Source: Robiginitalea aurantiaca
GTDB lineage: Bacteria > Bacteroidota > Bacteroidia > Flavobacteriales > Flavobacteriaceae
Direction of reading: 5' to 3'
Length of the DNA: 64,000 nt
Assembly (NCBI RefSeq): GCF_030380815.1
Contig: NZ_JAUDUY010000004.1
Location: 124,001-188,000 of the forward strand
Shown here: one piece after another, positions 1 through 64,000 of the stretch
Layout of the letters: each line of letters starts with the position of its first letter
Position numbering within the stretch: position 1 is the first letter of the stretch
The notes under the pieces: generated by a model
Seen by the model: only the letters and a program-made list of their open reading frames with translations
The model's database searches: none
Told to the model about the DNA's origin: nothing
Translations under genes and position numbers: made by a program

Positions 1-69
1 GAGCAAGCTATTTATTGATTAGGAAGCCTTAGAGATAAACAAATAGATAAACAAAGATCCTGCAAGTGC

Positions 70-2001
70 TTAATACCGAACCTCCAGAGTATACCCAAGG
101 CCAAGGCCTTTGAGTACCTTTTTCATTTCCACCTCCTTGGAGACCCGCTCAAAGGTGCCCCCGGTGAGCATACCCAGGGAAACGGCCAGGGCCTCCGTGG
201 ATCCAACCTCCGCTTCGGCATCGATCCATTCCAGGGTTACCAGGACATCTTCGGTCAGCACGATATCGTAAGGCCTTAAGTCGACGCCTATCCGCCCCGT
301 CTCTTTGGACTCCACAGCAATAATGATGTTTTCCTTTAAGATGTTCTCAGTGGGTTTTCCCCTATCTAAACGATACATATTGAGCCTGAAATAGACTTTG
401 CCACTAAACCGGTTATAGGAAACATGAAAGCTGAAATTATCCACAAGAAGCGGCTGCCGACCCACTTTCATGCGAATGCCCATCTCTTTTCCAAATTGCG
501 AATAATGAAAAAGGTGGCCGATAAACTTAGATTCGGTATTATTCCCAAGGGTCTTGCGTTTCCATTCCCGGGCTGTTAGGACGATTTCGTCTAATTCTGA
601 AATCGCCTCCTTCATCTGGATGGCTACAGGTTCGGAATTTGCCTGTAGCTCGCTAACAGGGAATTCCTGACTTTCATAGCCCACCATCGAAATTCTGAGT
701 GTATCTAAGTAGTTTGCTTCTGTAAGCTCAAAACGAAAAACCCCCTGGGAATTGCTCACGGTTCCAATGGGTTTGCCGATTAGCCCGATATTCACGTAGG
801 CCAGACCCTCCCCTGAGTTCTTATCAGTAATGTTTCCGGAAATCGTAAAGGAATCCAAAACCTCGGTTACGTATTCCAGCGGCTTATCCGTTTTGTCCGC
901 CTCTTGAAGCAGTTCCCGGTAATAGGCCTCAAAGCCGCTCCTACCAGTTAACTCCTGCTGAAAAAAGCGCAGGGAAGCCGTCATAATTTCTTCGTAAACC
1001 TGCACTTCCGTAGGGCTGGTCTCTAAAACCCAGGCCAGGCTGGCAAAGTCTTCATGCCTGGCGTTTACAAGCCGTATATAATGAACCGGGCTTTGTATTT
1101 TTTTATAGTAGCAGTATTCCGAGGTGGGTGCGAATTCTGCAATCCGATCCCCGGCTTCCATATGGAGGAAAGCCGCCCGGGTCTTCTCCGGGTGCAGAAC
1201 CCCGGCCTCGTAAATTTCAGAGAGATAGGCGTCATCTGCATCGGTGTCCCCGTAATAAAACGTATCCGAACCGTCCAGGGAAACCATGGCCTTAAAATCC
1301 GGGTGGCGGTCTAACAATAAAATGCCACTCATCCCGCCCCAACTAAGCCCGAGTATCCCCTTCCGGGACATATCCACAGCAAATTCGCCTGATCTTTTCA
1401 GGTATTCCATGGCGTGTTCGGCATCGTAAACCTGCTCCATGGTATTCTCAAGACCATTGGTCATGTCTCCCGGATAGGCACCGATTGAGGATATGGAAAC
1501 AACCACAAATCCTTGTTCTGCCAATTGCTCCAGGAGTCGGAAACTCTCCCAGCCCATCCCGTTATACCCAGCCATATAAACAATTAAAGGAAAAGACCCG
1601 CTTGCCGCAGGGGCTCCCCGAAAACTGCTTGTTTGCTTCTTTAAAAGGCGTTTGCCTTCTTCTGCCTCCAGGCCAAAGCCCGCTGCCAGGTACATGATAA
1701 GTTCATCGGAATAACCCGCGTAATCGGTTTCATCCTGATAGGCGATCGCACGCTGTTCATGAAGCCGGAATAAGTCCTCAAAAAGCATGGCATCTCCAGA
1801 TGCGCCCGCAGGGGCCGGATACCAGATATCCAAATCTAAAGGGCGGTAATGCAAGCGGTCACCCTCAGCCGTTCCGGGTTTATAGATGCGGGAAGAATCC
1901 ACAAGGTGAACTGTCCTGAACCCCGCCGCATATTCCGGGGGTTCCTGAGAACATAAAGGGAGTACACCCCCGATCAGCAAGCAGAAAAAAAGACGGTTCA
2001 T
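70..2001 (-). CDS. Secreted alpha/beta hydrolase with C-terminal CarboxypepD_reg-like domain
   Basis: Residues 1-18 form a signal peptide (hydrophobic run ending LCSQ). Residues about 30-350 look like a platelet-activating-factor-acetylhydrolase/dienelactone-hydrolase type alpha/beta hydrolase: nucleophile elbow GLSWGG with Ser220, a candidate acid at Asp243 in SLDGSD, and a candidate His in the RHEDF motif near residue 317. Residues about 389-470 are a CarboxypepD_reg-like (Ig-like) domain (ISGNITDKNSGEGL start, GTVSNSQGVF middle), common in Bacteroidota surface proteins, followed by about 160 residues of unassigned beta-rich sequence. The substrate is unknown; an ester or lipid is inferred from the family. 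The fusion is the unusual part. The gene is followed on the same strand by nothing before the window edge, and its upstream neighbour is the sorbosone-dehydrogenase-like gene 21 bases away. Confidence 0.8.
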   Translation of the reverse strand: MNRLFFCLLIGGVLPLCSQEPPEYAAGFRTVHLVDSSRIYKPGTAEGDRLHYRPLDLDIWYPAPAGASGDAMLFEDLFRLHEQRAIAYQDETDYAGYSDELIMYLAAGFGLEAEEGKRLLKKQTSSFRGAPAASGSFPLIVYMAGYNGMGWESFRLLEQLAEQGFVVVSISSIGAYPGDMTNGLENTMEQVYDAEHAMEYLKRSGEFAVDMSRKGILGLSWGGMSGILLLDRHPDFKAMVSLDGSDTFYYGDTDADDAYLSEIYEAGVLHPEKTRAAFLHMEAGDRIAEFAPTSEYCYYKKIQSPVHYIRLVNARHEDFASLAWVLETSPTEVQVYEEIMTASLRFFQQELTGRSGFEAYYRELLQEADKTDKPLEYVTEVLDSFTISGNITDKNSGEGLAYVNIGLIGKPIGTVSNSQGVFRFELTEANYLDTLRISMVGYESQEFPVSELQANSEPVAIQMKEAISELDEIVLTAREWKRKTLGNNTESKFIGHLFHYSQFGKEMGIRMKVGRQPLLVDNFSFHVSYNRFSGKVYFRLNMYRLDRGKPTENILKENIIIAVESKETGRIGVDLRPYDIVLTEDVLVTLEWIDAEAEVGSTEALAVSLGMLTGGTFERVSKEVEMKKVLKGLGLGYTLEVRY

Positions 2002-2022
2002 ATAATTCGTCCGGGGAATCGG

Positions 2023-3228
2023 CTAAGCGCCTGTATATCGCACCCGGTATATCGCATTCCCGAAGTCATCGGAAATCAGCATGGAACCGTCCTCCAGCCA
2101 AAGGAGGTCAACAGGCCTGCCGAAGGCTTCCTGAGATTCTTCATCCAGCCAGCCATCAATAAATGGGGTGTAGCTTACGGCCTTGTCGCCTTCAAGTTTT
2201 ACCATGGATATACGGTATCCGACTTTCGAAGAGCGGTTCCAGGAACCGTGTTCCGCGATAAAGGCATGTCCTTTATAGGCTTCCGGGAAATTATCCCCGG
2301 TATAAAACTTTATCCCCAGGGGAGCTACATGAGCCCCTAAATTCTGCACGGGCGCTACAAAATCTTCGCAGGGGCGCTGATCGCCGTATTCAGGATCAGC
2401 AATCGTGCCCCCATGGCAAAAAGGGTATCCGAAATGCTGTCCGGCCTCGCTGACGCGATTCAGCTCGCAGGGTGGAATGTCATCCCCCATCATGTCGCGC
2501 CCATTATCTGTAAACCAGAGTTCCCCGGTTTCGGGATGCCAGGTAAAGCCCACGGTATTGCGTACCCCATTGGCATATACCTCCCGGTTGCTGCCATCGG
2601 GATCCATCCGTGTAATGGAGGCATAGCGTTTATCGACCTGTGCTGAATCACAAATATTACAGGGTGCACCCACAGGTACATACAATTTATCATCTGGCCC
2701 GAAGGCGATATACTTCCAGCCATGGTGGCCTTCGGTAGGGTAATCCTCATAGATTACCTCCGGTTCCGGAAGTTTATCCAGGTTATCCTCAATGTTCGGG
2801 TACCGAAGCAGCCTGTTGATTTCGGCTACATAGAGGGCTCCGTCTCTGAAGGCAATCCCGTTGGGTACAATTAAGGTCGTATCCAGAATAAGGGTGCGAT
2901 CCGCCTTGAAATCCCCATCCAGATCCTGAATGGCGTATAGTTTGTTCGCCTTACGCGTCCCGACAAACAAGGTTCCCTTGTCCCCTATCGCCATGGACCT
3001 GGCATCCTCGATGCCCTCTGCAAATGTTTCAATGGTAAAACCGTCCGGCAAGTTCAATCTCTCCAAAGGAAGGCCACTTGTAACGGCTTCGGCCACTGCA
3101 TCTACTTCTGGCTTCGCCTCAGTGGGTTTTGATTCTTTACAGGAGAAAATGGTCAGGCATACGCAGCCCGCAGCCAACAATCTAAGTTTAAGTCCAGTGC
3201 GTTTCATAAAAATGGTCGTGTTTAGCAT
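2023..3228 (-). CDS. Sorbosone dehydrogenase-like (GSDH family) beta-propeller lipoprotein
   Basis: The protein has a lipoprotein signal ending in FSC, followed by a roughly 350-residue beta-propeller of the glucose/sorbosone dehydrogenase family (motifs LPDGFTIETFAEG, DGSMLISDDFGNAIYRV, HGSWNR, GYPFCHGG). Family members oxidise sugars or aldoses with PQQ in the periplasm, but many homologues have no proven substrate, so activity is inferred. Start choice: a second Met at codon 8 (position 3207) gives a more typical 23-residue lipoprotein signal (MKRTGLKLRLL...SC) and may be the true start. It is a likely transcription partner of the downstream secreted hydrolase. The TonB receptor gene lies 96 bases upstream on the same strand. 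Confidence 0.82.
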   Translation of the reverse strand: MLNTTIFMKRTGLKLRLLAAGCVCLTIFSCKESKPTEAKPEVDAVAEAVTSGLPLERLNLPDGFTIETFAEGIEDARSMAIGDKGTLFVGTRKANKLYAIQDLDGDFKADRTLILDTTLIVPNGIAFRDGALYVAEINRLLRYPNIEDNLDKLPEPEVIYEDYPTEGHHGWKYIAFGPDDKLYVPVGAPCNICDSAQVDKRYASITRMDPDGSNREVYANGVRNTVGFTWHPETGELWFTDNGRDMMGDDIPPCELNRVSEAGQHFGYPFCHGGTIADPEYGDQRPCEDFVAPVQNLGAHVAPLGIKFYTGDNFPEAYKGHAFIAEHGSWNRSSKVGYRISMVKLEGDKAVSYTPFIDGWLDEESQEAFGRPVDLLWLEDGSMLISDDFGNAIYRVRYTGA

Positions 3229-3324
3229 TTCAAACTTAACAATAGTGATAACACCAAGGGCCGGGTTTAACGCAGAATTTGCATTTTCCCTTGCTATCCG
3301 GACGTAAAATTATAAAAGCTGCCC

Positions 3325-5685
3325 CTAGAAATCAATGACAATGCCCAGGCTTGGAATCAACTGACCCCCTCCGTTTTGAATTTCCACCAGGCTTTGGGGT
3401 TCAATAATCATCCCTGAAGGATCCCGATTTAATCCGTATTCCGGAGGGCTTGGAATATCCTGGGCCAGCACATTCTGGATTTCGATAAAGACATCAAAAG
3501 CAAAATTTCTCAGGTTCCACTTTTTATCCAGCCGTATATCCAACTGACTGAAGATATCGAGTTTCTCCTCCCCGAGCCGGGAATAATCCAGGACGATTTC
3601 AGGATAGTTTTCAAGGGTGGCATCGAGATCGGTTGGCACAAATGGGGTACGCCCGGCGAAGCGATACCGGGCACTGAATTCCCAGTTTCTGCCAAACTTA
3701 TATCCACCCACAAAAGAGAGCAAATGCCTGCTGTCCCATACCGAGGGCAGGTACTGCTTCGAATCGAAGCCTGTAAATTCACTGTAAAACCAGGTATAGG
3801 AAAGAATGCCGTAAAAATTATTTGTCAGTTTTTGCTGAAAGGATAATTCGGCCCCATAACTCCTGCCCTTACCAACGGTTTCAATGGGCTCGCTCCCAAG
3901 TACTTCGAACCCGCCCCCTTTGTTTGCAAGGGAAACACTATCGCGAACGGAGACGGGATAGTCGCTATACCGCTTGTAAAACCCTTCGAGGGAAATACTT
4001 GAAGAGGGCGAAAAGTAGTGCTGGACACCCAGGACAACGTGATCGCTCCGGGTGTAATCGACATTTTGGTTGATCAGCTCATCCTGGTTGTTTCGAAATC
4101 CGAGGATTGTATATGGGGGGATCTTAAAGTATCTACCCACCGAGGCATTGAGGTTCCATTCCGGGGCGAATTCATAAGAGGCTGAAATCCTTGGCGAAAA
4201 CGTGCTGAGTAAACTCTCATTTTGGGTAAACGTATCATCATCCATCCGGAAGCCGAATGAGAGGTCGAGTTTATCGTTTATAAAAGAGCGGGTAAGGTTG
4301 GCAAAAAGCCCGTATTTGACAAAGTCGATTTCGGTATCAAATTGTGCCTGATTGACACGGTCTACGGTGACATTGCTGTAGTCGGAGTATTGTACATTGG
4401 CTCCTGAGCTCAATTTCCAATCCCCGAAAAAACGGGTAAACTCGTAACGGAGTTTTGTTTCCGCTTCTGTGGCATCGTTATTAAAGAGGACTCCTGTTTC
4501 TGTTTCAGGGTCCTGATACCTGGTAAATTCATTCACCAGGAAATTGTTACTCAGGGTGGTCAGCATATAGCCTTTCCCATTTTTAAACCGGTTCCTCCAG
4601 CTTACCCCTATTGCATTGGTGCGTTGTTGGATAAAAGGAGCCTGATCCAGTTGCGCCTGCTGTTCAGGATCGAACTCCTCGGGAGCGTTGACCGAGAAAT
4701 CATCAATGGACCCCAGGCCAGTCAAACTAATGGTATTGTAGGCGTCCAGTTCGTGGTTGATCTTAAACTGATAATCCCAGTAATCCGGTCGGAAAGGCAG
4801 ACCGATAGCCTGAAATAAAAATTGCAGATAACTTCTCCGCACAGAGGCCAGAAAAGTGGTTTTCGATTCTTCTCCCTCTTTTTTAAACAGCGGCCCCTCT
4901 AAGGTCAGGGCAGCCTCACTGGCACTGACTCTGAAATTTCCCGCAAATTTTCTGGAATTACCTTTTCGTTGCTCAAATTGAAGTACTCCCGAAAGTGGAT
5001 TGTCATATCTCGAGTTAAAGGCTGAAGTAGATAAGGTAACGTTTTCAATAAAAGAGACGTTAATCATTCCTACCGGCCCCCCGGCACTCCCCTGGGTGCT
5101 AAAGTGATTGATATTGGGTATTTCCATCCCGTCCAGATAATAAACGGTCTCATTGGGCGCACCCCCTCGAATGATGAGGTCGTTTCGAAACCCGCCAATC
5201 GAGGGTGAAACACCTGGCAGGGTTTGGGCCACCTGGACCACATCGTTGTTACTACCCGGGTAGGTTGCAATTTCAACAGCAGATAACGTCTGTGTGGAAA
5301 GTGGCGTTTCACGGGGCCTTGAAATGGTATTTTCGTTGGAAACCACGACCTCTTCCAGCTGCTCCGACGCCGTTTCGAGCTCAAAATTATAAGCCGGGGT
5401 CCCTTTAGAACGTACGATAATATTATATTTCGTCTGGGTTTTAAACCCCAAATAACTGGCTATAAGATTATAAGACCCCGGGGGGACTTCAGAAATTTCG
5501 TATTTCCCGTCAAAGTCTGTCTGCGCCCCCATTTGAGTGCCTTCCAGAAATACACTGGCTCCAATGAGTGGCTCTCCGAGTTCATCGGTAACCGTACCAA
5601 AAACAGAAGTGTTGACCTGAGAAAAAACGGGGCTTCCCATAAATAGCACAATTCCAACAAGAAGTACATTGATTCCTCTTACCAT
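3325..5685 (-). CDS. TonB-dependent outer membrane receptor with CarboxypepD_reg-like domain
   Basis: This 786-residue protein has a signal peptide (about 1-22, ending VFSQ), a CarboxypepD_reg-like domain at about 27-105 (VFGTVTDELGEPLIGASVFLEGT), a TonB plug at about 120-235 (TLPGVSPSIGG, DLIIRGGAPNETVYYLDG) and a beta-barrel to the C-terminus, which ends in the aromatic Phe expected of outer-membrane barrels (GIVIDF). The family imports ligands across the outer membrane using TonB-ExbBD energy. No SusD partner follows, so it is a SusC-independent type and the ligand cannot be named. The following propeller lipoprotein and secreted hydrolase are on the same strand and may act on the same nutrient. 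Confidence 0.93.
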   Translation of the reverse strand: MVRGINVLLVGIVLFMGSPVFSQVNTSVFGTVTDELGEPLIGASVFLEGTQMGAQTDFDGKYEISEVPPGSYNLIASYLGFKTQTKYNIIVRSKGTPAYNFELETASEQLEEVVVSNENTISRPRETPLSTQTLSAVEIATYPGSNNDVVQVAQTLPGVSPSIGGFRNDLIIRGGAPNETVYYLDGMEIPNINHFSTQGSAGGPVGMINVSFIENVTLSTSAFNSRYDNPLSGVLQFEQRKGNSRKFAGNFRVSASEAALTLEGPLFKKEGEESKTTFLASVRRSYLQFLFQAIGLPFRPDYWDYQFKINHELDAYNTISLTGLGSIDDFSVNAPEEFDPEQQAQLDQAPFIQQRTNAIGVSWRNRFKNGKGYMLTTLSNNFLVNEFTRYQDPETETGVLFNNDATEAETKLRYEFTRFFGDWKLSSGANVQYSDYSNVTVDRVNQAQFDTEIDFVKYGLFANLTRSFINDKLDLSFGFRMDDDTFTQNESLLSTFSPRISASYEFAPEWNLNASVGRYFKIPPYTILGFRNNQDELINQNVDYTRSDHVVLGVQHYFSPSSSISLEGFYKRYSDYPVSVRDSVSLANKGGGFEVLGSEPIETVGKGRSYGAELSFQQKLTNNFYGILSYTWFYSEFTGFDSKQYLPSVWDSRHLLSFVGGYKFGRNWEFSARYRFAGRTPFVPTDLDATLENYPEIVLDYSRLGEEKLDIFSQLDIRLDKKWNLRNFAFDVFIEIQNVLAQDIPSPPEYGLNRDPSGMIIEPQSLVEIQNGGGQLIPSLGIVIDF

Positions 5686-5864
5686 GTTATTGTTTGATCT
5701 TTACTACTAAATATTAAACAAAGTAACTTCAAATAGCACGGAATAAATCTAAAACGATGTTAAAATGAACGATTTCAGACCCCATAGAAGGAGTCCCCTA
5801 ATGTCCCTCGTTCCAGAGGCTAAAGCCTGCCTTTATGTTAACGCTAACGCTTTGTCATGTATAT

Positions 5865-5890
5865 AAAAAAGCCGCCCTTTTCAGGGCGGC
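5865..5890 (-). terminator. Rho-independent terminator of the FKBP isomerase gene
   Basis: An eight-pair GC-rich stem (GCCGCCCT at 5871-5878 with AGGGCGGC at 5883-5890) and a 4-base loop are followed, reading the minus strand, by six T residues (5865-5870). It sits 24 bases after the FKBP stop codon. Confidence 0.85.
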
Positions 5891-5914
5891 CTTACCAACA
5901 TATAATAGGTTAAC

Positions 5915-6343
5915 TTACTTTATTTCAACAAGCTCCAGATCAAAGATGAGATCCTGACCTGCAAGAGGGTGATTGGCATCGACCACAATACTGTTATCAC
6001 GAACTTCTGTAATAATCAGCTGGCGCTCGCTTCCATCCTCACCCTGCGCAACCAATCCCATTCCGATTTCAGGGGCAATTTCTGCAGGTAATTGCTCCTT
6101 AGCAATTTCCTGAAACAATTCTTTTTGCACATCTCCATAGGCTTCCTCCTTTGGAATTTCAATGGTCTTCTTTTCGGCGACCACCATATCGATAAGACCC
6201 TGTTCAAATCCGGGTATCAGGCTTCCCTGTCCCAATTGAACCTCAAGGGGCTCACGCTCCAGGGAGCTGTCAAATATTTCACCTGTAGAAAGTTTTCCGG
6301 TGTAGTGAACGCGTACTGTATCGTTCTCTTTTACTTTACTCAT
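5915..6343 (-). CDS. FKBP-type peptidyl-prolyl cis-trans isomerase, SlyD-like
   Basis: A cytoplasmic 142-residue prolyl isomerase/chaperone. The FKBP core has VRVHYTGKLSTGEIFDSS and LIPGFEQGLIDM, and there is a SlyD-type insert-in-flap region (EAYGDVQKELFQEI) and the family signature DANHPLAGQDLIFDLELVEI near the end. It lacks the His-rich metal-binding tail of E. coli SlyD. The start at 6343 (MSKVKEND) is preferred to an in-frame Met 16 codons upstream because family alignments begin here and the extension is not conserved-looking. It is monocistronic, with its own terminator. Confidence 0.92.
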   Translation of the reverse strand: MSKVKENDTVRVHYTGKLSTGEIFDSSLEREPLEVQLGQGSLIPGFEQGLIDMVVAEKKTIEIPKEEAYGDVQKELFQEIAKEQLPAEIAPEIGMGLVAQGEDGSERQLIITEVRDNSIVVDANHPLAGQDLIFDLELVEIK

Positions 6344-6458
6344 TACGTGTTTTTTAATTTGAGATAATAACGGCCGCAAAGTTACGCGCAAATTCGCGGA
6401 TAGACGAAGAAATGCCGTGATATCTGAAGCGGAATAGTGTTAAAAGGAACCTAAAACA

Positions 6459-7163
6459 TTAGGGCTTTCCGGACTGCCTTACAAAGGGAACAAAGCGCAC
6501 TGCCATGAGCTTTTCGGATTTAAACTTTCCGTTTTTCCGTGTAATCAGGGTCAATTGACGTACCCCTCCGTGAGGTCCTATGGGAATCACCATGCGTCCC
6601 CCATCCGCGAGCTGCTCCATTAAGGGCTGGGGAAGGGTCTCCGCCCCCGCGGTAACCATAATAGCGTCAAAAGGAGCCACCTCAGGCCATCCATTATACC
6701 CGTCTCCTATACGCAGGGTTACATTCCGGTACCCAAGCGCTTTCAGCCGTCTTTTTGCCGCCATACCTAAAGGCTCCACAATTTCTATAGTATATACCTC
6801 ACCTCCCAGTTCCGAAAGGATAGCTGCCTGATAACCGGAACCCGTACCTATTTCCAGGACCTTTTCACCCTCCTGCACCCCGAGGACCTGAGTCATATAG
6901 GCTACAATGTACGGCTGCGATATTGTCTGGCCTTCCCCTATGGGTAAAGCCCGGTCATTATATGCCAAATCCTTGTAATCCTCAGGGACAAATTCATGAC
7001 GTGGTATTCGTCTCATTACTGCAAGAACACTGCTGTCGCTAATATCCCTTGCCTCTAACTGTTCCCTGACCATGACCTCCCGCAGGGCTGTATAGTCCTG
7101 CTGGGCAAAGCCTTCCTGAAGAAACATCAGGCAAATTAGAAGTAAAACAGCTGCTTTCTGCAT
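6459..7163 (-). CDS. pcm: Protein-L-isoaspartate O-methyltransferase, exported form
   Basis: It methylates L-isoaspartyl residues from S-adenosylmethionine to repair aged proteins. The SAM-binding motif VLEIGTGSGYQAAIL and the family signatures GEGQTISQPYIVAYMTQVL and PRHEFVPE are clear, and the C-terminal RFVPF is typical. Residues 1-20 are a signal peptide (VLLLICLMFLQEGFAQ), so this copy probably works in the periplasm, as in several other Bacteroidota and Proteobacteria. At 234 residues it is slightly longer than cytoplasmic Pcm because of the leader. The gene stands alone between FKBP and EamA genes on the same strand. Confidence 0.92.
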   Translation of the reverse strand: MQKAAVLLLICLMFLQEGFAQQDYTALREVMVREQLEARDISDSSVLAVMRRIPRHEFVPEDYKDLAYNDRALPIGEGQTISQPYIVAYMTQVLGVQEGEKVLEIGTGSGYQAAILSELGGEVYTIEIVEPLGMAAKRRLKALGYRNVTLRIGDGYNGWPEVAPFDAIMVTAGAETLPQPLMEQLADGGRMVIPIGPHGGVRQLTLITRKNGKFKSEKLMAVRFVPFVRQSGKP

Positions 7164-7249
7164 GTTTGAAAACGAATTAATACGAGCCTAAAAATACAAC
7201 TTATCAATAAGAGTGCTAAAACGAGAATTGCGCCCATCTTTAGCGGCTT

Positions 7250-8167
7250 TTATTTTCGAAAACGCCTGAGTCCGGCAATCTTCTTTTTTGAATTGATAAA
7301 ATAGACCCCTGTAAGCAAGATAAAGGCGGCAACGATCGATTGCATGGTAATGGCTTCATCGAGAAAATACCAACCCAAAAACATGGCTACAATCGGATTG
7401 ACATACGTATTGGTGGCAACCTTCTCCGGGGAAACTACTTTAAGAAGGTAGTTAAAAGAGGTAAAGGCGACAATACTGCCAAAAATCACCAGCAGGATCA
7501 TGGATATAAGGGTGTCGGTATCCCATCCTTTCAGGGGTAACCAGGGTTCATTAAAGCCCAGACTCATCAGGCAGAGCATAACACCCCCGGTTATCATCTG
7601 ATAGCCTGTATTGACAAAATAATTCTGAGGGAGATCCGCTTTCCCGACAAACAAACTGCCATAGGCCCATGCGAGCATGGCTGAAAATATCATAAGGATG
7701 CCAAGCAGGGCATTTTCCTCCTGTACCACGGTATTCTGATTGATCAGAAGATACATCCCAAGCACTCCAAGAGCGACACCCACCATAGACATGGGTTGAA
7801 TTTTCTTTCCCTGTAAAATCCACATCATCAGCAGGATTACAAGGGGCTGTGCTGAAATTTCGAGGGCGGCAAAATTACTGTCCACATACTTCAAAGCCCA
7901 TACCACTACCCCATTTCCAAAACTGAGGAATAAAAAACCCGCCAAAGTGACGTTTAAAAACTGCTTTTTGGTGATGCGTATGCTCTTACCCATCAAAAGC
8001 GCAATACTAAAAATCAATATACCTGCCGTCAGAAAACGGATTCCAGCCAGCATAAAAGGCGCAAGCTGGGCAACAGCGATTTTATTCAGAAGATAGGTGG
8101 AACCCCAAATCACATAGATCGCAAAAAATGCAGCCAGTATAAAGGGCAGTTGTGATCGGTTCTCCAT
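7250..8167 (-). CDS. EamA-family (DMT superfamily) permease
   Basis: The 305-residue inner-membrane protein has about ten hydrophobic segments arranged as two EamA repeats. The first begins IYVIWGSTYLLNKIAVAQLAPFMLAGIR, and the second ends with the typical NTYVNPIVAMFLGWYFLDEAIT. These drug/metabolite transporters usually export amino acids or other small metabolites; the substrate here is unknown. The C-terminus is basic (KKKIAGLRRFRK), consistent with a cytoplasmic tail. Confidence 0.9.
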   Translation of the reverse strand: MENRSQLPFILAAFFAIYVIWGSTYLLNKIAVAQLAPFMLAGIRFLTAGILIFSIALLMGKSIRITKKQFLNVTLAGFLFLSFGNGVVVWALKYVDSNFAALEISAQPLVILLMMWILQGKKIQPMSMVGVALGVLGMYLLINQNTVVQEENALLGILMIFSAMLAWAYGSLFVGKADLPQNYFVNTGYQMITGGVMLCLMSLGFNEPWLPLKGWDTDTLISMILLVIFGSIVAFTSFNYLLKVVSPEKVATNTYVNPIVAMFLGWYFLDEAITMQSIVAAFILLTGVYFINSKKKIAGLRRFRK

Positions 8168-8228
8168 TCCGCAATATTAAGGCATTCCCGATCAAAAAAT
8201 ACACTTCAAAGTCAAAAAAACCAGGAGG

Positions 8229-9386
8229 TTAGACCAGACCCGCCACCATAAACCCAAGATAGGTGCCCAGTGCATTTCCAAGTGACCCTATAAGGATCGC
8301 CGGCAAAATCAATTCATTGCGCCCAAAATTCTTGGCAAGGGCCATAGCGGTTGTCCCGCCCCCCACATTTGCCTGTGAAGCAATAGCCGCCATATCCCAG
8401 TCATACTTCAGAATATAACAGCCGAGAAATACGATAATGCCATGCCCCAACATGGTAATGGAAATAAATCCCAGCAAAAGCAATGCGAGTTCTCCGGCCT
8501 CTCCCAGCGCACTAAAGTCACAATAGGCGCCAACAACAGCCAGAAAGAGGTATACCCCCCAACTGCCCAGGAACATATTCCCCTTTTGTCTGTAGATCGC
8601 CGGTATCTGGGCGAGCACTAGCGCGAGGGTGGTAATAATGATCATTCCCGGCACATTCCATCCCATTTCCTTAAGCACACCTGCTAGCCAATTTGTAAGC
8701 AGAAGGCCAAAGGCGCTCAGGCCAATCCAGAGGGAGAGCGACCGGATATTCAATTCCGCAGCCTCGTCCTCTACTTTATCCGGAGTCTCCTGCTCTTCAC
8801 GTACGGTTGCTTTCATTTTCTTAAGTGGAAACCACCTGCCGAGCAATACAGGGACGGCAATTGTAACAAAAAACCACAAGGTGGTGATTACATTGTCTGC
8901 AGCTACGGCACTGGTATACACCAATCCCTGATCCATCACGCGATAATGCAGGGCAACCGCATTGAAATTTATACTTCCCCCGGTATAGGTGCCGGCAAGC
9001 ATGCCTGCCAATGCCGGGTACAGGCCTTCAAACAAGGGTCCGTCTTTAATAATTAGGGTTGCGACAAAAACCCCGAGAACAGTGCCCAGACTTCCGAGAA
9101 GAAAAAGTACGAGTATGGGAAATCCGGTTTTTTTGAGCTGTGTCAGATTTACATCCATCAACATCAGAAAAAGGGAAGCAGGGGCCACATACTCGAATAT
9201 AAAGTCATAAGTGGGATTGGCCCGGCTTGGAAGAAGTCCGGAGTTGGCAAAGATTGCTCCAAGTACGATTACCAGAAGCGCAATTCCAAAGGCCTTGAAC
9301 ATTCGTTTCTGACTTACCCAATCGGATAAGAAAAGAACCAGGGCAAGCATGAAAATAAGATAAACGGGGGATTCGAGAAAGGTCAT
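8229..9386 (-). CDS. DUF819 family integral membrane protein
   Basis: The 385-residue protein has ten or more predicted membrane segments. It belongs to the DUF819 family (motifs GMLAGTYTGGSINFNAVALHY, ADNVITTLWF, SQANVGGGTTAMALAKNFGRNELILPAILIGSLGNALGTYLGF). The two glycine-rich half-motifs suggest an inverted-repeat transporter fold. No substrate is established in general, and the neighbours do not supply one. A charged loop (about residues 195-220, rich in Glu/Lys) separates the halves. Confidence 0.9.
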   Translation of the reverse strand: MTFLESPVYLIFMLALVLFLSDWVSQKRMFKAFGIALLVIVLGAIFANSGLLPSRANPTYDFIFEYVAPASLFLMLMDVNLTQLKKTGFPILVLFLLGSLGTVLGVFVATLIIKDGPLFEGLYPALAGMLAGTYTGGSINFNAVALHYRVMDQGLVYTSAVAADNVITTLWFFVTIAVPVLLGRWFPLKKMKATVREEQETPDKVEDEAAELNIRSLSLWIGLSAFGLLLTNWLAGVLKEMGWNVPGMIIITTLALVLAQIPAIYRQKGNMFLGSWGVYLFLAVVGAYCDFSALGEAGELALLLLGFISITMLGHGIIVFLGCYILKYDWDMAAIASQANVGGGTTAMALAKNFGRNELILPAILIGSLGNALGTYLGFMVAGLV

Positions 9387-9642
9387 TCAGTAGTTATTTC
9401 CGGATTTGAAGATAGGGTTTCTAGGGCAAACCGCGTCCATGGGAGAAACCAAGGTAGCTCCATATGCCGCCGGCCTTATGAAGACTGTATGACCTCTCCG
9501 GGGCAGGATTTCATCCCCTGGCTCAGGCATAACCACCCTGATTATTCGGAGTTCAGGTTTAAAAAAGACCAGGTAATGCAATCCTTTCCTGAGGTGAATA
9601 CTATAATTTAGGAAAACGCCGTACCCATGTACCTAAACGAGA

Positions 9643-10695
9643 CTACTGCGATTTAAGGGATTGCATATCGATGACGAAACGGTATTTCACATCTGAAGCT
9701 ACCACGCGCTCATAAGCCTCATTGATCTCCTGCATATCGATCATTTCAACATCACAGGTAATGTTGTGTTTTCCGCAGAAGTCCAGCATTTCCTGGGTTT
9801 CCGCAATACCTCCTATGAGTGAACCCGCAATGCGCTTTCGCCCCATCATTACCCCACCCCCGTGAAAGGGTTTTAAGGGCTCTACAGCCCCTACAAGAAC
9901 CATGGTGGCATCGATCTTGAGCAAACCGATGTAGGGATCCATCTCGTGACCGACAGGAATGGTATTAAGGATGAAGTCGAAGGAATTCGCCTGCGCCTGC
10001 ATCGCTTTGGAATCCGTGGAAATCAGGACTTCGTGAGCACCGAGAGCTTCTGCATCCCGGGCTTTTTCAGGAGAACGTGTAATCATAACTACATGGGCGC
10101 CCAGGGCATTGGCAAATTTGATGCCCATGTGACCAAGGCCTCCCAGTCCGACAACGCCAACGCGGTCCTTTTTCCCCACCTTCCAGTGTCTCAGGGGTGA
10201 CCAGGTGGTAATCCCGGCGCACAATAAGGGTGCAGCTCCCCTGACGTCTATCGTCTCAGGAATCTTCAAAACAAAATCCTGGTCTACTGTGATGTGCGTC
10301 GAATAACCGCCGTAGGTGCGTCCGAAATCCGGTTCGGGGCTATTGTAAGTCCATGTACATCCTTTTTCACAAAACTGCTCCAGGTCTTTTTTACAGGGAG
10401 CACACTCTTTACAGGAATCCACCATACAACCGACCCCCACAAGGTCACCTGCTTTAAATCTCCGGACTTTGGACCCCACTTCCAATACCCTGCCTACGAT
10501 CTCATGACCCGGAACAACGGGATATGTGGAATTCAGCCATTCATTGCGAGCTGTGTGAATATCACTATGGCAGACGCCGCAATACGTAATTTCTATATAC
10601 ACGTCCCGTTTACCCGGGTTTCTGCGGTTAATATTCATTTTATCCAAGCGTCCCTCAGCGGACTGGGTTCCGAATGCTGAAACTGTTGTACTCAT
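9643..10695 (-). CDS. Zinc-dependent NAD(P) alcohol dehydrogenase, cinnamyl-alcohol-dehydrogenase type
   Basis: A medium-chain dehydrogenase that interconverts aldehydes and alcohols with NADP(H). Visible features are the catalytic zinc ligands in GVCHSDIH and GHE, the structural zinc Cys cluster (CKECAPCKKDLEQFC), the Rossmann motif GLGGLGHMGIKFANALGAHV, and the substrate-domain sequence ending KYRFVIDM. It is close in layout to E. coli YahK/yeast ADH6-like enzymes (350 residues). The gene diverges from the fasciclin gene across a 243-base AT-rich intergenic region. Confidence 0.92.
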   Translation of the reverse strand: MSTTVSAFGTQSAEGRLDKMNINRRNPGKRDVYIEITYCGVCHSDIHTARNEWLNSTYPVVPGHEIVGRVLEVGSKVRRFKAGDLVGVGCMVDSCKECAPCKKDLEQFCEKGCTWTYNSPEPDFGRTYGGYSTHITVDQDFVLKIPETIDVRGAAPLLCAGITTWSPLRHWKVGKKDRVGVVGLGGLGHMGIKFANALGAHVVMITRSPEKARDAEALGAHEVLISTDSKAMQAQANSFDFILNTIPVGHEMDPYIGLLKIDATMVLVGAVEPLKPFHGGGVMMGRKRIAGSLIGGIAETQEMLDFCGKHNITCDVEMIDMQEINEAYERVVASDVKYRFVIDMQSLKSQ

Positions 10696-10842
10696 TATTT
10701 CAAAGTTTAAAGTCTATAACTGTTCTTAAGATGTATTTCTAAAGATAATTAGTTTTAAAGAATACCGGGACGAATCAATAGTAAATAGCATTTCCATGCA
10801 GCAATTGGCCAAGTCGGCAGGACTGAAAGGCATTTTTTCTTA

Positions 10843-10876
10843 AATGTTTAACTATTATGCTAAAACTTTAAACATT
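10843..10876. repeat. Inverted repeat in the adh/fasciclin divergent promoter region
   Basis: The 9-base arms AATGTTTAA (10843-10851) and TTAAACATT (10868-10876) are perfect inverted copies, with centres 25 bases apart. That spacing fits two sites on the same DNA face. It lies 63 bases upstream of the fasciclin start. An operator is an inference; AT-rich sequence gives such repeats by chance at some rate. Confidence 0.35.
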
Positions 10877-10938
10877 ATTTAATAACTCCCCCTGCAATCA
10901 TTACCTACATTCGTCACCTAATCTAAACACACTAAAAA

Positions 10939-11523
10939 ATGAATCTTATTAAATCAACTCTTGTTGCGGTCCTATGTGGGAGCTTTACAATGGTAAATGC
11001 CCAGGGAACCGAAAAGGTAACTGCTGATGTTAAGGAATCGACTCAGGTACAAGTAATGGGCACAGAAGCTCAATCCACACCAAGTATTGTAGGAGTGGCT
11101 GCAAGCAATGAAGCTTTTGCAACCCTGGTGGCTGCTGTAAAGGCGGCTGATCTTGTCGGAACGCTTGAAAGTGCCGGACCATTTACGGTTTTTGCACCAA
11201 CGAATGACGCCTTTGCCAAACTTCCTGATGGAACCGTAGAATCGCTGCTGAAGCCAGAAAACAAAAAAGCACTTGCCGGAATCCTCACCTACCATGTGGT
11301 AGCTGGAAAATTTATGGCTGCTGACGTAGTAAAGGCTATTCAGGACAACAACAATGCTTTTGTTGTCAAAACTGTGAATGGACAGTCCTTAACGTTGAGC
11401 GTTAAAGATGGTTCCGTTATGGTAACTGACGCCAATGGGAATGCTGCCAAGGTAACTGCTACGGATGTTAAAGCTTCCAACGGAGTTATTCACGTAATCG
11501 ATTCGGTTGTATTGCCTAAGTAA
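10939..11523 (+). CDS. Secreted fasciclin (FAS1) domain protein
   Basis: A 194-residue exported protein with signal peptide (about 1-21, ending MVNAQ) and one FAS1 domain at about 55-192. The FAS1 H1 and H2 motifs are clear: [16 protein letters not shown], and [16 protein letters not shown] with [14 protein letters not shown] at the end. FAS1 domains mediate adhesion or matrix contacts, and in Flavobacteriia such proteins are often abundant and stress-linked; the role here is inferred. It is monocistronic with a strong terminator. Confidence 0.93.
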
Positions 11524-11542
11524 TTCGGTTTTACACACGGAT

Positions 11543-11579
11543 AAAAAAATACCGCTCAATTTGAGCGGTATTTTTTTTT
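11543..11579. terminator. Bidirectional terminator between convergent genes
   Basis: A perfect inverted repeat (AAATACCGCTCAA immediately followed by TTGAGCGGTATTT), flanked by A-tracts and T-tracts of seven or more, lies between the fasciclin gene and the convergent small minus-strand gene. It can terminate in both directions. Confidence 0.88.
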
Positions 11580-11605
11580 CATAGCAATCGTAATCCCATC
11601 TTAAT

Positions 11606-11827
11606 CTACACGTCCACCCGCATTTTAAGTCGCTTTTCGACCTTCTGCTTAATGGTTGTAAGTCGTTTCATAACCTCCATTAAATGCTGATCACGTGATT
11701 TCTTGTATACTTCGTTGATCTCCAGGATCAAATTCTTTAAGTCGCGGGAAGCCTGAACGCGTTCACTAGTAGTAATTCTGGACCACTTCCGGCTTTCAAA
11801 CTCCTCGGCTCGCTGTAGTAATTCCAT
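11606..11827 (-). CDS. Small helical conserved-looking protein
   Basis: I do not recognise a named family. The 73-residue product is very charged and predicted almost wholly alpha-helical (MELLQRAEEFESRKW, LILEINEVYKKSRD, LMEVMKRLTTIKQKVEKRL), with no signal peptide or membrane segment. The gene has its own upstream space and shares the bidirectional terminator at 11543-11579, which supports it being real. The pattern of Leu/Ile every three to four residues suggests a two-helix hairpin or coiled coil. Function unknown. Confidence 0.65.
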   Translation of the reverse strand: MELLQRAEEFESRKWSRITTSERVQASRDLKNLILEINEVYKKSRDQHLMEVMKRLTTIKQKVEKRLKMRVDV

Positions 11828-12062
11828 AACCTTCCTTTTTTTAATTTATCCTACCAAAATCGTTCCAGAATCCGCAGAAGGACATTTTGCTCCCGTCTTA
11901 TTCCAAAGTACTCTTAGACTCACCAGGATAGACGCTAAAAAATTCCAGATCTGAGGTTTCAATGAACTTAATGTGCGTAAGATACGATAATGGATTATTT
12001 TGTTCAATGCTATTAACATATGTTTAAACAATAGAACTATAGCCCTGAACAATGGATGCCCT

Positions 12063-12818
12063 TCAATGCATGTAACTACCGGCATTTAAGTCTATTACCG
12101 TACCCGTTGCGTGGTCCATTTTACCTTCGCAAATGAAGGCGGCCAGTGGAGCAATATGCTCCGGCCGTGTAAGCTCAGGTAAGGATATTTCATCCAGCAA
12201 TATGGATTCTCCATGTGTCTCAATAAAGGATTCGGCCATAGCCGTTCGCGTAAAACCAGGTGCCAGTACAAAGGAAGTAATCCCGGATTTGCCGAATGAA
12301 CGAGCCACGGTTCGGGCCAAAGAGGTCAACCCGCCTTTTGAGGCTGCATAAGCCATATAATCTGAAGTTTCGCCTCGGAAAGCCGCACGGCTTCCCACAT
12401 AAATAAAACGACCGCCACCGTGTTTCAAAAAGTGATTAATCCCTAGATGTGTTAACACACCCGCGCTATCGAGATTGATTGACAATGTCTTTTTCCATAC
12501 TGCAAACCATGAATCAGGTGGCATATCTGGCGGGTGCGGCAGAAATACACCCGCGTTTACGATAATGGTATCGAGTTTCCCCAGTCGGTCGATACAGGTA
12601 TGGAATAAGCGAGCAACATCCTCAGGCTTTTCCAAATCTGCTCCAATGCAAATGGAATCGCTTTCAGGGAATTCAGAAAGTAATTCAAGGCCAGCATCTT
12701 TATTGGAATTGTAATGTACAGCCACGCGCCCTCCCTGGGCCATGAGTTCACGGGCGATCGCCCTGCCGATACCTCTGGAAGCCCCCGTGACCAAGATGTG
12801 TTGTCCTGTTAAATTCAT
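12063..12818 (-). CDS. SDR-family oxidoreductase (FabG-like)
   Basis: A classical short-chain dehydrogenase of 251 residues: cofactor motif TGASRGIGRAIA at 11-22, NAG motif (IVNAGVF), catalytic Ser in VGSRAAF and the YxxxK motif (YAASKGG). Asn-Ser-Asn after the second strand (HYNSNKD) suggests NADP preference. The substrate is not determined; FabG-like 3-oxoacyl reduction is only one option. It stands between the unusual M19 dipeptidase gene and the small helical protein gene on the same strand. Confidence 0.88.
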   Translation of the reverse strand: MNLTGQHILVTGASRGIGRAIARELMAQGGRVAVHYNSNKDAGLELLSEFPESDSICIGADLEKPEDVARLFHTCIDRLGKLDTIIVNAGVFLPHPPDMPPDSWFAVWKKTLSINLDSAGVLTHLGINHFLKHGGGRFIYVGSRAAFRGETSDYMAYAASKGGLTSLARTVARSFGKSGITSFVLAPGFTRTAMAESFIETHGESILLDEISLPELTRPEHIAPLAAFICEGKMDHATGTVIDLNAGSYMH

Positions 12819-12916
12819 CTCTACAGGTGAAATGTAGGCAGAATTGAACAGAATTCCAATGCCATAAAATCCGGTTTTCGCAAGCGCTTTCCATACCGGC
12901 AGATGCCGTCAAAAGA

Positions 12917-14374
12917 TCAGAGGGTTCTCCGGAAGTGTTTTTTTAAAAACTGATGCCCATTTTCAACAAATACCCTTTGGATTACCTCGGCCGCCGAAAT
13001 GCGATTTTCTGGAAGGGTCCATTGTGCTGTTCTTAAATAATTGTATGCATGCCTTTCTGTGAAATCAGCCAGGAAAGGAAGTTCTTCTGCTGTCCAAAAT
13101 CCGTTTAAGGAATCGATAATGCCGTCAAAATCTGAGCCAATAGCCATGATATCCCAGGCAAATAGTCCCTCATTATCAAGTGTTTCAGCTATATGCTGAA
13201 TTTGTCTCCACAGGAGTTCGGACCTGTAATGCATAATTTTGTTCCTAAAAAGGGACCGACTTGTACTTTGCAGCATTTCCTTACTGGCAATTCGGCGTTC
13301 GTCCAATTGCAAACCGATAAGTCCACCGCTTTTGGCCAGCCGGATAATTTCTTCGTCATAAAAGTTTATCGAAACCGGGTTCAAAAGCGCAGAGGTTTGC
13401 AGTGGGCCGGGAACAGGATTCCGAAAAGAGACCAATCCATTACAGGCACCATGGCTGATAAGCAGTGGAAAATCACTGGAGCCCAGGCTTCCAGATTCCC
13501 TTAGCTGGTATAACTCCTCCCGTGCCCGCGCACTCATATGTTTGATATCCGGCAGGATCCCGGGGCCATTCTCCTCTGAGAGCATTGCCTTTAGAACGGC
13601 TATCCCCAAAGGAGTAATTCCGGTTCCCATGCCCTCAAGTTGGTTCGTGCTGCGCTCCACGATGCCCGAAAGACTTGGGGCATGCCCGCAGATGTGATTC
13701 CAGAAGTGATGTGCAACGGTAATAAAGAAGGGAGTGTATTCCCATTTTTTAATGCGCCCTAAACAGGCGAGAACTTCTTCCTCGTCGGGTTCCTGGTTCA
13801 GCCCGGTATTCAGGACGTGTAAACCTTCAATGGACAGGACTATACATATGGTTTGCGGACCCTCCGGGTTCGCATTTGAGAATCGCGCTATTTCCGAATA
13901 GTCCCGGACAAGGCGATAACGGAATCGCCCTTCAGGCAGTCGGACAATCCGGCCGTTCTGCTGTGTATAGAAGTTGTACTCCCGTACTAGGTCCTCAAAG
14001 TAATCCGGCATTTCCTGCAGGTAATCTATTCGATGCTTCCCCAGGCCTGTGGCCAGGTCGAGGAGCAGGTCACTCAGCGTATCGCTTTTGATTGTATTAT
14101 TTACAAAACCCTTTTCCAGTGGATAGAGGGAAGCACAGATTACCCTGACCCCACCACGTGCAAGGCAATGACCGTTGGCCTGAGAAAACTTTGTGAGACG
14201 GGCGGTGTAGTTCAGCAACTTATCGGTCAGGTTTGGCGGATCGTAGTACCAAAAGCTCGTCTTATTTGAACGATGCGGGCTTTGGAGGCCCACAGGCTTG
14301 TTTCGGAAACTCTTTCCGAAAGGCTTCAGGGCCGGATGGCAATGGAAATCTATGTAGTCATTCGATTCGGACAC
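12917..14374 (-). CDS. Divergent M19-family membrane dipeptidase-like metallohydrolase
   Basis: A 485-residue protein with the amidohydrolase/renal dipeptidase fold. Candidate metal ligands are His11-x-His13 (DFHCHPAL), Glu in SIEGLHVL, His in DIKHMS and His in ISHGACNG, and the late motif IGSDFDGIID is typical of M19. It lacks a signal peptide, so it is probably cytoplasmic, unlike the second M19 gene in this window (57947-59239). The first ligand pair is HxH instead of the HxD of characterised renal-type dipeptidases. It is longer than usual (about 350-430). Substrate unknown; dipeptides are only a family guess. Confidence 0.8.
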   Translation of the reverse strand: MSESNDYIDFHCHPALKPFGKSFRNKPVGLQSPHRSNKTSFWYYDPPNLTDKLLNYTARLTKFSQANGHCLARGGVRVICASLYPLEKGFVNNTIKSDTLSDLLLDLATGLGKHRIDYLQEMPDYFEDLVREYNFYTQQNGRIVRLPEGRFRYRLVRDYSEIARFSNANPEGPQTICIVLSIEGLHVLNTGLNQEPDEEEVLACLGRIKKWEYTPFFITVAHHFWNHICGHAPSLSGIVERSTNQLEGMGTGITPLGIAVLKAMLSEENGPGILPDIKHMSARAREELYQLRESGSLGSSDFPLLISHGACNGLVSFRNPVPGPLQTSALLNPVSINFYDEEIIRLAKSGGLIGLQLDERRIASKEMLQSTSRSLFRNKIMHYRSELLWRQIQHIAETLDNEGLFAWDIMAIGSDFDGIIDSLNGFWTAEELPFLADFTERHAYNYLRTAQWTLPENRISAAEVIQRVFVENGHQFLKKHFRRTL

Positions 14375-14751
14375 AGGAGTACTATTTTATCCTATAGGTA
14401 AGATACTAATTCTGGAAGGTTTAATATCCTTTTTTAAGGTACCTCTGCACGGCTGCAGTATACTCCTCCCCTCTCATAAGTCTCCTAAATTCGGACGATT
14501 GCTATTCAGGTTCACTTTTAAAACAGCTGTTTCCCGTTTTTTTTAAAATTTTATTGAATAACACCTATGCCGTTGTATTTGTGAGGGTTACCCCGGATCT
14601 GGCCTGCCGTTTCATGTTAAAAAATGTTTAAAATGGTACCTTTTATAGCATAGTACTGTAACAATTCAAATTTGTGCTCGTCTTATTAAGTGTAACGCAG
14701 TTTATTTGCTGCCATTCTAAAACAAATTCATCAATTAAAAAACAAATCATC
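14375..14751. other. AT-rich intergenic region upstream of the first microprotein
   Basis: This 377-base stretch contains no convincing gene longer than the microprotein leader. It holds a perfect 12-base palindrome AAACAGCTGTTT (14521-14532), a T/A-rich tract at 14538-14556 and a single CATCAAT heptamer at 14729-14735 just before the A-rich leader of the microprotein at 14752. Promoters for both divergent directions must lie here, but I could not fix them. Confidence 0.5.
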
Positions 14752-14856
14752 ATGAAAGCACTCGGAAATTCATCATCGACAAGTCACAGGAGATTTTCAC
14801 ATTACTCCAATTTTAAAACGTCCCTCAGGGTACAATGGTCAGAATCCAGGCACTAA
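14752..14856 (+). CDS. Microprotein A1 (34 aa), paralogue of the next ORF
   Basis: The reading frame encodes 34 residues, with the core SHRRFSHYSNFKTSLRVQW followed by SESRH. It aligns without gaps to the 37-residue ORF 114 bases downstream (identities RR, SNF, S, RV, WSE, R). Both start ATGAAA after an A-rich leader (TTAAAAAACAA here). The product is basic and Ser/aromatic-rich, with no Cys and no membrane segment. I know no named family. Duplicate conservation at protein level, a shared leader and a shared downstream terminator are the evidence that it is translated; function unknown. Confidence 0.5.
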   Translation: MKALGNSSSTSHRRFSHYSNFKTSLRVQWSESRH

Positions 14857-14870
14857 CTTTTTAAAGTATT

Positions 14871-14954
14871 CATCAATCATCAATCACTATTCATCAATCA
14901 TCAATCACTATTCATCAATCATCATTCATCAATCGCCATTCATCAGTCATCATC
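14871..14954. repeat. Degenerate heptanucleotide tandem repeat (CATCAAT)n, 12 units
   Basis: Twelve contiguous 7-base units make up this tract. It starts with two perfect 21-base repeats (CATCAATCATCAATCACTATT at 14871-14891 and 14892-14912) and continues with three 14-base variants to 14954. It lies between the two paralogous microprotein ORFs, and a single CATCAAT copy occurs in the leader of the first one (14729-14735). This suggests the tract grew from a duplicated leader. Unit number could change by slipped-strand mispairing and alter the leader of the second ORF. Confidence 0.9.
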
Positions 14955-14970
14955 AAAAAACGCAACAGTC

Positions 14971-15084
14971 ATGAAAACAAGTATCAATCATACTCCGACC
15001 GGGTCCAGAAGGTATACCTACTTTTCTAATTTCAGGGACAGCAAACGTGTAAGGTGGTCCGAAAATCGGAATTATGTGACCTAG
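14971..15084 (+). CDS. Microprotein A2 (37 aa), paralogue of the preceding ORF
   Basis: This 37-residue frame has the core GSRRYTYFSNFRDSKRVRW followed by SENRNYVT, matching microprotein A1 across 24 aligned positions with about half identical and many conservative changes (F/Y, K/R). The leader ATCAAAAAACGCAAC before ATGAAA resembles that of A1. A strong terminator follows 40 bases downstream. Being a diverged copy that kept its frame, the SNF and WSE motifs and its basic character argues for selection on the peptide. Function unknown. Confidence 0.5.
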   Translation: MKTSINHTPTGSRRYTYFSNFRDSKRVRWSENRNYVT

Positions 15085-15124
15085 GCCCAGCTTTTTTTGC
15101 CAGGGCGGGACATGCGAAAAAAAG

Positions 15125-15157
15125 AAATCCCGTATGCGACCAGCATACGGGATTTTT
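15125..15157. terminator. Bidirectional terminator after the microprotein pair
   Basis: A thirteen-pair perfect stem (AAATCCCGTATGC at 15125-15137 with GCATACGGGATTT at 15143-15155) and 5-base loop, with T-run on the plus side and an A-run at 15117-15123 on the other, lies between the plus-strand microproteins and the minus-strand lipoprotein gene. Confidence 0.88.
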
Positions 15158-15180
15158 AATGCGCAATCGCAATCGGGGTG

Positions 15181-15978
15181 CTATAGTTCAATTTCCTCTG
15201 TTGCCCCGCTGGGATATATGATCGTAACAAGGTTATCACAACTACCATCACCAAAGTCCACACGTAATTCAAGACCGTTTTTATCGATGTCCATAAGACC
15301 GCTGACCAGGTATTCGCATAGCAATGTCCCGTTCAGGGGTTCAGTCGTAGACACACTGTATATCGTATTCCCATTGGTAACCGTCCAGTCCCCGGTAATG
15401 GAATAGGATGTTTCACCCAGGGATTCCCCGAATTGGAATTCCAGGTTTTTAATGCCGTTTTCGGTCAGGGTTGTCCCATCTTCGAAAACCACAGTCATTT
15501 CACTAGATACCGACAGCAGGAGGCTCCTATCACCTTCTTGACTTACGGTGATGGTGCGAATCCCGTTAAGTTGAACCGAACCAACAAAGAAATCAGAATA
15601 CGAAACGGTAAATGAGGTTACCTCCGGGTTTGAAGCATAGGTAACTTCAAGGACGCCATTTACGGCATCTGTTGTATTTAAGATACAGTTGTCAAATACA
15701 ACCCTAAAACCCGTTTCGGTATAGGTTATTTCATAACAATTGTCATCGGCAAACTTTGCTGCCGCAGCCGTATTTTTTTCATAGAGGTCTAATAGCACTT
15801 CATCCAGGACACCTGTCCACTGGTCCGCTTCTAAAATCGTTGACAGTTCTGTCTGTGAAAGTTGGCTGTTCTCCGCCATCAGATCTTTTTCCGCGTCTTT
15901 GCTGCAGCTCTGAATACCGCCGAGCAAGGCCAGAAAAAGAACAAAATTAAAAATTCGAAAGGAAGAAAAGTGTTTCAT
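15181..15978 (-). CDS. Hypothetical lipoprotein
   Basis: A 265-residue protein with lipoprotein signal FLALLGGIQSC (Cys about residue 25). The rest is Thr/Ser/Val-rich and predicted mostly beta-strand, with a CYEITYTETGFRVVFDNCIL segment and CEYLVSGLMDIDKNGLELRVDFGDGSCDNLVTI near the end. Such repeats of amphipathic strands occur in flavobacterial cell-surface lipoproteins. I recognise no named domain. It is the last gene on the minus strand after the amidohydrolase, 91 bases downstream, and may or may not belong to that operon. Confidence 0.75.
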   Translation of the reverse strand: MKHFSSFRIFNFVLFLALLGGIQSCSKDAEKDLMAENSQLSQTELSTILEADQWTGVLDEVLLDLYEKNTAAAAKFADDNCYEITYTETGFRVVFDNCILNTTDAVNGVLEVTYASNPEVTSFTVSYSDFFVGSVQLNGIRTITVSQEGDRSLLLSVSSEMTVVFEDGTTLTENGIKNLEFQFGESLGETSYSITGDWTVTNGNTIYSVSTTEPLNGTLLCEYLVSGLMDIDKNGLELRVDFGDGSCDNLVTIIYPSGATEEIEL

Positions 15979-16069
15979 CAGAATACCTGTTTAGGGGGTT
16001 CCTCCTAAAACGATTTTTCAACTCTTTTAGTGCACTCACCCCATTGAGATAAGTGGTCGTTCATCGAAA

Positions 16070-17161
16070 TCATTTATTCTCAAAAAGCGAGGCGTCCAGT
16101 TTGGGTAGAATTTTCAAGGCGTTTTGGTAGTATACTTTTCGAAGTACATCATCGGGCAAGTCCATACCATACATCGCCCAGAAAGCATGGTACTTCTTGT
16201 GGTAAGGGAAATATTCATCGGCGGTTTCGAGGACTCTGAAATACGTCGGAAATTCAGAAGGTTGCCAGCTGTCTTTCCCGAAAAGAATCCGATCCTGATA
16301 CCTGATGAAAAATGCCCTTGCCCGGCGTGGTTGCCTTCCCAATTCCGCAATAATTGCCCCAATCCCCACATACATATTGGGAAACTCCTCCATGAGTTCC
16401 GATAACTTGTCCAGGTTGTTGGCGTACCATCCCATATGTGCATTGATAAAGATTGTACCTGAATGTTTTCGGAAAAGGTTATGCTGCTCGTCTATGATCT
16501 GTTGCCATGCCGCAGGATCCGTATCACTCCTTTTCCTCCTCGGTCGCGTTTTTAATTCAAGCCATCGTTCATTTTTTTCATCCATGGGATCCCAGAAAGA
16601 CCTGGGGTCTGCCGAGTGGATCAACACCGGAATGCCAAGGGTTGCACACATTTCCCAGACCGGATCTAACCTTGGATCATCCACGGCTATCCGATTCCCT
16701 TTTACATCCTTGTTACGCAGGCCAAGGCTCTTAAAGATCTTTAAGCCTACGGCCCCGTTGGCTACATCTTCTCTGAGTTGGGCAGCCGCCCGGGATCCCC
16801 AACCCGGTTCCCCTACCCCATTGAAATCCACGTTTGCAAATAACAGGAAACGGTTTGGATAGTTTTTTTGAATATTCGCCATGGCGCCCTGGATTTTTGC
16901 GCCGGAGCCCCCGCTAAGATTAACCAGCACAGCAAGATTAAGGCTGTCCATAGCGGCTATCAAAGCAGAAAGGTCCTGTTCGGGCATGTTATAGTGGTGG
17001 CTGTGTATGTCCACTACAGGAAATTTGGCGCGGGTAACAGGGTTTTCAGGCACAACCAGGGTCGACTCCGGGTTGTATGCCTCAAAGGAAAGTTCCTGTG
17101 CCCCTGCAAAATCAGAACAGAATAGGAATGAGAAAGCTAAGGTCCAAAAAATACGCTGCAT
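16070..17161 (-). CDS. Exported TIM-barrel amidohydrolase (amidohydrolase 2 / ACMSD-like)
   Basis: A 363-residue protein with signal peptide (about 1-21, ending FAGAQ) and an amidohydrolase-2 domain: metal ligands HxH in VVDIHSHHYN, His in VLIHSADP, His in NAHMGW and the catalytic Asp in LFGKDSWQ. Family members are zinc or manganese hydrolases or decarboxylases of small carbonyl compounds. Its start is only 13 bases after the mocA stop, making it the apparent last gene of the cox cluster. A link to CO oxidation is not known from the family and may be incidental. Confidence 0.85.
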   Translation of the reverse strand: MQRIFWTLAFSFLFCSDFAGAQELSFEAYNPESTLVVPENPVTRAKFPVVDIHSHHYNMPEQDLSALIAAMDSLNLAVLVNLSGGSGAKIQGAMANIQKNYPNRFLLFANVDFNGVGEPGWGSRAAAQLREDVANGAVGLKIFKSLGLRNKDVKGNRIAVDDPRLDPVWEMCATLGIPVLIHSADPRSFWDPMDEKNERWLELKTRPRRKRSDTDPAAWQQIIDEQHNLFRKHSGTIFINAHMGWYANNLDKLSELMEEFPNMYVGIGAIIAELGRQPRRARAFFIRYQDRILFGKDSWQPSEFPTYFRVLETADEYFPYHKKYHAFWAMYGMDLPDDVLRKVYYQNALKILPKLDASLFENK

Positions 17162-17174
17162 AGTTTATTAGGGT

Positions 17175-17783
17175 TTAGATTGACGAAATCCCTGCAATTT
17201 TTAGGGCTTTCTGATAGGCTTCAGGTGTGTCGATATCCACAATAACGTCTTTGGGATTGAGAATTACGGATTGCTCATGGAACCTGGCAATTAGTCCTTT
17301 GGCGCCACGACCGGAAGGAATTCCTTTCAGGTCATTCCAGAAACGCCTCGGAAAAAGGGCCGGAACTCCGGCAAATTCACCGTAATCCGAGGCGATAATG
17401 ATACTCGGGTCCTTTTCATGGGATGTCATGAGTTCCCTGAGATAAGCCGCGGTGATCAGCGGTTGATCCACCAGGAGAATAAGGACGGCATTAACTCCTT
17501 CAAATTGTTGTTCAACTGCCCGGATTCCAGCTGAAATACTTGAGCCCATACCCGAATCCCAGTCCGGGTGATAGCAGATGATTGCCGATTCCTCCTGTAA
17601 CGCATTTTGAATTTCTTCGTGGTGGGCTCCTGTCACTAAAAGAACATTATGCAATCCCGTCTGTTGTATTTGCTGCAGGATATGCCGGAGCACCGTGTTC
17701 TGTCCCCATGGCAAAAGGGCTTTGGGTTTTCCCATTCGGCTGGAAGACCCGGCTGTCAAAACCAGAGTGGCTATGCTGTCCAT
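17175..17783 (-). CDS. mocA: MocA-type molybdenum cofactor cytidylyltransferase
   Basis: A 202-residue NTP transferase with the motif LTAGSSSRMGKPKALLPWG and the catalytic-domain signature LLVDQPLI; the later GRGAKGLI and VDIDTPEAY are typical of MocA/YgfJ proteins. MocA joins CMP to Mo-molybdopterin to give the cytosine dinucleotide cofactor (MCD) that CO dehydrogenase and related enzymes use. Its position between coxF and the amidohydrolase within the cox gene array supports MCD over the guanine form. A different, MobA-like enzyme lies at 31453-32049. Confidence 0.85.
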   Translation of the reverse strand: MDSIATLVLTAGSSSRMGKPKALLPWGQNTVLRHILQQIQQTGLHNVLLVTGAHHEEIQNALQEESAIICYHPDWDSGMGSSISAGIRAVEQQFEGVNAVLILLVDQPLITAAYLRELMTSHEKDPSIIIASDYGEFAGVPALFPRRFWNDLKGIPSGRGAKGLIARFHEQSVILNPKDVIVDIDTPEAYQKALKIAGISSI

Positions 17784-17863
17784 TAAAGAACTTAAAATGG
17801 GTTTACCGTACAGGTCATAAAAAGATCAAATCTGTTTGAACCCCTGGAGCTCAGTTAAGGTAA

Positions 17864-18868
17864 CTACTTGATGTACTGGGCGGGATTTTTATCAAAACTG
17901 ACCTTACATCCGTCACAACAGAAATAGACCAGCTCTCCTTTGTATTCTACAATATGTTTCGGGTTGCGCTTGGAGACAGGGACCTGGCATACAGGGTTTA
18001 TATAATATTCTTCCTCAAAGGCACTTCCAGCCGTTATTTCTTCTTCGGCTGGTTCCGTTTTTTGCTGCTGTTGTGACCGCACGGGTTTTACCCCTCCGTT
18101 TCTGAAATCATCGATGATTTCTGCCAGAATGCTAATGGCCACTTCACTCGCTAATTTTGCATTGATGTCCAGGCCTGCCGGACTCCTTAAACGATTGATG
18201 ACTTCCTCCGGCATGCCGGCCTTAGCCAGGGTATCCTTCAGATCCGCCGCTTTTTTTGCACTGGCCACAAAACCGACAAAGTGAGCCCCTGATTCCAGGG
18301 CTTTCTTTACGGATTGATCATCGTTTTCACCTCGTGTGGTCACAATGACATAGGTGTTCTCCAGCACCTTGACGGGCGAGAAGTCTACGGTATCATAGAC
18401 CGCCTGCGCTTTTGGAAACATCTGTGATTCTGCATCCACGGCCATCACACTGACCCTGAAATCCGAAGCTGCGGCCAGGGCCACAAGCTTTCGGGCAATG
18501 TTCGATTTGCCAACTACAATTAATTCTGGTTGAGATATCATCGGTTCTATCAATAATTCTACGGTTCCCTTACTTTGACAAGACATAACGTACTCCTTAT
18601 AATCAGCGGTTTCCCGCGTACCTCCTTCAGGGGATATCCGTATCCTCCTGAATCGCCTAGCCCGTATGACCTCCAGCGCCTCCTTGATCACTATGCCCCG
18701 TACACATCCGCCGCCGACCCAGCCAATCAATTCCCCTGATTCCAGAACAAGGGCCTTGTCGCCTATTTTTCCCGAGCTTGGAGCCACCCGATCCACCACC
18801 TGTACAACAGCGAAGTTATTCCCTTTGGCCCGCTGCGCTTCAATATTATGTATGAGTTCGTTAAACAT
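17864..18868 (-). CDS. coxF: CoxF: XdhC/CoxI family maturation protein with C-terminal YHS domain
   Basis: Residues about 10-80 are the XdhC/CoxI domain (VVDRVAPSSGKIGDKALV, GWVGGGCVRGIV). Residues about 110-245 form the Rossmann part (VVGKSNIARKLVALAAASDF, SPAGLDINAKLASEVAISILAEI). XdhC proteins bind the molybdenum cofactor and present it for sulfuration and insertion. A linker rich in Gln and Glu leads to residues 288-334, a YHS domain with Cys294 (NPVCQV) and Cys317-318/Cys321 (FCCDGCK), a metal-binding module. The gene overlaps coxE by 8 bases. The fusion of a metal-binding YHS unit to the XdhC chaperone is notable because the enzyme has a Mo-Cu centre; copper handling is my inference. 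Confidence 0.85.
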   Translation of the reverse strand: MFNELIHNIEAQRAKGNNFAVVQVVDRVAPSSGKIGDKALVLESGELIGWVGGGCVRGIVIKEALEVIRARRFRRIRISPEGGTRETADYKEYVMSCQSKGTVELLIEPMISQPELIVVGKSNIARKLVALAAASDFRVSVMAVDAESQMFPKAQAVYDTVDFSPVKVLENTYVIVTTRGENDDQSVKKALESGAHFVGFVASAKKAADLKDTLAKAGMPEEVINRLRSPAGLDINAKLASEVAISILAEIIDDFRNGGVKPVRSQQQQKTEPAEEEITAGSAFEEEYYINPVCQVPVSKRNPKHIVEYKGELVYFCCDGCKVSFDKNPAQYIK

Positions 18869-19997
18869 CCATCAGCAATTTTTCCAACTTCAATAAACTA
18901 TCCAGATTATGTGCAGATTCAAAGGCATCCAGATGGGGCATCACGTTCACCATCCCCTTTTGAATGGGCTGGTAGTCCTTCATACCTTTTAAAGGATTCA
19001 GCCATACCAGCGTCTTGCATCTTCTCCTGATTGTTCCCACAGCTTCTTTCAGCTGGGTCACATTGCCCGTTTCCAATCCGTCACTGAGAATTACCACAAT
19101 ATGCTTTTGGCTTAAAAACTTGCTTCCATACACGTCCAGAAACTCCGTCAGGGATTCCCCTATCTTAGTTCCACTGGACCAGGATTGCACATTTGCGCCA
19201 ATTTCCTTTAAAACCTGAAATTCCCTGTTTGCCCTCAGCATAGGGGTCACATGGGTCAGGTGGGTGCTAAAGGTAAAGAACTCCAACTCCCGGAAGTACT
19301 TTTTTAGCACCATCACATATCGCAAAAGATAATAACTATACGTATCCATGGAACCGCTAACGTCCAGGATAAAAACGACTTTTCGCTTTTCCTTTCTTTT
19401 TTTACGATGCGCCAAATCCAGCATCAGCCCACCCTTCGAAATACTGTGGCGAATGGTCTTGCGAATATCAATCCTCCCTTTATTTGCATCTTCAAGCCGC
19501 CTTTTAAAGCGCATGCTCATCTGATGGAACAATTCTTCCGCTAATTCCTCCAAACGTTCCTTATCTGCAACATCCACTTTGGAAAAATCCGTGAAACGAA
19601 GGCGGGTATTCTCATTCGCTCCTTTTGTTTGCTTGGCTTCTTTTTCCTCTTTTTGCTGCTTCGGCTTGTTGAATTTGGCGCCCAAAAAAATAATGGTATC
19701 CGTTTCCGGTTCTTTTTTTAATTGTTTGACCGTCTTTTTCCGCGCCTCGAGTTTCTCTTCATAATACCGACTCCAAAACCGGTTGAACATTTCATCGAAA
19801 CGGTCATAGTGCTCTTTGCGCTTGCAATAAATAGCCTTTAAACTATAGTGGAAAAGCTTTCTGTCCAGCCAGTACCCGCGTTCGGCGATTTCAAATGCAT
19901 CCCGGGTATCCTGGGGCCCAATCACAAACTGTCGTTCCCTACAATAGAATGTAAAGTCGATCAACCGTTCTTTGAATGTTTTATCTATTGCGACCAA
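18861..19997 (-). CDS. coxE: CoxE: VWA-domain protein of the CO dehydrogenase maturation pair
   Basis: A 378-residue CoxE-like protein: a charged N-terminal helical half, then a von Willebrand A domain at about 200-370 with MIDAS motif DVSGSMD (VVFILDVSGSMDTYSYYLL), Thr in SSGTKIGESL and Asp in VILSDGLETGN. In Oligotropha, CoxE works with the AAA+ ATPase CoxD to build the Cu-S-Mo site of CoxL. The gene follows coxD after 13 bases and overlaps coxF by 8, so translation is probably coupled. Confidence 0.88.
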   Translation of the reverse strand: MVAIDKTFKERLIDFTFYCRERQFVIGPQDTRDAFEIAERGYWLDRKLFHYSLKAIYCKRKEHYDRFDEMFNRFWSRYYEEKLEARKKTVKQLKKEPETDTIIFLGAKFNKPKQQKEEKEAKQTKGANENTRLRFTDFSKVDVADKERLEELAEELFHQMSMRFKRRLEDANKGRIDIRKTIRHSISKGGLMLDLAHRKKRKEKRKVVFILDVSGSMDTYSYYLLRYVMVLKKYFRELEFFTFSTHLTHVTPMLRANREFQVLKEIGANVQSWSSGTKIGESLTEFLDVYGSKFLSQKHIVVILSDGLETGNVTQLKEAVGTIRRRCKTLVWLNPLKGMKDYQPIQKGMVNVMPHLDAFESAHNLDSLLKLEKLLMDV

Positions 19998-20010
19998 AGT
20001 ACTCTAAGGA

Positions 20011-20883
20011 CTAATCTATTGGCATAAGAAACTCCTGAACGGTCCGGTTCCGAACAAATTCAATATCGTCTTTGTGTTTTAGAACACTACCTATGGTATT
20101 TCGCACGATCTCATCTGTGATATTATCAGCATTGAGAAGCAGCAGTGTTTTTGCCCAATCCAGGGACTCCGCGATGCCTGGTGGTTTCTGTAAGCTGGAC
20201 TTTCGCAAATTATGTATAAAATTTACGACCTGTCCCGCTAACTCCGCATCGATCTCAGGTAGTTTTCGCGCAATGATGTCAATTTCCATGGCCTTGGTCG
20301 GGAAATCTACCCAATGATAGAGGCACCTCCTCCTGAGGGCATCACTCAATTCCCGGGTCCGGTTTGAAGTGAGGATAACCAACGGTTTGGAAACGGCTTT
20401 AATGGTACCCAACTCCGGGATGCTTATCTGAAAATCAGATAAAAGCTCCAGGAGGAAGGCTTCAAACTCCTCATCAGCCCGGTCAATCTCGTCTATCAGA
20501 AGGACCACGGGTTTGTCGGCAGTTATGGAACGCAACAAGGGTCGTTTAAGAACATACTCCATCCCGAATATTTCTTCGCCCAGGGTACGTTTGTCCTTTT
20601 CCTGTTCAAAAAGTTTTATATGCAACAACTGCTTTTGGTAATTCCACTCGTAAATGGTTGTACCTACATCCAGCCCTTCATAGCACTGCAAACGAATTAA
20701 ATCCGTTTTTAAATGTCCGGCCAGCGTGCTCGCCAGCATCGTTTTACCTACTCCCGGGTCCCCTTCCAAAAGCAGGGGCTTCTCCAGGTTATTCAGCAGG
20801 AAAACGGAGGTTGCCAATTCCTTGTTCAGTATATAGCCTTGCTCATAAAAACTACTTATAAGCCCTTCAATTTCTTTGTTCAA
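20011..20883 (-). CDS. coxD: CoxD: MoxR-type AAA+ ATPase
   Basis: A 290-residue MoxR family ATPase. Walker A GDPGVGKTMLAS (about 40-51), Walker B VVLLIDEIDRAD, sensor 1 ILTSNRTRELSDALRRRC with the arginine finger region, and the C-terminal lid domain are all present. Established work on CoxD shows that this class of chaperone is needed for sulfuration and copper insertion in CoxL. It lies between coxG and coxE and has the expected length (about 295). Confidence 0.9.
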   Translation of the reverse strand: MNKEIEGLISSFYEQGYILNKELATSVFLLNNLEKPLLLEGDPGVGKTMLASTLAGHLKTDLIRLQCYEGLDVGTTIYEWNYQKQLLHIKLFEQEKDKRTLGEEIFGMEYVLKRPLLRSITADKPVVLLIDEIDRADEEFEAFLLELLSDFQISIPELGTIKAVSKPLVILTSNRTRELSDALRRRCLYHWVDFPTKAMEIDIIARKLPEIDAELAGQVVNFIHNLRKSSLQKPPGIAESLDWAKTLLLLNADNITDEIVRNTIGSVLKHKDDIEFVRNRTVQEFLMPID

Positions 20884-20956
20884 TAGCCTGATTTTTTAAA
20901 TAGCGTAAAGCCATGCCGGGTTGGGCATAGCTTTTAAATTTCAAATCAAAAGGTGC

Positions 20957-21427
20957 TTATACAGCTGCTTCAGCAGCCGCCAGCTTCTTAGAGAAGTTAG
21001 AAACAAATTGCTTGAACAACTGATTCGAAACCGTGGTGATCAGGCGGGATCCAAACTGAGCAATCTTCCCATTGACCGTGACATCCATAATGGCGTCGAG
21101 TTTTGAGCCACCGGTCTCGGTTTCCGTGATGTTCATGGTCATGGTCATTTCTGCATTTCCATTGCCCTTAACATCCACCCCGTTTCCGGTTAGAATGATC
21201 TTACGGTTATCTGCATCTACTTCATCGTAATAAATGTCCGCATCGTACTTCGCGCCAATAGGCCCGAACTTCATGCCCACCTTACCTTTATAATGGTTAT
21301 CCCCAACCTTTTCATCAATAGATACACCAGGAACGCAATCCATTACTTTGTTGGGATCGATCAGGTGTTCCCAAACCAATTCACCGCCCTGTGGAACCTC
21401 AAACGATTTTTCTAATTGTGCTTTCAT
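20957..21427 (-). CDS. coxG: CoxG: SRPBCC-family CO dehydrogenase accessory protein
   Basis: A 156-residue SRPBCC/CoxG protein (LIDPNKVMDCVPGVSID, KVGMKFGPIGAKYDADI, MDVTVNGKIAQFGSRLI). The family has a hydrophobic ligand cavity and is encoded with carbon monoxide dehydrogenases; recent work on mycobacterial CoxG points to carrying menaquinone and/or anchoring the enzyme at the membrane, which would link CO oxidation to respiration. It follows coxL after 67 bases. The C-terminal 35 residues (LFKQFVSNFSKKLAAAEAAV) form an amphipathic Ala/Lys tail that fits a membrane-association role. Confidence 0.88.
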   Translation of the reverse strand: MKAQLEKSFEVPQGGELVWEHLIDPNKVMDCVPGVSIDEKVGDNHYKGKVGMKFGPIGAKYDADIYYDEVDADNRKIILTGNGVDVKGNGNAEMTMTMNITETETGGSKLDAIMDVTVNGKIAQFGSRLITTVSNQLFKQFVSNFSKKLAAAEAAV

Positions 21428-21494
21428 ATCCTTTTTTTATAGCTGATTTAAACTCCCGAAATTGACATCCGATCCCTTCCGGGAGTTTGTATTT

Positions 21495-23852
21495 TTATGA
21501 ATGTGCCTGAATGGCTTCCCACACCTTGGCAGGGGTAATTGGAATGTCCAAATGCTCGATTCCCAGGGGCGCCAGGGCATCGATAATGGCATTGGCAATG
21601 GCCGGTGGCGCCCCAACAGTAGGGGATTCCGCTACACCTTTAGCCCCCAGGGGATGGTGGGGGGACGGAGTAATGGTATGGCCCGTTTCCCAATGCGGGG
21701 ATTCCACTGCAGTGGGTACAAGGTAATCCATGAAGGTTCCATTTAATACGTTTCCTTCATCATCATACTCAATACCCTCGTACATCGCAGGGGCAATACC
21801 CTGGGTAAGCCCACCGTGTACCTGCCCTTCTACGATCATGGGGTTAATGATATTCCCGCAATCGTCGATGGCGACAAATCGCTTGACATCTATAGCCCCG
21901 GTCTCTTTTTCAACCTCGACCACACAGATGTATGCCCCGTTGGGAAAGGTCAGGTTGGGTGGGTCGTAGTAATGGGTAGCTTCAAAACCAGGTTCCATTC
22001 CAGGTGGAATATTGGTGTAGGCCGCGAAAACGACCTCTTGTATGGTTTTTGATTTTTCAGGAGCTCCTTTTACAAAATATTTACCCACTTCCCACTCGAT
22101 GTCTTCTTCACTCACCTCAAGGAGGTAGGCAGCTATTTTCTTTCCTTTATCCCTGAGTTTACGCGCCGCTATGGCCGCAGCTGCACCAGCTGTTGGGGTA
22201 CTCCGGCTCGCGTAGGTTCCCAAACCATATGGGGCAGTATCCGTATCCCCTTCATCGATCTCTATATCGGTATAGGGGATACCCAGTTCCTCAGCGAGAA
22301 TCTGTGCATAGGTAGTCTCGTGCCCCTGCCCCTGAGATTTTGTACCAAACCGCGCCAGGGCCTTTCCTGTTGGATGTACACGAATCTCAGCACTGTCAAA
22401 CATGGCAATACCCAAAATATCGAAATCTTTGGACGGACCAGCACCTACTACTTCTGTAAAGGTGGAGATCCCAATACCCATGAGTTTCCCTTCCTTGCGC
22501 TTTTGAGCCTGTTCCTTCTTATAGTCGTCATACCCGAGCATGTCCATGGCCTTTTTAAGGGTAGCCTCATAATCCCCACTATCATAGCTCCAGCCCAGTG
22601 GAGAGGAGTATGGGAATTGCTCCTTTTTGATGAAATTTTCCAGCCGGAGCAGGGCCGGATCCTTGCCGATTTTAGCCGCGAGTTTGTCTACCATCCGCTC
22701 AATGGCATGCACGGCCTCCGTCACCCGGAATGAACAGCGGTAAGCTACCCCACCGGGCGCCTTGTTGGTGTAAACCGCATCCAGTTCGGCAAAGGCGTGT
22801 TCATAATCATAGGAGCCTGTACAAATGGAAAACATTCCGGTCGGGTACTTTGAAGGATTCGCTGAAGAATCCGTATATCCGTGATCGGCTAATGTGGATA
22901 CTTTAAACGCCTGTATTTTACCGTCTTTAGTTGCAGCCAGTTCACAGTCCATATGATAGTCACGGGCAAAACCATTGACTAGATTCTCAGACCGGTCCTC
23001 TATCCATTTCACGGGCTTGCCGATCAGGAACGTAGCTGCAATGGCTACAACATAGGCCGGGTAAACCGGTACCTTCCCCCCAAAACCGCCTCCGATATCC
23101 GGGGATATGATACGTATTTTTTCTTCGGACAGGCCTACATGACCAGCTACCAATGCTACTACGGTTCGTATGGCATGTGGTGCCTGAGTCGTCAGATATA
23201 CCACAAGCTTCTCCGTATCCTTATCATAGGAAGCCACACAACCACAGGTTTCGATAGAAGCCACGTGAATTCGGGGAAGGTGAATACGTTCTTTAACAAC
23301 TACATCTGCATTGGCTATAACTTCATCCGTTTTGGCTCTGTCCCCCCGTTCCCAGTGATAGATCTGATTGTCTTTCTGGTCCTCCTTGTCGGGTCGCAAT
23401 AAGGGGGCGTCTTTATCCAATGCCTTAAAAGGATCCACAATGGGGTCCATAGGTTCGTATTGGACGTCAACCGCCTCGGCCCCATCCACAGCGATATAAC
23501 GGTCTGTCGCTATAACCGCGCAAACCTCCTGTGCCTGGTGCATCACCGTATCTGTCGGCAATACCATTTGGGTATCGGACAAAAGGGTCGGCATCCAATG
23601 CAGGTTGTACTGTGCCAGGTCTTCTCCCGTAATTACAGCCAGAACACCCGGGATAGCCAGTGCCTTTTCCTTATTGATGCTTTTGATTTTTGCATAGGCA
23701 TAAGGGCTCCTGACCATTACCATGGTCAACATTCCAGGTAATTTTACATCATCTACGTAATTCCCTTTGCCGTGCAAAAAGCGGGCATCTTCTTTTCTTT
23801 TCACAGAGTGACCCATTCCGCCTACCTCTGCTGATGTTTTACATTTAAACAT
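21495..23852 (-). CDS. coxL: CoxL: form I carbon monoxide dehydrogenase large subunit
   Basis: The catalytic Mo-Cu subunit of aerobic CO dehydrogenase, 785 residues (the Oligotropha protein has 809). The active-site loop AYRCSFR at 370-376, with Cys373 as copper ligand, is the accepted signature of form I; form II enzymes have AYRGAGR. The molybdopterin contact GGGFGGK is at 254-260 and the catalytic Glu742 lies in GVAESPTVG. The enzyme oxidises CO with water to CO2 and passes electrons via CoxS and CoxM to quinone. Order M-S-L, close spacing (20 bases from coxS) and the accessory genes after it agree with form I. In this phylum such loci are uncommon. Confidence 0.93.
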   Translation of the reverse strand: MFKCKTSAEVGGMGHSVKRKEDARFLHGKGNYVDDVKLPGMLTMVMVRSPYAYAKIKSINKEKALAIPGVLAVITGEDLAQYNLHWMPTLLSDTQMVLPTDTVMHQAQEVCAVIATDRYIAVDGAEAVDVQYEPMDPIVDPFKALDKDAPLLRPDKEDQKDNQIYHWERGDRAKTDEVIANADVVVKERIHLPRIHVASIETCGCVASYDKDTEKLVVYLTTQAPHAIRTVVALVAGHVGLSEEKIRIISPDIGGGFGGKVPVYPAYVVAIAATFLIGKPVKWIEDRSENLVNGFARDYHMDCELAATKDGKIQAFKVSTLADHGYTDSSANPSKYPTGMFSICTGSYDYEHAFAELDAVYTNKAPGGVAYRCSFRVTEAVHAIERMVDKLAAKIGKDPALLRLENFIKKEQFPYSSPLGWSYDSGDYEATLKKAMDMLGYDDYKKEQAQKRKEGKLMGIGISTFTEVVGAGPSKDFDILGIAMFDSAEIRVHPTGKALARFGTKSQGQGHETTYAQILAEELGIPYTDIEIDEGDTDTAPYGLGTYASRSTPTAGAAAAIAARKLRDKGKKIAAYLLEVSEEDIEWEVGKYFVKGAPEKSKTIQEVVFAAYTNIPPGMEPGFEATHYYDPPNLTFPNGAYICVVEVEKETGAIDVKRFVAIDDCGNIINPMIVEGQVHGGLTQGIAPAMYEGIEYDDEGNVLNGTFMDYLVPTAVESPHWETGHTITPSPHHPLGAKGVAESPTVGAPPAIANAIIDALAPLGIEHLDIPITPAKVWEAIQAHS

Positions 23853-23872
23853 AATTTCTTTGTTTCTTGAGG

Positions 23873-24361
23873 TTAGACCGTGGTTTCTTTTTCTTTCTGC
23901 ATCTCCTCAGCGGCTTGCCGGATCGATTTTACAATATTGTTGTACCCGGTGCACCGGCATAGATTTCCGGATATCCCCCAACGGATTTCCTCCTCTGTAG
24001 GATTAGGGTTGTTGTTGAGCAAATCGATGGAACGCATGATCATCCCGGGAGTACAGAATCCGCAATGCAAACCATGCTGATCGTGGAAGCCTTGCTGGAT
24101 CGGGTGGTTCGTGCCCTCCGCAGCAATACCTTCTATGGTGGTGATTTCCGCCCCGTCTGCCCTAACGGCGAGATAGGTGCAGGACTTCACGGACTTACCA
24201 TTCAACAAAATAGTACAAGCCCCACAATTGCTGGTATCACAACCAATGTGGGTTCCTGTTAAATCTAAATTTTCCCGAATAAAGTGTACCAAGAGCAGAC
24301 GGGAATCCACTTCTGCTGTAACGCTCTGCCCATTGATGGTCAGTGTAATTTCGTGTTTCAT
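23873..24361 (-). CDS. coxS: CoxS: CO dehydrogenase small (2x[2Fe-2S]) subunit
   Basis: A 162-residue iron-sulfur subunit. The N-terminal plant-ferredoxin-like cluster site is [12 protein letters not shown] with a further Cys in VKSCTY, and the C-terminal site is HCGFCTPGM with the [10 protein letters not shown] motif. It moves electrons from the Mo-Cu centre to FAD in CoxM. It starts 10 bases after the coxM stop and is followed by coxL after 20 bases, indicating one operon. Length matches the 166-residue Oligotropha CoxS. Confidence 0.93.
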
Positions 24362-24371
24362 AGTTTATTTT

Positions 24372-25241
24372 TTACTGTCTCGCTCTTTCCAAAGCTTTAT
24401 TCAACATTCTTTTTGTGATCGTATCGACCAGTGACCTTTTATAAGCTTCAGAACCTCTCAAATCAGAAGTAGGCTCACAGTCTTCACTGGCGAATACGCC
24501 AGCCTGACCGATGAGGTCATCAGTTATTTTTTTACCCCTTAGAAGCTCCTCGGCGCGATCTACCCGCATCGGTACGGCGCTTACGTTGGTCAGTGCAATT
24601 CCAATTTCCCGGCATACACCGTCATCATCGAGTTCAACATAAACTGCAACACCTGCCGTGGCGTAGTCACCGACCTTGCGTTCTACCTTATGATAGGCAC
24701 CGCCGCTGTGTTTTGATGCCTTGGGAATGTGAATTTCTACCAAAATATCCGTGGGTTCCAGGGCCGTCATATAGAAGCCGTGAAAAAATTCATCAATAGG
24801 TATGGATTTCTGTCCATCCACCCCTTCTGCAATGACCGTGGCCCTCATAGCCAGCATTAATGCCGGTTGGTCATTGGCGGCATCCCCATGGGCGATATTC
24901 CCACCCAGGGTTCCCACGTTTCTCACGGAAGGATCTGCCGTTAGCTTTATGGCATCGCCAAAGATGGGATACTTAGATCGGAGCAGGTCCGAGTATTCCA
25001 TCTCGGTCTGCGTAGTCATGGCTCCGATCTTCAACAAATCGCCTTCCTCCTTAATAAAGGAAAGGCCCTGGATTTTACTGATGTCAATAATGTGCTCGGG
25101 GGTGGCAAAACGAAGTTTCATCATGGGTAACAGGCTGTGCCCCCCAGACATATATTTCGCTTCCTCACCAAGAGATTCTGCCAAGGCGATGGCATCTTTG
25201 AGGGATGACGCCTTGTGATAGGTGAAATTGGCTGGAATCAT
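24372..25241 (-). CDS. coxM: CoxM: CO dehydrogenase medium (FAD) subunit
   Basis: The 289-residue flavoprotein subunit, almost identical in length to Oligotropha CoxM (288). The FAD pyrophosphate motifs are YMSGGHSLLPMMKLR (about 33-47) and VRNVGTLGGNIAHGDAANDQP (about 106-126), both standard for the family. It begins the cox operon and has a promoter-like element in front (25275-25305). The start ATG at 25241 gives the family N-terminus (MIPANFTYHKASSL). Confidence 0.93.
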   Translation of the reverse strand: MIPANFTYHKASSLKDAIALAESLGEEAKYMSGGHSLLPMMKLRFATPEHIIDISKIQGLSFIKEEGDLLKIGAMTTQTEMEYSDLLRSKYPIFGDAIKLTADPSVRNVGTLGGNIAHGDAANDQPALMLAMRATVIAEGVDGQKSIPIDEFFHGFYMTALEPTDILVEIHIPKASKHSGGAYHKVERKVGDYATAGVAVYVELDDDGVCREIGIALTNVSAVPMRVDRAEELLRGKKITDDLIGQAGVFASEDCEPTSDLRGSEAYKRSLVDTITKRMLNKALERARQ

Positions 25242-25274
25242 AATGTTATTTGAATTAAAATACGAGGTTTGTAA

Positions 25275-25305
25275 TAAAGATATGCATTAATTTGGATTAC
25301 GGCAA
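25275..25305 (-). promoter_or_regulatory. Candidate cox operon promoter
   Basis: On the minus strand TTG (25303-25305) and TATCTTTA (25275-25282) are 20 bases apart, close to the Bacteroidota -33 TTTG / -7 TAnnTTTG consensus with one mismatch in the -7 box. This would put the transcript start about 27 bases before the coxM ATG. This is by eye only. Confidence 0.35.
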
Positions 25306-25444
25306 TAGAATAAGTTCTTCGCTAATTATTTAATAATTCTTTATGATTTTTGATGCGTCTTGCTTTTTAGCCTGCCACCATCTGAGGGACTGTTTTTGAT
25401 TAAATCCTTACTTTTATGATTCCTGCACTCATCCTTCATTTATC

Positions 25445-26626
25445 ATGTATTCCCAGCTGTATCTAGACTACAATGCCACCACCCCATGCTCGCGTGAAGT
25501 GATCGATGCGATGTCTCCCTACTTTGGTCAGCATTTTGGAAATCCTTCCAGCAGTCATCATCCCTTTGGGTGGCTGGCTAAAAGTGCTGTAGAGGACGCC
25601 CGGAATTCAATGGCAGAAAATTTAGGGGTAGCTCCAGCGGAGCTGATCTTCACTTCGGGAGCTACAGAGAGTATCAATGCGATTTTAAAGGGAGTTGTCG
25701 GAACGGCCAGTCCAGGGAAGAAACATATCATTACAACCAAAGCAGAGCATAAAGCGGTTCTGGATACCTGTGCCTTTCTGCAAACCACAGGCGTCGAAGT
25801 CACGTATCTCGATGTGGATTCCAGGGGATTGATTCCAATGGAAGAATTCAGGAAGGCCCTGCGACCGGACACGGCTTTGGTTGCTGTAATGTACGCCAAC
25901 AATGAGACCGGGATCATACAACCCCTTGAAGAAATTGCGGAACTCACCCATGGGAATGGATCCCTGCTGTTTTCCGATACCACTCAGGTTCTCGGCAAGG
26001 TAGCTGTGAATGACGTTTTGAAACTTGTGGACTTTGCCTGTTTTTCAGGACATAAAGTTTATGGGCCTAAAGGCATCGGACTTCTTTATACCAAAAACAA
26101 TTCAGGTTACGATGCGCTGCCGAGTTTTATACAGGGCGGGGGTCAGCAGAAAGGCCAGAGGGGCGGAACATTGAATACGCCTCTTATTGTAGGAATGGCA
26201 AAAGCGATCGAACTTGCTTCCCGGAACCTGGAGGAAGAACAGGTCCGGCTCACAACACTGAGGGATCAATTGGACAAGGGATTATCTGCAATTGAACTCG
26301 CCATTTCTAACAACGCAGGTGTAGAGCGTTTGCCCAATACTTCCCATTTTTCCTTTCCCTATGTGGATGGCGCCTCCCTCCTGACTTCTTTAGGCCGGGA
26401 AATCGCAGTCTCCAATGGGTCTGCATGCAACTCAGCTTCTGTGGAGCCCTCCCATGTACTGCTCTCTATGGGTATTGAACGAAGTTTGGCCTATGCTTCC
26501 ATCCGGTTAAGCCTTGGTGCTTATACCACAAAAACGGATATTGAGAAGGCGGTTGAAATTATTTCGAAAGCAGTAGCCAGACAAAGGGAAGACAATATTT
26601 TGTGGGAACGGAGAAAACAGGTTTAA
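25445..26626 (+). CDS. Class V cysteine desulfurase (NifS/IscS-like), possibly for Mo-cofactor sulfuration
   Basis: A 393-residue PLP enzyme that takes sulfur from cysteine: the N-terminus YLDYNATTP, PLP lysine Lys204 in SGHKVYGPKG and active-site Cys328 in SNGSACNSAS. It diverges from coxM across 203 bases and lies beside the CO dehydrogenase and cofactor genes, with no iscU/sufE in sight. In Rhodobacter a NifS-like enzyme supplies sulfur to Moco on XdhC, so a job in making the cyanolysable sulfur of CoxL or IorB is a reasonable inference. General Fe-S assembly is the alternative. Confidence 0.88.
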   Translation: MYSQLYLDYNATTPCSREVIDAMSPYFGQHFGNPSSSHHPFGWLAKSAVEDARNSMAENLGVAPAELIFTSGATESINAILKGVVGTASPGKKHIITTKAEHKAVLDTCAFLQTTGVEVTYLDVDSRGLIPMEEFRKALRPDTALVAVMYANNETGIIQPLEEIAELTHGNGSLLFSDTTQVLGKVAVNDVLKLVDFACFSGHKVYGPKGIGLLYTKNNSGYDALPSFIQGGGQQKGQRGGTLNTPLIVGMAKAIELASRNLEEEQVRLTTLRDQLDKGLSAIELAISNNAGVERLPNTSHFSFPYVDGASLLTSLGREIAVSNGSACNSASVEPSHVLLSMGIERSLAYASIRLSLGAYTTKTDIEKAVEIISKAVARQREDNILWERRKQV

Positions 26627-26726
26627 AACATCGAAAGCCCTGGAACTATGTTGGGTTGTAGCATGCGTTATTTCATTAGCACCAAAACATTCCCTTTAAG
26701 ATCGGGCCCCGATAACCAGAAAATCC

Positions 26727-27077
26727 ATGTCAAAAACAGTTTACCGGATTTATGTCATTGAATTGTCCAAAAGGGTCTTCACCGAAAACAGGAGGTTCCG
26801 CGAAGCGAATCCGCAATTCAATGGTGTCCTGCAGTGCCTGTATGTTGGAATGACAAGCAAAACCCCAAAGGAGCGGTTTACACAACACAAAACGGGCTAC
26901 ATCAATAAAAAAGGACACAACCTGGCTTCGAACATGGTCCATAAATACGGTCTGTATTTAAGGCCCAGCCTCTATAATCACATACTGCCGGTTAAATCCA
27001 GAGAAGAGGCCCTGGAAATGGAAAAGCAACTCGCCCTTGAACTGAGGAGAAAAAAATATGCGGTTTGGTTCAATTAA
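26727..27077 (+). CDS. GIY-YIG-like nuclease domain protein
   Basis: A 116-residue protein that fits the GIY-YIG fold in outline: YRIYVIEL (first strand), CLYVGMTSKTPKERFTQHK (the YVG strand, and Arg/His of the helix) and a Glu within SREEALEMEKQL that could be the metal ligand. Solo GIY-YIG proteins of this size are often of unknown function. It starts 100 bases after the cysteine desulfurase on the same strand, across a short palindrome (ATCGGGCCCCGAT). Assignment is by motif reading. Confidence 0.65.
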   Translation: MSKTVYRIYVIELSKRVFTENRRFREANPQFNGVLQCLYVGMTSKTPKERFTQHKTGYINKKGHNLASNMVHKYGLYLRPSLYNHILPVKSREEALEMEKQLALELRRKKYAVWFN

Positions 27078-27170
27078 AGGGTGTCCGATCTTTCGATGTA
27101 CATACCAGGAAACAAGTTGTCTTCAGGAGATAAGCCCTAAATGGACATGAAGAAACAAGCAGGAAGCCTT

Positions 27171-28277
27171 TCAAACCCTTTCGTGTATCGGGCCCTTTTT
27201 ATTCCTTAGCATTCCCCCACGCTTTCCGGAGAACACACTGAGGATTTCAGCGAAAATACTGGTTGCGATCTCCTCCGGGGTATTCGCCCCAATTTCAAGG
27301 CCGCAGGGTGCGAAAATCCGGTCCTGCTGCTGAGCAGAAAACACAACCCCTTTTGATGCTAATTCCGCGACCATTTTTTCAAAACGCTTTTTTGGCCCGA
27401 GCGAAGCGATGTATGGAGCCGGACTGTTAATAAGTTCCCGGAGGTTGGCTATATCCGTTTTATAGTCATGGGCCATCAGAAGGACCGCTGTCCGTGAATC
27501 GATCTCGGGCCGCGCATCCGCATCTTTGGGATAGAGGTTTGAAACCGACTTCAATTTTTCCTTCTTTAATTTTTGGATATTCCCAACCAGGCTTACTTCC
27601 CAATCCATGACCTCCGCCATTTCCAGTAAAGGGTACACGTCGTAATTATCCCCATAAATCGCCAGGTGAAAGGCAGGGGGAATAAGTTCGATAAAAACTT
27701 TAGCTACCCCACCCTGTTTTTCATAAGTAAATGTCCTGGATTTTTTCTGATCTTGAACTTCCGTGATTTTCGTGAGAATAAAATCTCTAAGGTCTGTATT
27801 TAGGCAATTGTCCAGGGTTGAACGCTGGGCATCGTAATAAAAGCTCTGCCCCAGAGAGACGGATTCCCAACTTCCGCTCAGGGCGGTAATCGTGGCAATG
27901 ATATGCGCTCCTCTTTCAGCGAGGCACCTCTGAAGCATTTTCATCATTTCGGAGTCTTCCGAAATAGGGGAAATCAGCACGTCGATGATCCCGTTACAAC
28001 CCAGCCCTACGCCTATTTCCTTTTCTTTTGAGGTATCATAGGTGACGATAGAGGGCTGCTGCTTTAATATGGCAATCTGTGATCTTTGAAGGGCATCTCC
28101 CTCCAGACATCCTCCACTTATCCCCCCTTCGAAGACGCCGGATTCAAAAACAATCATTCGTGCCCCTTCTCGCCTGTACGAAGACTCTTCCACGCGTACC
28201 ACCTGGGCAATCGCACATTTTTCTTCAGAAGTCTTCAGTGTATTGTACAGATTCAATATCGATTTTATCTCTTTCAT
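27171..28277 (-). CDS. XdhC-family molybdenum cofactor maturation protein (second copy)
   Basis: A 368-residue full-length XdhC: the N-terminal CoxI/XdhC domain (VVRVEESSYRREGARMIVF, GGISGGCLEGDA, GLGCNGIIDVLISPI) and a C-terminal Rossmann-like XdhC_C domain (LAIYGDNYDVYPLLEMAEVMDW, GANTPEEIATSIFAEILSV). Unlike CoxF it has no YHS domain. It probably serves the IorAB-type enzyme encoded at 33312-35992, since each xanthine-oxidase-family enzyme tends to have its own XdhC. It diverges from moeA. Confidence 0.88.
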   Translation of the reverse strand: MKEIKSILNLYNTLKTSEEKCAIAQVVRVEESSYRREGARMIVFESGVFEGGISGGCLEGDALQRSQIAILKQQPSIVTYDTSKEKEIGVGLGCNGIIDVLISPISEDSEMMKMLQRCLAERGAHIIATITALSGSWESVSLGQSFYYDAQRSTLDNCLNTDLRDFILTKITEVQDQKKSRTFTYEKQGGVAKVFIELIPPAFHLAIYGDNYDVYPLLEMAEVMDWEVSLVGNIQKLKKEKLKSVSNLYPKDADARPEIDSRTAVLLMAHDYKTDIANLRELINSPAPYIASLGPKKRFEKMVAELASKGVVFSAQQQDRIFAPCGLEIGANTPEEIATSIFAEILSVFSGKRGGMLRNKKGPIHERV

Positions 28278-28600
28278 AGTTCCTCAGAATAAGGTCGTAT
28301 TCATTTCTTTTGCGCCCCATTTACAATGAGTGAATCAAAGGGAGATTCGTGCAGGCAGCCCATCTTGAAAACAGTTCATTCAGCAGGGCGGAATCCCTGA
28401 TAAAAGTACCATTAAGACGGTTCAGACAAAAGTCGCAAAACATTTTTACGGTCCAGTCCTATACGTTTCTCCTACGACAATTCCTTCTGTACCCGGGGTT
28501 AAAACTCTAAATTAATAGGTATCTTGGATACCCCTGAATCCTTTAACAAAGGTTTGGGTTTTCAATGGGTTAATGCTCAGCCCTATCAACTTAACAGCTG
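28278..28600. other. Divergent xdhC/moeA intergenic region
   Basis: 323 bases without a supported gene. It holds a tight palindrome, GGTATC-TTG-GATACC at 28518-28532, 69 bases before the moeA start, and an ACCCGGGGTT motif at 28492-28501. It must contain the promoters of both divergent genes. I looked for a Moco riboswitch-like compact structure and could not support one. Confidence 0.5.
28518..28532. promoter_or_regulatory. Palindrome upstream of moeA
   Basis: GGTATC TTG GATACC is a perfect 6+3+6 inverted repeat, 69 bases before the moeA start. It could be an operator half-site pair or a hairpin. No T-run follows, so it is not a terminator. Confidence 0.3.
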
Positions 28601-29821
28601 ATGTGCATGGAAAACATTTTTATCACCTATGAGAATGCCCTGTCGATTCTGGCAGCCCATTCTGAAGACTTCCCTGTTGAAGACAGGAAACTGGAAGATT
28701 CTATTGGCGGCTATCTGGCTGAAGATCTTATAGCGGATCGTGACTTCCCCCCTTTTGATCGGGTGACCATGGACGGTATCGCCATTTCCTATCCGGCCTT
28801 TGAAAAAGGGCAGCGGGAATTTGCGATTGAGGATATCGCACCAGCGGGAACGCCGCAGAAATCACTTCAGGATACCCAACACTGCATAGAGGTTATGACC
28901 GGTGCCATTATGCCGGAAAATGCGGATACCGTTGTCCGATATGAAGATCTGGAGATAAACCAGGGGAAAGCGCGAATTGTCCCTCCCACCCTTATGCCTA
29001 AACAGAATGTGCATTTCAAAGGGATCGATCGGGATAAGGGAAGTATTATTGTCCCTGCAGGGGTACAACTATCAAGTGCTGAGATCAATATCGCAGCCGC
29101 AGTGGGAAAAGCTTCTTTAAAAGTAAGGCGCATGCCCAGGGTCGTCATTGTTTCGACCGGGGATGAACTCGTGGATGTACATCAGCAACCCGAACTACAT
29201 CAAATCCGCAGGTCCAACATTTATGGGATTCAAAGCACGCTAAAGACCTGGGGGGTTTCCTCGGATCTCAGGCACTTACCGGATGACAGGGACGAAATGG
29301 AACTTCTGGTATCCAAGTATCTGGACGCCTATGATTTGTTGATTTTTACGGGTGGTGTATCCAAAGGAAAATTTGATTACCTGCCCGAGGTACTGGAAAG
29401 CCTGAACATTGAAAAACACTTCCATAAAATTCAGCAGCGTCCCGGAAAACCTTTTTGGTTTGGCAGCAATAAGGAAGGGAAAAAGATATTTGCCCTCCCT
29501 GGTAATCCGGTTTCTTCCTTTGTCTGTGTATATGTGTACCTGAAATTCTGGTTGAACACCTGCCTCGGCGTGACGTCCAAACCCCTTTATGTATCCTTAA
29601 AGCGGGACGTAAACTTCAAGCCCAATCTGGTCTATTTTCTGGAGGCGCGTCTGGAAAGCCAGCCTGACGGAACCCTTGTGGCTGACCCAGTTTCCGGCAA
29701 TGGTTCAGGAGACTTTGCAAACCTTGTCAATACGGACGGCTTTTTGGTTCTTCCCCAAAATAAAACGGAGTTCAAAACGGGAGAAGTATATCTTTTTGTA
29801 CCTTATAGGTGTTATTCGTGA
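28601..29821 (+). CDS. moeA: Molybdopterin molybdenumtransferase MoeA
   Basis: A 406-residue MoeA, which inserts molybdate into adenylylated molybdopterin. Domains II, III and IV are readable: DFPPFDRVTMDGIAI, the MTGAIMPENADTVVRYED motif, VVIVSTGDELV, the LIFTGGVSKGKFDYLPEVL catalytic loop and IFALPGNPVSSFVC. A second in-frame ATG at codon 3 (28607) could be the start. The downstream membrane-protein gene overlaps its end by 13 bases. Confidence 0.93.
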   Translation: MCMENIFITYENALSILAAHSEDFPVEDRKLEDSIGGYLAEDLIADRDFPPFDRVTMDGIAISYPAFEKGQREFAIEDIAPAGTPQKSLQDTQHCIEVMTGAIMPENADTVVRYEDLEINQGKARIVPPTLMPKQNVHFKGIDRDKGSIIVPAGVQLSSAEINIAAAVGKASLKVRRMPRVVIVSTGDELVDVHQQPELHQIRRSNIYGIQSTLKTWGVSSDLRHLPDDRDEMELLVSKYLDAYDLLIFTGGVSKGKFDYLPEVLESLNIEKHFHKIQQRPGKPFWFGSNKEGKKIFALPGNPVSSFVCVYVYLKFWLNTCLGVTSKPLYVSLKRDVNFKPNLVYFLEARLESQPDGTLVADPVSGNGSGDFANLVNTDGFLVLPQNKTEFKTGEVYLFVPYRCYS

Positions 29822-30294
29822 AACTTCGGATGGAAGCCGTAAAATCCAATTGCTGTAAGACAAAATCCTCCTCTACCTCCCTCAGGAAAACAGCGGGAAG
29901 CAGGGGCTCCATGTCTTTACTCTCCACAGCTTTGTTAATCCTGCTTCCTAAATGTCCGTTATGCCTCACAGCTTATTTGAGTGCAGCAGGACTGTTTATA
30001 GATATTGAAAATGAGCAATTGGCTCCCTTTTTACTTCATGCAAAACCGCTGCTTGGAGCGGTTATTATAGCTATGATCCTTTTAAATCAGCGTGGTCGCC
30101 GAACATACATCGCACTGGGGGTTGCCGTGGTTGCCATGGTACTTTTGGTAGTGCAGACCTATTTTATTCCAGCCCTTCTGCCGGACTGGATCATTTATGG
30201 CGCATTTTTTATGGCCATCTGGTACAATGGGAATTTCCGGTATTTCTATCGCTTTATCCGATCTGGAAAACAACAAAAGCCCCTTCAAGGTTAA
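29809..30294 (+). CDS. Small membrane protein with KCPLC motif
   Basis: A protein of up to 161 residues, with 4 hydrophobic segments (ALLILLPKCPLCLTAYLSAAGLF, PLLGAVIIAMILL, YIALGVAVVAMVLLVV, WIIYGAFFMAIWY). A CPxC pair within the first membrane segment resembles metal-handling proteins such as MerC, but no family can be assigned. The start is uncertain: 29809 overlaps moeA by 13 bases, and internal Met codons at 29830 and 29911 are alternatives. Translational coupling with moeA suggests a job linked to cofactor or metal supply; that is inference. Confidence 0.6.
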   Translation: MLFVKLRMEAVKSNCCKTKSSSTSLRKTAGSRGSMSLLSTALLILLPKCPLCLTAYLSAAGLFIDIENEQLAPFLLHAKPLLGAVIIAMILLNQRGRRTYIALGVAVVAMVLLVVQTYFIPALLPDWIIYGAFFMAIWYNGNFRYFYRFIRSGKQQKPLQG

Positions 30295-30382
30295 CACGGA
30301 TCTTGCCTGTACTCCATTTCGTATATGCGCCTGAAAGCAGGTAAAGGATAACGGCTATTACGAATTGCGATACATGAACAGG

Positions 30383-31456
30383 TCAGGAAACTTCCGGCTC
30401 CAGGTTTCGCATTCCTCCTGAAATCCAGCTCAAAGTGGCGGACTGAAGCCTGCCCTCAAGTTTTTGGTAAGCCTGGGCGCTCCTGCTCCCGGAATGGCAA
30501 ATAAGATAAACAGCTCCTGCATGGTCCAATTCAGCAATGCGTTGCTCAAGTTCCATCAGCGGGAAATTTTGTGCCTCCGGCAGATGGAAAGCTTCAAATT
30601 CCTCCGGTTCCCGAACATCGACGAGCAAAGGGGCTTGATCCGATTTGCTCCTTTCCAGGTAATCCGAAAGGCTTACCCCTTCTCCAGTGCCACAAAATCC
30701 GGAATTGTAGTGGGCTTCATCCCGGACCTCCCGGGATTCTTGTGAAGGATCCTTCTGAAAACGCACCTGTCGCGATTCCTGGTCCAGGGCACTGAACAGC
30801 AACAGTTTTCCGGATAGAACCTCTCCCAGTCCACAAATTACTTTTACGGCTTCCAGTGCCTGTAGGCTCCCGATGATCCCGGGCAGGATACCAAGGGTCC
30901 CGAGCTGGTTACAATCGGGGATTTCCCCGGGTTTGGGTATTTGTGGAAACAGGCAGCGGTAGGTGGGACCTTCTTTGTAATTAAAAACACTGAGTTGCCC
31001 CTCGAAACCGTGAAGGGCTCCGTAGATCCATGGAATTCGTTTGATTACACAAACATCGTCCAGCAGGTATCGGGTAGGAATACGATCCGTTGCGTCCACC
31101 ACCAGGTCATAGGAATCGACCAAATCCAGGGCATTTGAAGGCTGAAGGAAGGTTGGGTGTAATTCTATTCGCGTATCGGGGTTCTGTTCCTGTAATTTCT
31201 GGCCTAAAATTGTGATTTTTGAGTTGCCGCAATCGGATGGCGTATAGATGGGTTGACGATGTAAATTGGTTTCTTCGATAGTGTCTCCGTCAACAATCCC
31301 CAGGGTGCCCACCCCCATGGCATTGAGGTATTGGCATACCGGAACTCCTAAACCCCCTGCTCCCACAACCAGGACCCGGGCAGCACCCAGAAGCTCTTGT
31401 CCTCTGGCCCCAAAGGCCTTTAGGCGGATTTGACGATCATATCGGTTAACGCTCAT
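30383..31456 (-). CDS. moeB: MoeB/ThiF-like adenylyltransferase with C-terminal rhodanese domain
   Basis: A 357-residue fusion like human MOCS3. The adenylyltransferase half has nucleotide motif GAGGLGVPVCQYLNAMG and the DGDTIEETNLHRQ signature, with Asp in VDATDRIPTRYLL. It adenylates the C-terminal Gly-Gly of MoaD. The C-terminal rhodanese (about 255-350) has LVDVREPEEFEAFHLPEA and catalytic Cys in ICHSGSRSAQ, so it could also thiolate MoaD. The usual two CxxC zinc pairs are reduced to one Cys (TYRCLF, without the first Cys) and the second CxxC is absent. It overlaps mobA by 4 bases. Confidence 0.88.
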   Translation of the reverse strand: MSVNRYDRQIRLKAFGARGQELLGAARVLVVGAGGLGVPVCQYLNAMGVGTLGIVDGDTIEETNLHRQPIYTPSDCGNSKITILGQKLQEQNPDTRIELHPTFLQPSNALDLVDSYDLVVDATDRIPTRYLLDDVCVIKRIPWIYGALHGFEGQLSVFNYKEGPTYRCLFPQIPKPGEIPDCNQLGTLGILPGIIGSLQALEAVKVICGLGEVLSGKLLLFSALDQESRQVRFQKDPSQESREVRDEAHYNSGFCGTGEGVSLSDYLERSKSDQAPLLVDVREPEEFEAFHLPEAQNFPLMELEQRIAELDHAGAVYLICHSGSRSAQAYQKLEGRLQSATLSWISGGMRNLEPEVS

Positions 31457-32049
31457 TTTGAATTCAATTGAGAAAGGATGTCCGCATATTCCCCGGGTTC
31501 ATTTGCATTGGAAAGCCAGAGATCATCTTCCGGGAAAACCAGCGCAGTATTCCCATTGATTAAAAATTTGCGGGGACAACTGCTTTCTGAAGTTTGCATA
31601 TACGTTTCTGCTGTTTTAAGGCCCAGTGGCTCCCAAATCGCAGCAAGGGGCTCAGGCAGTCCGGACTTGTGCGTGGCAAAGGCGGTGGCCATTGCCCCGG
31701 GATCCCGGCGTTCTATCAGGTACTGGAGCACTTTTTTGTCAACAAGGGGAAGGTCACAGGCGACCACCAGCCAGGCGGCCTCAGGATAAGCGTGATGCGC
31801 AGACAACAACCCGTTAAAAGGTCCCTTAAAAACGTTTTCATCGAGGATGAAATCCATTCCTTCCGGGATTTCGGATGCCTGTTCGGGACGGATGCTCAGA
31901 AATACGCCGGAGCACAGGGTTTTGAGTTCCTCGTAGAGATATTCCCGCTGGGGTTTGTTATGATACTCCAGCTTTCCTTTGTCTGTACCCATGCGCCGGC
32001 TTTGGCCTCCGGCCAGGACCAATCCCATAATTTCATTGCCTTGCAACAT
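31453..32049 (-). CDS. mobA: MobA-like molybdenum cofactor guanylyltransferase
   Basis: A 198-residue nucleotidyltransferase with GLVLAGGQSRRMGTDKGKL (about 9-27), the DxPL motif in VVACDLPLVDKKVLQYL and FNGLLSAHHAYP. The arrangement (SRRMGTDK rather than the MocA SSRMGKPK) suggests it makes the guanine dinucleotide form of the cofactor; a MocA-like enzyme for the cytosine form is encoded at 17175-17783. It sits between moaA and moeB, overlapping moeB by 4 bases. Confidence 0.85.
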   Translation of the reverse strand: MLQGNEIMGLVLAGGQSRRMGTDKGKLEYHNKPQREYLYEELKTLCSGVFLSIRPEQASEIPEGMDFILDENVFKGPFNGLLSAHHAYPEAAWLVVACDLPLVDKKVLQYLIERRDPGAMATAFATHKSGLPEPLAAIWEPLGLKTAETYMQTSESSCPRKFLINGNTALVFPEDDLWLSNANEPGEYADILSQLNSK

Positions 32050-32065
32050 ATCAGCATGTATGAGG

Positions 32066-33049
32066 TTAGCCTCCTATTGAGGTCATGGAACTTCCAAATA
32101 TAGAGCCGAAACGGTCCTGTGCTTCAAAGCCATCTTTGGCCCTGGATCCGACAGCGCGCACAAGGGCCTCTTCCACAAAAGAATCCTGCAGACCTGACCT
32201 GAGGGTATCCCTGAGATTGGCCACTGGTTTTCCATACAGGCAGGTAATGAGATCCCCTGTTGCCGTTACCCTAAGGCGATTACAGCTTCCGCAAAAGGTC
32301 CGGCTAAAGGAAGGGATGATGCCAAAGGAGCCGGTGTGTCCAGGTATTTTATAGTTCACAGAAGTAGAAGTAAGCGGGGCTGGAAGTTTTTCAAATGAAG
32401 GATACCGCTTTTGAATGTGCTCCAGGATTTTTCGATGGTTCCAATTGAGGTCCTTGAAATTCCGACTCCCACCATTAAAAGGCATTTCTTCAAGAAAACG
32501 CACGCTAACAGGATGCACCCGCTGGAATTCCAGCATATGATGGATATCCTCCTCGTTCTGCCCCTCGAGGACGATAAAGTTTATCCGCACCTTTATTTTG
32601 GATTCGATAAGTCGCATCAGGTTTTCATGCACCAGTTCGAATTGATCCCGACGCGTGATTCGCTTAAAAGATTCCGGGGTAATCGCGTCCAGACTCACAT
32701 TTACGCTATGCACCCCATATTCCTCCAGTTGTTCAATGTAAGGACCTATAAGTGTCGCATTGGTTGTGATCGATATCTCGCGTAAGCCTTCGAGGCCGGA
32801 AAGGTGCTCAATGAGCTGCATTACATCTTTGCGAACGAAGGGTTCCCCCCCGGTTAACCTTATTTTATCGACACCCCTGCTTGCCAGAATATTGCAAAGG
32901 CGCTTCATTTCGTCTATACTCAGGAGGGATTTCCGATCCGAGAAGGCGATTCCCTCTTCGGGCATGCAATAATTACATCTGAGGTTGCACCGATCGGTGA
33001 CCGCCAGGCGGACGTAATTAATGACGCGGTTGTGATTATCTATCAACAT
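32066..33049 (-). CDS. moaA: GTP 3',8-cyclase MoaA
   Basis: A 327-residue radical SAM enzyme that starts molybdopterin synthesis from GTP. The radical SAM cluster is Cys21-x3-Cys25-x2-Cys28 (CNLRCNYC), the GGEPFVRKDV loop follows, and the second cluster is in FCGSCNRLRVTATGDLITC. The C-terminal GG expected for activity is present (SMTSIGG). It lies 15 bases after moaD. MoaC, its partner, is not in this window. Confidence 0.95.
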   Translation of the reverse strand: MLIDNHNRVINYVRLAVTDRCNLRCNYCMPEEGIAFSDRKSLLSIDEMKRLCNILASRGVDKIRLTGGEPFVRKDVMQLIEHLSGLEGLREISITTNATLIGPYIEQLEEYGVHSVNVSLDAITPESFKRITRRDQFELVHENLMRLIESKIKVRINFIVLEGQNEEDIHHMLEFQRVHPVSVRFLEEMPFNGGSRNFKDLNWNHRKILEHIQKRYPSFEKLPAPLTSTSVNYKIPGHTGSFGIIPSFSRTFCGSCNRLRVTATGDLITCLYGKPVANLRDTLRSGLQDSFVEEALVRAVGSRAKDGFEAQDRFGSIFGSSMTSIGG

Positions 33050-33064
33050 ATTTTTTCTTTCTTT

Positions 33065-33319
33065 CTATCCCCCACTAACCGGAGGAATCAAAGCAATTTC
33101 ATCTGTATCCTGTATAGGATCCCTGTGTTTCGCATAGGATTGGTTCACGGCTACAGCCATAGAAGTCAAATCCGCTAATCCGGGAAATCCTTTTTTGAGG
33201 TATGTGACCAGATCCTCCACGGTTTTGAGCCCATCCGCTTCTTTAGAAGGAATTTCAAGGCTGCCTGAGCCCACAATATCCCTGGTTACCCCAAACAGCA
33301 GTACTGTCATACTATCCAA
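33065..33319 (-). CDS. moaD: Molybdopterin synthase sulfur carrier subunit MoaD
   Basis: An 84-residue beta-grasp protein ending in the functional Gly-Gly (IPPVSGG), with AVNQSYAKHRDPIQDTDEIALIPPVSGG as the recognisable C-terminal half. MoaD carries sulfur to precursor Z with MoaE. The gene overlaps the end of the IorB-type gene by 8 bases and precedes moaA by 15 bases, so it is coupled to the molybdoenzyme operon. MoaE is not present here. Confidence 0.9.
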   Translation of the reverse strand: MDSMTVLLFGVTRDIVGSGSLEIPSKEADGLKTVEDLVTYLKKGFPGLADLTSMAVAVNQSYAKHRDPIQDTDEIALIPPVSGG

Positions 33320-35528
33320 TGATTTCTTTTTCCGGAATGCGAAGATCCTTTAATTCTGTGATAAAGGGCTGATTGTACAAACGCTTACCCGTAGCCGCTT
33401 TAATGGCATTTGCCAGGGCTGCACCGGCAGGCGGCAGGGTTGGTTCTCCAAGACCTGTAGGCGATTCCGTGTTTTTAATAAAATGGGTTTCCACTTTGGG
33501 AACGTCTTTGATGCGTATCATGCGATAGCCGTCAAAATTAAGGGATTGAGGTGCTCCATTGCTAAAAGCAAAATCCCCGTACATGGCATGGCCTATACCA
33601 TCAATCACACCCCCTTCTACCTGATTGCGCGCACCAAGCGGATTCACGACAATGCCGCAATCCACAACGCACACCACGCGCTTGACAACAGGAGCCCCAT
33701 CTTCAATAACGACATCCGCCACTTCTGCCACATGACTGTTATGGCAGTAATAGGCAGAAAAACCCTGGTAAACGCCATCAGGGGCTTTCCCCCAACCCGA
33801 TTTGTCCACCGCGGTACGAATGACCTTCTGCATCCTTTCGGGGGAGTACTGTATGCGGTCATCTGTAGTTCCTTTTACTTTATCCAGAAGATCCAACCTT
33901 AACTGAATCCGGTCGGTTTCCATCATTTCCGCCAATTCATCAAAGAAGCTTTGTTCGGCGAAGGCGAGGAAATTCGTGTAAGGAGCTCTCCATGCACCTG
34001 TGGTTATTTTACTGTCAAATTTGGCGACATCCACCTGATAGTTTTCCAAAGCTCCTGCAGGAAAAAAATTAGGGATAAGTCCATACATATTGGAGTTTAT
34101 CGCGGCTTCTTTGAGGTGGTATCCGGTTACTTCCCCGTCTTTTACCGAAGCTGCTATGCGGTATTTAATGGCCGGTCGATAAATCCCGTCGGCCATATCG
34201 TCTTCTCTTGAAAAAACGACCTGTACCGGCTTGCCGGACAGATTGGAAATCTCTGCGGCTTCAAGGACAAAATCTCCGTATAATCGCCTGCCGAAACCGC
34301 CGCCCTGCCGGGTCATTTCCAAATGTATATCTCCCACTTCCCTTTCCAGCACTTGCGCCACCCGCTCTGCCGTGCCCTTGGGGGTTTGTATGGGCCCGAC
34401 AAGATGGATTTTCTCAGAGGTCACATCCGCGTAAAAATTCATGGGCTCCATACAATTATGAGGCAGAAACGGCGACTCATAAGTGCGTTCCAGTACGAAA
34501 TCCGCACTGGAGAAGGCCTTTTTCACATTCCCATCCTTTCGCAGGGTTTCAAATGATTTTCCGTCGAGGAGTCCTGTGAGTATTTTATGGTGATCCTCTG
34601 TGCTTTCAAGGGCTGCATCCGATTTCCAGGAGAGCTTGAGCGCTTTTTTACCCTTCATGGCGGTCCAAGTATCTGTGGCAATTACAGCTACTTTATCCCC
34701 GAAACGGACAACGTCCTGAACTCCGGATATGGCACGGGCCTCTGAATCGTCGACTGCATCTAGGGTCTGCCCAAAAGCAGGAGGTCTTGCCACACATGCG
34801 TAAAACATACCCTCTTTTTTATAATCCAGTCCGAAAAGGGGTTTTCCCGTAATGATCTCATCGATGTCCACATTGGGAATTTCCTGCCCGATGATATGGA
34901 AATCCCGCACGGATTTTAGTTTCACATCTTCGGGTATTTCCATACCTGCTGCCTGATTTACGACGTCGCCATAAGTAAGGGTTTCGCCTTTGGAGTTGGT
35001 GATCACTCCCCTGCTCGAAGTACACTCTGAGGGGTCCACGCCCCATTGGGCGGCGGCGGCATTGACGAGCATTTGTCGGGCGGTGGCACCTGTTTTACGA
35101 AGGGGTTCCCATCCATGACGGATGGACTGACTCCCCCCGGCGACCTGACGGTCGTAGTTTTTGGCGTCCAGTGGGGCCTGAACCACAAAGACATCCTCCC
35201 AATTGACATCGAGCTCCTCTGCGATAATCATCGGCATGGAGGTCTTGACCCCCTGTCCGATTTCCGGGTTTGGTGAAAAAATAGTTACCGCCCCATTATC
35301 GGCAATTTTTATAAAGGCGTTGAAATCGTTGTAATTCAGGGAAGCCAAATCAATGGCGGGCTCGGCTCCTGGCTTACAAGATTCAAATAAAGTGAACCCT
35401 ATAAGGAGTCCACCTCCGGCCAGGGAAGTGGCTTTCATAAAATCCCTTCGGCTAAAGTGCTGATCGTTCTTTTTTGGTGACATTTCGGAGTCTTTTAAGG
35501 TCTTTTGTATTCGTTCTTCTTCAATCAC
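33312..35528 (-). CDS. IorB-type molybdopterin-binding (aldehyde/isoquinoline oxidoreductase-like) large subunit, Tat-exported
   Basis: A 738-residue xanthine-oxidase-family large subunit of the isoquinoline 1-oxidoreductase beta type. It has a Tat signal with SRRDFMK and a hydrophobic stretch ending near ESC, then GGGFGRRLYGDFVLEAAE, AWRAPYTNFLAFAEQSF and the C-terminal GLGEPTLPPAGAALANAIKAATG with the catalytic Glu. The start is GTG at 35528, overlapping the iorA stop (TAGTG); an ATG at 35483 (Met16) keeps the Tat motif nearer the N-terminus and is a real alternative. It is probably periplasmic. The substrate is unknown, an aldehyde or N-heterocycle by family. Confidence 0.88.
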   Translation of the reverse strand: MIEEERIQKTLKDSEMSPKKNDQHFSRRDFMKATSLAGGGLLIGFTLFESCKPGAEPAIDLASLNYNDFNAFIKIADNGAVTIFSPNPEIGQGVKTSMPMIIAEELDVNWEDVFVVQAPLDAKNYDRQVAGGSQSIRHGWEPLRKTGATARQMLVNAAAAQWGVDPSECTSSRGVITNSKGETLTYGDVVNQAAGMEIPEDVKLKSVRDFHIIGQEIPNVDIDEIITGKPLFGLDYKKEGMFYACVARPPAFGQTLDAVDDSEARAISGVQDVVRFGDKVAVIATDTWTAMKGKKALKLSWKSDAALESTEDHHKILTGLLDGKSFETLRKDGNVKKAFSSADFVLERTYESPFLPHNCMEPMNFYADVTSEKIHLVGPIQTPKGTAERVAQVLEREVGDIHLEMTRQGGGFGRRLYGDFVLEAAEISNLSGKPVQVVFSREDDMADGIYRPAIKYRIAASVKDGEVTGYHLKEAAINSNMYGLIPNFFPAGALENYQVDVAKFDSKITTGAWRAPYTNFLAFAEQSFFDELAEMMETDRIQLRLDLLDKVKGTTDDRIQYSPERMQKVIRTAVDKSGWGKAPDGVYQGFSAYYCHNSHVAEVADVVIEDGAPVVKRVVCVVDCGIVVNPLGARNQVEGGVIDGIGHAMYGDFAFSNGAPQSLNFDGYRMIRIKDVPKVETHFIKNTESPTGLGEPTLPPAGAALANAIKAATGKRLYNQPFITELKDLRIPEKEIIG

Positions 35529-35992
35529 TAAGATTGTGTTTCACGGGCGGCCAGGGTGACGGCTTCATGAATCCGCTGGTAGGAGGCGCAACGGCAAATG
35601 TTCCCGTTCATGGCTTCGCGGATTTCAGCTTCAGAGGGGTTCGGGTTCTTTTCAAGTAAGGCAACGGCAGACATTATTTGGCCGGACTGGCAATACCCGC
35701 ATTGCGGCACGTCGACAGTTTTCCAGGCTTTCTGAACCGGGTGGGACCCATCTTCGGACAGCCCTTCTATGGTTGTGATTTCACTGTCCTTAACCTGTCC
35801 TACAGACATGACGCAACTTCTTACCGGATTGCCATTGACGTGAACCGTACAGGTGCCGCACAAGGCAATTCCGCACCCGTATTTTGTCCCTACCAGGTCG
35901 AGATGGTCCCGTAGAACCCATAATAGCGGCGTATCCGCACTTACATCTACCGAATGGGAATTCCCATTAACCTTAATCGTATAATTTGGCAT
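35528..35992 (-). CDS. IorA-type 2x[2Fe-2S] subunit
   Basis: A 154-residue iron-sulfur subunit: N-terminal site [16 protein letters not shown] with RSCVM, and C-terminal [14 protein letters not shown] with CRCASYQRI. The FAD subunit typical of CoxM-type enzymes is missing, as in IorAB systems, which pass electrons to a cytochrome. The start at 35992 ([10 protein letters not shown]) is preferred to a Met 21 codons upstream, because ferredoxin-type homologues begin here. It is the first gene of the iorA-iorB-moaD-moaA-mobA-moeB operon. Confidence 0.9.
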
Positions 35993-36185
35993 GGTTTGAA
36001 ATATTAATTCGTGGCTACCCTTAAAAATATCAAATTTTGGGCGAAGTGTGCTCAATTTAACAGGATATTTAAGTTTTAGGGTGCTGTATGGCGTGAAAAC
36101 TACTTCTATTTCGATACAGTCTTTTTTGATTGGGGCCAGATACTAGGATTCTGAAAAGGCCGTTTTCCTTGAAACGAACAAATCC

Positions 36186-37283
36186 ATGAAAATGATCACA
36201 CACTTAAAATCAGCATTGCTTTTCTTTGGGCTCCTGGCAGTAGTTTCCTGCGGAAATTCTGATGACGATGTCCAATTCAACCCGAACCTCGATAACGATC
36301 TGGGTATCGGACAGGCCGTAGACGACTGCATCGATCTGGGAAGCGATGAATTACTGCTTTCGATACAGGATAAATTTACAACCCTGCCGGGGAAGGTATC
36401 TGTATTTTTTAGGGTTACGGATGTCACAGGGAATCCGGTTGCCGGGTTAACTGCCGACCAGTTTACCATCTACGAACAGGGAAGGAATGACGATTGTTTC
36501 AAAACGATTTCTCCCTCCGAATCTCTGGCGCGAATCTCTCCCAATTCACAGGTGTTTACAAATCATACGCTTCTGGTTCTGGATTTGAGCAACAGTGTTT
36601 TGAGTTCAAGTCTTACGGAATTGAAATCAGCTTCAAGTAGTTTTATCAATAATGTAATGGACAGCCAGCAATCCGATTCGTTTCAAATGGCCATATTCTG
36701 GTTCGACGGACAGGACATCCTGCACGAATTGCATCCCCTTACCCCTTCCAGGGAAGCCCTATTGGAAGCCATTGACGGCATTACACCGGAAATTAGCGAC
36801 GATCCTTCTACGGACTTATACGGGGCCGTGATCAAGAGCACAGAGGCAGCGGAATCCCTGGTGCAGGAAAGTTCGGAAAGCAACACCATAGGAGCCGCAT
36901 CGGTCGTCCTTTTTACAGACGGAACCGATCAGGCGTCGCGCTATAGGGAGCAGGATGCCCTGGATAAAGTTGCAGAGGCGAATTCGAACATCTCATTTTT
37001 TACCATCGGCCTAGGAACCGAAATCGATACCCAGATTCTGGAATCCGTAGGAAAGACCTTCAGCGTTTTTGCCGGAAATAAAGAGGAACTGGAGACTACA
37101 TTCAACCAATTATCCCAGAAGGTTTCGGAGCGCGCGAACAGCTTTTACCTCTTTGAGTACTGCAGCCCGAAAAGAGATGGGAGTGGTGAAAACAACCTTG
37201 TCATCCAGGTTGTAAGGGGCAGCCAGCAGGGCGCCGTCCAGACCCGCTTTGATGCAAGCGGGTTCACCGGAGGCTGTCAGTGA
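36186..37283 (+). CDS. VWA-domain lipoprotein
   Basis: A 365-residue lipoprotein (lipobox LAVVSCGN, Cys about residue 22). An acidic linker is followed by a domain of about 70 residues (FRVTDVTGNPVAGLTADQFTIYE), then a von Willebrand A domain with MIDAS-like DLSNSVLSS, Thr in DPSTDLYGAV and Asp in VVLFTDGTDQAS. VWA domains bind proteins through a metal, so a surface or periplasmic scaffold role is likely. It converges with the M14 peptidase gene only 8 bases away with no visible terminator. Confidence 0.85.
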   Translation: MKMITHLKSALLFFGLLAVVSCGNSDDDVQFNPNLDNDLGIGQAVDDCIDLGSDELLLSIQDKFTTLPGKVSVFFRVTDVTGNPVAGLTADQFTIYEQGRNDDCFKTISPSESLARISPNSQVFTNHTLLVLDLSNSVLSSSLTELKSASSSFINNVMDSQQSDSFQMAIFWFDGQDILHELHPLTPSREALLEAIDGITPEISDDPSTDLYGAVIKSTEAAESLVQESSESNTIGAASVVLFTDGTDQASRYREQDALDKVAEANSNISFFTIGLGTEIDTQILESVGKTFSVFAGNKEELETTFNQLSQKVSERANSFYLFEYCSPKRDGSGENNLVIQVVRGSQQGAVQTRFDASGFTGGCQ

Positions 37284-37291
37284 TTGGGTGC

Positions 37292-38758
37292 CTATCGGAA
37301 AATCATGCTGTTTTTCCCTTTACCTTCCTGTTTGGGAATGTGATAGAGAAACCCATTGATCACAGCATATTGGGCTTTCCCGCCCGAATTGAGGAAAAAA
37401 GTAGGGTTCGTCCCGTTTCTCAGCCGGAATTCAGCGGGTTTATAGCTTTCGGAAATCAGGTGGACGGGATAGGGAGAATTCGACAGGTTCAGCGGCAGGT
37501 TTTTGACGCGCACGTAGCCGATGCCCTCCCTTAACAAGGCCCAGAAGTCGAGCTTTTCAATCGCCTTGAGGTCCGCCAGGACTTCAGGATACACTCTGGC
37601 TGCCTCCAGGCGATATCCGGACCCGTCAAGGGTCTGATACCCGTAATAGGTCGAGAGGTCCCCAAGGTCTACAATCCGGCTGCTGTACCAAAAATCCTGA
37701 TGATCGGCATCATCCACCTCAGGTCTCTGGATGCCTATATCCATTATATAATCTTCGCCCAGGAGTGGATAGGTAACTCCCTCAATCTTTAAATCGAAGA
37801 GTTTACGATCATTTTCGGGGATAGACTCGTAGCCCTCCAGGGAAGTATTTGCATAGGAACCTGTGGCGATGGTGTAAATAGCAGAAAGAATTGAGACGTA
37901 ATTAAGTTTCCGAATTTCTTGTTTTTCGACATCGTCGGCATATCCCCCGGATTCAATAAGGATGGCACTGGTACCCCATTTCTGAATGTTGTCCCCAAAG
38001 GCCCGCGGTTCAAAATCGTCGTTGTATTTACCGACCTGCCCCGGGGCGTAATTCTGTATGATACCATTCATAAAGGCGATCACCCTCATGGCATTTTCCC
38101 GAACCAGGTTAATCTCCTTTTCGTAGTTGTAAGCCGGGGCCAGATACGAAATGGTCGCGGGTTTGGGGGTTCGCTCTGCATTGTAATACGTGCTCTGATC
38201 ATGCAGGTTAAAGCCAAATTCTGCGTCCAGACTGTCTCGGACTCTTTTTAGGGTTCGCCCCTCGGGGGATTGCAGGCGAAGTGCATCCCGATTGATATCA
38301 ATACCCAGGGTATTGTGCCTGGCAAAAACTTCAGCCCCATCCGGGTTCAACATAGGCAGAAAATGGAGCCGCACCGATTTTAAAATGGCCTGCTTTTCCG
38401 ATCCCTGATCCGGAGAAGCCAGAAAGTTCAGAATATCGAAAATAGCCTGGGTTGCCGTCGGCTCATTTCCATGCATCTGGGACCAGAGATAGACATCCGT
38501 TTCCCCCTGCCCGATACTGATCAGCCGCAGCGCCCTGCCCTCGATAGATCTGCCTACAGTACGCACTTCAAATCCGGAACGCGCGTCAAAGGAATCGATA
38601 AGGGGTTGCAGGTCCGCGTGTTTGATCCTCCGCTTATTGAGGCTTTCTTCTTTATAAGAATCATAGGTTTCATAGAGGTTGGATGTAAAACGGTCTGTCT
38701 GGCCCTGAAGCGAAAAGGTCACAACCAGTAAGAAAATTGTAATAAAGGATCGGATCAT
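37292..38758 (-). CDS. Secreted M14-family zinc carboxypeptidase
   Basis: A 488-residue protein with signal peptide (about 1-19, ending FSLQGQ). The M14 domain at about 45-320 has the zinc-binding HxxE in SQMHGNEPTATQAI, Arg/Asn in GIDINRDALRL, His in NLHDQSTYYN and the late catalytic Glu in LIESGGY. It removes C-terminal amino acids of peptides or cleaves peptidoglycan peptide stems; the residues after about 320 form a beta-rich accessory region. It probably forms a unit with the downstream amidase-like gene, which precedes it by 2 bases on the same strand. Confidence 0.88.
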   Translation of the reverse strand: MIRSFITIFLLVVTFSLQGQTDRFTSNLYETYDSYKEESLNKRRIKHADLQPLIDSFDARSGFEVRTVGRSIEGRALRLISIGQGETDVYLWSQMHGNEPTATQAIFDILNFLASPDQGSEKQAILKSVRLHFLPMLNPDGAEVFARHNTLGIDINRDALRLQSPEGRTLKRVRDSLDAEFGFNLHDQSTYYNAERTPKPATISYLAPAYNYEKEINLVRENAMRVIAFMNGIIQNYAPGQVGKYNDDFEPRAFGDNIQKWGTSAILIESGGYADDVEKQEIRKLNYVSILSAIYTIATGSYANTSLEGYESIPENDRKLFDLKIEGVTYPLLGEDYIMDIGIQRPEVDDADHQDFWYSSRIVDLGDLSTYYGYQTLDGSGYRLEAARVYPEVLADLKAIEKLDFWALLREGIGYVRVKNLPLNLSNSPYPVHLISESYKPAEFRLRNGTNPTFFLNSGGKAQYAVINGFLYHIPKQEGKGKNSMIFR

Positions 38759-38760
38759 GG

Positions 38761-39468
38761 TTAGGGTAATTCTGGATTAGGTTTAAAGGACAGGTCACTG
38801 AGGTTTTGGCGGACCTGATCCATAAATGCTTCTCCGGGATCGGTTTTCAACGTCCGATACCCGCTATCTTTTTCGAGCCACAGCGGATGTCCTTCAAAAG
38901 CAGTGTACTCATAGTGGCCGATTAGGTATTCAATCGGATATTTCTTAGCCAGGAAACGCACCAATAGCGTATTGGACTCAAGCTGTGCTTCGGTAAGCGG
39001 AGTCTCCGGGGTGCCTCCCACATTTTCGATCCCAATGGCGCAATGATTTAAGCCAATGGTATGCCGCGCCATGACGGTATCCGGTAACAGCTGATAAATC
39101 GTCCCGTCCTGGTCAACCAAATAATGGGCGGAAACATTCAGGGCCCCGGCTTGTTGTATGTCCCCCCTGGCGGAGGGCAGACGCTCAGGTTGAAAGGCCT
39201 CGAGGGAGCCTTCCAGTGTTGGAATGGCCGTCCAGTGAAGGACTACCATCCGGGGGGTAATAGCAGGTGTTCTGGCAGGCAGATCGTAGCGGGATTTTAA
39301 ATATGCTATGGTAAGGGCCTGCCGATCCGGACCAAACGAAATCGGGCGTTCGACAATAACAGGTCGTGTACTGCCACAGGCCATGACGCCCAATAACAGG
39401 ACAGATAAAGCGAATAAGGTATGTAACCTGAGTAATCTGTAAATTTTCCTTTTCATTGCCCCAATCAA
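38761..39468 (-). CDS. N-acetylmuramoyl-L-alanine amidase-like lipoprotein (amidase_2)
   Basis: A 235-residue lipoprotein (lipobox VMACGS, Cys about residue 31) with an AmpD/PGRP-type amidase_2 domain: zinc ligand His in VVLHWTA, the fold motif VSAHYLVDQDGTIYQLL, His in ARHTIGLNHCAIGIENVGG, and the third ligand region KTDPGEAF. The family cuts the amide bond between MurNAc and L-Ala in peptidoglycan. It lies just upstream of the M14 carboxypeptidase and the pair may recycle or trim wall peptides. Confidence 0.85.
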   Translation of the reverse strand: MIGAMKRKIYRLLRLHTLFALSVLLLGVMACGSTRPVIVERPISFGPDRQALTIAYLKSRYDLPARTPAITPRMVVLHWTAIPTLEGSLEAFQPERLPSARGDIQQAGALNVSAHYLVDQDGTIYQLLPDTVMARHTIGLNHCAIGIENVGGTPETPLTEAQLESNTLLVRFLAKKYPIEYLIGHYEYTAFEGHPLWLEKDSGYRTLKTDPGEAFMDQVRQNLSDLSFKPNPELP

Positions 39469-39540
39469 TTATCTGCCCGGAGACGGTCCAAACCCCAATC
39501 CTAAAAGTTCTATGGGCAAAACGAAAGTAGGTTATTCCTG

Positions 39541-40434
39541 TTAATTTTTCAACGGGGAATTCGATTCCGGTAAGGGAATATAACTCAGTTCCCCCTCCAT
39601 CATCGGAAAGGATTTTTCCTTCCAGGCCAGTCTGGCCGCATCAATTTTGGATCGATCAGAGGAAACAAAATTCCAGTTGATATAGCGCTCCCCTTCAAGA
39701 GGTTCGCCTCCAAAAACCAATAAATGAGTCTGGGAATCACAGGAAACCTGGCAGGAGTCCCCGGGTTTTGAATACAGGATGCTCCCTACCGCTACCTCCT
39801 CATTACAAGCCCTGACAATACCACTTACCACAACGATGCCTATTTCTCCAGACACCCCTTTAGAAAGATCCAGAACGCTGGGCTGCCCTATCCGTAGTTC
39901 AAGGAAGAACATTTCTGAATAATGAGGTATGGGGGATTCCCTTCCGTAAGCTTTACCCGCAATAAGGGTATAGGAAACCGAATCCTGCTTCCATTGGGGA
40001 AGCTCAGACTTGTCCGCATGGAAAAATGCCGGTTCCATGTCCTCAAGATTCGAAGGCAATGCGATCCAAATTTGATATCCGTGAAGCGTGAAAACCGCCC
40101 CATTCCGCAATTCCTCAGGCGTCCGCTCCGTGTGTGTGACGCCACTGCCCGCCACCATTAAATTGACCGACCCGGGCTCGATGCGTTGACGGGTTCCCAG
40201 GCCGTCCCGATGCTCCAGAGTACCTTCGAAAAGATAGGTAAGTGTCGCAAGGCCAATGTGGGGGTGCTGCCCGACATCCATGTAACGTTCAGGCCCGAGC
40301 GCTACCGGGCCCATATGGTCTATAAAGATAAACGGGCCAATCATTCTTTTTTTACGAAAGGGCAACAACCGGCCGACAAGAAAATCGCCAATATCCCGGC
40401 TCCGTTCAGGGATGATCATACCGCTGTGTGACAT
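39541..40434 (-). CDS. Pirin family protein
   Basis: A 297-residue cupin of the pirin family. The N-terminal cupin has FIFIDHMGPVALG, the metal-binding cluster VGQHPHIGLATLTYLFEGTLEHRDG, and PGSVNLMVAGSGVTHTER. Bacterial pirins are reported quercetin dioxygenases or redox-sensing regulators, and the function in this organism is open. It diverges from the serine hydrolase gene with 44 bases between starts. Confidence 0.9.
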   Translation of the reverse strand: MSHSGMIIPERSRDIGDFLVGRLLPFRKKRMIGPFIFIDHMGPVALGPERYMDVGQHPHIGLATLTYLFEGTLEHRDGLGTRQRIEPGSVNLMVAGSGVTHTERTPEELRNGAVFTLHGYQIWIALPSNLEDMEPAFFHADKSELPQWKQDSVSYTLIAGKAYGRESPIPHYSEMFFLELRIGQPSVLDLSKGVSGEIGIVVVSGIVRACNEEVAVGSILYSKPGDSCQVSCDSQTHLLVFGGEPLEGERYINWNFVSSDRSKIDAARLAWKEKSFPMMEGELSYIPLPESNSPLKN

Positions 40435-40478
40435 AGTGTATTTGAGTATATTCGCTTCAGAAAGATACTGTAATTGAA

Positions 40479-41822
40479 ATGAAAACAGGAATGCGGAAGC
40501 TAAAGTGGGTACTCCTTTTTGTACTCCTTCTGGGAATCGGGGTTTACACCCAATACCCGAAATTAACGATCATCAGCGGTTATACTGCCAAAAACATGAC
40601 CTCCTCCGTTTTTGTGGCGGGAAGATCTGCTGAATCCGTCGTAGCAAGTGATCATGCTTCCGGGCTTATTTCACTGGCCACGGAACAGGTGGATCCCGAA
40701 TCTGAAAGCGCATCGTCCAGCGTTTTTGGGATGCAGAAAAGACGGGCAGTCTACCGGAAAGGCCTTGGTGCGGTCCTGCTGCCAAAGGACACTGAAATAC
40801 CGGAAACCTATCGTACCCCAGAGCGCAGGCAAACGCCTTCACCCCTGCCCTATCCCATCGGGCATGGCCAGCCTGCAGACACCCTGTTTCCGGAAGTGGA
40901 TTACGAACAGCTGGAACGGGGCGTGGACCAGGCATTTGCCAACCCCGACCAGCAAAAGACCCGAACCCTGGCCATTCTCTATAAAAATCGGCTGCTTACG
41001 GAACGATATGCTGAAGGTTTTGGCCCGGAAACCCCAATTTTAGGATGGTCTATGACCAAGAGTATCCTGGCCACCTTATATGGTATTCTGGAACACCAGG
41101 GTCGCCTGGACCTTCTTGACAGGCCTGAAATCACTCAATGGAAGGCAGATGCCCGAAAAGAGATCACCTATAATGATTTGCTGCGCATGCAGAGCGGCCT
41201 CTCATGGGAAGAGGATTACACGCGTATTTCTGATGTTACCCGTATGCTGTTTTTAAGTGAAGACATGACCGTGCCCCAAATCGAAAAAGAATTGGTGGGC
41301 CCGATTGGAAAAACCTGGTACTATTCCTCGGGCACTTCGAACTTATTGTCGGGGCTGCTGAGAAAACACTTAAAAGACGATCAGGCGTATCTGAATTTCC
41401 CCTATAGAGAACTCATCGATCGCATCGGGATGTACACCATGGTCCTGGAAACAGATTTGGCGGGAAATTTTGTGGGATCATCCTACGGGTGGGCTTCTAC
41501 CCGGGATTGGGCAAGGTTTGGTCTGTTATACCTGAATCGCGGGAAATGGGGACAGGATCAGATTTTCGATCCCTCCTGGATCGATTATGTTACCCGGCCC
41601 ACGGATAATTCTGAAGAGGACTATGGAGCGCACTTCTGGCTAAATGCCGGAGGAAAGTATCCGGAGGCTCCATCCGATATGTATATGGCCAATGGATTCG
41701 AGGGACAACACGTTTTTATAATCCCCTCTAAAGATCTGGTGATTGTGCGGACAGGGCTGGCAGAAGATCCCGATTTCGACCTGAACGCCTTTTTCAGGGA
41801 AGTCCTTGCCGCCTTCCCATGA
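40479..41822 (+). CDS. Membrane-anchored serine hydrolase (beta-lactamase/class C-like)
   Basis: A 447-residue protein with an N-terminal membrane segment (LKWVLLFVLLLGIGVYTQY). The domain starts near residue 145, with active-site SxxK in GWSMTKSILATLYG and the second motif YYSSGTSN, so it belongs to the penicillin-binding/EstB beta-lactamase family. It may be an esterase or peptidase in the periplasm. It does not look like a beta-lactamase resistance gene, since homologues are common in Flavobacteriia without such activity. A strong terminator follows. Confidence 0.85.
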   Translation: MKTGMRKLKWVLLFVLLLGIGVYTQYPKLTIISGYTAKNMTSSVFVAGRSAESVVASDHASGLISLATEQVDPESESASSSVFGMQKRRAVYRKGLGAVLLPKDTEIPETYRTPERRQTPSPLPYPIGHGQPADTLFPEVDYEQLERGVDQAFANPDQQKTRTLAILYKNRLLTERYAEGFGPETPILGWSMTKSILATLYGILEHQGRLDLLDRPEITQWKADARKEITYNDLLRMQSGLSWEEDYTRISDVTRMLFLSEDMTVPQIEKELVGPIGKTWYYSSGTSNLLSGLLRKHLKDDQAYLNFPYRELIDRIGMYTMVLETDLAGNFVGSSYGWASTRDWARFGLLYLNRGKWGQDQIFDPSWIDYVTRPTDNSEEDYGAHFWLNAGGKYPEAPSDMYMANGFEGQHVFIIPSKDLVIVRTGLAEDPDFDLNAFFREVLAAFP

Positions 41823-42000
41823 CAGGATCCTCGGAATTAATCCTTCCCTGGCAGTACCATTCTACAGCTATTTCCAGTCTGACAACGTAATTACCGCTTT
41901 TCACAACAATTAGTTTTCCGGTAAGGCCTGCTGGCGTAAGTTTACATCGTAATCAAAAACAAATATCAAGTTTTTTTTCATTTTCATATAGTGTTCTCGT

Positions 42001-42035
42001 AAAAGAGTCCTGTCGATAAGGCAGGACTCTTTTTA
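42001..42035. terminator. Bidirectional terminator between serine hydrolase and menB
   Basis: A perfect 12-pair stem (AAAAGAGTCCTG at 42001-42012 and CAGGACTCTTTT at 42022-42033) with a 9-base loop, plus T and A tracts on either side, lies between the convergent genes. Confidence 0.88.
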
Positions 42036-42056
42036 GTTTTAGGAAAATCTGAACAC

Positions 42057-42899
42057 TTACGGAATCCATTTGTCTTTCCCGAAATCCGGTTTCCGCTTCT
42101 CCAAAAATGCATTTCTCCCTTCCTTGGCTTCATCGGTCATATAGGCCAGACGTGTGGCCTCCCCTGCGAATACCTGCTGGCCAACCATGCCGTCATCTGT
42201 CAGGTTCATGGCGAACTTCAGCATTTTGATGGAGGTCGGAGATTTAGCGAGTATTTCCTGCGCCCATTCATAGGCAGTATCCTCCAGGTCTTTATGTGGA
42301 ATAACCGCATTGACCATTCCCATGTCGTACGCCTGTTGGGCGGAGTAATTCCTCCCCAGAAAAAAAATCTCCCGCGCGCGTTTCTGTCCGATCATCTTGG
42401 CGAGATAGGCAGACCCGTATCCCCCGTCAAAACTGGTGACATCTGCATCAGTCTGTTTAAAGATCGCGTGTTCTTCACTGGCGAGGGTCAGGTCGCAAAC
42501 CACATGCAGGCTATGACCGCCCCCAACGGCCCATCCCGGGACAACGGCAATAACGACTTTGGGCATAAACCGTATGAGCCGCTGTACTTCGAGGATATTC
42601 AACCGATGGTAGCCATCCTCCCCCACATATCCCTTGTGCCCCCGGGCCTTTTGGTCTCCACCACTGCAAAAGGCGTAGCCCCCGTCTTTAGGCGAAGGAC
42701 CTTCTCCTGAGAGCAATACCACACCGATGGAGGTGTCTTCCTGTGCATCGTAAAATGCTTCGTAAAGTTCTTTGGTCGTCTTGGGACGGAAGGCATTGCG
42801 CACCTCCGGGCGATTGAAAGCTATACGGGCTACTCCATTTGCTTTCTTATAGGTTATGTCTTCAAAGGCGCCAACAGATTTCCAGGGTATGTTCTTCAT
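42057..42899 (-). CDS. menB: 1,4-dihydroxy-2-naphthoyl-CoA synthase MenB
   Basis: A 280-residue crotonase-fold enzyme of menaquinone synthesis that closes the second ring of o-succinylbenzoyl-CoA. Signatures are ITYKKANGVARIAFNRPEVRNAFRP, the SGEGPSPKDGGYAFCSGGDQK oxyanion region with a basic loop, VAVVPGWAVGGGHSLHVVCDLTLAS and GYGSAYLAKMIGQKRAREIFFL. Menaquinone is the likely electron acceptor for CO dehydrogenase here, but no other men gene is nearby. Confidence 0.95.
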   Translation of the reverse strand: MKNIPWKSVGAFEDITYKKANGVARIAFNRPEVRNAFRPKTTKELYEAFYDAQEDTSIGVVLLSGEGPSPKDGGYAFCSGGDQKARGHKGYVGEDGYHRLNILEVQRLIRFMPKVVIAVVPGWAVGGGHSLHVVCDLTLASEEHAIFKQTDADVTSFDGGYGSAYLAKMIGQKRAREIFFLGRNYSAQQAYDMGMVNAVIPHKDLEDTAYEWAQEILAKSPTSIKMLKFAMNLTDDGMVGQQVFAGEATRLAYMTDEAKEGRNAFLEKRKPDFGKDKWIP

Positions 42900-42957
42900 G
42901 GTACAAAAGTTTTTGTGGACTGCAGATTAGGTTGTAAAGATACTATCCCCACCCAAA

Positions 42958-44208
42958 TTAATCTTCTCCTTTTTCTTTGGCCTCGATCCATTTGGAAAGA
43001 TAGCGCACCCTCCCGAAGGCCTCGTCCCGGAGCATATTTTCCAGGATTCGGGTTTCTTCCGGTACGACCTCAATGGGCTTTTCAAGCATCTCCAGAGCCT
43101 TAGTAAGCGGTGAAAAGGTGGTCATATGGTGTTTGGCCGCCTCCGTTTTTTGGATCGAAAGCGCGCGCTCCCATACCGTGGCATGGTTGTAAAGATGAAC
43201 CGCCTTCCGGGCAAAATCATCGGCGGTGTCCGCCGAAAATGCGACTTTGCCCGATGTGTTCAGGATGCCCTCAAAGGCCATTGAAGTCCCCATAGTTGGC
43301 AGGCCGTGCCGGGCTGCTTCCAGCACCTTACCCTTGACTCCTGCCCCGAATCGCAGAGGTGCGATTTGTACCCTGGCCTTCCCGAATACTGTTTTAAGGT
43401 CCGGGGCCCAGCCTTTTACTTCAAAACCTTCTTCAGGCTTGTGGAGTTGCAGAATGTGCTCCGGAAGGTACGCCCCGTAAATCTGGAGTTTCCCTTTGGG
43501 AAGGAGGCTTCTGATCCTCGGCCAGATTTCGCCTTTTAGTTGTAAAATAGCGTCCAGGTTGGGCCGGTGTTTTCCATTCCCTATAAATACAAAATCGGAT
43601 CGTCCGTCAAATGATTGTACTTTACCCTGTTCCTCTATAAGTGATCCAAAGGGGACGTAAACGAGTTTATTTCGAAGCAAGGGCACCTCGCCTGTGAGCA
43701 GTTCCATTTCCGGTTTTGAGATGATCAGGTTTAAGTCTGCCCGAAACAGGCTGGCAATTTCCCGATAAAACCTGGGGTCCCTAACCCAGTCAGAAGGACG
43801 CCACACCCTCCCCTTTCGAACCGCTTCTTCTCTGGAATACCTCAGGGAATGAAGGTCTTCCGTATCCAGTAACAGACGGGCATTTGGAAGGCAATCCCGT
43901 ATCCGCCAGCTGAATTGCTCTTCGGTAAGGAACCTGTCAAAAAGAATGAGGGAAAACCTTCGGGCGCTGAGAAAACGATCAAATGAAGTATCGTTAAGCC
44001 GTATTCGCACCTTCTCAATTCCGAGAGATTCCAAATCCGCCTCATAAGCCCCAGGGCCCGCAGTACTGGCAAATGTGATCTGATACCCCTTCTGGAGAAA
44101 GCCCTGCAGGAGCCACATTATTCGCTGCCCGGCCGCCGTGGCGTTTGGCTCTGGCCAGGTGTAGCCAATTACCAGCAGCGATTTGGGGATGGTATCCGGC
44201 TCAGACAT
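42958..44208 (-). CDS. Glycosyltransferase, GT4-like
   Basis: A 416-residue GT-B protein. It starts with a glycosyltransferase group-1 N-terminal Rossmann part (IGYTWPEPNATAAGQRIMWLL) and has a C-terminal donor domain with FVFIGNGKHRPNLDAIL, VKGWAPDLKTVFGKARVQIAPLRFGAGVKGKVLEAARHGLPTMGT; the EX7E-like segment is weak. It likely transfers a sugar to a glycan or lipid on the cytoplasmic side. It follows the helicase gene by 10 bases, but the two functions look unrelated. Confidence 0.83.
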   Translation of the reverse strand: MSEPDTIPKSLLVIGYTWPEPNATAAGQRIMWLLQGFLQKGYQITFASTAGPGAYEADLESLGIEKVRIRLNDTSFDRFLSARRFSLILFDRFLTEEQFSWRIRDCLPNARLLLDTEDLHSLRYSREEAVRKGRVWRPSDWVRDPRFYREIASLFRADLNLIISKPEMELLTGEVPLLRNKLVYVPFGSLIEEQGKVQSFDGRSDFVFIGNGKHRPNLDAILQLKGEIWPRIRSLLPKGKLQIYGAYLPEHILQLHKPEEGFEVKGWAPDLKTVFGKARVQIAPLRFGAGVKGKVLEAARHGLPTMGTSMAFEGILNTSGKVAFSADTADDFARKAVHLYNHATVWERALSIQKTEAAKHHMTTFSPLTKALEMLEKPIEVVPEETRILENMLRDEAFGRVRYLSKWIEAKEKGED

Positions 44209-44218
44209 TTCTTAAAAG

Positions 44219-45730
44219 CTATAGACGGGCGGCAAAGAGCTGGGAGATCCGAAGTCGCAGTTTGCGTTCGTAATCCTCCTGTAGCCAGTCCCGGTAATTC
44301 TGCGTATTGTTCATAATGCAATAGGAATATTGCTTGATTCTGAAGTGAATCTCATCCTGCAGGGATTTGGCGAGGATCCGCGCATCAAAAATATCATTTG
44401 CATTCTCCACGCAAATACGGGCGTGCTGCTCGATGCTCTGTTCCAGAACCTCCTTGGACTTTCGGCCATTCGCGAAGGCTTCCTTATACGCCGCTTTGAT
44501 GTCCATATCAATAGACTCAGAATTCTTGAACCGCTCCCGGAGTTCATCGGGCATGACGTAGACGAATTCCCGTTCGATTTCTTCATCATTGCGGATGTTT
44601 TCAAGGTAGAAGTCAGGGAAATGGAATATCTCCTGCCAGTCCACAGGGCCATCCCAGGGACCGAAGCGGGCGATATTATTCCCAAGGTCAATTACAGTAA
44701 ATTCTTCCTTATCCTTAAGGATTCGGGAACCCCTCCCGATCATTTGAAAATACAGTGTAAGGGATCGCGTAGCGCGATTCAGAATAATGGTCTGCACGCT
44801 GGGTTCGTCAAAACCGGTGGTCAGGATGCTTACAGAGGTCAGGATGGCATCCGGTGTATTCGAAAACCATTCGAGAATTTCACTGCGCTCAGAAGCGGTA
44901 TTCTTGTTGTCGAGATGCCTGATGGGGTACCCTGCCCTTTTAAAGATCTCATGTACGTATTTTGAGGTGTTTATCCCATTGTTAAAGATCAGGGTTTTGG
45001 TGCCTTTTGCCAACTCTTCGTAGGAGCTCACCAATTTGCCGAGCATCAACTGGTTGCTGTATAAGGCATCTGAAGAACGGACGGTGTAATCCCCGTTGAT
45101 CCCCAGTTTAAGGGATTTCAGGCTGACATCGTTATTGTACATATTGGCCCTGGCCAAAAACTTCTTGGAAATCAGGGAGGAAATGGACTCGCCTACGATG
45201 AGCTTTTTGTAGTGGTCCTTCATGGGAAGCTTAATATTCGAACTAAGCGGGGTCGCGGTCACCCCCAGAATAATGGCCTTTTCGAAGTATTTAAAAAGTT
45301 TCCTGAACGAATTATAGTGGGCTTCATCAATGATCACCATACCTATACCATGCAGCTCGATAGCCTGTTCCTGAAGGCGATTATTCAAGGTCTCTACCAT
45401 GGCGACAAAACATTGGTATGACTCCTCATCCGGGAGCTCTTTTACGTCGCTGTTGATGATTTTGTTGTGCACCCCGAAGCCTTCGAGCATCCGGGAGGTC
45501 TGTAAACTCAATTCAATCCGGTGGGTAAGGACGACTACTTTTTTGCCTGTCTCGGCGATATAGCGTTTGGCAATTTCAGAAAACACGACGGTTTTACCGC
45601 CACCTGTAGGCAGCTGATAGAGCAGGTTGATATCTTCCGGAGATTCCTCCAGAACCCCAAAAATCTTATTCAGATCCTGGAGTTGGTAATCGTAGAGCGT
45701 TTTTTCAGAATAGGCTGTTTTAGTCCCCAA
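44219..45730 (-). CDS. DEAD/DEAH-box helicase, SSL2-like
   Basis: A 503-residue superfamily 2 helicase: motif I PTGGGKT (41-47), motif II DEAH (135-138 in IIDEAHYNS), motif III GVTATPL, motif V-VI NRATRSLTLYFQMIGRGSR. The C-terminal 130 residues are helical and unassigned. It resembles the helicase parts of restriction/repair enzymes (UvrB-like and ERCC3-like), yet no nuclease or methylase sits next to it. Its start is taken at 45730 (MGTKTAYSEK). Confidence 0.85.
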   Translation of the reverse strand: MGTKTAYSEKTLYDYQLQDLNKIFGVLEESPEDINLLYQLPTGGGKTVVFSEIAKRYIAETGKKVVVLTHRIELSLQTSRMLEGFGVHNKIINSDVKELPDEESYQCFVAMVETLNNRLQEQAIELHGIGMVIIDEAHYNSFRKLFKYFEKAIILGVTATPLSSNIKLPMKDHYKKLIVGESISSLISKKFLARANMYNNDVSLKSLKLGINGDYTVRSSDALYSNQLMLGKLVSSYEELAKGTKTLIFNNGINTSKYVHEIFKRAGYPIRHLDNKNTASERSEILEWFSNTPDAILTSVSILTTGFDEPSVQTIILNRATRSLTLYFQMIGRGSRILKDKEEFTVIDLGNNIARFGPWDGPVDWQEIFHFPDFYLENIRNDEEIEREFVYVMPDELRERFKNSESIDMDIKAAYKEAFANGRKSKEVLEQSIEQHARICVENANDIFDARILAKSLQDEIHFRIKQYSYCIMNNTQNYRDWLQEDYERKLRLRISQLFAARL

Positions 45731-45845
45731 TACTTCAGTTTTTCACAGTCGAAGAGCCGGAAGGATTGTACAAACCGGATCAATTTGCAAAACTACTGGA
45801 TTTTTATACTTTGACGAAATCCAATCGTTGGATAACCGAATAAAT

Positions 45846-46775
45846 TTAGTAGCCCGCCTTGCGGGAGACCAGATTAGCCGGGGTATCACCCGTCAGAAGT
45901 TTGTTGTAATTCGAAAGGATTTGAGGGGCTACCGAATCAGGATGTGAAACACTGGCTATATGCGGAGTGATATGCACCGAAGGGTGCTTCCAGAACGGGT
46001 GTTCCCCGGGCAGGGGCTCATTGTGAAAAACATCCAGACAAGCCTCTGAAAGCAGCCCCTGGTCCAAAGCATGCAACAGGTCATCATCTACCAGTAAGGG
46101 TCCGCGGGCCACGTTGATCAGGCTGGCTCCAAAAGGGAGATTCCGGAATACCTCCGTGTTTAGGATTCCACGGGTTTGTGGGGTAAGGGGTAAAAGGCAT
46201 ACGAGCACCTCGGCCTGCTTCAAAAAATCAGTGCGGCCGGATATTCCGCTGTAGACCGGGAAGGCTACTTCGGGGGTGGAGTTTCGGGTCCACCCGACAA
46301 CGGACATCCCAATGGATCTGAGGGAAGCGGCTACAACCAGGCCGAGCTCGCCCAGTCCCATGATGCCAACAGTGACTTCAGAAAACCTCTTATAAGCTTC
46401 AGGCTGCCATAGTGCCGAAGCTTCGTTGTATTTATAGCGCTGCAACCTTTTGAGTATCCCTGCGATTTCCGCAAGTACAAATTCGGCCATATCTGACGCC
46501 AAATACGGATCTACAACACGCATAACAGGGATTTCCGGGGAAATCGTCTCATCCTCCATAATAAAGTCCACCCCTGCACCCAGGCCGTGTATCCCCAAAA
46601 GATTGGGGAATGCCGACAAACTTCCGGGCGGGTGTTTCCAAACGGCGGCCATTTTAACCTCACCCGGGTCAAAAGCATCCCCGGGACCGTATACGGGAAT
46701 GTCGGGCCTGTGCTTTTTCAGGGCTGCTTTCCATAGTCCTGTTTTTTCGTCATTTCTAAGAATTACAATTGCCAT
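45846..46775 (-). CDS. D-2-hydroxyacid dehydrogenase, glyoxylate/hydroxypyruvate reductase A type
   Basis: A 309-residue GhrA-like protein. NAD(P) motif GIMGLGELGLVVAASLRSIGM, conserved Arg in NVARGPLLVDDDLL, Glu and His in DVFHNEPLPGEHPFWKHPSVHITPHIA. It reduces glyoxylate or hydroxypyruvate with NADPH. It precedes the ABC ATPase gene on the minus strand with 12 bases between them. Confidence 0.88.
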   Translation of the reverse strand: MAIVILRNDEKTGLWKAALKKHRPDIPVYGPGDAFDPGEVKMAAVWKHPPGSLSAFPNLLGIHGLGAGVDFIMEDETISPEIPVMRVVDPYLASDMAEFVLAEIAGILKRLQRYKYNEASALWQPEAYKRFSEVTVGIMGLGELGLVVAASLRSIGMSVVGWTRNSTPEVAFPVYSGISGRTDFLKQAEVLVCLLPLTPQTRGILNTEVFRNLPFGASLINVARGPLLVDDDLLHALDQGLLSEACLDVFHNEPLPGEHPFWKHPSVHITPHIASVSHPDSVAPQILSNYNKLLTGDTPANLVSRKAGY

Positions 46776-46787
46776 CGGCTACAAATT

Positions 46788-47474
46788 TTAAACAATGCTC
46801 TGATTCGTGCTTTTCGATTCCCGGGGAAGATAGCCCAGGGTAATGAGTTCTGCCCTGTCCCTGAGTTTTTTGAGAAATCCGTTCTTAAGCAACATGAGCG
46901 AATCGGAAATTTCACAAATACGTCCAGCATCATGATCGGATATGAGTATTCCCTTACCAGGTTGAACAAGGCGCAGATGATGCACAATCTGATCCCGGAT
47001 CAGGGGTGCAAGTCCCTTGAAGGGCTCATCGAGAAGTACAAAACCTGCTTCGGAGTAGAGCGTCAAAAGAATTTCAACATAGCGCCTTTCCCCAACGGAC
47101 ATTTGGACTGCCTTCTTCTGAAGCAACGGCAAGAGAAAGGCATCTTCCTTCAGGCCGGCGGGCAACGCCCTACCGAGGTACAACTCAAACGCATCCCTGA
47201 TCCTCACATGGTGGGGCAAAAACCCGTATTCCGGCAAGTAATTAATTTCTTTCCTGGTCTCTGCAGATCCCCGCAATACCTTATGATCCACTTTTACAAA
47301 ACGCGAATCTGCAGAAACCGTTTTAAATATGATTTTAAACAGTGTAGACTTGCCCGAACCATTGCGGCCCATCACCCCTGCTATTTCACCGGTTTGGCAC
47401 TTTAGATATACATCGCTGAGTATGATTTTATCCTTGTACCTTTTCCGGATACTGTCTACATGAAGGACACTCAT
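46788..47474 (-). CDS. ABC transporter ATP-binding protein
   Basis: An ATPase of 228 residues from the ATG at 47474 (MSVLHVDSIRKRYKD). Walker A is GRNGSGKSTLFKI, the signature is the atypical MSVGERRYVEI instead of LSGGQ, and Walker B is AGFVLLDEPFKGLAP. The start at 47474 overlaps the stop of the small membrane protein by 4 bases, which argues against the longer frame to 47528. The two genes probably make a minimal exporter-like pair; substrate unknown. Confidence 0.87.
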   Translation of the reverse strand: MSVLHVDSIRKRYKDKIILSDVYLKCQTGEIAGVMGRNGSGKSTLFKIIFKTVSADSRFVKVDHKVLRGSAETRKEINYLPEYGFLPHHVRIRDAFELYLGRALPAGLKEDAFLLPLLQKKAVQMSVGERRYVEILLTLYSEAGFVLLDEPFKGLAPLIRDQIVHHLRLVQPGKGILISDHDAGRICEISDSLMLLKNGFLKKLRDRAELITLGYLPRESKSTNQSIV

Positions 47475-47746
47475 AGGAGGAAAGATAACACCGTCAAAAC
47501 CAGGCCAATTCCAAATGTTGCCATCCAAAGTGCCAATCGGCTAAAACCCAGGTTATAGTAGAATACATACTCATTTTCAGACCTGATTTCATAGGTGTAA
47601 TAATGCAGGACCGGGGCGACAACTAAAAACACAAGTCCAATACCCCAGGGTTCCCGGAAAAGGAGTATCCCCAGCGCAATGGAAATGAGCAGGGCAGGCG
47701 GAACAATTCTTTTTTGGAATAAAATAAGGGGCTTAAGTTGTTTCAT
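47471..47746 (-). CDS. Small membrane protein paired with the ABC ATPase
   Basis: A 91-residue protein beginning at 47746 (MKQLKPLILFQKR), with three hydrophobic segments (PPALLISIALGILL, GIGLVFLVVAPVLHYYTY, ALWMATFGIGLVLTVLSFLL). I recognise no family. It overlaps the following ATPase start by 4 bases and is preceded by the DUF6155 gene by 7 bases, suggesting one operon. It is very small for a full ABC permease and might be a membrane anchor. Confidence 0.65.
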   Translation of the reverse strand: MKQLKPLILFQKRIVPPALLISIALGILLFREPWGIGLVFLVVAPVLHYYTYEIRSENEYVFYYNLGFSRLALWMATFGIGLVLTVLSFLL

Positions 47747-47753
47747 CACTGGT

Positions 47754-48269
47754 TCAGGAAGGGTCCAACTGTTCGACAAAGTCCAGGAAAAGTTCCTTAT
47801 TCGGCCAGTTGGCCCGTTCAACTGCCAATGCAATCTCAGAGTATTGTCCGGCGTATTCCCCATAGATCCGGTGGTGAACCAAATGGGCACCCCATTCGCG
47901 AAACGACCTGTACATGCTTTTATAAAAGGCCTCCGGACACTTTTTGACTTTCTCATAACGCAATCCGGTTTCGAGATTAAATGCCATTAAATCCGCCTGT
48001 AGGGACGGGTCCACCCCCAGCTTTTTAAAGTGTTTCAGATACTTATGGGCTACGGAGCGCCGGGCCCTGGCCCGTCTGCGCCGCTTCGGAAAATACTCTT
48101 CGGCTATGCGGCCCATTGCCTCGGAGAGGAGTTTATCTTCCTTGGGGTTAAAAATGAAGTCGTAATAGGTCTTGACCTCGGGAAATCGCTCGTATAAATC
48201 GTGAATTTGTTCCCGAAGGGCATCCTTATCCAGTTGATCCGTATACGTTTTCAGGGCTCGCTTGCTCAT
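47754..48269 (-). CDS. DUF6155 family protein
   Basis: A 171-residue cytoplasmic protein, rich in basic and aromatic residues (MSKRALKTYTDQLDKDALREQ start, DLYERFPEVKTYYDFIFNPKED, PKRRRRARARR). It matches from memory the layout of the DUF6155 family of Bacteroidota proteins, which has no assigned function. It leads the small operon with the membrane protein and ABC ATPase, and it diverges from rpoD. Confidence 0.7.
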   Translation of the reverse strand: MSKRALKTYTDQLDKDALREQIHDLYERFPEVKTYYDFIFNPKEDKLLSEAMGRIAEEYFPKRRRRARARRSVAHKYLKHFKKLGVDPSLQADLMAFNLETGLRYEKVKKCPEAFYKSMYRSFREWGAHLVHHRIYGEYAGQYSEIALAVERANWPNKELFLDFVEQLDPS

Positions 48270-48325
48270 CAGAGCTCAAAATAAAGCAGAATTCCGAACT
48301 AAAGGGTCTTTCCCTTGCCATTTTC

Positions 48326-48341
48326 TCACAAATCTTTGTGA
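48326..48341. promoter_or_regulatory. Palindrome upstream of rpoD
   Basis: TCACAAA-TC-TTTGTGA is a perfect 7+2+7 inverted repeat 103 bases before the rpoD start and 57 bases before the DUF6155 start. Its form resembles a CRP/FNR-type half-site pair but no regulator can be named. It lies in the only divergent promoter region of the sigma-factor gene. Confidence 0.4.
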
Positions 48342-48443
48342 AAGCCTCATAAATTATGTAAAACAAATACACCAGGCTTTTGGAAAAGATCAAATAATAA
48401 TGTATGTTGAGAGAATCTTAACCCGTAATCCAAAAATACATAC

Positions 48444-49307
48444 ATGAGGCAACTAAAGATTGTCAAGCAGGTGACCAATCGGGAGTCCAAATCCCTTGAT
48501 AAGTACCTGCAGGATATCAGCAAAATCGATTTAATAACAGCCAATGAAGAAGTAGAACTTGCACAACGCATAAAGAAAGGAGACCAGGTGGCCCTGGAAA
48601 AGCTCACCAAAGCAAATCTCCGATTCGTCGTTTCTGTTGCAAAACAATATCAAAATCAAGGACTTAAACTACCTGACCTTATTAATGAAGGCAATGTAGG
48701 CCTGGTTAAAGCTGCAAAGCGGTTTGACGAGACCAGGGGATTTAAATTTATATCCTATGCCGTTTGGTGGATTCGCCAGAGTATCCTTCAGGCATTGGCA
48801 GAGCAATCTCGTGTTGTTCGCCTTCCTTTGAATAAAATTGGATCCATCAATAAGATTAAAAAGACCTTCTCTTATCTGGAGCAGGCCCATGAGCGTCCCC
48901 CTTCTGCGGAGGAAATCGCCAAAGAACTCGATATGTCCATCAGCGAGGTCAAACAGTCCATTCGGAATTCAGGCCGTCATGTTTCCATGGATGCCCCCTT
49001 AAAAGAGGGCGAAGATTCCAATCTTTACGACGTGTTGAGGTCTGGAGAATCTCCCAGACCGGATAAGACCTTAATGCAACAATCGCTGAATACGGAAATT
49101 AACAGGGCTCTTGAAACCTTATCTCCCCGCGAAGCAGATGTCATCAAACTCTATTACGGAATCGGAGATCAGCAATCCATGACGCTTGCTGAAATTGGCC
49201 AGACCTTTGATCTGACCCGTGAACGGGTCAGGCAGATCAGGGAAAAGGCGATTCGAAAGCTGCGGCATCAGTCCAGGAGCAAGTTGCTCAAAGCGTATTT
49301 GGGTTAA
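48444..49307 (+). CDS. rpoD: Primary RNA polymerase sigma factor (RpoD/SigA), short Bacteroidota form
   Basis: A 287-residue sigma-70 that directs housekeeping transcription. Region 1.2 ([17 protein letters not shown]), 2.1-2.4 ([51 protein letters not shown]), region 3 ([19 protein letters not shown]) and region 4.2 ([25 protein letters not shown]-like) are present. The long region 1.1 of E. coli RpoD is absent, as is normal in Bacteroidota. A terminator follows 20 bases on. Confidence 0.95.
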
Positions 49308-49327
49308 TTAAAAAATTGGTTAAAATG

Positions 49328-49358
49328 AAAAAAGCGGGCCTTTCGGCACCGCTTTTTT
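49328..49358 (+). terminator. Rho-independent terminator of rpoD
   Basis: Stem AAAAAAGCGG (49328-49337) pairs with CCGCTTTTTT (49349-49358), with an inner GCC/GGC extension. It lies 20 bases after the rpoD stop. Confidence 0.85.
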
Positions 49359-49378
49359 CGTTCACACACTAATAAACA

Positions 49379-49480
49379 CTAAGAACAATTAAGTCTGCTT
49401 ATGTCGAAATCTCCAAGGATTTCATTCAGACTCTGGATAAAATCCAGATAGGCTGCGCTGTTTTGATTTTCTTCTGCCAT
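49379..49480 (-). CDS. Microprotein B2 (33 aa), paralogue of B1
   Basis: The minus strand encodes a 33-residue acidic peptide beginning MAEENQNSAAYLDFIQ, with the core YLDFIQSLNEIL. This core is 9/12 identical to the core YLTFLQELNEIL of the neighbouring ORF, 31 bases upstream on the same strand. It ends NCS. The two reading frames are short, adjacent and unique in pattern, so duplication with conserved protein sequence is the main support. The predicted structure is a single amphipathic helix. Not a known family to me; function unknown. Confidence 0.5.
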   Translation of the reverse strand: MAEENQNSAAYLDFIQSLNEILGDFDISRLNCS

Positions 49481-49511
49481 AGAAATTCGCTTTAGAAATA
49501 ACCGATAAGGA

Positions 49512-49610
49512 CTAGAGGTAGTCTACTTCGGCCAGTTTGTTTATACTTAAAATTTCATTCAATTCTTGAAGGAATGTTAGGTATTCCTCTCCGTAGGTTT
49601 CGTATAGCAT
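49512..49610 (-). CDS. Microprotein B1 (32 aa), paralogue of B2
   Basis: A 32-residue acidic peptide (MLYETYGEEYLTFLQELNE, then ILSINKLAEVDYL). It has a good promoter-like -7 box TATTTTTG at 49633-49640, 22 bases before its ATG. The YLxFxQxLNEIL core is shared with the B2 ORF downstream. A gene caller would omit it because of size. A role as regulatory peptide or small protein partner is possible, but there is no direct evidence. Confidence 0.5.
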   Translation of the reverse strand: MLYETYGEEYLTFLQELNEILSINKLAEVDYL

Positions 49611-49632
49611 AGCAAGATTGGGTTTTGAAATG

Positions 49633-49640
49633 CAAAAATA
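49633..49640 (-). promoter_or_regulatory. Candidate -7 element for microproteins B1-B2
   Basis: The minus-strand sequence TATTTTTG matches TAnnTTTG exactly and is 22 bases upstream of the B1 ATG. A clear -33 TTG was not found at the right distance, so this rests on one element. Confidence 0.35.
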
Positions 49641-49757
49641 CTAACGCCGATAAAGTCGACTCTCGTATAAAAATTCCGTTTTTTCCGACTATTTGATGGG
49701 AATTTGTGGTGAATACCCCATTTTTTGTGGCCAGAAGCCCCCATTAAAAGAAGACTT

Positions 49758-50975
49758 TTAAATCTGTAAGCGATAGTTCAGGCCTCCACTGACCACCCAG
49801 AAAAATGCACCGGATTCCAATAAATACTCCTGCCGCCCTACGCCGAATTGGGCCTGATACAAGTGCTTTCCTTTACCCGGACCGAACTGATATTCAAAAA
49901 ACAACTGTTGGGATTCGAGAAATAAAACGGATTCGGCCTGCAGCACATCTCCATTAAAGAGTTGACGCAGTTCAGGGCTATAGCCAAAGGAGGCCGTAAG
50001 CCCGAGGTAATTGAAATTGTTTGTCAGATACTTTCGCACCGTCATCGTACCGGAACCTACCGGTCCCCTGCCGCCGACAATACTCAAATAAGGCCGGATG
50101 CTGAGGTAATAATTCCCTCTGTATATTCCCACGGATGCAGTCAGCAACGTTGCGTTCACATTGCGGAAATCGAGGAATCTGGCCCCCAATGAGGTCTCCA
50201 TTGCTTTGGGCAGGTTTGCGTAAACCTCCAAAGCCCCTTTGTGATTCGGATAGAGTTCGGAGTCCGAAAATCCATAATTCACATAGGCATAAAAGGTGTT
50301 TGAAAGGGTCGGATAAAGATCGAGGTCGTATTGGAGGGCATCCATTCCAAAGCGATTGCTGTAATTGACCCTTGGAATTACTTTTCCGTATTTGGTGTTG
50401 CGCTGATATTCCAGGCTGGTATACATCATCGGGTCATAATACGCATCAAAGGCCTCCAGGCGATTGTAAATTGCAATCCTGTTCTTATAATTAGGCGCCT
50501 CTTCTTCTACTTCTGCCAGGGCCTCATCCGCCCTGTAGGTTCCCATGATTTCAGCCCTTAACTTGCTGATCGCCTCATTTTCTCCGAGGTAGTTCAGCGC
50601 CTTATTGGCCAGTCCTAGCGCTATGGACCTGTTTCCCGCCTGACGCTCGTTGTATATGGCCGAAATCCAGGCATCCTCATTTTTTCGGTCTCTGGATGTA
50701 ATCCGGTTTAAGTGTTTTCGGGCCCTGGAATAATCCCCCTCCCAGCGATAGGTATTGGCCAGTAAAGTCTGGGCATCCGAATAACGTGGATACGCTTCCA
50801 GGATATCTGTCAGGAGCTGTCTGGCCTCACGCCCATTCCCCTGAAAAGCCAGCCCCTGTGCTTTTGAGAAAACAGTTTCAGGATTCATGGCTTCCTCCTG
50901 CCCCACCACACCCATAAAGGGGAACCAGAGCAATACCAAAGTGAAATTGAATAATTTATGATTGATTATTTTCAT
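49758..50975 (-). CDS. TPR and YaiO-family outer membrane beta-barrel protein
   Basis: A 405-residue exported protein with signal peptide (about 1-25, ending GVVGQ), TPR-like helices at about 35-145 (ARQLLTDILEAYPRYSDAQTLLANTYRWEGDYSRAR) and a YaiO-type outer-membrane barrel from about 165 (EYQRNTKYGKVIPRVNYSNRFG, AYVNYGFSDSELYP, WVVSGGLNYRLQI end). E. coli yaiO lies beside a GT2 gene, and PgaA has a similar TPR-barrel plan. It is the last gene of the GT2 cluster and likely forms the export pore for a glycan. Confidence 0.85.
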   Translation of the reverse strand: MKIINHKLFNFTLVLLWFPFMGVVGQEEAMNPETVFSKAQGLAFQGNGREARQLLTDILEAYPRYSDAQTLLANTYRWEGDYSRARKHLNRITSRDRKNEDAWISAIYNERQAGNRSIALGLANKALNYLGENEAISKLRAEIMGTYRADEALAEVEEEAPNYKNRIAIYNRLEAFDAYYDPMMYTSLEYQRNTKYGKVIPRVNYSNRFGMDALQYDLDLYPTLSNTFYAYVNYGFSDSELYPNHKGALEVYANLPKAMETSLGARFLDFRNVNATLLTASVGIYRGNYYLSIRPYLSIVGGRGPVGSGTMTVRKYLTNNFNYLGLTASFGYSPELRQLFNGDVLQAESVLFLESQQLFFEYQFGPGKGKHLYQAQFGVGRQEYLLESGAFFWVVSGGLNYRLQI

Positions 50976-50986
50976 CGTTTTAGGTT

Positions 50987-52303
50987 TCAGGAAACAGGGA
51001 GGTTTACGGGGTCCAGGCTCAATCCAAGTTCCGGTTCGGCACGGGATTCCTGCTTCATTTGTTCCGCGCGATGCAGCTTCTGCTGCAAGACTTTATTCTC
51101 TTTAAAATGCCTGTCTATATGGGATTTTAAGGCAATACTTCTTTTGAAATCCCCACCCCAGTAATAAGTATCGAGCAATGCCGCATAGGCATCCTCATAA
51201 TGCGGGTGCTTTCGTATGACTTGTTCAAGGATTCCCGCAGATTTCGAAAATTCGCCCTCCCAGGCCAGGATACGTCCCAAAAGAATTTCCGCATCTACAT
51301 GTGAGGGTACCTCTGATAAAATGTACTGACAGAGTTCTATTGCTTTATAGTATTCCCCTTCATGTGCCAAATCACGGGCCAATTCGAAAGCCCTGTCGTA
51401 GTCACGTCCCCGAAAGGTGCTTTGAATCCGAAGCAGTTCCCTCTTTTCAGCCTTCGGATAAGGTAAGTAGCCGTTCGGATGGCCTGAAAATGGATCAGTG
51501 ATATAACCTGCACCATGGGCCATCCCGGAAATTGCCCCCGGATGAATCAGCGTACCTCCTTCATTTCGATACCCTTGCCAAACCTGGGTTTCTTCCAGGC
51601 GATAGATTTCTTCCAGTGGGTCCGGGCTGATTGCATAATGGGTGTTATCCTTTCCTGAAGACTGAAGCGGGATGGTTTTTTGATACCAATCGACCAGGGC
51701 GTATTTGGTCTTATTCGCAGTCAGTGGAGCGGATTGCGCCAGTAAGGTTGCCAGAAAAAGCGAAAAAACCGCCAGGGTAAACGGGTACACGCGTCCCATC
51801 CATAATTGCATGGGGGCACTCAACTTATACAACCCGTAGAAGCATAACCCAAGTGCCACACATACGGACACAACGGGTAAAATCAAAGAAGATGACGTCT
51901 TTGTAAGCTCCAGGACCGCTGCCAAATTGGTGCCTGGCATTTCAAACCGGGTTACAAAAAACACCGTAAGAATTCCTTCCACCAATAAGCATCCGGTGAG
52001 CACTACCCCGGTAACATAGAGCCCCAATCGAGGTTTGAGTGCTTCGAGCGCATTAAAGGTAAAATACAGGAAGAGCGATAATAGGGCTGTAAACCCCAGA
52101 TGCTGGGCAGCGAGGATAATTAGGTTGATTCCGGCAAAGGAATCCAAAACACCCTCCGAATACAGGCTGATTTGCTGATAAATCCCAAGCAATAGCAAGC
52201 TGGCATAGAATGCGAGAATTAGCCGGGTATAGTCTCCCATCCCCTTTCGCGAAGTCGCCATCTGTTTTTGAATATCCTTTTCCATGGTTTTATGCTTTAG
52301 CAA
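50987..52303 (-). CDS. Polytopic membrane protein with C-terminal TPR repeats
   Basis: A 438-residue protein with about five to six N-terminal membrane segments to residue 200 (FYASLLLLGIYQQISLY, LGFTALLSLFLYFTF, VTGVVLTGCLLVEGILTVFFV) followed by a periplasmic linker and tetratricopeptide helices (KAIELCQYILSEVPSHVDAEILLGRILAWEGEFSKSAGIL, YAALLDTYYWGGDF). An internal ATG at codon 7 (52285, MEKDIQKQM) would remove the 14-base overlap with the GT2 gene. The membrane plus TPR design could connect the GT2 enzyme to the outer-membrane YaiO barrel. Confidence 0.8.
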   Translation of the reverse strand: MLKHKTMEKDIQKQMATSRKGMGDYTRLILAFYASLLLLGIYQQISLYSEGVLDSFAGINLIILAAQHLGFTALLSLFLYFTFNALEALKPRLGLYVTGVVLTGCLLVEGILTVFFVTRFEMPGTNLAAVLELTKTSSSLILPVVSVCVALGLCFYGLYKLSAPMQLWMGRVYPFTLAVFSLFLATLLAQSAPLTANKTKYALVDWYQKTIPLQSSGKDNTHYAISPDPLEEIYRLEETQVWQGYRNEGGTLIHPGAISGMAHGAGYITDPFSGHPNGYLPYPKAEKRELLRIQSTFRGRDYDRAFELARDLAHEGEYYKAIELCQYILSEVPSHVDAEILLGRILAWEGEFSKSAGILEQVIRKHPHYEDAYAALLDTYYWGGDFKRSIALKSHIDRHFKENKVLQQKLHRAEQMKQESRAEPELGLSLDPVNLPVS

Positions 52304-53717
52304 ATCCCTTGCGAACCTGAGTTCCCCATCCGGCAGGCACCCTGAATAATTTTTTATAATTCCCCTGAACAGAAGACCAAACTACAATGGGCTGGAATAA
52401 GATCGGCTCGAGGAAGGCACAGGCGATTAGCAGGAAAACATCCTTTGTTCGCTGGTACTGATTGTAAGACCATACTTCCCATAAAATGGCATAGAGCGAA
52501 AACATGACGGCAAAAGAGTAGACCGCCAGGGTAATCGCCAGGAAAAATTCGAAATAGAGAATCCCCATGGCCCAGAAGAGTATAATGGTCAGGAATCCAA
52601 AGAATTCCAGCAAAGGTGACAGCCATTCGTAGAAAAACCAATAGGGATAACTCAACATTCCCAACCTGCCGAAACGGGGGTTGAAAAGCATATCCCGATG
52701 CCTGCGAAGCGTTTCCAGGGTACCACGGGACCACCTGTCACGCTGGTTTACAAGGGTTTTCAGGTTTTCCGGGACCACGGTCCAGCAAAGGGGGTCCGGT
52801 AGGTACTCAATGGTGTAAGGCAGTCCCTTTTCATGCATATGCCTTCTCATGCGAAAGACGATCTCCATATCCTCTCCAACCGTATCGGTGTCAAAGCCGC
52901 CTACGTCCACAGCGATCTGCCGGTCGAAGAAGCCAAAGGCCCCCGAGATGATTAGCAGGCTGTCCAGACGTCCCCAACCCATCCTCCCAAGAAGAAATGA
53001 ACGGGTGTATTCCAATAACTGAAATCGAGCCAACCAGCTTTTTGGAAGCCGGATTTCTTTGAGTTGCCCCTCGTCTATTTTACAAGAATTAGCTACGCGC
53101 AACACACCTCCAACGGCGATTACCCGTTTTCGGGATCTTTGGAAAAAGGCGCGCACTACATGGAGGAGCGCATCCGGATGCAGAAGGCAATCGGCATCTA
53201 TACAACCGATATACTTGCTCTCGGACAGGTGAATTCCCGTATTGAGTGCATCGGATTTTCCACCATTTACTTTATCGATTACGGTCAGCCGCGAAAATGA
53301 AGGATTCGTGGATTTATAGATTCCCTTAATCGGTTTTGAGGGCCATTCCGAGTCCATTGCATGTGGCTTCTTAACAAGATCATAGGCTTCGACCAAACGT
53401 TCGAGGGTATCGTCCCGACTTCCATCATTCACCACCATAATATCGTACTTCGCATATCTGAGGGCGAGGAGTGAACGCACATTGTCGACGATCGTAAGGG
53501 ACTCATTATAGGCCGGTGCGATTATCGTAATACTTGGAGCCATGGGGGTATCCACTAACCTGGAAATATCCCCGATGCTGTGTTTCTTTCGGTAGTGTAT
53601 AGAACTTCTTGAAGAAAGATATCCAATGGTCGAGAACAGCGTAAAGAGTACCAGGGCAAACACCATAAAAACGATGTTGATGTACTCAATTCCCATTTGA
53701 AACAGATCGTTATACAT
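52290..53717 (-). CDS. Processive family-2 glycosyltransferase (PgaC/cellulose-synthase-like)
   Basis: A 475-residue inner-membrane GT2. Motifs in order: VVNDGSRDDT (95-104), DxD at 174-176 (CIDADCLL), GED at 281-283 in place of TED, and the processive QxxRW at 325-329 (NQRDRWSRG). One membrane segment sits at the N-terminus and three to four at the C-terminus (about 365-455). It polymerises a beta-linked glycan from a nucleotide sugar and threads it across the membrane. No deacetylase or PgaD-like partner is next to it, so the glycan is not known. It overlaps the HEAT gene by 8 bases and the TPR gene by 14. Confidence 0.88.
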   Translation of the reverse strand: MYNDLFQMGIEYINIVFMVFALVLFTLFSTIGYLSSRSSIHYRKKHSIGDISRLVDTPMAPSITIIAPAYNESLTIVDNVRSLLALRYAKYDIMVVNDGSRDDTLERLVEAYDLVKKPHAMDSEWPSKPIKGIYKSTNPSFSRLTVIDKVNGGKSDALNTGIHLSESKYIGCIDADCLLHPDALLHVVRAFFQRSRKRVIAVGGVLRVANSCKIDEGQLKEIRLPKSWLARFQLLEYTRSFLLGRMGWGRLDSLLIISGAFGFFDRQIAVDVGGFDTDTVGEDMEIVFRMRRHMHEKGLPYTIEYLPDPLCWTVVPENLKTLVNQRDRWSRGTLETLRRHRDMLFNPRFGRLGMLSYPYWFFYEWLSPLLEFFGFLTIILFWAMGILYFEFFLAITLAVYSFAVMFSLYAILWEVWSYNQYQRTKDVFLLIACAFLEPILFQPIVVWSSVQGNYKKLFRVPAGWGTQVRKGFAKA

Positions 53718-55983
53718 CGCTCTTATTTTTAGTGCCCTTTATCTGGTTGAGCAATCGGTAATAGCCGTTTTCAGATTCCGGATAAAGCGTATCTTCGGCT
53801 TCATCTTCACAAGGAAAACTAAAATCAGGATCGGGGGAGAAACTAAAATATTCATCTTCTGAATCCTCCGAGACTTCGCCGGATTCGACCTCTGCTTCCG
53901 TATGGGATGAAGGTTCCCAAAGTACCTTCCCCGGTGGGTTTAAATTGGCTTTGGGATCTTGTTTCATGCGTTTTTTCAAAAGCACAAAACTCCTTTTGGC
54001 CTTTTTTTGTATGCTTCGGTCGGGATCTGTAAATAGCCCTTTTAGGAATAGCAGCTCTTTCGGGCCACCTACTATGTGAATCTCATCCAAAAGGATGAGT
54101 TTTGATTCGGTATCATAGGACCTGAAGAATTCTTCAAAAATGGAGAAACAGCCAATTTCAGAATCCGTATGGGAAAGTTCGTGTCCACCATCCAATTCAT
54201 TCCTGGCCTCTTGAATTTCTTCCGGTTCCACTATGAATTCCGGTAAAAGATCCGATAAAGGCAAGGCTTCATCAAAATCACCCGATTCGATGAACTCAGG
54301 GGGTTCCTCTCCGCCCAAGACCGGAACAAATTCCGTTTCCAACACATGCTCAGTCTCCCGCAATTCCTCTAACAGTATTTCTCTTAGAACCCCCAGATAG
54401 CCCGTTGATCCAGCCAATGACTCTATTTCAACTTCCAGTTCCCGAATCCATTCAGGGGTCAGTGTGCCAGGTTCCATGTCATACGGTTTTTTAATTTGGT
54501 CAACAATAAGTGGCAGGAATCCATCATCTGGTTGTGAGGACGAAGCCTTCACGGGATCCTCCCTAAGGATATCCAGGAGTTCTTCTATAATACAATCCTC
54601 AAATACGGATTCGTGTTCTTCGGTCCACATTTCAAGCGGGATGTCATCTGGTGTTTCCGACAGGAGCTCCTCAAACGAACTGCTGTTCCTTTCCGTTTGC
54701 AAATCCCCTGAAGGTATTGTGAGTAACGAGGCAGAGAAATCCGGCCTGAGTGTATTGATCAATTGGGGTTCTGAAGAAAACAGATTTAAATCGTCATCGG
54801 ATTCCACAAAAGCATCCTGGGGTAGTTCAGCAGGGATTTCAGGATCTTCTTCGCTGGGTTGGGATGTCCAGAATTCAAATTCACCCTGTGCGGCAATACC
54901 AGGTAAGATGTCCGCGGACTGCAATGTATTGATTACCATGCCCGCCTTTGAACGTACCAGAAAGGATTCATCCGAATCCGCCTGTATCTGCAACCATGGA
55001 ATATCCCTGGAATTTCCAATGGTTTCAAGCGTGCTCAGGATATGAATTTTTATTTCAGCCGTGGCATTTTCAAAACAAGCTATAAGGGCATTTCGCGCCG
55101 GCACGTATCTGAAGTCACCTATGCATTCCAGAGCAGCGATCTGAATGCGTTCTGATTTGTGATGCAAGAACATCAAAAGTGCCTGTTGGGCGTCGGCCTG
55201 TTTAAATACCCGGATAAGGCGGAGAGAAAACAGGACCACATCCTGGTTTTCCGATATCAGCCAATTCCTGAAACTCGGCGGCGTATAGGCTGATTTCGAA
55301 GTCAGAATTTCCATTATCCTGACTTGCTGCCATTGGGAAATCGGAAAGCGCGCTGTATCCAGAAAGTATTTTATACCCTCCTCTTTCAAGCGTATTGTGG
55401 CTAATTGAGCTTGTTTGCGTACAATACTATTCTTGCTGTTGATATGCTCTTTTATGGCATCATAAGCCTGTGAAACCTGCATTTCAGTCAATTCAGAAAT
55501 CGCACGGGAGACCTTATCCCACTTGCGGCTTTCCAGGTGCCGCAGGGGTTGATCGTGTAGGTCAAAATGCTGATACAACTCGGAAATTCGCGACCGGGTG
55601 GCCGGCAGTGCCTCCCGCTGCACCTCCAAAATGATTTCTGTGATGACACCCCGATCAACCGGGTTTTTAAGCAGTTGTCGAATCTCCATTTTCATCCAGA
55701 GTAAATCCGACTCATTTTCGGAGGCTGACTCTGTCTGTTCCAGGAGATAATTGCGAATTACGGGTTCCAGGGCAGCTTTTCTTGTGCTCACCAGGTGACT
55801 TTTCGAAACCAAGCGGTTTCTGAAATAAAAAATCATCAGGAAACAAAAGCCCGCCAAGCCCCCGAAAATCATCACGAGTTGCCAGAGAAAATCCGTCTTA
55901 ATGGCCAAAACCTCCATTAAGGATACCGTCTGAACTAAGTGTATGCTGTATATCATAATTTCTGTATTCTTCAGCCTGTCCAA
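53710..55983 (-). CDS. HEAT-repeat membrane protein with acidic linker
   Basis: A 757-residue protein: N-terminal membrane segment (FLWQLVMIFGGLAGFCFLMIFYF, about 34-55), HEAT repeats at about 140-370 (IVRKQAQLATIRLKEEGIKYFL, VLFSLRLIRVFKQADAQQALLMF, SERIQIAALECIGDFRYVPA), then a strongly acidic low-complexity stretch (about 380-640, much Glu/Asp/Ser), and a final conserved HEAT pair (YDTESKLILLDEIHIVGGPKELLFLKGLF). HEAT scaffolds bind protein partners, probably the overlapping GT2 downstream. The acidic spacer has no Lys-rich counterpart in the neighbouring proteins. The exact start could also be 55956 or 55917. Confidence 0.75.
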   Translation of the reverse strand: MDRLKNTEIMIYSIHLVQTVSLMEVLAIKTDFLWQLVMIFGGLAGFCFLMIFYFRNRLVSKSHLVSTRKAALEPVIRNYLLEQTESASENESDLLWMKMEIRQLLKNPVDRGVITEIILEVQREALPATRSRISELYQHFDLHDQPLRHLESRKWDKVSRAISELTEMQVSQAYDAIKEHINSKNSIVRKQAQLATIRLKEEGIKYFLDTARFPISQWQQVRIMEILTSKSAYTPPSFRNWLISENQDVVLFSLRLIRVFKQADAQQALLMFLHHKSERIQIAALECIGDFRYVPARNALIACFENATAEIKIHILSTLETIGNSRDIPWLQIQADSDESFLVRSKAGMVINTLQSADILPGIAAQGEFEFWTSQPSEEDPEIPAELPQDAFVESDDDLNLFSSEPQLINTLRPDFSASLLTIPSGDLQTERNSSSFEELLSETPDDIPLEMWTEEHESVFEDCIIEELLDILREDPVKASSSQPDDGFLPLIVDQIKKPYDMEPGTLTPEWIRELEVEIESLAGSTGYLGVLREILLEELRETEHVLETEFVPVLGGEEPPEFIESGDFDEALPLSDLLPEFIVEPEEIQEARNELDGGHELSHTDSEIGCFSIFEEFFRSYDTESKLILLDEIHIVGGPKELLFLKGLFTDPDRSIQKKAKRSFVLLKKRMKQDPKANLNPPGKVLWEPSSHTEAEVESGEVSEDSEDEYFSFSPDPDFSFPCEDEAEDTLYPESENGYYRLLNQIKGTKNKSDV

Positions 55984-56069
55984 TCGAGGAACAAACTTTT
56001 ATGTTGTGGCCGAACCCTTAGTGTACATCTGAAATACTCAGAACTTTCTTGGGGCGGCTTCAACCTTCT

Positions 56070-57800
56070 TTAATCGCGCGCGTCCATATAGCGTTCCAGC
56101 GCATCGGCGACTTCCGGATATCGGTCCAGGTAAACGCTGAACGAACGGATGATTTTATTTTCATCCACACCCTCCACCGAAGCCTTACGGATTTGTGACA
56201 CAGCGGGTATGAGGCTATGGGCCTTTATCATTTCCAGGGCGATCAATAGCTTTTCGGCCCCTTCTCCGATCCCGCTGTAATCCTGGCGTTTCAACCCTAT
56301 TCGAGTTCGGCCGGCGAATTCCAGCATGCCGTTTCGCAATGCCCTGATCAGGATATGCATACTCTGGACATCACCCTTGCATTTGGATTCGAGATAACTC
56401 AGATCTACTAGCCCGGTCCCAGCAGTGGCTTCCCCACCCGTAACATCCAATGAAGCGGCTTGAACAGGAGCCCCTGCCCTTAAATTCTTTAGTTTATTAA
56501 AGAGTGCTTCCTGGGTGAATGGTTTTAGAATTACTTCATCGACACCGGCTTCTTTCAGCTGAAGCCCTGAGGCTTCATTTATATCACCTGACAGTGCCAG
56601 TATTGGAAAATTGCGGATGTACGAATTGGCATGAGACCTGATTTCATCCAGTGCCTGCATGTCTTTTTTACTTTGGATCCGAAGGTCCAGCAGTAGCATA
56701 TCCACGGGTTGCGTTTCGAGTAACCCAATTCCCTCCTTCACAGTGGCAACTGTAAAAACGGCGCAACCCATGACCCCAAGCTGGTGCTGCAGTAAATCCA
56801 GGTTCAGGGTGTTGTTCTCCATTATAAGAATACGTTTGCCTTTTAGGGCATTCGTAAAGTCTTTAGAATTCGCTCTGGCTGCACTGATTTCTTTTGCAGG
56901 TTTTACAGGACCAAAGGGCAGTGTAAACCGAACCTTTGTGCCCTTTCCTTCCCGACTGGATATCTCAATTTTCCCAGCATTTTTCGCAAGGAGTTGTTGT
57001 ACGATGCTCAAGCCAAACCCGGTTCCTTTTGCCGCTAAATCCATGGCCTGCTTTCCCTGGTAATAAGGGGTGAATACATGGGGTAATTCTGCCTCGGGAA
57101 TCCCAATTCCCGAGTCGGAAATTTCAACCCTTAATTCCTGTAGCTTCTCGTTTTTTAAAGCGTTTGCTGTTATATGGATCCTTCCAGATAGGGTATACCG
57201 GCAGGCATTTTGAATGATATTCATAAGGATGCGCCTAAAATCTGAGGGATTACCCACCAAGCACTCATGCAGTCCATCCTCCAGATCCATACCAATATCC
57301 ACGGGCTTATCGAGGATTTGAAGCCTCGCATAGGCTGCTGCTTCTTCCAAAATCCGAGCGGGAGAAAAAGGAATTGTTACGGCTTGTCCGCCCCCGTTTT
57401 TCAGGCGGTAAAAAGCCCCAAGTTCCTCCAGGGTTTCCGCCATAGATTCGGAAGCCATATGCATAGAGGCCGCAATGGATTTATAAGGTTCCGCTATGGG
57501 CGCCTCTGAAAGTATCTGTGTGAACCCGAGTATCCCGTGCAAAGGATTGCGAAGGTCGTTCCCTATGGCTTCGAGGGCTCCCTCGTATTGCTGATGTGTG
57601 GTTTTAGGGCTGTTTTCTGAGGGTATCGTTCCTTTTCGCGCAGGATCCCATATACGGGTTTCAAGCTGTTTCCGGAATATGTCATAGGATTTTTTAACGG
57701 TTCGCGCTTCAGCCGCAGTCATTTTTTCAAAGGAATAATCCTCGAGTGCAAGCTGAAGGTCCGTAAGGTGTTCCAGGAGATCTTTCGATGTAATGGGCAT
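56070..57800 (-). CDS. Hybrid histidine-kinase-like pseudo-phosphorelay protein
   Basis: A 576-residue soluble protein. Helical N-terminus, then a HisKA-like segment at about 75-130 whose H-box reads IGNDLRNPLHGILGF: Asn81 stands where the phospho-accepting His of the usual SHEIRTPL occurs. HATPase_c follows (N-box NIIQNA 194-199, G1 DSGIG 229-233, G2 GTGFG 259-263). A receiver domain at about 322-440 keeps Asp372 and Lys426 but has EN for the acidic pair. A C-terminal Hpt-like domain (about 465-545) reads AEKLLIA, Glu516 instead of His. Likely a pseudokinase regulator of the downstream glycan cluster. No membrane segment or sensor domain is visible. Confidence 0.8.
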   Translation of the reverse strand: MPITSKDLLEHLTDLQLALEDYSFEKMTAAEARTVKKSYDIFRKQLETRIWDPARKGTIPSENSPKTTHQQYEGALEAIGNDLRNPLHGILGFTQILSEAPIAEPYKSIAASMHMASESMAETLEELGAFYRLKNGGGQAVTIPFSPARILEEAAAYARLQILDKPVDIGMDLEDGLHECLVGNPSDFRRILMNIIQNACRYTLSGRIHITANALKNEKLQELRVEISDSGIGIPEAELPHVFTPYYQGKQAMDLAAKGTGFGLSIVQQLLAKNAGKIEISSREGKGTKVRFTLPFGPVKPAKEISAARANSKDFTNALKGKRILIMENNTLNLDLLQHQLGVMGCAVFTVATVKEGIGLLETQPVDMLLLDLRIQSKKDMQALDEIRSHANSYIRNFPILALSGDINEASGLQLKEAGVDEVILKPFTQEALFNKLKNLRAGAPVQAASLDVTGGEATAGTGLVDLSYLESKCKGDVQSMHILIRALRNGMLEFAGRTRIGLKRQDYSGIGEGAEKLLIALEMIKAHSLIPAVSQIRKASVEGVDENKIIRSFSVYLDRYPEVADALERYMDARD

Positions 57801-57946
57801 ATTCTAGGTTTAACTGCAAATTTTATCGGTAAAATGCATTCACTTCCTAAAAATCAATATTTGTGTACCCGTGAACAATTAAATGTTCCCTATCTTTCGA
57901 TTCTTGTTGTCAAACCCGATTAATTGTAGGTAAAATCAAAACCACC

Positions 57947-59239
57947 ATGCGCATTTACTCCCTTATTTTGAGCATGTTATTGCTTGTAGCGTGCCAGGAA
58001 AAAGACCAGAAAAAACCCGAATTGTCTATGGAAGAAGAAGCCCTAAGGATTCACAATAAAGTGATGACGGTAGACACACACGTCGACATCAACGTCCGGA
58101 ACTTTACCGATAGCGTTAACTATACCCAGCGCTTAAATACCCAGGTAAACCTTCCTAAAATGGAAGAAGGCGGGCTGGATGTCGCCTGGTTTATCGTGTA
58201 TACGGGGCAGGATACCCTGACGGATTCAGGATATGCGAAAGCAGAAGCGAATGCCCTCGGAAAATTTGAAGCCATCCACCGCCTATGTGAAGAAATTGCG
58301 CCGGATCGTATAGGCCTTGCTACAACCTCCGCCGAGGCGCGTGAAATCTATAATTCAGGTAAGAAAGTTGCCATGATTGGTGTTGAAAACGCCTATCCCA
58401 TGGGAACCGACCTCGCCAATTTTGAAAAATACCACAGCTTGGGTGCCCGCTATGTTTCTCTGGCCCATAACGGACACAGCCAGTTTTCCGATTCCAATAC
58501 CGGAGAAACTGATGATATATGGCTTCATAATGGTTTAAGTGATTTAGGCAAAGAGGCTGTTGTTGAGATGAATAGACTAGGGATCATGATTGATATTTCG
58601 CATCCGTCCAAAGAGGCGAATATGCAGATGCTAGCCCTTTCCAAAGCGCCGATTATCGCGTCCCACTCTTCGGCCAGGGCCCTTTGCGACCACAGCAGGA
58701 ATCTCGACGATGATCAATTGTTACGCCTTAAAGAGAATGGTGGCGTTGTGCAGACTGTGGCTTTAGCGGGATATGTCAATAAGGAGAAAAGTGCTGCCCG
58801 GGATGCTTTTATGAAAGATATTATGGAAGAGGTTGCAGATTCCCTAGGAGTAACGTGGTACGAGCGTTCTGAGTTCCGAAACCTCTCAGAAGCAGAACAG
58901 GAGGCTTTTATAGCCGTAATCCCTCAAGTGACCTCTATTGCGGATGAAATAGCTGCAAACCGGCCGGACACCCCACCCGCAGTTGATGTTTCCGATTTTG
59001 TGGACCATATCGACTATATGGTAGAGCTCATAGGGATTGATCATGTGGGCATCAGTTCAGATTTTGACGGGGGTGGCGGAATTCAGGGATGGTCAGATGC
59101 CTCAGAAACCTTTAATGTTACCCTGGAACTCGTGAGCAGGGGTTATTCCGAGGAGGACATTGCCAAGCTCTGGGGCGGGAACCTGCTCCGGGTCCTGGAT
59201 GAAGTTCAGGCTGTTGCCGAAAACTGGCCTGCGGATTAG
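57947..59239 (+). CDS. M19-family membrane dipeptidase, lipoprotein
   Basis: A 430-residue lipoprotein (lipobox LLLVACQE, Cys about 16) of the renal dipeptidase family. The zinc ligands are all present: His45-x-Asp47 in VDTHVDINV, Glu in VGVENAYPMG-like context (MIGVENAYP), His in DISHPSKEAN, His in ASHSSARALCDH, and the DFDGGGG motif in SSDFDGGGGIQGW. It cleaves dipeptides on the periplasmic side. Compare the window's other, divergent M19 gene at 12917-14374, which has HxH at the first site. Confidence 0.9.
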   Translation: MRIYSLILSMLLLVACQEKDQKKPELSMEEEALRIHNKVMTVDTHVDINVRNFTDSVNYTQRLNTQVNLPKMEEGGLDVAWFIVYTGQDTLTDSGYAKAEANALGKFEAIHRLCEEIAPDRIGLATTSAEAREIYNSGKKVAMIGVENAYPMGTDLANFEKYHSLGARYVSLAHNGHSQFSDSNTGETDDIWLHNGLSDLGKEAVVEMNRLGIMIDISHPSKEANMQMLALSKAPIIASHSSARALCDHSRNLDDDQLLRLKENGGVVQTVALAGYVNKEKSAARDAFMKDIMEEVADSLGVTWYERSEFRNLSEAEQEAFIAVIPQVTSIADEIAANRPDTPPAVDVSDFVDHIDYMVELIGIDHVGISSDFDGGGGIQGWSDASETFNVTLELVSRGYSEEDIAKLWGGNLLRVLDEVQAVAENWPAD

Positions 59240-59631
59240 GACTCGGACTCCAGTCGGTCTTTTACATACTCGACTTTTGTTTTCCCGTGTACTTTGGGTT
59301 TCCCCTCGGCATCCAAAACAACGAAAATCAGCTGATCTACCGTGGCAATGGCCTCTCGGGTCAGCTTATTGCGCACTTCGGATTTCAAGGTAATGGAAGT
59401 TGTTCCAAAAGAAATCACTTCAATGCCAATCTCAATAATCCCCCCCTGACTAACAGGATTGATAAAGTTGATCTCCGACATATACTTCATTACACAATTC
59501 TGATCCTCAAGCTGAATGATGCTGTAAAGCGCCGCTTCCTCTGTAATCCAGGACAACAGGCGACCTCCGAAAAGCCGGCCATTGGCATTCAGGTCTTCAG
59601 GTTTGATCCATTTTCGGGTATGAAAGCGCAT
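59236..59631 (-). CDS. Hotdog-fold acyl-CoA thioesterase (YciA/BFIT-like)
   Basis: A 131-residue hotdog protein. NANGRLFGGRLLSWITEEAALYS carries the catalytic region, and KYMSEINFINPVSQGGIIEIGIEVISFGTTSITLKSEV the second conserved strand set. It hydrolyses acyl-CoA thioesters. It converges with the M19 gene, overlapping at the last 4 bases. Confidence 0.88.
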   Translation of the reverse strand: MRFHTRKWIKPEDLNANGRLFGGRLLSWITEEAALYSIIQLEDQNCVMKYMSEINFINPVSQGGIIEIGIEVISFGTTSITLKSEVRNKLTREAIATVDQLIFVVLDAEGKPKVHGKTKVEYVKDRLESES

Positions 59632-60053
59632 AGGTTCTAAATTGGTTTAAAGGTAACGCCAAAAACCCGGGAGTGTTTGCCGCAATATGGAGAATGGCCG
59701 ATTTTTCTCAAATCCTAAAAATTGTTAAGCATACAATAAACTTTTCCTAAACCAAGGTCTGTTATAATTTGTTTCCACTAATTTAAAGGAGCCAATTAAT
59801 AGCAGCGCCATGCAAGTTTTAGTTAAGTATTTAATCCTTATTACCCTGATTGTGCTGAAAACGCTTTTATGATACCCAATAATTGCACGCTACCATCAAA
59901 GTCAGGTAATTGGAAGTTTGAAGGGTCTAACACACAGTGAAACCCAGGCCGGTCAGCACACGCCCAGACGTGTTTATAAACCCGTTGACAACTTCTTGAC
60001 CCCAGCATGCCTCACCACGAGCTTTTGGCTAATTTTAATCAAACACTCCCATC
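59632..60053. other. Intergenic region upstream of the small conserved flavobacterial gene
   Basis: 422 bases without a long gene. It has an A/T-rich promoter-like stretch near 59740-59790 (including TATAATTTG, a TA-n3-TTTG variant of the -7 box) and a purine-rich AAAGGAG-like site at 59785-59791. A 20-codon hydrophobic ORF follows at 59810-59872. The rest shows no other feature I can support. Confidence 0.45.
59810..59872 (+). CDS. Possible 20-aa hydrophobic peptide
   Basis: ATG to TGA encodes MQVLVKYLILITLIVLKTLL, essentially one membrane-spanning helix with a basic start, preceded by a purine-rich AAAGGAG 18 bases upstream. It resembles small toxins or leader peptides in shape. Chance origin is possible, hence the low confidence. 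Confidence 0.25.
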   Translation: MQVLVKYLILITLIVLKTLL

Positions 60054-60467
60054 ATGAGTTCTCGCTCCACCGATTTGATTCGAATCAGACCGGATTTGTC
60101 CTCCTCGTTTCGCACACAGGCCGATACCACAAACAACGAACAGTTTCAGAACGGCACGCTCAGGCCCGTCATTAAATTTCAGAATGACCTCCTATTGGCT
60201 GCCTTTCGGAATTATGCTGTGAAACACAAAGGACAGTTTTTCGAAATGTCCCAGGAAAAAAAAGTGAAGTATATCGAGAATGCCATTCAAAAGGATATTA
60301 AGTTCCGCAATTCTCTTAAAGGCATGCTGATCGGCCAATTTACACTGGAAGAATACGAACGTTATATCCAGAACTCCTCTGCGCTGAATAAACGGATGAT
60401 GCAGATGGTTATCGAACGACTGAAGGACCAGATGCAACTCTTACACCCCCCTTTAATCCAATATTGA
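60054..60467 (+). CDS. Conserved small flavobacterial protein (sometimes labelled glyoxalase)
   Basis: A 137-residue soluble protein: IRIRPDLSSSF, FQNGTLRPVIKFQNDLLLAAFRNY, EKKVKYIENAIQKDIKFRNSLKGMLIGQFTLEEYERYIQNSSALNKRMMQMVIERLKDQ. From memory this pattern belongs to a common Bacteroidota family often named glyoxalase, but I see no glyoxalase metal ligands (no H/E pairs) and would treat that name as an annotation error. Function unknown. It converges with the DUF2461 gene, sharing about 15 bases at the ends. Confidence 0.75.
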   Translation: MSSRSTDLIRIRPDLSSSFRTQADTTNNEQFQNGTLRPVIKFQNDLLLAAFRNYAVKHKGQFFEMSQEKKVKYIENAIQKDIKFRNSLKGMLIGQFTLEEYERYIQNSSALNKRMMQMVIERLKDQMQLLHPPLIQY

Positions 60468-61133
60468 TTCGCCGTTCAGGTCTGTGGTCAGGATTTCGCT
60501 CATCAAATCAAAAAACGGCCTGATTTCCCGGTATGAGGAACTGATAATCTCCGGAAACACGGAGGCCTTTACTTCTTTATCCGTAAAGTTACGCGTGAAT
60601 ATAAATTGTTTTTTGCGAATCAATTCAATATTGGGATGTTCCCTTTCGAAACCTTTTGGGGCAGTTTTTACTGCATCGCCCTGCAGATCTCCCCAGACCG
60701 ATTGAAATTCAGGATTGTCGATCACCCGTTTAAAGGGCTCTGCGTCCAGTTCGAGTTCTTTGCGGATTCTCAGTAAATCCTCCTTATTCGGATCCCAGAA
60801 TCCGCAGGCAATAAAGGACGCTCCGGGTCGAATCCTCAAATAATAGCCACCCCGTCGCTCGGCCCCGGATCTGGAAAATGAAACGGCAAAATGGGGTTTG
60901 TAGGGAGTTTTATCCTTTGAAAAGCGAAGGTCCCTATGGATTCTGAACAATTTCATCTTTTCGATTTCATCGTGGCTCTGCAATGCCATTTTTTGGGCTT
61001 CGCTGAATTGCAGCATGGATGAGCGCGCTGCCTCATAGGCCTTGCGATTGGCCTCAAACCATTCACGGTTATTATTTTTCCCCAGTCCTTTTAAAAATCC
61101 AAGTATTTCGTTTGAAATCAGCGGTGTTTGCAT
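60453..61133 (-). CDS. DUF2461 domain protein
   Basis: A 226-residue protein from the start at 61133 (MQTPLISNEILGFLKGLGKNN). DUF2461 (TIGR02453) features are NREWFEANRKAYEAARSSM and LFRIHRDLRFSKDKTPYKPHFAVSFSRSG, with RRGGYYLRIRPGASFIACGFW. No function is assigned to the family. A longer start at 61157 is less likely because it extends past the family N-terminus. Confidence 0.85.
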   Translation of the reverse strand: MQTPLISNEILGFLKGLGKNNNREWFEANRKAYEAARSSMLQFSEAQKMALQSHDEIEKMKLFRIHRDLRFSKDKTPYKPHFAVSFSRSGAERRGGYYLRIRPGASFIACGFWDPNKEDLLRIRKELELDAEPFKRVIDNPEFQSVWGDLQGDAVKTAPKGFEREHPNIELIRKKQFIFTRNFTDKEVKASVFPEIISSSYREIRPFFDLMSEILTTDLNGESILD

Positions 61134-61254
61134 GTATTTGAATTTAATACGGGCCACCTGCCTTCGCCGGGCCTGCTTACGTCCTAAAGTTAACGGTTTT
61201 TCAACAGGTCTCCACAGGATTATTAGATACCTTTGAGATGTAGAAACGGTAATT

Positions 61255-62049
61255 ATGGATTTAGATCAAATCATCACTGAGATTAAAGCCTGCAAATCTG
61301 AAAATCCGCTGCGATTTCGCCTGAAACGCCTGATGGAGTCTTTTACGGATCGGCTTTTTCTTATGCTTTTTGACTGTGAAACCCGTGTGGCAACGCAGAT
61401 TAAACCCCTTGAAAGCGAATTTGAAGCCATTCTCCTGCTTTGCGGTTGGGAGTCCAACCCACCGTGCCGCGACCTCTGGAGGACCTATATGGCAGAATTA
61501 CCTGAAATTCTGAGGATGCTTAAACTGGACGCCGAGGCGATAGCCGAATGCGATCCCGCTTCGACTTCAAAAAAGGAAATATACCTCGCTTATCCCGGAT
61601 TTTACGCCACAGCTATTTATCGTCTGGCACATCCGTTCTATCGCTACGGGTTGCCGCTGCTTCCCAGGCTGATGACGGAATATGCACACAGGCAAACCGG
61701 GGTTGACATCAATCCGGGTGCACAGATCGGCGAGTCTTTTTTCATCGACCACGCAACCGGTGTTGTGATTGGGGAAACGGCTAAAATTGCAAACAACGTC
61801 AAGGTTTACCAGGGTGTTACCCTGGGTGCACTCTATGTCGCCAAAGACCTGCAGAAAACAAAACGACATCCTACGATCGAAGATAATGTAACCATTTACG
61901 CCAACGCTACAATTCTGGGTGGCAAAACGACCATCGGTGCAAATTCCACAATCGGAGGAAACGCATGGATTACACAATCGGTACCCCCGAATTCAAAAGT
62001 GTACCACAATCCTGAAATTCATATTAAAACTGAAGAAGATGCCCTTTGA
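61255..62049 (+). CDS. cysE: Serine O-acetyltransferase
   Basis: A 264-residue EpsC/CysE-type enzyme that makes O-acetylserine for cysteine synthesis. The N-terminal helical domain is followed by hexapeptide repeats: GVDINPGAQIGESFFIDHATGVVIGETAKIANNVKVYQGVTLGAL with catalytic His in IDHATG, then TIEDNVTIYANATILGGKTTIGANSTIGGNAWIT. It precedes cysM on the same strand with overlap, so both are co-expressed. Confidence 0.93.
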   Translation: MDLDQIITEIKACKSENPLRFRLKRLMESFTDRLFLMLFDCETRVATQIKPLESEFEAILLLCGWESNPPCRDLWRTYMAELPEILRMLKLDAEAIAECDPASTSKKEIYLAYPGFYATAIYRLAHPFYRYGLPLLPRLMTEYAHRQTGVDINPGAQIGESFFIDHATGVVIGETAKIANNVKVYQGVTLGALYVAKDLQKTKRHPTIEDNVTIYANATILGGKTTIGANSTIGGNAWITQSVPPNSKVYHNPEIHIKTEEDAL

Positions 62050-62923
62050 TATGTTTGACCTGATCGGCAAGACCCCCCTTGTAGCTTCCAGAAAGTTATT
62101 TCTAAAGCCCGGGGTCACCCTGTTGTTTAAATTGGAAGGACAGAACCCCGGAGGAAGCGTTAAGGACCGGGCTGCGCTTAATATGATCCGGTCGGCCCTT
62201 GAAAGAGGTAGCATTCACAAGGATTCTAAACTTATTGAGGCTACAAGCGGGAACACCGGAATAGCACTGGCAATGATCGCCAGCCTTTTCAACATGGAAA
62301 TTGAGCTCGTTATGCCCGAAAATGCGACCCGGGAACGGGTTCAGACAATGCGCGCATATGGCGCCAGGGTAACCCTTACTCCCGCTGAGGAAGGGATTGA
62401 AGGTGCGCGGGATTTTGCCGAAAAGCGCGTGGAGCAAATGGGGTACGTGATGCTGGATCAATTTTCAAACCCCGATAACTGGAAGGCCCATTACCAAACA
62501 ACCGGACCCGAAATCTGGAGGGACACCATGGGAAGCGTCACACATTTTGTGTCTTCCATGGGGACTACCGGAACCATTATGGGTACTTCTTCCTATTTGA
62601 AAGAACAAAACCCCAATATTTCTATCATCGGCGTCCAACCGGATGGAGATTCAAAAATTCCAGGAATTCGAAAATGGCCCGAAGCCTACCTGCCACGGAT
62701 ATTCGAACCCTCAAAAGTAGACCGGATCATTGAGGTTAGTGAAACCCAGGCACGCGATACTGCCAAAGCGCTGGCGGTACATGAAGGGATTTTTGCGGGT
62801 ATGAGCAGTGGAGGGGCCACAGCGGCGGCTATACAGCTCGGGCAGGAACTCGAGCAGGGCACCATTGTTTCCATAATCTGCGACCGGGGGGATCGGTATC
62901 TTTCCTCTGATTTATTTGAATAA
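62039..62923 (+). CDS. cysM: Cysteine synthase (O-acetylserine sulfhydrylase), CysM-like
   Basis: A 294-residue PLP enzyme: LIGKTPLVASRKL, PLP lysine in GGSVKDRAALNMI, SGNTGIALAM loop, GTTGTIMGTSSYL phosphate-binding turn and FAGMSSGGATAAAI. It makes cysteine from O-acetylserine and sulfide. The start at 62039 overlaps the end of cysE by 11 bases; 62051 (MFDLIG) is an alternative. A frame extending to 61919 is rejected because that part lies within cysE. A terminator follows. Confidence 0.93.
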   Translation: MPFDMFDLIGKTPLVASRKLFLKPGVTLLFKLEGQNPGGSVKDRAALNMIRSALERGSIHKDSKLIEATSGNTGIALAMIASLFNMEIELVMPENATRERVQTMRAYGARVTLTPAEEGIEGARDFAEKRVEQMGYVMLDQFSNPDNWKAHYQTTGPEIWRDTMGSVTHFVSSMGTTGTIMGTSSYLKEQNPNISIIGVQPDGDSKIPGIRKWPEAYLPRIFEPSKVDRIIEVSETQARDTAKALAVHEGIFAGMSSGGATAAAIQLGQELEQGTIVSIICDRGDRYLSSDLFE

Positions 62924-62946
62924 AAAAACGCCCGAAGGCGTTTTTT
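62923..62946. terminator. Bidirectional terminator after cysM and dps
   Basis: AAAAAACGCC (62923-62932) and GGCGTTTTTT (62937-62946) form a 10-pair stem with a CGAA tetraloop, between the convergent cysM and dps genes. Confidence 0.9.
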
Positions 62947-62967
62947 TTATTTATATAATTATGTCGA

Positions 62968-63468
62968 CTAGGCCAGTGTCGGCTCCTTTAGGAATTCAGC
63001 GTCGGCGCGGTTCCAGGCGGCCAGCATCCAACTCGTTTTTTCTAACTCCCGAATATAGGCTCCGATCAGGTCTATAGTTCCTTCATCTCCTGCCTTTTCG
63101 GCCTTTTCAGAGGTTTCGTACATCCTTTGAATGAGGATCTGATGCGCTTCGAGCAAATCCCTGACCATTTCTGAATCTGATAAATTGGATTTTGATTCGC
63201 CAATAGAGGCTGCTTTGAGGTAGTCACTCAAATTGCTTAACGGCCGGTAGCCCAGAGTGAGTACCCGCTCAGCAATTTCATCTATTTTAGTTCGGGCGTC
63301 AGTATAGAGTTCTTCAAACTTCTCATGGAGCTGAAAGAAATTGCGCCCGTGTATGTTCCAGTGAAAATTTCGCAGTTTTTGATAATAGAGATGGTAGTCC
63401 GCCAACAACTCGTTCAAAGAGGCGCCAACAATTAATAACTCTTCATCTTTATTTTTCAAATAATTCAT
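62968..63468 (-). CDS. dps: Dps-family DNA protection/ferritin-like protein
   Basis: A 166-residue Dps: FHWNIHGRNFFQLHEKFEELYTDARTKIDEIAERVLTLGYRPL holds the intersubunit ferroxidase ligands (His and the Asp/Glu pair). It stores iron and protects DNA from peroxide in starvation. Upstream lies a strongly AT-rich segment (TATATAATATATTAT) that could hold regulatory sites. Confidence 0.93.
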   Translation of the reverse strand: MNYLKNKDEELLIVGASLNELLADYHLYYQKLRNFHWNIHGRNFFQLHEKFEELYTDARTKIDEIAERVLTLGYRPLSNLSDYLKAASIGESKSNLSDSEMVRDLLEAHQILIQRMYETSEKAEKAGDEGTIDLIGAYIRELEKTSWMLAAWNRADAEFLKEPTLA

Positions 63469-63601
63469 AATATATCTATAGGATTTATAAGAAGGGTAAC
63501 TCCCCTCCTTTGGTTAAACTTACACTATATAATATATTATTTATTTAACTAATATCCAGTTATTTAACAATTTTAACGCTTATTAAGAAATCGATAAGTA
63601 T

Positions 63602-64000
63602 TTACAGCCAATCCTTGCGTTTAAAATAGACCAGAAGGACTATAAAGACCCCGAGCATCACTCCCAGGATAGCAAAATATCCGTAGTTCCATTCCAGCTC
63701 AGGCATGTTCTTAAAATTCATTCCGTAGATGCCCGCAATAAATGTGAGGGGAATAAAAATACTCGCCATTATGGTCAAAACCTTCATGACCTGGTTCATT
63801 TTGTTACTCACCTGGCCCATATAGAGTTCCATTAAACCAAAGGCCATTTCACGCTGTATATGGAGTGTTTCATTAATTTCAATGGTATGGTCCAGGATGT
63901 CCCTGAGAAAAACCTTCGTATCCTTCGTAATCAATGGGGATTCCGTTTCGATAAGTCGTGCGATAAGTTCGCGGACGGGGGCCATAGACTTCCGGATTTT
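63602..64000 (-). CDS. corA: CorA-type magnesium transporter, 3' part
   Basis: The C-terminal part of a CorA channel (partial: the gene runs off the right edge). It holds the end of the cytoplasmic stalk helix (IRKSMAPVRELIARLIETES, VSNKMNQVMKVLTIMASIFIPLTFIAG) and the GMN signature in IYGMNFKNMP, then the second membrane segment and the basic tail (YFKRKDWL). The in-frame Met at 63985 is not the true start; the frame is open to 64000. Confidence 0.92.
   Translation of the reverse strand, partial: KIRKSMAPVRELIARLIETESPLITKDTKVFLRDILDHTIEINETLHIQREMAFGLMELYMGQVSNKMNQVMKVLTIMASIFIPLTFIAGIYGMNFKNMPELEWNYGYFAILGVMLGVFIVLLVYFKRKDWL

Follow-up and report, generated by a model that had tools for sequence, protein, structure and literature searches.

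A complete form I carbon monoxide dehydrogenase locus in Robiginitalea aurantiaca, with a YHS domain on the maturation protein CoxF

Genes at the cox locus

We analysed a window of 64,000 nucleotides (the whole stretch of DNA under study) from the flavobacterium Robiginitalea aurantiaca. It contains a complete form I carbon monoxide (CO) dehydrogenase locus at positions 16070-25241 of the minus strand, in which coxM-coxS-coxL-coxG-coxD-coxE-coxF-mocA are all open reading frames. The initial annotation of this DNA had named the same gene set but in another order; coxM and coxS are transcribed ahead of coxL, followed by coxG, coxD, coxE, coxF and mocA. Features are listed below in window coordinates.

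24372-25241, minus strand: coxM, FAD subunit of CO dehydrogenase, 289 aa (PF00941 and PF03450; first in the M-S-L order)
23873-24361, minus strand: coxS, subunit with two [2Fe-2S] clusters, 162 aa (PF00111/PF01799; eight cysteines align with Oligotropha CoxS)
21495-23852, minus strand: coxL, Mo-Cu catalytic subunit, form I, 785 aa (TIGR02416, active-site residues, tree)
20957-21427, minus strand: coxG, SRPBCC protein, short form, 156 aa (PF06240; match to the solved CoxG 8uds)
20011-20883, minus strand: coxD, MoxR-type AAA+ ATPase, 290 aa (AAA families; Walker A GDPGVGKT)
18861-19997, minus strand: coxE, VWA protein, 378 aa (PF05762 VWA_CoxE; MIDAS DVSGS)
17864-18868, minus strand: coxF, XdhC-family maturation factor with C-terminal YHS, 334 aa (PF02625, PF13478, PF04945)
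17870-18001, minus strand: YHS domain of CoxF, residues 290-333 (Pfam YHS; proposed Cu(I) site)
17175-17783, minus strand: mocA-like MPT cytidylyltransferase, 202 aa (PF12804)
16070-17161, minus strand: secreted-looking amidohydrolase downstream of mocA, 363 aa (PF04909)
25445-26626, plus strand: NifS/IscS-type cysteine desulfurase, divergent from cox, 393 aa (PF00266)
27171-28277, minus strand: second XdhC-family protein, without metal domain, 368 aa (PF02625/PF13478 only)
28601-29821, plus strand: moeA, Mo-cofactor gene (named by reading the sequence, no family scan)
30383-31456, minus strand: moeB-like Mo-cofactor gene, ThiF/rhodanese (Pfam)
31453-32049, minus strand: mobA-like Mo-cofactor gene (Pfam)
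32066-33049, minus strand: moaA, Mo-cofactor gene (named by reading the sequence, no family scan)

The coxD and coxE genes are listed with TTG starts, and their exact starts are uncertain. The best NCBIfam match of the mocA-like protein is TIGR03310, at 130.4 bits (cut-off 186.45). The amidohydrolase, absent from the initial gene list, fills the low end of the interval; it takes this position in 10 of the 43 flavobacterial loci compared, a set in which many are cut short. The M-S-L-G-D-E-F order is repeated in flavobacterial loci as far as the locus pieces extend, a recurrence that puts the arrangement far beyond chance. The position of the second XdhC gene upstream of cox is likewise conserved in these loci. 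Another Mo hydroxylase is encoded at 33312-36055.

CoxL is a form I enzyme

The motif AYRCSFR with Cys373, and Glu742 (within GAKGVAES), are present in CoxL as first annotated. Gln223, Cys373, Ser374, Phe375 and Glu742 align with their Oligotropha counterparts, and two Oligotropha glycines, near Glu742 and Tyr547, are replaced by alanine (Ala741 and Ala548). CoxL scores 1210.9 bits on TIGR02416, for which the curated equivalog cut-off is 991.15. Among solved structures its best matches are CO dehydrogenases (1018-1049 bits), the next enzyme reaching 477. The genes follow the coxM-coxS-coxL order, described as a defining trait of form I (PMC13240472), and the maturation proteins CoxD, CoxE and CoxF, which have homologues in the Oligotropha cluster, are all recognised by Pfam.

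The alternative that CoxL is a form II enzyme, or another xanthine-oxidase-family hydroxylase that acts on aldehydes or heterocycles and does not use CO, deserves attention because these proteins share a superfamily with CoxL. Moreover, Flavobacteriaceae do contain form II enzymes (13 loci with S-L-M order and AYRGAGR, about 41% identity), and CoxM and CoxS, taken singly, match glyceraldehyde dehydrogenase models best, below cut-off. The window locus, however, has neither the AYRGAGR motif nor the S-L-M order. In the phylogeny that had been suggested as a check, 48 form I sequences formed a single clade apart from six form II sequences, with support of 100/100, and the window's CoxL fell inside a flavobacterial clade of 10 sequences, also at 100/100. 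CoxL pieces shorter than 700 aa were dropped from the analysis, and for this tree 142 sequences were thinned to 56 and then to 54 by omitting two long form II sequences. Form II identity is ruled out by motif, gene order, TIGR02416 score and tree, and other hydroxylases by score and motif, the tree references being form I and form II. This alternative is thus very improbable. We conclude with high confidence that these genes specify an aerobic CO dehydrogenase of form I (Mo-Cu) together with the proteins that assemble it; an electron path and a route of copper and sulfur donation are proposed below.

Form I loci are uncommon in Bacteroidota

Form I in Bacteroidota has already been published, and the locus adds another case of a known system. 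Its expected rarity in the phylum was borne out: form I was found in 7 of 345 Bacteroidota genomes and 10 of 397 Flavobacteriaceae genomes, compared with 17 of 349 Pseudomonadota and 55 of 251 genomes in a Chloroflexi-centred phylum sample, each sample including the form I-bearing genome on which it was centred. The other 387 family genomes, two from the same genus (G191 and G360) among them, gave no match over the cut-off. Such a patchy record would fit a decayed or contaminating locus of which the host makes no use. Against this, every cox gene is an open frame of full length, the GC content of the locus (47.5%) is close to that of the whole window (47.3%), and relatives keep the same gene order; we regard decay or contamination as highly improbable.

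Predicted use of CO by the host

By analogy with studied enzymes, CoxL would convert CO to CO2 at a Mo-S-Cu centre that has Cys373 as its ligand and Glu742 next to it, and MocA would form the cytosine-dinucleotide Mo cofactor. Electrons would move via both [2Fe-2S] clusters in CoxS to the FAD of CoxM, then to a CoxG-bound quinone and into the respiratory chain. CoxG matches the solved CoxG 8uds (E 2.9e-18), in keeping with a shared SRPBCC domain. It lacks the hydrophobic C-terminal tail of Oligotropha CoxG (best 19-residue hydropathy 0.67 vs 1.97), which makes the route to the membrane less certain.

The host genome has two haem-copper oxidase matches, MoaC and a NiFe hydrogenase. A search for RuBisCO (PF00016) gave no match in this genome and was positive in 5 of 14 control genomes. 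Carboxydotrophy, that is, autotrophic growth on CO, was rejected on this result, which points to CO as a supplementary electron source and not a carbon source. From this gene complement we predict that the host respires CO as a supplement, and for both aerobic CO respiration and its use in starvation the prediction is drawn from form I relatives that have been studied (PMC6794299). Having the genes need not imply activity, since Robiginitalea biformata with a group 1l hydrogenase was reported to show no substantial H2 consumption in three weeks (PMC10305171).

The locus places a known trace-gas metabolism in the marine family Flavobacteriaceae. The characterised marine CO oxidisers counted in PMC13203968 are 13 species, all Pseudomonadota, and we found no verified CO oxidiser from Flavobacteriaceae in the literature searched. 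Several carriers are named cultured strains, among them Maribacter arcticus DSM 23546, M. orientalis DSM 16471, Robertkochia marina and Eudoraea chungangensis KCTC 42048, so the prediction of CO oxidation is testable at once. Expression of Oligotropha cox genes has been reported in Cupriavidus necator (Ralstonia eutropha) H16 (PMC6011924).

A metal-binding tail on CoxF

The wider gain from this locus lies in CoxF, whose C-terminus carries a YHS domain (PF04945, E 1.5e-11, residues 290-333). In the predicted structure a low-confidence linker (residues 260-279), which we read as flexible, precedes it. The domain contains Cys294, Cys317, Cys318 and Cys321; Cys294, Cys317 and Cys321 are invariant in 22 YHS-bearing CoxF proteins, as conserved ligands would be. 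We found no description of a C-terminal YHS tail on CoxF in the literature searched.

We compared CoxF across loci drawn from searches centred on the window's CoxL, from Bacteroidota, Pseudomonadota, Chloroflexi and Rhodothermales samples, and from selected plasmid records; Actinomycetota contribute a single genome (Nonomuraea). The 132 form I entries are distinct CoxL sequences, with one near-identical pair (L024 and L035), and 44 of them closely resemble the window's CoxL (40 with YHS, 4 unscored). Eight were left out because the piece held no complete CoxF. In the remaining 124 the tail is YHS in 99, HMA in 8 and neither in 17, Oligotropha included, so some form I enzymes do without a tail. 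One YHS entry (L252, genome G1273) had initially been classed outside form I but belongs to a form I locus.

A Pfam scan covered 107 CoxF proteins: 20 of 38 YHS proteins from flavobacteria, each of the 62 other proteins with YHS (the window's is one of these), all 8 HMA proteins, 15 of 19 tail-less proteins (the four omitted being second copies or a fragment), and L212 and L213, whose CoxF the selection rule had filed as second XdhC. Pfam recovered YHS in 79 at E 0.001 and HMA in 8; our own profile assigned YHS to 82 of the scanned proteins, so at least three fell short. Neither domain was found by Pfam in any of 36 second XdhC proteins (of 61) or of 31 other XdhC proteins (of 40, nine partial frames being omitted), most of the latter with only about 1.5 kb of flank covered. 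One of these 31 (L260) shares its piece with a form I coxL, and a form II coxL lies closer to it. On the tree the HMA entries are not clearly clustered (3 changes, a number as low in 34 of 500 shuffles).

Copper delivery to the Mo-Cu site has been reported as the task of CoxF. In Oligotropha, mutants in coxE and coxF form an enzyme that lacks copper (PMC4240915); the route of copper and sulfur to this site is described there as an open question. CoxD, CoxE and CoxF would insert sulfur and copper into the folded enzyme, and we propose that the YHS tail is a tethered donor that probably carries Cu(I) and hands it over. We do not take the Cu-binding motif described for Oligotropha CoxF as specific to copper: it appears to surround Cys97, invariant in CoxF, and the likely counterpart Cys88 is invariant in the second XdhC set (two consensus lines compared by eye). 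MHYT membrane proteins, considered as a substitute for the tail, were found in 1 of 22 tail-less, 0 of 90 YHS and 0 of 8 HMA records, using a crude motif that missed the annotated MHYT protein of L097, with duplicates kept.

The tail could instead be a copper (or zinc) sensor, or a structural module, that regulates assembly. HMA is a domain of known metal carriers, and its occurrence in the same place in eight loci, together with the lack of either domain on second XdhC proteins, speaks against a sensor or structural role, which we think unlikely. The tail is present on most relatives examined and, as a copper donor, could explain how the enzyme acquires its copper; it also offers individual residues, and a domain swap that occurs in nature, with which to probe copper delivery.

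A candidate sulfur source

The source of sulfur for the Oligotropha enzyme is given as unknown in PMC4240915. The cysteine desulfurase at 25445-26626, below cut-off on both the NifS and IscS models, is a candidate that probably supplies sulfur to the CO dehydrogenase. Of 36 flavobacterial loci, 31 have it divergent and no more than 1.5 kb from coxM, and four of the remaining five have it no more than 2.2 kb away. This constancy argues against the view that its role lies with other Mo hydroxylases or in Fe-S assembly, and that it stands near cox only through the Mo-cofactor gene neighbourhood. That view draws on its position beside the second xdhC and moeA and on the other Mo hydroxylase nearby, and we give it somewhat less than an even chance.

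Taken together, we suggest that CoxF is a two-part copper inserter, whose XdhC body would dock on the apo-enzyme while its tethered YHS domain (HMA in Rhodothermia) brings Cu(I) to the Mo site after sulfuration. The tail would be ancestral to form I (form II root) and lost in the Oligotropha-type proteobacterial lineage, with the adjacent desulfurase as the missing sulfur source. We judge this combined model to be evenly balanced between right and wrong.

Comparison with known systems

The closest clusters, from Maribacter, Robertkochia, Eudoraea, Pelagihabitans and uncultured Flavobacteriaceae, have CoxL 91.6-97.7% identical to the window's, the same M-S-L-G-D-E-F order and CoxF tail, and for the most part a CoxG of the same short form. 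They differ in their downstream genes (mocA and the amidohydrolase are variable), and CoxG is longer in L012, L014 and L047. Rhodothermia-type clusters (L041, L138-L142, L224 and L226) also combine a form I CoxL with a C-terminal metal domain on CoxF, but there it is HMA (MxCxxC). The maturation factors XdhC and CoxI, which serve xanthine dehydrogenase-type enzymes, share the XdhC Rossmann domain, mostly with XdhC_CoxI, but the 67 scanned have no YHS or HMA tail.

The cox cluster on pHCG3 of Oligotropha (Afipia) carboxidovorans OM5 likewise has the M-S-L order, CoxD, CoxE, CoxF, CoxG and AYRCSFR, and its CoxL is about 58% identical to that of R. aurantiaca. Unlike in Oligotropha, coxG here is short and lies between coxL and coxD, a cysteine desulfurase adjoins cox, the genome has no RuBisCO match, and CoxF bears a YHS tail that Oligotropha CoxF lacks. 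If the tail was indeed ancestral and lost in the Oligotropha-type lineage, the organism used for maturation studies would be the exception among form I systems.

A form I carbon monoxide dehydrogenase locus

The cox genes and their neighbours are arranged in the window as follows.

16070-25241, minus strand: in transcription order, coxM, coxS, coxL, coxG, coxD, coxE, coxF and mocA, then an amidohydrolase gene
16070-17161: the amidohydrolase, secreted-looking, adjoining mocA downstream
25445-26626, plus strand: NifS/IscS-type cysteine desulfurase, divergent from coxM
26727-27077: small GIY-YIG-like protein (Pfam score slightly below the cut-off), with the cysteine desulfurase on one side and the second xdhC on the other
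27171-28277: second XdhC-family protein
33312-36055: second Mo-hydroxylase pair, made up of a Mo subunit of 738 aa whose start is Tat-like and a partner 2Fe-2S subunit

CoxL scores 1210.9 bits on CO_dehy_Mo_lg (cut-off 991.15), and the remaining cox products match FAD_binding_5, Fer2/Fer2_2, COXG, AAA, VWA_CoxE, XdhC_CoxI/XdhC_C and NTP_transf_3. MocA, which scores below the equivalog cut-off, was assigned to family level only. The solved structures closest to CoxL are CO dehydrogenases (1018-1049 bits), the next enzyme being quinoline 2-oxidoreductase (477 bits). In alignments with the Oligotropha proteins, Gln223, Cys373, Ser374, Phe375, Tyr547 and Glu742 are conserved in CoxL and the eight cluster cysteines in CoxS. 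Both CoxL positions named in the initial annotation, Cys373 and Glu742, are exact.

Thirteen form II loci from the same family, the Flavobacteriaceae (L072-L084), carry the AYRGAGR motif and an S-L-M gene order, and thus provide a clean contrast with the form I locus of the window. In four sampled genomes (G018, G050, G102, G396) a form I CoxL is accompanied by another full-length match that is at form II level by score only. In a maximum-likelihood tree of 54 CoxL sequences, the 48 of form I make up a single clade (support 100/100), in agreement with a second tree. The window CoxL lies inside this clade, grouped with nine other flavobacterial sequences (100/100); its neighbours are L106, a Rhodothermia-type sequence, and locus L039. 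Form II identity, the alternative against which the initial annotation had asked for CoxL to be placed, is rejected by score, motif, gene order and tree. That annotation was correct about both the sequence and the family of the locus. The position of the window clade looks like the “mixed 1” region of PMC6794299, a putative label. A working form I CO dehydrogenase is predicted with high confidence.

Distribution

Of 397 genomes sampled from the family, 10 have a form I CoxL above the cut-off. The corresponding counts are 7 of 345 for the phylum, 9 of 195 for the class to which a Rhodothermales genome belongs, and 17 of 349 and 55 of 251 for the phyla of a Gammaproteobacteria and a Chloroflexi genome, respectively; these partly overlapping samples each contain the form I-bearing genome on which they were centred. 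A protein search of genome contigs gave 56 loci, 43 of them taken as flavobacterial on record title and identity; the amidohydrolase holds the same position in 10 of these 43, many of which are incomplete. Some of the carriers are named strains of Maribacter, Robertkochia, Eudoraea and Pelagihabitans. Between flavobacterial loci, identity is 91.6-97.7% for CoxL, versus 70-91% for CoxM and 58-74% for CoxF, which may reflect either unusually strong constraint on the catalytic subunit or its exchange. Bacteroidota are already listed among form I cox carriers in PMC6794299, PMC13203968, PMC13240472 and PMC10305171, so the window locus is of a known kind. Among loci of this kind it is an ordinary one; the part deserving attention is the C-terminal tail of CoxF.

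A metal domain at the end of CoxF

At its C-terminus, CoxF of the window carries a YHS domain (Pfam, E 1.5e-11). In a structural model built with 22 sequences (mean pLDDT 83.3), this is a separate module (block pLDDT 80-88 at residues 291-334, 72 at 281-290) that follows a linker with pLDDT below 50 (residues 260-279). Cys294, Cys317 and Cys321 are invariant across 22 YHS-bearing CoxF proteins.

CoxF was complete for 124 of 132 form I sequences: 99 end in YHS (40 of these from loci whose CoxL is close to that of the window), eight in HMA and 17 in neither. A Pfam scan of 107 selected CoxF proteins found 79 YHS and 8 HMA domains. Both domains were absent from all 36 second XdhC proteins of form I loci, and from all 31 XdhC proteins that either have no coxL on their piece or have as the closest one a coxL not of form I. 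All eight HMA tails come from the Rhodothermales-centred class sample, and the 17 tail-less proteins from 16 Pseudomonadota (Oligotropha included) and one Nonomuraea. YHS occurs on the first-branching halobacterial sequence and throughout the tree. Four tail labels, form II included, require 6 changes on the tree versus a shuffled mean of 16.3; HMA alone shows no clear clustering (3 changes, equally low in 34 of 500 shuffles). With a form II root, the simplest reading would be an ancestral YHS tail, lost in the proteobacterial clade and Nonomuraea, with HMA taking its place on two to three occasions.

When coxE or coxF is mutated in Oligotropha, the enzyme formed is without Cu, and CoxF has been proposed as the Cu supplier (PMC4240915). 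Because two different metal domains occupy one place on an XdhC paralogue said to bring copper, we propose that the tail would act as a tethered Cu(I) donor, a role to which we give about an even chance. A YHS domain in another protein is a probable copper module (PMC4626032), and Cu(I) binding by that of the window is putative. In the literature searched, no paper combined “YHS domain” with either “XdhC” or “carbon monoxide dehydrogenase”, and none of the matches listed paired YHS with CoxF; domain databases may list the architecture. Two selenoprotein reviews have YHS and CO dehydrogenase only as separate table rows.

Possible sulfur supply and neighbouring Mo enzymes

The sulfur source for CO dehydrogenase is given as not known in PMC4240915. 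Among the 36 flavobacterial loci whose upstream DNA reaches far enough, 31 have the cysteine desulfurase transcribed divergently within 1.5 kb of coxM, and four of the other five have it within about 2.2 kb; none is in view in the last, L015. Since it also adjoins the second xdhC and moeA, it may serve every Mo hydroxylase of the cell. The GIY-YIG-like protein recurs in three loci (L006, L010, L059), and contig C48 encodes a Mo subunit similar to the 738 aa one.

Host metabolism and electron exit

The host genome has two haem-copper oxidase matches, MoaC and a single NiFe hydrogenase; the large subunit of the latter is most similar to solved hydrogenase 3myr, then to Hyd-1 enzymes. RuBisCO had no match there. 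The hydrogenase set (L108; G000:C11, about 378.0-382.2 kb) has frames for a small and a large subunit and for cytochrome b-like and maturation protease-like proteins. It lies some 6 kb from moaC and may give the host energy from a second trace gas. The host is best read as a heterotroph taking supplementary electrons from CO and perhaps also from H2. Robiginitalea biformata showed no substantial H2 consumption despite its hydrogenase (PMC10305171). Use of CO dehydrogenase in starvation survival would follow by analogy with other form I bacteria (PMC6794299).

CoxG is described in PMC13240472 as a menaquinone-binding membrane protein passing electrons to the quinone pool. The window's CoxG is related to solved CoxG 8uds (E 2.9e-18), and flavobacterial CoxG proteins have 154-158 residues, except in L012, L014 and L047. 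Oligotropha CoxG has a hydrophobic tail, whereas flavobacterial CoxG lacks one; the short form would either carry quinone without a membrane anchor or make some other contact.
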